A DNA stretch of 23,223 nucleotides from a virus. Where the stretch lies: positions 1-23,223 of the IMG/VR virus record IMGVR_UViG_3300020408_000040; one strand, 5' to 3'. Positions 1 through 23,223 of the stretch are shown here, piece by piece. Both the position numbers and the translations under genes were made by a program. The notes beneath the pieces are model-generated. The model had not been told where the DNA came from. It searched no databases and was given only the letters and a program-made list of their open reading frames with translations. Every line of letters begins with the position of its first letter. Positions within the stretch are counted from its first letter, which is position 1.

Positions 1-396
1 CCATAATATTCCCAGCAATATATTTTCTTGTAATTTTTCCCATGCCTGTTCTTGTTCTTTCTTAGCTTTCTCCCGGGACTTTCGTGCTTCAACACAAAAT
101 CTAACGTAGTCACCGTGCAGTCCGGGTCTGCCATAATATATCATCGCTTCCTTGAGCTGCTGTTCTTGCTCTTTGATTTTTTCAAGAGCCATGAAGCTTT
201 CAAGGTCGCTATCTTCTTTTCCAGCCACTTTAGCCCAGAAAGAATTTTTGTCTTTATGAGCTTTATTACGCAAGTCATCTTGTGCATGAGTAAATTGAGC
301 AATCGCTTTACCACAACTACTAAGCTCCTTCCCGTTGGCAATGGCGGTGCGGATAATGGCGTATGCGCTGTTCGCCGCAGCAATAATTTCCAGCAT
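1..396 (-). CDS. Hypothetical protein, partial (3' end beyond left edge)
   Basis: An open frame of 132 codons starts with ATG at 396 and runs off the window without a stop. The start lies 6 bases after the stop of the upstream gene, with GAGGG a few bases before it. The protein begins MLEIIAAANSAYAIIRTAIA and continues as a charged, mostly helical chain (SDLESFMALEKIKEQEQQLK, then YYGRPGLHGDYVRF). The last visible residues (NILLGILW, 125-132) look like the beginning of a hydrophobic segment, so a C-terminal membrane anchor is likely just outside the window. From memory, proteins with this opening and the YYGRPGL motif occur near the tail-fibre and lysis genes of marine podoviruses, without a known function. 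A role in lysis, for example as an inner-membrane spanin-like protein, is inference from position only. Confidence 0.8.
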   Translation of the reverse strand, partial: MLEIIAAANSAYAIIRTAIANGKELSSCGKAIAQFTHAQDDLRNKAHKDKNSFWAKVAGKEDSDLESFMALEKIKEQEQQLKEAMIYYGRPGLHGDYVRFCVEARKSREKAKKEQEQAWEKLQENILLGILW

Positions 397-402
397 CGTC
401 CC

Positions 403-642
403 TCATTCCAACTTTAAGTTTCCAATTACCTTTATTAGTAATCCTTCCAGTTTATCTAACTTCTTATCAATAGCCGCCAAGTCAGATTGTAAATCTTTCT
501 TGCTGACATATTGTTCTCTAGTTTGCCGCAAGAGGTCTTTGGTCTCTTTCAGCTCACTAGTCACGCTACGAAAGACCCAAACCATCGGACCTAAGACTAC
601 GGTTAGGATTGCAGACCATATGATGCCAGCATCCATATCCAT
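403..642 (-). CDS. Small membrane protein with coiled-coil tail; candidate holin
   Basis: This 79-residue protein has one clear hydrophobic stretch near its N terminus (about residues 8-25, IWSAILTVVLGPMVWVF). A heptad-like charged helix follows (residues 28-72, with KKDLQSDLAAIDKKLDKLEG). The likely topology is a single membrane span with a soluble coiled coil. The ATG at 642 directly abuts the stop of the upstream gene, and only a weak ribosome site (GGGATA) is seen. Small membrane proteins in this place, after the tail fibre genes, are often holins or spanin components in T7-like phages, but nothing here is diagnostic and no endolysin is visible. Holin is therefore a positional guess; a membrane-anchored virion or tail protein is also possible. 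Confidence 0.75.
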   Translation of the reverse strand: MDMDAGIIWSAILTVVLGPMVWVFRSVTSELKETKDLLRQTREQYVSKKDLQSDLAAIDKKLDKLEGLLIKVIGNLKLE

Positions 643-1059
643 TTAACTTATATCCCATAGCTCGTCATATTCAGCTTGCACCTCTGCTTGTATAGCAGTT
701 ATGTCTGACTTAATCGCATCTGTAGGATTAGCCAATTCCATTTCATTGTACTTGTCTGTGACCAGCTTATTTTGTTTTGCCCTAATAATATCTGTGTACA
801 AAGCTTTGACCTCAGCAACCCCGTCACTGTCGGTCTTTGTAAACTTATTTGAATTTGATGCATTGTAAGCGGTAAGGTAATCGCCCCACATTGTTGCGTA
901 TACCTTGCCGTTGTCTATGTAATGCCATGTAACAGGATTTACATAGTCTTCGTTTTCTCCCGGTCCACCTTGTGACGGTAGTTTGACGGGGTGGACAATC
1001 TCGTCTTGAGTTAAGCTGCATTCATACAGCTTTCTATCTAAGTGTGGTGTGTATGCCAT
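643..1059 (-). CDS. Hypothetical protein downstream of fibre tip; possible fibre accessory or chaperone
   Basis: I do not recognise this 138-residue protein. The N-terminal half holds aromatic, beta-like segments (PVTWHYIDNGKVYATMWGDY). The C-terminal half (about residues 75-138) is helical and charged, with AKQNKLVTDKYNEMELANP and IQAEVQAEYDELWDIS. There is no signal peptide or membrane segment. AGGAG lies before the ATG at 1059, 13 bases after the stop of the RCC1-repeat gene. Small genes just after a receptor-binding protein commonly encode fibre assembly chaperones or extra tail subunits, and the helical C terminus would suit such a role. That is inference from position; no family motif supports it. 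Confidence 0.75.
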   Translation of the reverse strand: MAYTPHLDRKLYECSLTQDEIVHPVKLPSQGGPGENEDYVNPVTWHYIDNGKVYATMWGDYLTAYNASNSNKFTKTDSDGVAEVKALYTDIIRAKQNKLVTDKYNEMELANPTDAIKSDITAIQAEVQAEYDELWDIS

Positions 1060-1072
1060 TATTCATTTTCTC

Positions 1073-3145
1073 CTATGGGTTCATCTGATGCCAGTGTTGG
1101 TAGTTTGTGTTTTCACGACTACCATGCTGGTAATAATAGTTGTTACCAATCATCCAAATACTATTGTCTGACATCCTTGCGAAATGGGTCCAGTAGCCAC
1201 TGTAGTAATGACCTACCGAATAAAGGTCTTCGATAGCAATATCATTCTCGCCAGCCCACCATCCTTGTTGCCCGGTTAGTGTATGCGTCCACGGTCCCGG
1301 GTACATGAAAGCGCTACTAAAGTTAATCGCTGACGTGTTGTTTTGGTAGTAGTAAGAGGCTGAAGCAGCCATGTATCCCCAAATCCAAAGACGGTTTTGG
1401 TTATCTAACCCATACCAGCCCGGGGCGTTGTACCCGTTAGTACGCATAGGAAATACTCGTTTCATGGTATCTCTTGGGAAAGTAACATTGGCTGTAGTCA
1501 GTGAGCCATCTGCTGATGCCGTCACTGTCTTCATGTAGTTAGTACCAAGAGTTGTAGTGACTGGCTGATTGACCGCAGAGTTAGCTGACGTAGTACCCTG
1601 TATCAATGCACCTTGGCTGTTGTGACCTATAGTCCTCAAAGGCAGACCAGTGTTTGCAGCAACACAATATGTGTATCCGTCTCCCGGTCCGTCTTGCCCT
1701 GATGCATTACCTACCAAAGCACAGATAGACAATGTGGATGCATTACCAGCCGCATGAACAGCAGCAAAGTTAGTCGAGCCACCAATTTGGGTCCATGCAC
1801 TCAGGTCGGTCGTGTTACCCTGACCAAGCTGTCCTGACCCATTCTCGCCAATACCGTACATATCTCCATCAGTCTGGATAACATACGCTGACGCTAGAAT
1901 ACCGCCATTGTAATAATAGGTACACATATTCATTATCTGAGCCACGTTATCGATACTGGTCATTTGTGCAAATGATGTTCGTGCGCTGCCCAGTGAAGAT
2001 ATGCTACTAGTATTAGCACCAGTGTGATACGCTCTACCTAAGCTGTCTACAGCATAGCTATCGTTATACCCTAGCGATAACTGAACAATATTAGTTAGAC
2101 CTGATACTAGTGTCGGCACAGTTCTGTTAGTGGTGTCTCCGTGTCCACCTCTACCGTTGCCATTCCAGCCCCATGAGAATACACGTCCATCGTGCGTGAT
2201 TGCCATGTAGCCTGTATTACCCATGCCTTGATAACCCCTAGCATCGTTAGTTGCGATAGCGGATACCTCACAAGTAATACTGTTGTTAGTAGCGTCAGGA
2301 CCAAGGTATGGGTTTCTTACAAGTTGATATCTGTCAACTGTATCACCTAGTCCTAGCTGACCAGAACCGTTTTCGCCCATAACCCAGACGTTTCCTTTGT
2401 TAGTCAGCATCACTAAAGAATGTTGGTTGTACCACAGACGGACAAACTTTTCGTCTGCCTTCATACCACCAAATTCTGCGCTGAGCTGTATCATGCTGTG
2501 TGGTTGTTCATCGTATGACCCAGCGGTTTTTGGTCCCATACCTTGATATGTGTAACCAGCAATCATTGGCTCATAGTTAGTGTTAATCCACTTCACACAA
2601 GTGTAGTTAGTGGCGTGGTCGTTTCTGTCACGTTTAACAGGACCGCACGCACCGTTTGGCATTCCATCGTATGGTATCCAGTCTGCACTAGCTCCAGACT
2701 TACCATTGTATTGAGCAAGCCACGGATATTTACCATCTGTGCCGCCTAGTGTTGAATTAGTTGTATTAGCATAGGCAGGTACGTTACTGCCTAAAATCTG
2801 GTGTGAATTAAACCCAGTCACATTACCGAAACCTAACGTGCCTGACGATACAACCTTTAGACCTTGTCCCACCGTCCCGGCAGCTAGCCTGATGCTGCTA
2901 GAACCATCGTGGGTCATTACGTCCCCGGCTGTAGTTAATGGGGATGCCCCATCAGCCATTAAGTCCCAGTGTGTTGAGTTTGATGATGAAGGTGCGCCAG
3001 CAGCAGTCCCTGTTTTTGCCGTTGTGTTTACATATACCCAGCTAGAACCTGAGTAGCTCACCACATCATTAAGACTGTATGTCGTTCCAGTAGCAAACGC
3101 CCCAGTCCAATTAAAGCGAATTTTGCCTACGTCAATCGTTGCCAT
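1073..3145 (-). CDS. RCC1-repeat tail fibre tip / receptor-binding protein
   Basis: The 690-residue protein starts with a module resembling carbohydrate-binding families 5/12 (about residues 10-64: TYSLNDVVSYSGSSWVYV, then THWDLMA). A linker typical of phage fibres follows (about 70-107: TTAGDVMTHDGSSSIRLAAG). The rest carries RCC1-type beta-propeller repeats. Two are textbook (VWVMGENGSGQLGLGDT near 252 and MYGIGENGSGQLGQGNT near 427) and others are diverged (near 319, 369, 502, 584 and 660). Seven repeats would close a complete seven-bladed propeller. Cellular RCC1 propellers bind proteins; here the repeats probably form the host-binding head of the fibre encoded just upstream. The last blades are rich in Tyr and Asn (GNNYYYQHG). 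A strong GGAAGGAG precedes the ATG. The repeats are seen directly; receptor binding is inferred from position and architecture. Confidence 0.87.
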   Translation of the reverse strand: MATIDVGKIRFNWTGAFATGTTYSLNDVVSYSGSSWVYVNTTAKTGTAAGAPSSSNSTHWDLMADGASPLTTAGDVMTHDGSSSIRLAAGTVGQGLKVVSSGTLGFGNVTGFNSHQILGSNVPAYANTTNSTLGGTDGKYPWLAQYNGKSGASADWIPYDGMPNGACGPVKRDRNDHATNYTCVKWINTNYEPMIAGYTYQGMGPKTAGSYDEQPHSMIQLSAEFGGMKADEKFVRLWYNQHSLVMLTNKGNVWVMGENGSGQLGLGDTVDRYQLVRNPYLGPDATNNSITCEVSAIATNDARGYQGMGNTGYMAITHDGRVFSWGWNGNGRGGHGDTTNRTVPTLVSGLTNIVQLSLGYNDSYAVDSLGRAYHTGANTSSISSLGSARTSFAQMTSIDNVAQIMNMCTYYYNGGILASAYVIQTDGDMYGIGENGSGQLGQGNTTDLSAWTQIGGSTNFAAVHAAGNASTLSICALVGNASGQDGPGDGYTYCVAANTGLPLRTIGHNSQGALIQGTTSANSAVNQPVTTTLGTNYMKTVTASADGSLTTANVTFPRDTMKRVFPMRTNGYNAPGWYGLDNQNRLWIWGYMAASASYYYQNNTSAINFSSAFMYPGPWTHTLTGQQGWWAGENDIAIEDLYSVGHYYSGYWTHFARMSDNSIWMIGNNYYYQHGSRENTNYQHWHQMNP

Positions 3146-3154
3146 ATGAGTATA

Positions 3155-3162
3155 CTCCTTCC
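3155..3162 (-). promoter_or_regulatory. Strong ribosome binding site of the RCC1-repeat gene
   Basis: The minus strand reads GGAAGGAG, 9 bases before the ATG at 3145. The same octamer precedes the capsid and cement protein genes, which suggests high translation of the fibre tip. Confidence 0.75.
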
Positions 3163-3172
3163 ATAACTATCC

Positions 3173-4099
3173 CTACGGTGTAGTCACAATTAAATTGCCA
3201 GATGCGTTAATAGAAAATGTCATACCTAACGATGCGTATTGTACATCGTCATAGTCGCTCTGAGTGAATGCTTCAGAACCACCAGCGGTAGTAACATCTA
3301 CCAAAAGGCTAGCGCCATTAGTGCGAAAGCCGTAGAAACAAGCATTATTAACAGTCCCGGCATTTGCTGATATTGCTTGCTGCACCCGTAGGGGTGTCAT
3401 TCCTTTTGTGTTGTCTGTTCCTGTCGTTGCCTCTGTTTGAGATGCAATGGCAGAAAAAATTCCGTTAGACCCGGCTGGTCCAGTCGCTCCTGTCTGACCA
3501 TCAGGTATGCCTAATGTAAAAGTCAAATCTCCTGACGCTGGTGTAAATACAACAGAAGCTGTAGGGCTAGCCCCGGCTGATAAACTGCTTGCAGATGCGT
3601 TGGCGGTCAACACCCTGCCTGTAGTTGCTTCTGGTTCACCTGTCGAGGTAAAGCCTAATAATTTATCTGCTCTAGCTGCTGCTGTTGGAATAGTTGTAGA
3701 TAACGTAGCGTCATCAGACAGCGGAACCTTTAGAGCTTGGTCGGATGTACCAGAGTTGTCTTGTACAATCTGTGTTAATTTATCTAACGCACCTTCTAAA
3801 ACCTCTGGCTGTACGCCGCCTAAGTTTGCTAAGTCAACAAGCTGTGTTCTAGGTACGTTTCTTGTAAGTGTAATAAATTGTCCTGCCGCAGGTGCAGATG
3901 TAAACGTCACCGTGCCGCCTGTGGAATTACCCACACCAGATACAGAATAATCAGAAGACGGTACAGTAGTATCCACGCCAGCCGCACTAGTAAGTGTCAC
4001 TACTAGGTGGTCAGCGTCTTGTATCTGAAACGTATAATCAAAACTAGCTGGTCCAGAGTTATACGGTCCTGTCCTTGCGTTGGTTGTACTTATCGTCAT
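3173..4099 (-). CDS. Tail fibre, T7 gp17-like N-terminal anchor with short collagen-like segment
   Basis: This 308-residue protein opens with the fold-typical pattern of T7 gp17-like fibre anchors (residues 1-95: FDYTFQIQDADHLVVTLT, SDYSVSG, GQFITLTRNVPRTQLVDL), the part that attaches a fibre to the tail. A segment common in phage fibres follows (residues 110-160: LDKLTQIVQDNSG, ALKVPLSDDATLS, RADKLLGFTSTGEP). A short collagen-like GATGPAGSNG lies near 199-210, and TDNTKGMTPLRVQQAI comes before a beta-rich end. T7 gp17 has 553 residues, so this fibre is short and lacks a separate large tip, which the next gene probably supplies. CGGAG lies 9 bases before the ATG at 4099. The 52-base space upstream is the longest gap in the window. 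Confidence 0.85.
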   Translation of the reverse strand: MTISTTNARTGPYNSGPASFDYTFQIQDADHLVVTLTSAAGVDTTVPSSDYSVSGVGNSTGGTVTFTSAPAAGQFITLTRNVPRTQLVDLANLGGVQPEVLEGALDKLTQIVQDNSGTSDQALKVPLSDDATLSTTIPTAAARADKLLGFTSTGEPEATTGRVLTANASASSLSAGASPTASVVFTPASGDLTFTLGIPDGQTGATGPAGSNGIFSAIASQTEATTGTDNTKGMTPLRVQQAISANAGTVNNACFYGFRTNGASLLVDVTTAGGSEAFTQSDYDDVQYASLGMTFSINASGNLIVTTP

Positions 4100-4122
4100 A
4101 TTTTTACTCTCCGACTAGTCAC

Positions 4123-4151
4123 ACATTACATTAAAAATTTAAACTTGTCCA
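4123..4151 (-). promoter_or_regulatory. Weak candidate sigma70-type promoter before the fibre genes
   Basis: On the minus strand TGGACA (4151-4146, one mismatch to TTGACA) is followed after 17 bases by TAATGT (4128-4123, three matches to TATAAT), within an AT-rich stretch. It lies in the longest intergenic gap, just after the stop of the giant gene, where a separate supply of fibre transcripts would make sense. The -10 box is poor and a chance match is possible. Confidence 0.25.
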
Positions 4152-7100
4152 TCACTCTACTCTTTTCTTTGCTTTATCCTTATTGTACCCAGTAATGAAA
4201 TCAAACCAGCTTGGCTTCAAATCTTCGTCCAAATCTTCGTCATTTTCCGCAATCCAAGCGCTTAGGGTACGGTTAATCTGGATAGCTCCGGGCAATCCTA
4301 AAATAGTTCCTAGCGTAGTAATTAGCGGTTTAATTCGTTGCAATTCTGGGTCATCTTCTGGGTCAGCTTCTGGGTCAGTAATGTATTCATATTTGTCGGT
4401 CAGGTAGTCAGCAGCCCGAATTAAGTTTTCCCCAAAACTTTCCACAGGTGACATAGAATACCCGTAGTCGCTAACAAACCCACCTACGATATCCCTAACA
4501 AAAGGCACTGTGCCGCCTAGTGTGTTTACTGTTCTTGTTATCAGCCAGTTTCCTACGGTGTTCTTTTTGTTGCCGTCCTCATCTTCTTCGTCAAAGTCAG
4601 GCACTTTATCGGTTAGCACTGCTTGAGCTGCTTCAGCAATAGTTATCAAAACAAATATTCTTGCTGCTGCTTTAGCTACAGTTAACGGCTTTTTAAGTCG
4701 AACCTCGCCAGTGATTTGTCTGGTTAGACCGTATAACAAAGCAAAGAAGCTGTAGAACATCGTGAATATTTTCATAATGCCAGCTCTACGCTGTACCTCA
4801 TTGAGGTCTTTCAAGCCACCTGCTGTCTGCGATATACGGACCACTCTGTCTGCATATTTAACTGCACCGTCTACGTTATTAGGCTCAGCTCGTAGCGCCC
4901 GGTTATAAGCTGCTATCCATGTCGGTATATCAACACCGTACATCTGTATGCCAGCAATTGCTAACATAGCCATTTCAGATACCCGGGCTTGGATACCTTG
5001 CTTTCCTTTAAATGTTCTTAATGCTGTTCTAACTTCACGGTCAGTACTTTCCAATCTGTTACGCATTTCACCAGAAAGGTCAAAAACCATTTTTCTAGTT
5101 TTTGGGTCAATAGCTTGTTTTACACCTAGCAAAACATCTTTGGTAACTACAGCAGCGCTAATAGGACCGTAAGTCGTGTCTGCCATCAGTCTGTCTATTG
5201 TAGCGGTATAACCAAGCAACTGAGCTGCCATGGTGCTGTAAGATAAACCTAGCACGGCTACTGTGACGTTGTTACGCACACCTAGCGCTAATGTTTCCCA
5301 TGCGTTAGTAGGCGGCTGGTTTTCATTGTTAGCTGCGATAGCACCTACCCAGTTTTGCAGCTCTCGTAGATATGCCGCCCCTACTTTTTCTGTAACTACA
5401 TCTACTATCTCTTGCGAGTTTAAAATCTTCTTGGCGTTTCTGACAGCTTCATAGTGCGTAATAAAATGCACCGGGCGGTCAAACACATTCATCAGCCGTT
5501 CTATTCTAAAATCGATAGGGGCAGCAAAAGCTTCGCTACGCTCTTTAGTCATAGAGCTGTTTAAAGATGCTTTTACAGTAGAAGACTGAAACGCTTGCAG
5601 CGCATCCATGTTGTCAATGTCTTCACCTTTTTTGCTGCGACTGCCGTCATACAGCATAGGAAAATAACCACCAGTCCATGTGCCATGCTGGTTAGTTATT
5701 TTTCTAGGTTCAATCTTTGCTGGTGACCTACCGTTTTCATTTCTATAAATCTGGTCAACCGCTGGGTATATCTCTTCAGATATATTCCAGATGTCTTGAA
5801 TAAGTTCCCACTCTTCTTTAGTCAGCGCCGATAAAGCTTTATCAATTAATTCCTCATTAATATTACGCCCGTATTCTCGCTCACCGTTAATTAACTTTTG
5901 CAGGTTACTTTCGTTACCTGTGTTTAAAGCCAGCATCAGTAAAGAACCACGGTCCCAAGTCTCTCCCGGTAGCGCCAGCTCTCCTACGTCAACACGCTTG
6001 CCCAGCTTCTTTCTTACGTCTTTAGGCAAGGCGTTAAGCTTAGCGTTAATCCTTGCGCTTATCTTACCCAGCATATCTTGTTCCGCTGCTGATGCGTCAG
6101 CAAACGGCTGGTATATAGTTTGATGCCAGATACCGTTAGGCTCGTTGTTATCCATCATTTCTAGCAACAGCTCTACTTTAAGCAGCGCTGCATCTAAGTA
6201 TGATAAACGTATCGCACCCTTATCCAGCAAGCTCTGGTCTGTTGTAGTAATGTTTTTCTTTCTAGCCTTTGTAGCTTTAGCTGTTGGGCGAGACTGTAGC
6301 TTAGATACTAGCTGTGCAATAACAGTAGCTCTGTCCCGGCGTTCCTGACCGATTAGCAGTTTTTTCTTTAGCCGTCCTTGTTTTACAATTGTCTCTACTG
6401 AATTATATAAATCCTCAAAATCAGCGACTGACAAATCGTTAAAATTCTTTACTCGGTCAGCTTCTGCTAAGACGGCTGGGTACTCAAAAATAGCCCCGTC
6501 ATTCTCTTCAGCCGCTGCCATCCACTTAGCTAGCGCTTGCAGCTCTAATTTAGCTCTACGCTTTTCAGACATTTTTGGTCCTAGACTATACAAGTCTAGT
6601 ATGCTTCGGACCCTGTCCATATAGTCAGCGTCTACGTTAGGAAATTTTTTCCTATCACCTTTGTATTTAACTAACGTAGTTCTTTGTTTAGCAATTTGCT
6701 TTTGTAATCGAATGGCTTCTTTTGCCATTTCATAATTTACTAGCTGCTGAAACTTATGTTTATAAGCTGCTATCTTATCGCCTTTGCGTAATGCTTTCCC
6801 GGCTTCCCTAGCGTGTTTCTTTTCTGCTGCTAGAAACTTACTAGGATTAATGTCACGCACTGTTTTTGCTAATAGGCGCTGCTTTGCCATAGCCTTAATA
6901 AACTTAATTTTAAAAGCTGGCTCAGAGGTGCGTAATGCGTCTAGCTCTGCTTGCAGCACCTCAGACCGTAAATCTGTTTCGTGTACGCTAGCAATAGCCT
7001 CAGACGTTGCCCCTTCTTCTACTACAGGACCGTCATCCAACAGCGCAGCGGATAGCTGTTGATTTACCCCCTGCTCAAACGGAACAAACGTGTTTAAAGA

Positions 7101-10100
7101 GTTCATCATCTCTTCAAAAGTCTGGAAACCAAAATAGTTAGCAACAGCTCCCGGCGATACAGTGTCCTTGCCTGTACCGTAAATAACAGACGTACCTATC
7201 TTAGGTAGCTTAGCCAGTCCGTCTTCGCCAATTAGTTCTACCAGCAGTTTTTTATTAATCTTGCCTACGTCTAACTCTACTTTTTGTCCTAATGCATCTG
7301 TGCCTTTAGTTAGACCGTACATTAGTTTGTATATAGGCTTTTGGTTTAGCTCTGTTTCAACACCGGGTCTCAGCTCTTCTGCCTTAGCGTCACGCTCTTC
7401 TAACTGACCCTGCTCAATATCTTTTAGTTTCTTAGAAACGTGTTTCGCTTTTGCTTGTGCTTTTGCTCGGTCTACTTTCTGTCGATATTCGTTGTATTCT
7501 TTCTGGGTCATACCAGCTTCTTGAGCTGTAGCAAACATAGCTGATAGTTTGTATTGGTCTTGCATGGTGGCTATCTCATTATCAGTAGCCAGCATACGGT
7601 CCATAACTGCTTTGACCTCTAGACTGTATTCTACGTCCAGTCCGTTATAGCCACCCATTCTTTTGATAGCTCTGTAGACGCTGGTCATCCATGCTGCAAA
7701 TCTTGTAAAAGCATCTAGCAGTGTAAATGACGGTGCTTCGCCTTTCTGTAAATAATTTTCAAAACCTCTAGCAAACTGCTCATGCATAGCAATTGCTACA
7801 TACCTAGTTGTGCTGTCACCTCGCAGGTCATTGCTCATTATAAAGCGCTTGAGCTGGTTCTCTGACATACTCTGTATTTTTGCAGCAGCTTCTTTGTTCT
7901 TATCTTTGTTGGCTCGTTTTACTGCCTCTTCTCTAATTTCGTTTGTGCGGCTAGCCCACCACCGTTTCACTGTGGTCCAGTCTTTGTCTAATCTACCGCC
8001 AAACTCTGACGCATCTTCTTTGAGCTGCTCCAACCAAAAGTGTCCAGCCTCATGTAGAAATGTACTACGGTCTGCACTTTCAAAAATTTGAATTAGTGTT
8101 ACTGGCTTACCGTTCTGGTCTATAATTTGGTCTTTTGGTGTAAACGTACCACCAGTGTTTGTTTCTCTAGTCTGTTCTAGTGTCAGTCCCTCAGACCCCG
8201 GCAACTGGCTTAGCGTAGTGTCTACGGCTGGCTCACCTGTCGTTACATACTGTAGCGGCAGCAGGTCTACTTTCTGGTCAGCAAAAGGTCGTTCAGCTAA
8301 TGGCTTGCCCTGAGCTTCCGGGTTAAAATTTACCCAGCTATTCTGTCCTCTGGTTTCAGATGTTAATGCCCACCTAGCCCACGGACTTTTAGTCATCAGC
8401 ATATGGTTACGCCACGCAGCTTCTTCCCCTAATGGTCCGAAACCTACCGTACTCATTGTATGAGCAAAGTAGTCGTGTACAGCTCGTAGCAGGTCGTTAT
8501 ACAGCAACGGCACACCGTTCATATCAACACGCCCACTGTCACGCAATAACGGGTGGTCTTCGTACACTACGCCCGGTGGACCAAACTGGTCAGGTATTGT
8601 CTGGAATATAAACAGGTGATTGTTTGCGTTTACATCATTACGCATTTGCTCAGACATTTTCTTGCCTGAGTACGGTTCGCCTTTACCTGTAAAAATTTCT
8701 ACTTTGATGGGTAGCGTGTCAAACTGCTCTAGCAGCTCTACGCTTAATTCTTCGTATGCCCGTCTGACATCCGGGTTGTCTAAATTATTTAAGCCTAGCT
8801 CGTTGTAGGCTTCCATAATTTCTGTTTGAGTATCTATCTGGTCTTGCGTCAGCTCACCAGCTTGCTCAGTAGGTGTCACGGTTCGCTTAGCTAACCGTGA
8901 CGCTAACCTTATTGCTGATTTGTTTGCTTCGTCTGTTTTCGGGGAACGAAATTCACCTTTGACTTCCCGGTAGCTATTTGTGGCTCCGTATCCACTACCG
9001 TAAGCCCATAGGCGCTCAACCGTTCTGGTAACCTGTTGTGCATTGCTTCCAATAAGCTCTGCGGCTCTTCCGATTGCGGTGTCAAATTCTTCGATTGCTT
9101 TTGCGTCATTTGGGTCTCCTAAGTAATACGCAAGCAGACTGCCGTCCTCACCTACGGTGAAGCCGACTAGACCACTTTCGTCTATTATTTTTGTCAGCTC
9201 TTGTTCACTGAGCTGCTCTTTCATTTTGAAAGTTACCACAGATGTATTAAAACTTCCATCAGTATATTGATAACCTACTCTTTTTTTATTTTTAGAGGGT
9301 TTTTCTCTAACGTGAAACTGCTCTTGGTTAAACATTTCTGCAAACCTAACCAAGGCAGCTAAAGCTCTTGCCCGGTCTTCATTTCGCATTTCTATTTCTA
9401 AGGCAAGAGACGGCTCAGCTTCCCCACCATAAAATCCATAGCTAGGTACTTTGTTTATGGTGAGGGCTGGCTTCTTCTTTTTACCCGTGCCTGTCATTAT
9501 ATTTTGCGTATGATAGACTAAGGCGTTGTACGCTATTTCTTGTAGCGCAACAAAAGCGTCCCGGTCTCCGTTGACTGCCGCTTTGTGTAAATTATCTAAA
9601 CCCGGTATTGTCCCGGTAGCTGCTGATAATCCTATTCGTATTTTACCTGTTTCTGCTTCCCATTTTCTTTGCTTACGCAGCGCTATTAATCTTTTAGCGG
9701 TACGCTTTAGATGGTCTACGTCAGTCTTACTCATGCCGTTAAGCACGTCACCTTTTTCAGTAGACCTACCTGTAAACTCTTGTCTAGGCTGGCTCAGTTC
9801 TTGTAGTTGTGATTGATACCCACCTTCTTTTAGTACCCGTTGATAAATCCCTGTATTTAGCAACGTGCTAAAATCAGGAACGTCACCTATCATTTCATGT
9901 GTTAGGTCACCGTCTTCTAATATCTGTAGCTCTGTTCTAGTCTCGCCTTTAGCGCTAGCTTTTTCATACAAAGCTTTTGCCATAGACCAGATAGTCTCTT
10001 GTACTTCCATAGGGTCCATGTTGGCTTCAATAGCAGCTCTGCGTGTCAACACGCTCATAGCCATGTAACCGGGGCTTTTCCCGGGACGCACTGTACCTGC

Positions 10101-13100
10101 TTGGCTAAATATTTGCTGGTCTACAAAAGCCCAGTTTGCCATCCATGCATCGTTAGTAACCTCATTATCAAACCCGACAAGGTTTAGGTAAAATGAATTT
10201 ACTTTAGGACCAGATAACGTAATCGCATCGTCTGGCGTAGTCAGCGCTATAAGGCTGTTGTTTACCCACGCCTTTAGTACGCTAGCATCACCTTTGTCAC
10301 CTTGGACGTTTGCACCCATTATTTTTTTAATAGACGGTATGTCTGTTGGTCTGCCAGCCGCTACCCATGCAGTCCACACTTGCAGCGCATTTTGTAAATT
10401 ACTTTCTACGCTAGTTTGTGGTGACAGCGCAGCTAGCAGCGCAGTAAATCTTGGTGCGTCTTCTTTAAAGACAACATCCAAAGCTGCTTTGCTTCGTCTA
10501 TACCAACCTAGTTTTGCTCTACCAGCTCTAGCGCTAGCAGCAGTCTCTTGTATGCTAGGTAGCTGCTTGTAAAGAGTAACCAGCTTTTTTGCTGATTGTA
10601 TTGTTAATAATTCAATTTCATCTGGCTGCAAAAATTTTGCAATAGTGGCGAACCCCGGCACTTCTTTTCTGAAACGGGCTAAATTCTTTTTACCTTTTGC
10701 AGAAAGAGTTTGGTCGGGAGGAAAGACCGCCGGGGTTCCCTTGCTTCCAATCTCAGGATTATTCTGGTCTACTTGGAATTTTTGTTCTGCTTCGTCTTGG
10801 GCTGCATTATTAAGCTGCGTGATAATTTCTTGGTCGGTCCAGTTCTCAAACAGGATGCCGTTCTTGCTCATGTCCTGCTGGATTTGTCTGCGTCTTTTAG
10901 TACGCAGCGCTACGCTGCCATCATCTTCAAATCTGTTTTTCAGTTCGATAGGTGTATCTACTAAAATAACCCCGGTATCTTTAGCAGTGTTTTTTAGATT
11001 GCCATTTACACCTGCTGTTATATTTAGCGTAGACATATCTACAGGCACTGAGTTTTCGTGCCGTGGCTTATACGTCAGATTAATAGAATTGTGATAACCC
11101 TCGTTTACCCCAGTCTCATCATTAGGCGCTGTAATAGTGTCAGGCGCTGTGTCAGTAGTCTGGATAGGATTGTAATACATAATTCTAGGAATTGATTTGG
11201 TAGCCACACCTACGGCGTTAGCAGTAGGGTCAGAGACTGTTACATCAATTGTCTGACTAGACGCAGCTTCTAAACCCGTCTCTGTAGCCTCTGTGGGTGC
11301 TGTTGTACCCTGCTGGTTAGCTTCTAGCTCTCTTAGCTCTGCTACGGTCCCTAAGTCCTCTGACGTATATACAGGTGCAGCATTAGATGTTCTTTGCACC
11401 TCTGTAGGAGTTTGGTTGCCAGCTATAATTAAATTATCTTCATTAAACATACTAAGAGGGCTGACATAACTGCCAGTCTCTTCAGAAGCTCTGGCTGCTC
11501 TGACTGCATATCGTTTTGCTGTTAACAACGCCAGCAGCTCAGCTTGCTTAGTATCAAAATTACCTGTGCGGATAATTTGTTCTTTTACGTTTTGTGCTAT
11601 CTGTTCTGTTTCTTGTACAGAGGCGGCTACCTCTGTTTCATTCATAGACGCAAGCTGGTCACCGTTGTCTACAGCGTCAATCATATCCTGTAGGTCTTGC
11701 TGCTCGTTTTCAGACATCTCTTCTAACTCAGCCCCGGTAATACCATCAGGCGAGGTAGATGATGATTTATTATGCAGCTCCATAAACCCGTCAACACCAA
11801 GTATGTGCCGCACATAAGCGTCTGTGTTTACCTCAATCTTCTGTCCAGCGGTAGCAGCTTCGTTTACCTCGTTCTGGTCTAAGCCCAGCGATTTAATTAC
11901 GCTGTCAGCGTCTGGTCTGTCTTGGTCAAATTGTTTAAGGTCGCTGGCTTCTATATATACTTTTTCTACGCCTTTCTCTTTTAGGTCTTCAGCAATTACT
12001 GTAGAGCTATCAATCAGGCTCTGACCTTCTGTGCTTAGTTTTGATTTTTGTTTTTCAATAATTTCGCCAGTCTTTAACCAGCCTTGTATTGCTTGTTTTT
12101 GTTTTCTGCGTCCGTTCCATGTCCCGGTAGCAGTAGCAATATCCAGCGGCGTAGTAATAGCGCCACCTGCTACCTCTAGAACCACTTCGTTCCAATCTAC
12201 TTTTCCTGTGGAAAACTTTTGCGCTAACGCTTCGCCAGTACCTTCAGCAGTTAAGCTTGTGCCTACTTGGGCTGCCGTATTTAGCCCGATACTTTTACCA
12301 GAAAATTTAGATATAAGACCAAACTGAACCAGTTGGGTCATACTAATAGTAGCGCCTCTAATTCTGCCTACGCTGATAGCGTAGTCCATTGCTTCCGGGC
12401 TGTTGATAAACTGTTGAAAACCTTCTTCGGTAACTAAATCAAAACCGTATTTTTTCTGTACTGCGTTAGCTACCTCGCTGCCTACGCTACTTTCAGATAT
12501 AAATGTACCACCAGCAGCCAGTGAAGTTCCTAGCAATGGGTTTTTAGTTACAATAGTAGCTAGCGCTGACGTACCGATAACAGGCGCAAATTCTATACCT
12601 ACCTCTGATAGAAAAGCGCTAGCTCCTACCGGGTCTTTTATAACAGCGTCTAAAAAATCGCTTGTAGCTTCTACTAAGCTAGCGTCCGGGTTGTTCTTTA
12701 ATAGTTTCTGAAATTCTTGAGCTTGTGTTGAAAACTGTGCGTTTTTTCTATCTTCCCGGGCAATGATTGCAGCTTTTTCAAACAGCTTATACGAGCTGTC
12801 TAGTAACTGCGTTTTTTGTAACTCAGGGTCAGCGTCTGCTTCTGTTCCAAATATCAGCTCACCTATCCATGTGTTCAATGTTATTCTTGGCAAACTGTCT
12901 ATTAAAGAGCTTATACCAGCGCTTTCTAAAATACTTGGTGTGCCGTATGGACCGCCATAATTTCCGTATCGCTCCAGCCGCATCATTTCTTCTAGAGCTT
13001 TGTCTAAATCGGCTTTGTTGTTTGGGTCTAAGCCCATAGCTTTAGCCATGGCTTTTAATGTGCTGTCTTCGTAAAAATTCTTTTCTAGTGTTTCTGTAAT

Positions 13101-13784
13101 ACTCAGTTCAGCTTCTTCAGCCAGCCTAGCTTTCAGTCCAGCAGCAATACTGTATAGACCGCCTTCTATTCTTCCAAAGCCTCTATCCAAAGCGTTAAGC
13201 GTTCCTTCGCCATAACTTATAACGCTTTCGCCTGTGTTCAGCCCGGGTATCGCAGCTAGCTGGTTTTCCAAAGAAGCTAGTGTGTTGATGTTGCTGCTCT
13301 GCGTAGTTAGCAGCTCTGGTTTGTTAGTTAGTGTGTCTGTCAGCACAGGCGCATTGTTAAGGTCTTCTACAACATTGTACCGTTCCATTTGTGCTTTTAA
13401 AATTTTAGGGTCAACAGTCAATAAGACATCTCTAGGTACACCCAATACTTTTTCTGCTTTAGTGTATAAAGCTTCCATTTCCGGGTTAGGTAATACGTCA
13501 GCGTTGTCCGTCAACACGTTCACACTGTTGCTAACAGTGTCTACTTTTTCGTTAACTGGCTTAGCTGTTATAAATGTCTGGTCATTGCTACCCAGCTCAG
13601 GACTACCTATGGTGCTAGTGTTTGTGACAGCATCCGCTTTGGTGTCCGTGCCAATCATGTCAGGTACATTAAGTACGCCGTCTGCTTCCGTAAGTGCAGA
13701 GTTATCAATTTGCACAGCGTCTTTTTTATCGCCTAGCAAGCTACCTTCTTCTTTGTTTTGAAATATAGAAGAAACTGTTCCCAT
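4152..13784 (-). CDS. Giant polyvalent ejection protein (T7 gp16 position) with zincin motif
   Basis: This single uninterrupted frame of 3,210 residues compares with 1,318 for T7 gp16. Visible in order: a Thr/Asn/Asp-rich N terminus; a hydrophobic Gly/Ala-rich stretch (390-428); a region typical of large phage polyvalent proteins (607-680, VYIEASDLKQF, IEVNTDAYVRHILG); a helix-hairpin-helix glycosylase-like segment (about 1060-1260, LSPQTSVESN at 1120, SGPKVNSFYLNL at 1191, candidate Asp1212); a conserved block (about 1740-1830, HDYFAH at 1770, ETRGQNSW at 1810); a zincin-like metallopeptidase domain (HEAGH 1911-1915, then MHEQFARGFENYL with Glu2002 and Glu2009); Lys/Arg-rich helices (about 2200-2600); WTGGYFPMLYD near 2700; and hydrophobic segments near 2840, 2940, 3005 and 3040. 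I found no lytic transglycosylase motif. The start ATG overlaps the upstream stop as TAATG. Ejection into the host is inferred from gene order; protease and DNA-repair-like activities are inferred from motifs. Confidence 0.88.
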   Translation of the reverse strand: MGTVSSIFQNKEEGSLLGDKKDAVQIDNSALTEADGVLNVPDMIGTDTKADAVTNTSTIGSPELGSNDQTFITAKPVNEKVDTVSNSVNVLTDNADVLPNPEMEALYTKAEKVLGVPRDVLLTVDPKILKAQMERYNVVEDLNNAPVLTDTLTNKPELLTTQSSNINTLASLENQLAAIPGLNTGESVISYGEGTLNALDRGFGRIEGGLYSIAAGLKARLAEEAELSITETLEKNFYEDSTLKAMAKAMGLDPNNKADLDKALEEMMRLERYGNYGGPYGTPSILESAGISSLIDSLPRITLNTWIGELIFGTEADADPELQKTQLLDSSYKLFEKAAIIAREDRKNAQFSTQAQEFQKLLKNNPDASLVEATSDFLDAVIKDPVGASAFLSEVGIEFAPVIGTSALATIVTKNPLLGTSLAAGGTFISESSVGSEVANAVQKKYGFDLVTEEGFQQFINSPEAMDYAISVGRIRGATISMTQLVQFGLISKFSGKSIGLNTAAQVGTSLTAEGTGEALAQKFSTGKVDWNEVVLEVAGGAITTPLDIATATGTWNGRRKQKQAIQGWLKTGEIIEKQKSKLSTEGQSLIDSSTVIAEDLKEKGVEKVYIEASDLKQFDQDRPDADSVIKSLGLDQNEVNEAATAGQKIEVNTDAYVRHILGVDGFMELHNKSSSTSPDGITGAELEEMSENEQQDLQDMIDAVDNGDQLASMNETEVAASVQETEQIAQNVKEQIIRTGNFDTKQAELLALLTAKRYAVRAARASEETGSYVSPLSMFNEDNLIIAGNQTPTEVQRTSNAAPVYTSEDLGTVAELRELEANQQGTTAPTEATETGLEAASSQTIDVTVSDPTANAVGVATKSIPRIMYYNPIQTTDTAPDTITAPNDETGVNEGYHNSINLTYKPRHENSVPVDMSTLNITAGVNGNLKNTAKDTGVILVDTPIELKNRFEDDGSVALRTKRRRQIQQDMSKNGILFENWTDQEIITQLNNAAQDEAEQKFQVDQNNPEIGSKGTPAVFPPDQTLSAKGKKNLARFRKEVPGFATIAKFLQPDEIELLTIQSAKKLVTLYKQLPSIQETAASARAGRAKLGWYRRSKAALDVVFKEDAPRFTALLAALSPQTSVESNLQNALQVWTAWVAAGRPTDIPSIKKIMGANVQGDKGDASVLKAWVNNSLIALTTPDDAITLSGPKVNSFYLNLVGFDNEVTNDAWMANWAFVDQQIFSQAGTVRPGKSPGYMAMSVLTRRAAIEANMDPMEVQETIWSMAKALYEKASAKGETRTELQILEDGDLTHEMIGDVPDFSTLLNTGIYQRVLKEGGYQSQLQELSQPRQEFTGRSTEKGDVLNGMSKTDVDHLKRTAKRLIALRKQRKWEAETGKIRIGLSAATGTIPGLDNLHKAAVNGDRDAFVALQEIAYNALVYHTQNIMTGTGKKKKPALTINKVPSYGFYGGEAEPSLALEIEMRNEDRARALAALVRFAEMFNQEQFHVREKPSKNKKRVGYQYTDGSFNTSVVTFKMKEQLSEQELTKIIDESGLVGFTVGEDGSLLAYYLGDPNDAKAIEEFDTAIGRAAELIGSNAQQVTRTVERLWAYGSGYGATNSYREVKGEFRSPKTDEANKSAIRLASRLAKRTVTPTEQAGELTQDQIDTQTEIMEAYNELGLNNLDNPDVRRAYEELSVELLEQFDTLPIKVEIFTGKGEPYSGKKMSEQMRNDVNANNHLFIFQTIPDQFGPPGVVYEDHPLLRDSGRVDMNGVPLLYNDLLRAVHDYFAHTMSTVGFGPLGEEAAWRNHMLMTKSPWARWALTSETRGQNSWVNFNPEAQGKPLAERPFADQKVDLLPLQYVTTGEPAVDTTLSQLPGSEGLTLEQTRETNTGGTFTPKDQIIDQNGKPVTLIQIFESADRSTFLHEAGHFWLEQLKEDASEFGGRLDKDWTTVKRWWASRTNEIREEAVKRANKDKNKEAAAKIQSMSENQLKRFIMSNDLRGDSTTRYVAIAMHEQFARGFENYLQKGEAPSFTLLDAFTRFAAWMTSVYRAIKRMGGYNGLDVEYSLEVKAVMDRMLATDNEIATMQDQYKLSAMFATAQEAGMTQKEYNEYRQKVDRAKAQAKAKHVSKKLKDIEQGQLEERDAKAEELRPGVETELNQKPIYKLMYGLTKGTDALGQKVELDVGKINKKLLVELIGEDGLAKLPKIGTSVIYGTGKDTVSPGAVANYFGFQTFEEMMNSLNTFVPFEQGVNQQLSAALLDDGPVVEEGATSEAIASVHETDLRSEVLQAELDALRTSEPAFKIKFIKAMAKQRLLAKTVRDINPSKFLAAEKKHAREAGKALRKGDKIAAYKHKFQQLVNYEMAKEAIRLQKQIAKQRTTLVKYKGDRKKFPNVDADYMDRVRSILDLYSLGPKMSEKRRAKLELQALAKWMAAAEENDGAIFEYPAVLAEADRVKNFNDLSVADFEDLYNSVETIVKQGRLKKKLLIGQERRDRATVIAQLVSKLQSRPTAKATKARKKNITTTDQSLLDKGAIRLSYLDAALLKVELLLEMMDNNEPNGIWHQTIYQPFADASAAEQDMLGKISARINAKLNALPKDVRKKLGKRVDVGELALPGETWDRGSLLMLALNTGNESNLQKLINGEREYGRNINEELIDKALSALTKEEWELIQDIWNISEEIYPAVDQIYRNENGRSPAKIEPRKITNQHGTWTGGYFPMLYDGSRSKKGEDIDNMDALQAFQSSTVKASLNSSMTKERSEAFAAPIDFRIERLMNVFDRPVHFITHYEAVRNAKKILNSQEIVDVVTEKVGAAYLRELQNWVGAIAANNENQPPTNAWETLALGVRNNVTVAVLGLSYSTMAAQLLGYTATIDRLMADTTYGPISAAVVTKDVLLGVKQAIDPKTRKMVFDLSGEMRNRLESTDREVRTALRTFKGKQGIQARVSEMAMLAIAGIQMYGVDIPTWIAAYNRALRAEPNNVDGAVKYADRVVRISQTAGGLKDLNEVQRRAGIMKIFTMFYSFFALLYGLTRQITGEVRLKKPLTVAKAAARIFVLITIAEAAQAVLTDKVPDFDEEDEDGNKKNTVGNWLITRTVNTLGGTVPFVRDIVGGFVSDYGYSMSPVESFGENLIRAADYLTDKYEYITDPEADPEDDPELQRIKPLITTLGTILGLPGAIQINRTLSAWIAENDEDLDEDLKPSWFDFITGYNKDKAKKRVE

Positions 13785-16321
13785 TAATCTTCATCCTCAG
13801 TGGTAGGCAATTTTAATTCAGCAGCGTACCCTGTGTTGTATTTTTCACCTCTAAGGTAACTATAATCAAGATTACTAAAAAGCGTATTTCCTGTTACTAT
13901 ATTACCCAGCAAAGTATCTACTAAGGCTTTATTGTTAGGGTTTGTAAGCGCAGCATTAACTGTTTTCATGTATTCTTTGTAAGCAACAGAGCCTTGCTTG
14001 TTTCCGCTAGGCATACCGTTTAATACATCGTCAGTAATCCTTGGTAGCTGACCCCCAGCAGTTAAACGCTCTATTATGTACAAAGCACCTTTGACCTGAG
14101 TAGCTGGGTTTACACCGGGATATAAAGCTTTAATACCGCTTTGCTCAACAAGCGTAAGCAGCCCACTGTCTGTGTTACCAAACCCTACCGCTAGGTTGTA
14201 AGTGTTTTCACTCATAACAGCGAGAGGGTTTATGTTGGCATCTGTTTGACTTCCCGGGACACTACGCAAAGCTACATTTAAGTTAGCTAAGTTAACGGGT
14301 TTATTTTGGCTCTCTACCTTTTCGATAGCGCCTTCTATCCCTGCTCTAGTTGTACCTAAAACCATAGCCAGTACGTTTTTACTTCTGTCGTTAGAGGTGT
14401 TTACAAGTTGTGTGTCAATTGTGGTTGCCAACTCCATGTCACTTTTATCAGACATATAACCAAGTTCATTGGAACCGATTTCTGTCCCAATAAGGGGTAC
14501 TTTAGGGGCTGGTTTTGTAATTGTGCGAATAACATACGGTGCTAAGAATTTTTTAATAGTAGCGCTGTCCGGGGCTACACCGTTTTTCTTTGCATATCTT
14601 ACATAAAAAGCGTCTAACTCTGCCCTGATTATAGGGCTGTTATGAATTTGAGTTCTTAGAATATCGCTGGTTATGTTCATTTCATCTTTTAAAATTTTTT
14701 CTATTTTTGGAAACTGAATGCCTGATTTTTCCAAAGTTGCTTTTTCTATTTTAGCTTGTTTCTCTGCAATCTTTGCGGAAACTTTTTCGTAAGCTTTGGC
14801 GCTAAGAACAGACCGCAGCGCTTGGTCGTTTTCGTCTGAACCAGAAAAATTGGCAATTACAAAAGCAGCTCCGCTATCGCTTTCTAACATACCTAACAGC
14901 ACTTGGTCATACGCTTTTCCATTAGCTGTAACCAGCGTTGTGGCAGCGCCACCGTTTTGCTGATGAACAGACATATCTGTTGTGGTCTCTACGTTACCAG
15001 ACGCAGATGATATCCGTGCCGACACGTTGTAGTTAGCTGGTAGTCTAGCTAACAGCTCAGGCGGCGGTGTTTTGTTTTCTGATATGAGCTTGTTAAATTC
15101 TCTAATAGCCTCTCGCTCATCTACAGCCACTCGTTCTTGGTTTATTTTTGCTAGACCAGCAATGTATGAGTTTGCTGCTTTAAGCATCTCTGGGTTTTTA
15201 CCAGCGTATTTTTTTCTAACTTCTTCATACAAACCAGCAATGTCATATAATTGTATCTGACCACCAGCTACACTAGTCATATATTTTTTGTCAGTACCAC
15301 CGCCGTCAGCGGTTTGTACAGTTTCATTCAGCAATTCATTAACAAAGTTTTGACCACCTGCAATATCGCCATTCTTTTTGACCAGCTCTGTTAGCGTTGT
15401 AAGTTTTTCGCCTCGCAACACCGCCTTGCCTGTAGGGTTAGCAGAGCTTCTATAATCATCTAAAAGTTTTTGTGCAGTAGCTGTGTCACCAACAGCCATG
15501 GCTTGTTTAATAGCACCTTCTACAACTAGTGCTTGGTTTTCTTGTACAAGCTGGTCCTTTATTGCAGGGTCAGTAACGCCTTTCTGAGAAGCTATACCAA
15601 TATCTTTATCTAGCACTAATGATTTTACATTATCTAGCGTAGCGCCTAGCGCAGTAGGATTGTTAAATTGAAGAGACCCTACCTCTTGGTAGTCGGTCAT
15701 CTTGCCTGTAAACAGTAACTCGTTTTTAGCTTTATAAGCTACGTCTTGAACCTTGTTTACGTTGTTAACAAAAGCGCTTGTAGTTTTATTAATATATTCC
15801 TCAGCAGAGGACGTACCCACACCACCCATATCCTTTGTGTGTTGTTCTCTAAGTGCTTTTATATTTGCTTCATAATTTGCAGTTAGGCTTTTGCTGTCAT
15901 CATAAGTAAAACCAGCATCCTCAAACTCTTTCCGTGCGATAGCGTACTTAGTTGCTACGATTGCACCTTGAGGGTTTTGCTCGTCCATTTCCCGGGACCA
16001 GCCACCATTTATTCGTTTTAATGCGTCATCCCCTGTTAATGTGCTTACACCGCCAAAGTCTGGGTCTTCTAATAAATATGACTGAAGCTTAGTTATTTTA
16101 CCTTCCAGCGTAACCAGCTCACGCTTGTCGTTACCCGTTTGCCATTTAGTAGCTGCATCAGCAACACCATCTAATGCTTTCACCCAGATGTCTCTTTGCT
16201 GTCGTGTCCCGGCATCAACGTCCACTTGAGGCACGTTCATAAAGTTAGTTTGCCCGTCAGACATATTTACGCTCTGATAAGCTTTAGCTCCTTGATTTCT
16301 TGGTGTTGGTATTCTTGCCAT
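13784..16321 (-). CDS. Internal virion / ejection protein, T7 gp15-like position
   Basis: The protein has 845 residues from the ATG at 16321. An in-frame GTG at 16333 would add four residues, but the ATG overlaps the upstream stop (TAATG) and has GGTGG 5 bases before it, so I chose the ATG. The N terminus (MARIPTPRNQGAKAYQSVN) is the loose, Pro- and Gln-containing lead common in phage core proteins. Most of the chain is helical and hydrophilic, with repeat-like units such as IKQAMAVGDTATAQKLLDDY near residue 280 and coiled-coil stretches near 540-560. No catalytic motif or membrane span stands out. T7 gp15 (747 residues) joins gp16 in a tube that crosses the periplasm, and the size and order here fit that role. 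The assignment rests on synteny more than on recognisable sequence. Confidence 0.83.
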   Translation of the reverse strand: MARIPTPRNQGAKAYQSVNMSDGQTNFMNVPQVDVDAGTRQQRDIWVKALDGVADAATKWQTGNDKRELVTLEGKITKLQSYLLEDPDFGGVSTLTGDDALKRINGGWSREMDEQNPQGAIVATKYAIARKEFEDAGFTYDDSKSLTANYEANIKALREQHTKDMGGVGTSSAEEYINKTTSAFVNNVNKVQDVAYKAKNELLFTGKMTDYQEVGSLQFNNPTALGATLDNVKSLVLDKDIGIASQKGVTDPAIKDQLVQENQALVVEGAIKQAMAVGDTATAQKLLDDYRSSANPTGKAVLRGEKLTTLTELVKKNGDIAGGQNFVNELLNETVQTADGGGTDKKYMTSVAGGQIQLYDIAGLYEEVRKKYAGKNPEMLKAANSYIAGLAKINQERVAVDEREAIREFNKLISENKTPPPELLARLPANYNVSARISSASGNVETTTDMSVHQQNGGAATTLVTANGKAYDQVLLGMLESDSGAAFVIANFSGSDENDQALRSVLSAKAYEKVSAKIAEKQAKIEKATLEKSGIQFPKIEKILKDEMNITSDILRTQIHNSPIIRAELDAFYVRYAKKNGVAPDSATIKKFLAPYVIRTITKPAPKVPLIGTEIGSNELGYMSDKSDMELATTIDTQLVNTSNDRSKNVLAMVLGTTRAGIEGAIEKVESQNKPVNLANLNVALRSVPGSQTDANINPLAVMSENTYNLAVGFGNTDSGLLTLVEQSGIKALYPGVNPATQVKGALYIIERLTAGGQLPRITDDVLNGMPSGNKQGSVAYKEYMKTVNAALTNPNNKALVDTLLGNIVTGNTLFSNLDYSYLRGEKYNTGYAAELKLPTTEDED

Positions 16322-16836
16322 TATTTCCACCACTTCGCATTTTGTCCGGCGCTATAAATATCACCAGATGCACCTAACAATGTTCCAGCAGCAGCCATGC
16401 CCGGGTTATAGCTGCTTGCTTTAGCAGAAAATAAATCTGCTTTTGCTTGATATTCCATGCCTTGTATTTTTGCGTTTCTAATTTCGTTTTCTTTAGTGTC
16501 TCGTATTTTTAAAATGTCGTATGCACCTTCAGCATTTGCGTCAGCTAACAAGCCCTGCACGGTGCTGTCTTGTGTGTCATCTACAAGTAAACCAGAACCA
16601 GCGGCGCTTGCTCTAATAGCGCCTTTAAACTGGCTAGTCCTACGCCTTTGGTCAGCTTCTGCTTCGTCTGCTTGTTGTTTAATTCTAATTTGATTATGTT
16701 GTGCAATAATTACATTATTACGAGCAATAGCAGCCTGATAGTTCGCCTGTTGCTTAGCAGCTTTTTGTTGCTGATAAGATGAATAGGCGCTAAGCCCTGC
16801 GCTAGCTACTGTAGCTACTGCTGCCGTAAATGCCAT
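16321..16836 (-). CDS. Internal virion protein, T7 gp14-like
   Basis: The 171-residue protein begins with an Ala-rich amphipathic or membrane-active helix (MAFTAAVATVASAGLSAYSS). A Gln/Ala-rich coiled coil follows (residues 20-70: QQQKAAKQQANYQAAIARNN, RIKQQADEAEADQRRR), then ASAAGSGLLVDDTQDSTVQG and a Gly/Ala-rich end (PGMAAAGTLLGASGDIYSAG). This layout matches the small core proteins of T7-like phages that insert into the outer membrane during ejection. T7 gp14 has 196 residues. Its ATG overlaps the upstream stop (TAATG), with AAAGGGG 7 bases before it, and its own stop overlaps the next start. Family membership is well supported by the domain pattern; the outer-membrane role is taken from T7. 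Confidence 0.85.
   Translation of the reverse strand: MAFTAAVATVASAGLSAYSSYQQQKAAKQQANYQAAIARNNVIIAQHNQIRIKQQADEAEADQRRRTSQFKGAIRASAAGSGLLVDDTQDSTVQGLLADANAEGAYDILKIRDTKENEIRNAKIQGMEYQAKADLFSAKASSYNPGMAAAGTLLGASGDIYSAGQNAKWWK
16327..16331 (-). promoter_or_regulatory. Ribosome binding site deciding the start of the gp15-like gene
   Basis: The minus strand reads GGTGG 5 bases before the ATG at 16321. It overlaps the alternative in-frame GTG at 16333, which makes that earlier start unlikely. Confidence 0.5.
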
Positions 16837-17288
16837 TAGCTAACCCCTTTCGCATATACTCGTTCAATAGGGGTATAGCCTAAGCGCTCAAATATTTTGC
16901 CTACGTCTTTATGCAGCTTGACCTTGTTAAAGATTTTCTGCACACCCCGTGCTTTTAAAAATTCTTCTGACCGTTTAAGTAATTTAAATCCTGTTAGACC
17001 TTTTCTATGGTCTGGGTGAAGCCAAAATACGTCTCCATCAGCTACTGACAATTGCTTATAATGAAGCGCTTGTGTCAGGATAAATATAGCGTAGCCCACT
17101 AATTTAGAACCATGACGAGCTGTAGTAACGTGCATCTTATCTGCGTCTGCCAACACCTCGTATGTAGCCCAATCAGGTTGTAAATCTATCTTGCTTTTAT
17201 CTAAAGCAATCTCTTCCCAATGCTTCAAAAGTAATGGTCCTACTTCTACTACAAAATCTTTAAAATTTTCTTCTTGTATTGTTATCAT
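16836..17288 (-). CDS. GNAT-fold internal core protein, T7 gp13-like position
   Basis: The 150-residue protein shows a GNAT acyltransferase layout: a helical N terminus (PLLLKHWEEIALDK), a strand with KLVGYAIFIL (residues 62-71), the motif A region WLHPDHRKGLTGFKLLKR (89-106) and a C-terminal FERLGYTPIERVYAKG. The usual acetyl-CoA loop (Q/R-x-x-G-x-G/A) is degenerate here (HRKGLTG), so catalysis is uncertain. Proteins of this kind fill the gp13 slot in many T7-like phages, where they help assemble the internal core and are lost at ejection. The ATG at 17288 overlaps the upstream stop as TGATG and has GGGAGG 6 bases before it; a TTG at 17291 is less likely. Its stop overlaps the next start as TAATG. 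The fold call is fairly firm; enzymatic activity is open. Confidence 0.82.
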   Translation of the reverse strand: MITIQEENFKDFVVEVGPLLLKHWEEIALDKSKIDLQPDWATYEVLADADKMHVTTARHGSKLVGYAIFILTQALHYKQLSVADGDVFWLHPDHRKGLTGFKLLKRSEEFLKARGVQKIFNKVKLHKDVGKIFERLGYTPIERVYAKGVS

Positions 17289-20095
17289 CAATTTCCTCCC
17301 GGTACTACATCAGGAATAATTGAGAGAACAGTTAGTGGCAACGGGTCTCGTTGCTGTATGATTACTCGCCCGTCTTTATTCCATGACGGTGATAGTGTTA
17401 AGTCTTTATCGCCTTGCAGCATTTCTAGCGGCTGTCCGTACAGCGCTGGCATACCAAACTTGGCTTCTTTTAGATGGTCTCTGTCTGGTCCTGTAAACAT
17501 CCCCAGACTACGTTCAGCTCGTACAGTGAGCCTACCAATCTTTTTTGCTGCGCCTTGAATAGCGCTTGCCCCTTCTTGACCTGCTACATTTAATCGCAGG
17601 GTCTCTAATTCTGAAATGTAATTGATGCCGACATGAACCCGGCTAGCTGGTGTAGTTAGTGTAATGCTGCCGTTAGACACTGTAGTAGGCGGTATAACAT
17701 ACCCGTTAGCTACGCCTGTTATTTCTTCGCCTTCTAAATGCCACAATCCTGACAGCGTGGTTACAGCTTCCCTAACTGTGCCGCCGTTGTGATACTTTGC
17801 AAACTTTGTACCGTCTACGTTAGCACCATTAAGTTGAAGCTCAAAAGTAGTACTAGTAATATTATTAACAGTATAGCCGTTTCCCCTAACCTCATCTGAT
17901 AACGAAAACCCCGCTGTCGTTGTGCTGTCGTGTTTGTATACATCCCAAATATCAACAGTGTCACCATTGGTTAATCCATGTGCTGATGCTGTAGTAACTA
18001 CAACAGGGTTAGCTTGAGTGTACCCAGTAATCGTAATAGGGTTATCTAAGCTAGCCCCTGCGTCTACAAAAAACCCATCTTGTATAGTTTTAAAATCTCT
18101 TTCTTTCATACGCTCAATATAGCGTAACGTCTTACCATCAATAACTCGTTCCACTAGACAATATGTAGCGTCAATATCGTTTTCTTTTACAGAAGCTACA
18201 GACTTAAATTTTCCTTTTGTCGTGTGCCTATGCCAAGCAAAAACTTCCTGCTCTCGCAGATACGTCAACCCCAGCATCATCCCGTCATCACGCACACACC
18301 ACACAATAGAGTAAGGCGCTGGTGCATAGGTCCAGTCATCTATACGGTTATAATCTAGCAAGTGCCTAGCTAAGATGGATACGTCATTACCACTATAGCT
18401 ATCCACCTCGTATCGATAACCTAAGTCTCTGACGTTTTGTCCCGGCTGCATAAAGAGAGCAACGTCACCAGAGAGCAGCGGCGGTAAAGTGGTAGAGCCA
18501 AAAAATGACTGTGGTGTAATTTGTATTCCAGAAGGTGTAATCACATTGTCAATACCTTCTACCAGCCACTCGCCCCCTGATGTTAATACCACTAAGTCCG
18601 ACATAGGGACCAAGTGTCTAATCTCGTTAACCTTCGTGCTTGCAATTGTTGCAATGATAGCGTCATCGTCTCTAGCTGGTGACGATGTAGCAAAGTTATT
18701 TTGGTTACCTGTTTGCGTCATAAACAAACGCTGTGGATGTTTGTTGCTGTTTGCAAATACTCTACGCTGCTGAAAATAAGCTACAGCAGACGGATATTCG
18801 TTTGTTGCAGCAAACGGGTCTCTAGTCTTAGGCGGTGTATCGTCTAAGTCAGGAGCCATGTTTTCATCTGTAAATGTAGTGTCTTCGGTACGTCCTATAA
18901 AACCGTAAATACCATTCTTCTCACGGTAAATATTATACGTTTGTGCTTGAGCTACAGAGGTCCAGTTTATTGTATTATCAATCGTGCTGTTACCGTTGGT
19001 AATTTTTATAAAGCCAACGAGCAAAGAACCACCAGAGCCATAACCTGTGTAGCCAGAGCTATCGACTGAATTATAGTTAACGTCTTCTAATTCGATAGTA
19101 GTGCTTGTAACTGTGCCAGCTCTAAAACGTCTGTCGTTCAGCTCAACCATACCTGTAATATTTTCTAAATGAAAAGTATCGCCTGTCGATAATCCATGAG
19201 CTGCTGTAGTTGTTAAGATAGCCGGGTTAGCTTGTGTAACAAACTGCACACTAAACGTACCTGCTGTCCCGGTTAGGCTTTCTTCTGACGTATCGGCGTT
19301 AACAGCAGTTACGGCATACTTGTGGGTCTCTGACCCTGTAGTGTTTGCTGTAACAGTGACGCTTCTAGGAAAAGCTTGCGCTGGAGCAAAAGTAATATCT
19401 GCTAACGTCCATGCATCGTGGTCCGTTCTAAATATTTCTTTTGGTGGGTAAAGAGGGTGGACAACCGTCATCGTGTCGGCTGACTGCACATAATTTAATT
19501 CGTATAGTTCTGTTTGTGGATATGGTGTAGTTAGCTCAAACACTTTTGATACTGTGCCACCAGAGGTGTAGGTCGTAAAGTTTGTGCTGTTTATGGTTGC
19601 TGTTGTACTGTGTTCTAATTCTTTAATAGAAAAAGTGGTAGTTGTTAAAACAGTAACTTGAAACGTCCTGTTGTTAAGCTCTGTCATACCGCCAATGTTT
19701 TGCAAGTATACGCTGTCACCTGTAGTAAGCCCATGCGTAGCAGATGTAGTTATGACGGCTGGGTTAGCCTTAGTAATAGCAGATATGTTTTTTACTGATG
19801 CGCTTTCTAATACCTGTCCCCCATCTTTAAAGACACGCATATAATAATCGCCAAATTCTAGGATGTAGGTCTGCTCTGTATTAAAAGCAAAAGGAATAAG
19901 ACGTACAGTTTTAGTGCTATCTTTTACCTGTCCTATAAACTGTAATCCTGACCGTGTCGCAACACCACCATGCACCTGTACAAAAAAGTTCTCACATTTA
20001 GCCAGTGAGCTTTTGTACTTGCTGATGTCTACTCTAGCTCCTATTGCTTCGGATACTTCACCCCCGGCTAAGCTAGACTGAATTACTTTTGTCAT
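17288..20095 (-). CDS. Tail tubular protein B / nozzle, T7 gp12-like, with three FCCH-like repeats
   Basis: The 935-residue protein starts like the nozzle proteins of T7-like tails (SSLAGGEVSEAIGARVDISK, FVQVHGGVATRSGLQFIG, RLIPFAFNTEQTYILEFGDY). The family's central part follows (YPSAVAYFQQRRVFANSNKH, DDAIIATIASTKVNEIRHL, LVVLTSGGEWLVEG). T7 gp12 has 794 residues; the excess is explained by three inserted beta repeats starting at residues 110, 289 and 695 (ANPAVITTSATHGLTTGD and relatives). Repeats of this type are matched in domain databases by the FCCH domain of ubiquitin-activating enzyme E1, as I recall; in phages they are probably surface beta-barrels. The protein should form the distal tail tube and, with tube protein A, hold the fibres. 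The ATG lies 12 bases after the preceding stop. The assignment is firm. Confidence 0.92.
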   Translation of the reverse strand: MTKVIQSSLAGGEVSEAIGARVDISKYKSSLAKCENFFVQVHGGVATRSGLQFIGQVKDSTKTVRLIPFAFNTEQTYILEFGDYYMRVFKDGGQVLESASVKNISAITKANPAVITTSATHGLTTGDSVYLQNIGGMTELNNRTFQVTVLTTTTFSIKELEHSTTATINSTNFTTYTSGGTVSKVFELTTPYPQTELYELNYVQSADTMTVVHPLYPPKEIFRTDHDAWTLADITFAPAQAFPRSVTVTANTTGSETHKYAVTAVNADTSEESLTGTAGTFSVQFVTQANPAILTTTAAHGLSTGDTFHLENITGMVELNDRRFRAGTVTSTTIELEDVNYNSVDSSGYTGYGSGGSLLVGFIKITNGNSTIDNTINWTSVAQAQTYNIYREKNGIYGFIGRTEDTTFTDENMAPDLDDTPPKTRDPFAATNEYPSAVAYFQQRRVFANSNKHPQRLFMTQTGNQNNFATSSPARDDDAIIATIASTKVNEIRHLVPMSDLVVLTSGGEWLVEGIDNVITPSGIQITPQSFFGSTTLPPLLSGDVALFMQPGQNVRDLGYRYEVDSYSGNDVSILARHLLDYNRIDDWTYAPAPYSIVWCVRDDGMMLGLTYLREQEVFAWHRHTTKGKFKSVASVKENDIDATYCLVERVIDGKTLRYIERMKERDFKTIQDGFFVDAGASLDNPITITGYTQANPVVVTTASAHGLTNGDTVDIWDVYKHDSTTTAGFSLSDEVRGNGYTVNNITSTTFELQLNGANVDGTKFAKYHNGGTVREAVTTLSGLWHLEGEEITGVANGYVIPPTTVSNGSITLTTPASRVHVGINYISELETLRLNVAGQEGASAIQGAAKKIGRLTVRAERSLGMFTGPDRDHLKEAKFGMPALYGQPLEMLQGDKDLTLSPSWNKDGRVIIQQRDPLPLTVLSIIPDVVPGGN
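17295..17300 (-). promoter_or_regulatory. Ribosome binding site of the GNAT-like gene
   Basis: The minus strand reads GGGAGG 6 bases before the ATG at 17288, inside the end of the tail tube B gene. It supports ATG rather than the TTG one codon earlier. Confidence 0.7.
17831..18013 (-). repeat. FCCH-like protein repeat 3 in the nozzle gene
   Basis: This encodes residues 695-755 (ANPVVVTTASAHGLTNGD ... GNGYTVNNITSTTFELQL). The core matches copies 1 and 2, but a ten-residue insertion replaces the GGMTELN turn. Confidence 0.75.
19079..19231 (-). repeat. FCCH-like protein repeat 2 in the nozzle gene
   Basis: This encodes residues 289-339 (ANPAILTTTAAHGLSTGD ... TGMVELNDRRFRAGT). It has the same length as copy 1 and roughly half of the residues are identical by eye. 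Confidence 0.8.
19616..19768 (-). repeat. FCCH-like protein repeat 1 in the nozzle gene
   Basis: This encodes residues 110-160 (ANPAVITTSATHGLTTGD ... GGMTELNNRTFQVTV). It is the most canonical copy and closely parallels copy 2 at the protein level. Confidence 0.8.
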
Positions 20096-20107
20096 AGTAC
20101 CTACCCA

Positions 20108-20722
20108 TCAGACACTGTCTACCGTTTGCACACCAAGCCTAGCAGTAATCCAATCTGCTTCTGGTTTAGCTGGTTCAATACCTTCGCTGGCATCAGTCTC
20201 CCATGCACTATTACAATAAATAGTGGCTAACTTTTCTAATTCCCCAGCAATACCTCTGTCTCCAGTAAGTGGCATAGCAAGCTTAGCAGCTAACTGATAG
20301 CTAAGCGCCATAACAAACTCTGGGTCAAAATCTTCTGTTGTCGTTATTCTAGCAGTGTAAACAAGCTCTGCATCTTCTTGGTCCGTCAACACCACCCTGT
20401 TAGTGCTATACCTAGCTACCTCAAATTCTATTGGTGTCATTCCACGTCCTAGTGGATTTGTAATACCTAAAATCCTGACTGCGTCTGTTGGATATAAATA
20501 CATAAACGTCCAGCCGCCCGGGACCGTTCCAGTAAGCGTGGCAGGTGACAAAAATTTCTTAGCAAAGTTCCATGGGTGCTGCCTAAGTAGCGCATCCCTA
20601 GTGTCATTAAAAACAAGATTAACTTGTTCTGCTTCCGGCGTAACCTCAGTCATTGACGATATGTCAAAACGGTCACCAACGTGCTGAAGAGCAAGCTTTG
20701 CTATTTGTACCTGTGATGCCAT
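20108..20722 (-). CDS. Tail tubular protein A, T7 gp11-like
   Basis: The 204-residue protein matches the T7 gp11 family along its whole length (T7: 196 residues). It has an N-terminal helix pair (QIAKLALQHVGDR ... EAEQVNLVFNDTRDALLRQH), then the diagnostic HPWNFAKK, a middle part with GGWTFMYLYPTDAVRILGI, VYTARITTTEDFDPEFVMAL, and a C-terminal helical end (SYQLAAKLAMPLTGDRG). In T7 it forms a twelve-fold ring below the portal that connects to the nozzle and carries the fibres, so its pairing with the gp12-like gene is as expected. AAGGA lies 5 bases before the ATG at 20722. Confidence 0.93.
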   Translation of the reverse strand: MASQVQIAKLALQHVGDRFDISSMTEVTPEAEQVNLVFNDTRDALLRQHPWNFAKKFLSPATLTGTVPGGWTFMYLYPTDAVRILGITNPLGRGMTPIEFEVARYSTNRVVLTDQEDAELVYTARITTTEDFDPEFVMALSYQLAAKLAMPLTGDRGIAGELEKLATIYCNSAWETDASEGIEPAKPEADWITARLGVQTVDSV

Positions 20723-20723
20723 A

Positions 20724-20906
20724 CTAGTCCTTTTTCTTTCTAACCTTTACTTTTTTAGGTTTTTTAGCTGTCTTAGCAGCGTCTTTAAAATTTTTAGCTT
20801 TTGGCGCACCCGGGTCTCCCGGCTTACGCATTTTTTCTCCAGAGCCAGCAGCAATACGTTTACGCTTAGCATCGATATTGGCATATAGCCCGGGTCGTTT
20901 AGCCAT
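20724..20906 (-). CDS. Small highly basic protein
   Basis: This 60-residue protein has 22 Lys or Arg residues and ends in VKVRKKKD. The N-terminal MAKRPGLYANIDAKRKRIAAGSGEKMRKPG pattern is, from memory, a recurring small protein in many phages, usually beside head-tail genes and without known function. Residues 1-30 look ordered around the LYANI motif, while the rest is a Lys/Pro-rich tail. Its ATG overlaps the end of the upstream gene by 8 bases and its stop lies one base before the tail tube A start, so it is translated within the head-to-tail cluster. DNA binding inside the head or at the connector is plausible from charge alone and is not shown. Confidence 0.8.
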   Translation of the reverse strand: MAKRPGLYANIDAKRKRIAAGSGEKMRKPGDPGAPKAKNFKDAAKTAKKPKKVKVRKKKD

Positions 20907-21183
20907 TTTCTTTCTCTACCATTTCTTTGGCTTCAGCTTTAGTCAGGTTATCGCCAATAACTTTACCTGCTTTGTAAACGTCATACTTGCCTCTGCCTTT
21001 GTGGACAGCGTGAGCCTCTACCTCTGGGTCTGGCTCGGGCTTTTCTTCCGATACGCCTTCCACAATAATTGCATCGCTAGGTAGTTTACCCGGCTGCAAA
21101 TAACTATCGTCCAACGTGTGGACTACACCTTTTTCCAATAACCCGTCCGGGCTGAAAAAGTTTTCTCTAAATTTTACTTTCAT
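20899..21183 (-). CDS. Hypothetical protein between capsid cement and tail genes
   Basis: The 94-residue protein starts MKVKFRENFFSPDGLLEKG, a beta-like opening common in small phage head-completion or decoration proteins. An acidic Pro/Glu-rich linker follows (about residues 45-57, EEKPEPDPEVEAH). The C-terminal module is GRGKYDVYKAGKVIGDNLTK plus AEAKEMVEK, a short motif (G-x-Y-D-V ... L-T-K-x-E-A) that recurs at the ends of phage proteins. GGAG and AAGGA lie before the ATG at 21183. The gene directly follows the hairpin after the cement gene and overlaps the next start by 8 bases. Its role is unknown; a minor head protein is a guess. Confidence 0.8.
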   Translation of the reverse strand: MKVKFRENFFSPDGLLEKGVVHTLDDSYLQPGKLPSDAIIVEGVSEEKPEPDPEVEAHAVHKGRGKYDVYKAGKVIGDNLTKAEAKEMVEKENG

Positions 21184-21200
21184 ATCCTTCTCCAGTTAGA

Positions 21201-21225
21201 GGAAGGGGGGACAAGCCCCCCAACC
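21201..21225 (-). terminator. G6/C6 hairpin after the capsid genes; attenuator or mRNA-stabilising stem
   Basis: On the minus strand six G are followed by a CTTGT loop and six C (21221-21205). Outer GG/CC pairs are separated from the stem by a TT/TT mismatch. It sits 8 bases after the stop of the cement gene. The downstream run (TTCCTCT) is a poor U-tract, so partial termination or 3'-end protection of capsid mRNA is more likely than a full stop; downstream genes must still be expressed. T7 has its main terminator at the same place, after gene 10. Confidence 0.5.
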
Positions 21226-21228
21226 AGT

Positions 21229-21684
21229 TTAGTTAGTAGCGTCTGGATATGCTCTCCAGCCCATTGGGTCTTTCGATATAAATGCATCGATAGCCCCAGC
21301 AGTAAGAGCTGCTGTACCGACATCTTGAATGACCCCGATATAACGCTCGTACTGTGTTGTGCCGCTGGATAGAGGCATAACAATCCTATGACCAGCAGTT
21401 AGTGTTGCCTTTGGAATGTCAGCAGTCACATTGTGTACTGTTGCAGTTCCATCGACAGCAATTGCTGCTTGTGCATCGGACGCTAGTTTAAAGTTAACAG
21501 TAGCACTACCGCCACTGGTAACCGCAGTTGTTACTTGAATGATGAGATACAAAGGCTCACCCATGCCAAGGTCTGAAGATGCAGACGTATTGTCTACAAC
21601 GTCCCCAACAAGAGCTAACCCTGTGCCAGACGTGCTGAGCGCAGTTGCATCACAAAATTCAAGTCTTTCGTCAATTATCGCCAT
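21229..21684 (-). CDS. Capsid cement / decoration protein, Bbp16-like
   Basis: The 151-residue protein follows the pattern of the cement protein family named after Bordetella phage BPP-1 Bbp16. It has a short N-terminal lead (MAIIDERLEFCDATALS), a beta-rich body with LGMGEPLYLIIQVTTAVTSG (residues 39-58) and SATVNFKLASDAQAA, an exposed LTAGHRIVMPLSSGTTQYER (about 95-114) and a closing strand near DAFISKD. Trimers of such proteins clamp capsid subunits from the outside. The gene lies directly after the major capsid gene, as in BPP-1, and has the same strong GGAAGGAG ribosome site, which fits a protein needed in hundreds of copies. The gene pair supports the call. Confidence 0.82.
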   Translation of the reverse strand: MAIIDERLEFCDATALSTSGTGLALVGDVVDNTSASSDLGMGEPLYLIIQVTTAVTSGGSATVNFKLASDAQAAIAVDGTATVHNVTADIPKATLTAGHRIVMPLSSGTTQYERYIGVIQDVGTAALTAGAIDAFISKDPMGWRAYPDATN

Positions 21685-21692
21685 GATATTTG

Positions 21693-21700
21693 CTCCTTCC
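21693..21700 (-). promoter_or_regulatory. Strong ribosome binding site of the cement protein gene
   Basis: The minus strand reads GGAAGGAG 8 bases before the ATG at 21684, in the 22-base gap after the major capsid gene. Confidence 0.75.
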
Positions 21701-21706
21701 TTGACA

Positions 21707-22708
21707 TTAAGTGATTTGTGCTTCGTTGGTCTTTAGTGCGTCCACCCTACGGATTGGATAACCACCCCATGAGGTTTGGAACGTACCCCCGACATTCTCA
21801 AATGTGAGTGTAGAATTTTTCACACCATTTGATGTCTGCCTACGGATAAAGCCCAGCATCTGACGGTCCATATACCACACGCAACGTCCCACGCCCAAAG
21901 TTGGGAGCTGAGAGTATGCTTGGTGCATAAGGTCGTTCAAATCAGCAGAGCTGCCCGAAAGGTCAGCAGTCAGGTTAGACCTATCGATGTTAGCAATCCT
22001 CACAATGTAACGCCAGTCACGGACACTCATGCCCACGTCCCAGCGATAGTGAGTTCTGTATGCTTGCATACGCCCGTTTGCCCCATCGATATTTTCGATG
22101 GTAACCTCACCAAGGTCACGCTGCTGAATACCAGCAGTTGAGCCTTTAGGGATAATCCCATGGCAAGTTTGTGGGGACCAACACACAAGCCAGATACTAC
22201 CATTGTCACTGCCTGTACCACCTGCATCGATGATGTTCTCACCGTTGTCGGCTGACAGAGAGTTAAAACGAGGTGCAAAACCAGTGAAACGCTCTGCGTT
22301 CACAGCTTCATCCCCGTAGAACAAGGTAGTTGCTACCTGTTGGTTTAAGCCTTCAATATGAGGCTTGTCTTCTTGCAGACGGAATTTAGCTGGGTCTCCT
22401 GCCATATCGACAAGAGCCTTATCTACCTCTGCATAGTCTTCCAACATACCGCAGTTGTCAGTGACTTGTACTGCCTTACTTTTAGTAGGCTGTACACCAC
22501 CGTACAATTTACGCCATGTAGGAGTTGGTAAACCAGACCTGATTGTGGTTCTATGACCAGTCGTGAGGTTACCCTCAAGCCAAGTCATATCAGCCAAAAT
22601 CTCATTTGTCTGATTTAGGATTTCGACAACGTCAGCAATAGAGCCGTCCGGGTCGGTGACCTTCGCTAAGTCAGCGAGGGTCGGGTTTGTTACGCTAAGT
22701 GTTGCCAT
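21707..22708 (-). CDS. Major capsid protein, BPP-1 Bbp17-like
   Basis: The 333-residue protein has the family's recognisable lead (TNPTLADLAKVTDPDGSIA, VVEILNQTNEILADMTWLEG, LTTGHRTTIRSGLPTPTWR) and middle (CGMLEDYAEVDKALVDMAG, LNQQVATTLFYGDEAVNAER FTGFAPRF in sequence). Further blocks include WSPQTCHGIIPKGSTAG and WDVGMSVRDWRYIVRIANID. This is the HK97-fold major capsid family of BPP-1 and many marine podoviruses, not the T7 gp10 family. The scaffold-like gene lies 18 bases upstream and the cement gene 22 bases downstream, the normal head order. GGAAGGAG lies 9 bases before the ATG at 22708. No N-terminal prohead-protease site is evident. The call is firm. Confidence 0.92.
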   Translation of the reverse strand: MATLSVTNPTLADLAKVTDPDGSIADVVEILNQTNEILADMTWLEGNLTTGHRTTIRSGLPTPTWRKLYGGVQPTKSKAVQVTDNCGMLEDYAEVDKALVDMAGDPAKFRLQEDKPHIEGLNQQVATTLFYGDEAVNAERFTGFAPRFNSLSADNGENIIDAGGTGSDNGSIWLVCWSPQTCHGIIPKGSTAGIQQRDLGEVTIENIDGANGRMQAYRTHYRWDVGMSVRDWRYIVRIANIDRSNLTADLSGSSADLNDLMHQAYSQLPTLGVGRCVWYMDRQMLGFIRRQTSNGVKNSTLTFENVGGTFQTSWGGYPIRRVDALKTNEAQIT

Positions 22709-22717
22709 AACGGTTTA

Positions 22718-22725
22718 CTCCTTCC
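22718..22725 (-). promoter_or_regulatory. Strong ribosome binding site of the major capsid gene
   Basis: The minus strand reads GGAAGGAG 9 bases before the ATG at 22708, just before the end of the scaffold-like gene. Confidence 0.8.
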
Positions 22726-22726
22726 A

Positions 22727-23223
22727 CTAGCTGTTTTGATTAAACATAGTCGGGTACATACGAGCTAGCGCATTTTCGTCAGAGGCTTTTGCATCGCCTA
22801 CAACTAAACTGCTATCTTGCATCGCCTTACCTATGCGATAAAACAATCGAACAACCTCTGGATGATTACCCAGTCCCATGCCCATCGGATTTTCCTCTGA
22901 CGGCATACCAAGCATCTGACCCATGCTTGGAGACATAAACTGCTGCATCGCAGTTTTGGCAATAGCTACATTCTCTTGGAATTTCGCACCGCCAAGCTCC
23001 GCATCGTTTTGAGTATCATCAGCCCATGAATTAGCTCTTGCTGAATATTCAGCAGCAACAGCTTCCATAGACCCGGCTAGTCGATTTTGTTGATAATCTA
23101 TTAGACCTTGAAACTGTTCTTGGGTAATACCCAAAGTAGCTGCATGGTCTGCAAAATCATCAAGTTGCGCTTGGACTTCTTCGGTCACCTCAAAGTCCTC
23201 TGGTGCGTCATAAAAATACTCAC
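22727..23223 (-). CDS. Scaffold-like protein, partial (5' end beyond right edge)
   Basis: The frame is open to the window edge. An in-frame GTG at 23188 exists but is probably internal, because the codons before it read EYFYDAPEDFEVTEEVQAQL, a lead often seen in capsid scaffolding proteins of podoviruses (an APE-x-hydrophobic segment followed by a helix with LGITQEQFQGLID). The visible 165 residues are acidic and helical, with a Met/Gly-rich patch (SMGQMLGMPSEENPMGMGLG), then NHPEVVRLFYRIGKAMQDS and a C-terminal basic-hydrophobic tail (ALARMYPTMFNQNS). Scaffold C termini usually bind the capsid protein. Its position directly upstream of the major capsid gene supports scaffold; a virion protein of another kind cannot be excluded. 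Confidence 0.8.
   Translation of the reverse strand, partial: EYFYDAPEDFEVTEEVQAQLDDFADHAATLGITQEQFQGLIDYQQNRLAGSMEAVAAEYSARANSWADDTQNDAELGGAKFQENVAIAKTAMQQFMSPSMGQMLGMPSEENPMGMGLGNHPEVVRLFYRIGKAMQDSSLVVGDAKASDENALARMYPTMFNQNS

Follow-up and report, generated by a model that had tools for sequence, protein, structure and literature searches.

A stretch of 23,223 nucleotides of virus DNA (IMG/VR record IMGVR_UViG_3300020408_000040, positions 1 to 23,223; hereafter the window) gives 9,633 bases, or 41% of its length, to a single gene that stands where phage T7 has its internal protein gp16. What is so large a protein for, and how much of it is machinery and how much cargo? A preliminary description, made from the letters alone, had read it as a string of modules typical of large polyvalent proteins and sent into the recipient with the DNA. 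Our results indicate that this reading was largely right in kind, with its certainty overstated. We consider it likely that the gene encodes the large ejection protein, internal to the virion, of a marine podovirus of the BPP-1 type, in which a fixed chassis holds a single slot of swappable enzyme domains.

The giant gene and its neighbours

The reading frame is uninterrupted (Table 1), and the plus strand over the same positions is riddled with stops. The preliminary description, which had one gene of 3,210 residues filling more than 40% of the window, was right about the frame, its extent and its share of the DNA, with the strand to be given as minus, like that of all main genes of the window. 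The frame is not a chance one, because it is kept in three other marine virus contigs (100%, 95% and ~75% amino acid identity, with a C-terminal query) and because all of its parts, including the cargo domains, are under purifying selection (dN/dS 0.03-0.22 overall where computable; 0.03-0.18 when compared with the 95%-identical relative and 0.10-0.22 with the one after it). The closest contig with the gene, G001 (42,781 bp), is a near-identical genome; no near-identical DNA was found among annotated phages.

Table 1. Features of the window, in order of position (res, residues of the giant protein)
Feature	Position	Strand	Basis
RCC1-repeat (beta-propeller) protein	1073-3145	-	tail-fibre-like N-terminal match, weak chitin-binding-like match
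Tail fibre, gp17-like N-terminus	3173..4099	-	phrog_1640, 1e-28
Giant ejection-type protein gene, Bbp10 family	4152..13784	-	uninterrupted ORF, 3,210 codons, 3,210 aa
C-core of Bbp10 family, res 2066-3130	4395..7589	-	phrog_9880, 2.9e-248
Zincin-like metallopeptidase, res 1876-2065	7590..8159	-	HEAGH at 1911, HEQFARGFE at 2001
Cargo D2b, phage-specific enzyme-like domain, res 1623-1862	8199..8918	-	phrog_3170
Cargo D2a, tandem ferredoxin-like domain, possible SAM lyase, res 1341-1622	8919..9764	-	AF2 model, VIA
Cargo D1, DUF7178, Ogg2-like HhH-GPD DNA glycosylase/AP lyase fold (predicted), res 1035-1340	9765..10682	-	Pfam, 3e-12
Linker opening the cargo slot, res 833-1034	10683..11288	-	48% identity to nearest relatives
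N-core, family-wide, res 100-832	11289..13487	-	held-out HMM, E=1.1e-36
N-terminal leader, poorly conserved, res 1-99	13488..13784	-	30% identity to L008 relative; outside N-core model
849-aa protein, muramidase position, directly before giant gene	13784..16333	-	gene order
T7 gp14-family internal virion protein	16321..16836	-	Pfam T7_gp14 2.9e-7, phrog_418 1.9e-18
GNAT-family protein, T7 gp13 position, between nozzle and gp14-like gene	16836..17291	-	profile matches
Tail nozzle, gp12-like	17288..20095	-	phrog_376, 2.3e-208

The genes run in the order protease (phrog_458), capsid, tail tube (gp11-like, phrog_394), nozzle, GNAT-family protein, gp14-family protein, 849-residue protein, giant protein, tail fibre and RCC1-repeat protein, which is also the order in BPP-1, Pseudomonas phage AF and Cobetia phage Carin1. 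The series by which we recognise members (capsid, tail, gp14-like gene, gene in the muramidase position, giant gene, tail fibre) is present in the window, and the ejection-protein position first proposed for the gene is borne out: the gp11-like, gp12-like, gp13-position and gp14-family genes and the 849-residue gene precede it, and the tail fibre follows. The RCC1-repeat protein probably serves in receptor binding. The rest of the near-identical genome encodes DNA polymerase A, PrimPol, an SNF2 helicase, a holin and an M15 peptidase, with a weak terminase match. Also in that genome are a stand-alone ArdC-N plus MPTase-PolyVal protein (L019:7755-8654), a kind of antirestriction protein that conjugative elements typically carry, and, close to the portal gene, a further GNAT gene (L021:6325-6810, minus strand).

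The C-terminal part of the giant protein, from about residue 1880 to 3130, shares 25-29% identity with the Bbp10, AF and Carin1 proteins, and in most of the best matches the homology extends over more than 1,200 residues. Scans of virus contigs returned more than 570 relatives of the C-core and those of bacterial genome records 51, several relatives being annotated as lysin or lysis protein. The zincin is conserved in 11 phages; of 139 C-core ORFs, every one keeps the HExxH (at 1911 in the window protein) and 109 also show the HE-FA--FE pattern downstream. Zincins of the CLCA_X group were reported earlier from this region, with residues 700-1000 of Bbp10 as seed (PMC3650047), and polyvalent proteins have a zincin as their hub domain (PMC5512222). 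Because the 113 complete non-redundant members, all but a few of which have the N-core and the zincin-opened C-core, range from 1,871 to 4,254 residues, a length of 3,210 is long but ordinary. To judge from this homology, the giant protein is a long Bbp10-family member from a BPP-1-like podovirus.

Other searches with the chain were empty. Solved structures searched at the sequence level with the whole protein, D1, D2a, D2b and the cargo alignment gave nothing significant, the sole match being spurious and confined to a short segment of a designed protein; NCBIfam and PADLOC profiles gave zero matches to the giant protein; and a T7-like RNA polymerase domain, as in the N4 virion RNA polymerase, had no Pfam match in the chain at E<=1. 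The chain also lacks a transglycosylase by Pfam and NCBIfam profiles, in agreement with the absence of a visible motif reported at the outset, and a diverged copy in the N-core is possible. This absence is no special feature: since most relatives tested carry an SLT domain in the gene that precedes the giant one (five of the seven scanned, namely BPP-1, Carin1, AF, CP2 and Jess A), a giant chain without a transglycosylase is normal for the family. One of the other two has GH108 in the preceding gene and Vibrio phage 1.021 has neither. It is the window's own 849-residue protein that is less usual, as a profile scan found in it no SLT and no recognisable domain; among 110 genes preceding giant ORFs, relatives of this protein occur only in one close relative.

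Chassis and cargo slot

The N-core was defined by iterative search and has 115 members with a readable start. A held-out HMM, from which the window and its near relatives were excluded, recovers the N-core of the window protein (Table 1), with no match in 200 shuffled copies. In 111 complete members, N-core and C-core lie from about 0 to 2,280 residues apart (median 370), the length of this intervening slot correlates with total length at 0.989, and total length minus slot is 1952 +/- 76 residues. The chassis of the window protein, at ~2,170 residues, is ~2.9 SD above the family mean because its N-core match is longer. Nearly all of the length variation in the family sits in this one slot between two conserved ends. 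In the window protein the slot opens with a linker that is the least conserved segment apart from the leader. About 60% of the giant chain is conserved chassis, present also in phages with little or no cargo, so that the description of the chain as a string of polyvalent modules stands for the zincin MPTase, of polyvalent/CLCA_X type, and for the curated domains in the slots of relatives, but not for the chain at large.

The contents of the 50 longest non-redundant slots, read by profile, were ART-PolyVal (23/50), PBECR5 RNase (11/50), DUF7178 (11/50), GNAT (4/50), LPD23 (3/50) and GGDEF (2/50), with single cases of LPD1, LPD3, LPD5, MuF_C, RadC, DUF6782 and S-AdoMet_lyase. This is the repertoire described for polyvalent proteins. 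The window protein itself has only DUF7178 by Pfam, with MPTase-PolyVal, ART-PolyVal, LPD and PBECR absent; its MPTase is recognised through its family, and the LPD families that the preliminary description had proposed to search for are found in the slots of relatives (LPD1, 3, 5 and 23) but not in its own. Two members of ~4,000-4,250 residues (L253 and L032) have slots of 2,000-2,280 residues, that of L253 with ART-PolyVal and PBECR5 RNase. Another relative, L194, has at its slot start, just upstream of its D1, an S-AdoMet lyase-like segment (~5629-5820; 2.2e-7, below the curated cut-off).

Domains of the cargo

An AF2 model of residues 1035-1862, built from 109 sequences, reached a pLDDT of 95.6 and a pTM of 0.88; Foldseek alone, run with this model against the PDB, returned no significant match. 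Structure prediction was one of the checks first proposed; the best matches for D1 were to Ogg2, and D2b had no matching fold. D1 and D2b are mobile: a giant ORF may have both or only one of them, their order varies, and the core may be present or absent. Among ORFs with either, D1 comes first in 30, D2b comes first in 13 and the rest have only one (some duplicate loci are counted), and about half of the ORFs above 1,500 residues that carry D1 or D2b lack the C-core.

In D1, a stretch resembling a helix-hairpin-helix (LSGPKVNSF...VTNDAW) had been spotted in the sequence before modelling. The top four structural matches of the predicted model in VIA were all Ogg2 (3n0u, 3knt, 3fhg and 3fhf; Z 10.2-10.6, rmsd 3.4-3.8, 175-181 of 206-214 residues), followed by AGOG (Z 8.1) and OGG1 (Z near 7). 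Furthermore, K1194 and D1212 are identical in all 50 non-redundant D1 sequences, and the spacing K-x2-S-x6-G-x7-D, with 18 residues from K to D, is the same as in the Mj and Tm Ogg2. By its model, D1 has an HhH-GPD fold with the catalytic Lys and Asp at Ogg2 spacing, and it would act on DNA as a putative glycosylase/AP lyase. Because the Ogg2 family model PF22175 finds no match in two related virus genomes, the link is a structural one and not one at the sequence level. Ogg2 needs the carboxylate of its C-terminal lysine to recognise 8-oxoG, and when that lysine is missing only lyase activity remains (PMC3397491). D1 is internal to the chain, which makes such a lysine impossible; we therefore call it Ogg2-like rather than Ogg2, and its substrate may differ from that of Ogg2.

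D2b has at least 570 confirmed matches in virus contigs; giant phage proteins of unrelated kinds also contain it, and in a mycobacteriophage it forms a protein on its own. Sixteen of its columns are invariant across 88 sequences, D1717, N1763, R1767, H1770, D1771, H1775, H1794, E1810, Q1837 and K1838 being invariant residues and E1787 kept in 99%. The motifs HDYFAH, GEE-AW--H and ETRGQNSW suggest a metal-dependent enzyme. Modelled alone, D2b reached a pLDDT of 95.8, and VIA gave no row at Z 2 or more; going by its model, the domain looks enzyme-like, with a fold unmatched among the structures compared. We considered the aromatic amino acid hydroxylases, enzymes with a 2-His-1-Glu site, which share an HDxFGH motif with it and fill many of the top Foldseek rows at an insignificant E of about 1-7. 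Motif and Foldseek rank agree, but VIA was empty and hhalign aligned six residues only, so that we keep this identity as no more than a lead.

Nearly every ORF that contains D2a has D2b immediately after it. In VIA D2a matches RND porter domains with Z up to 8.1, which we took as the common ferredoxin-like arrangement and not as an identity, and phage SAM lyases with Z 6.7-6.9 over 124 of 151 residues, a score tied with many ferredoxin-like folds. The Pfam family most often touched by D2a members is S-AdoMet_lyase (PF23780), reached by 5 of 25 (best 0.0056, below the curated cut-off) and not by the window protein. hhalign of D2a against the SAM lyase profile scored 15.3, the shuffled maximum being 16.4, and in the alignment obtained E68 of T3 was not aligned with the invariant E1457 of D2a. 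We treat the SAM lyase identity of this modelled domain as a tentative lead, unlikely rather than likely to be right.

Function and alternatives

Gene order and the gp14-type neighbours lead us to infer that the giant protein is located in the virion and ejected. We found no report of it in virions of relatives, and the Carin1 record labels capsid and tail proteins, not gp32, as "structurally identified". The chassis, made of the N-core and of the zincin with the C-core, would presumably travel inside the capsid and leave it along with the DNA, and would then form or cross a conduit through the envelope; this channel role is presumed from position and analogy. The slot between the two halves of the chassis would carry the enzyme domains as passengers, here the Ogg2-like glycosylase/AP lyase D1, the SAM-lyase candidate D2a and the His/Glu-rich, enzyme-like D2b, at least two of which look like enzymes. 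The adjacent zincin might free them, by analogy with what is proposed for polyvalent proteins, and the cargo would take effect as soon as infection starts, within minutes, with the DNA of the host or of the entering phage, and the metabolism of that DNA, as its target.

On what that action is, we are more guarded. It would be tempting to suppose that injected D1, with the SAM-lyase-like D2a and D2b, cuts particular bases out of the host's DNA, or out of DNA with defence modifications, as the phage enters, the slot being reloaded from phage to phage; in so specific a form we find this doubtful. The cargo might instead protect or repair the phage's own incoming DNA, with its oxidised bases and abasic sites, and not attack host defences. 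This is quite possible, though short of an even chance: D1 has the fold of 8-oxoG glycosylases and oxidised DNA in marine phages is plausible, but the ART, RNase and GNAT enzymes in other slots of the family are kinds that act on host molecules, and the lysine with which 8-oxoG is recognised cannot exist in an internal domain.

Two further explanations would dispense with delivered enzymes. The cargo could consist chiefly of modules that serve DNA packaging or the build of the ejection machine, with enzyme folds that have fallen out of catalytic use, as might be thought from its place inside a presumed virion protein and from the lack of an established activity for D2a and D2b. We consider this improbable, since even distant relatives keep the catalytic Lys and Asp of D1 and 16 columns of D2b without change, a number of members with almost no slot manage without cargo, known effector-type enzymes occupy the same slot in relatives, and D2b is also a stand-alone mycobacteriophage gene. 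Alternatively, the protein might be made late and act in the producing cell, in assembly or lysis, without ever being injected. The lysin and lysis annotations of relatives are consistent with this; nonetheless we regard it as very improbable, because the near-identical genome encodes a holin and an M15 peptidase elsewhere and because the gene lies within the block of internal virion proteins, beside the gp14 homologue. The chassis with a slot of passenger enzymes is the reading we retain.

Polyvalent proteins have so far been defined by lists of domains. With one homologous chassis and a single variable slot, readable across 111 phages and prophages, the question of what is cargo can be answered from sequence, and cargo with a function yet to be assigned can be picked out systematically via the slot. 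Moreover, Pfam DUF7178 is offered a testable function, and D2b, phage-specific and represented at least several hundred times among virus contigs, is singled out. We found no literature on DUF7178 or on glycosylases in polyvalent proteins, in a search that covered few of the subscription journals, and the text of PMC5512222 does not contain the word "glycosylase". As far as this search reached, the Ogg2-like identity of DUF7178 and the single-slot architecture are new.

Relation to known systems

The closest known proteins are Bbp10 and its homologues (AF gp16, Carin1 gp32, OANV1 gp16 and the protein of Nostoc phage Nsp-JY18, the last with 4,012 residues and annotated "lysin"), which share N-core, zincin, C-core and gene order with the window protein. 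Bbp10 of Bordetella phage BPP-1 has 2,052 residues, whereas the window protein has a slot of ~1,040 residues filled by D1, D2a and D2b; the Bbp10-type relatives tested mostly have SLT in the preceding gene, and that of the window has none detectable. The CLCA_X zincins correspond to the same zincin region, with HExxH and a downstream Glu, although the available part of that account (PMC3650047) treats the protease domain and not the rest of the chain. T7 gp16 has the same position in the gene order and is likewise a very large internal protein, but in the window chain no transglycosylase was detected and no PHROG match is named T7 gp16.

Among enzymes, the Ogg2 8-oxoguanine DNA glycosylase/AP lyases have in common with D1 the fold and the spacing of the catalytic Lys and Asp, and differ in the C-terminal Lys carboxylate used for 8-oxoG and in the absence of a match at the sequence level. 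For T3 SAMase and Svi3-3, 124 of 151 residues can be superposed on the model of D2a (Z 6.9) and D2a members touch PF23780, but the matches all fall below the curated cut-off, the profile score is no better than that of shuffles and the catalytic Glu has no clear counterpart.

The phage-type polyvalent proteins (Iyer et al. 2017, PMC5512222) share with the window protein a zincin MPTase hub, disparate enzyme-like domains and a phage structural context, one chain here holding a zincin, a predicted HhH-GPD fold, a predicted tandem ferredoxin-like fold and D2b. The window protein differs from them in being without an LPD match and in having its cargo limited to one slot of a homologous chassis. 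In a family whose members carry the curated domains, it appears from its sequence to work like a polyvalent protein.
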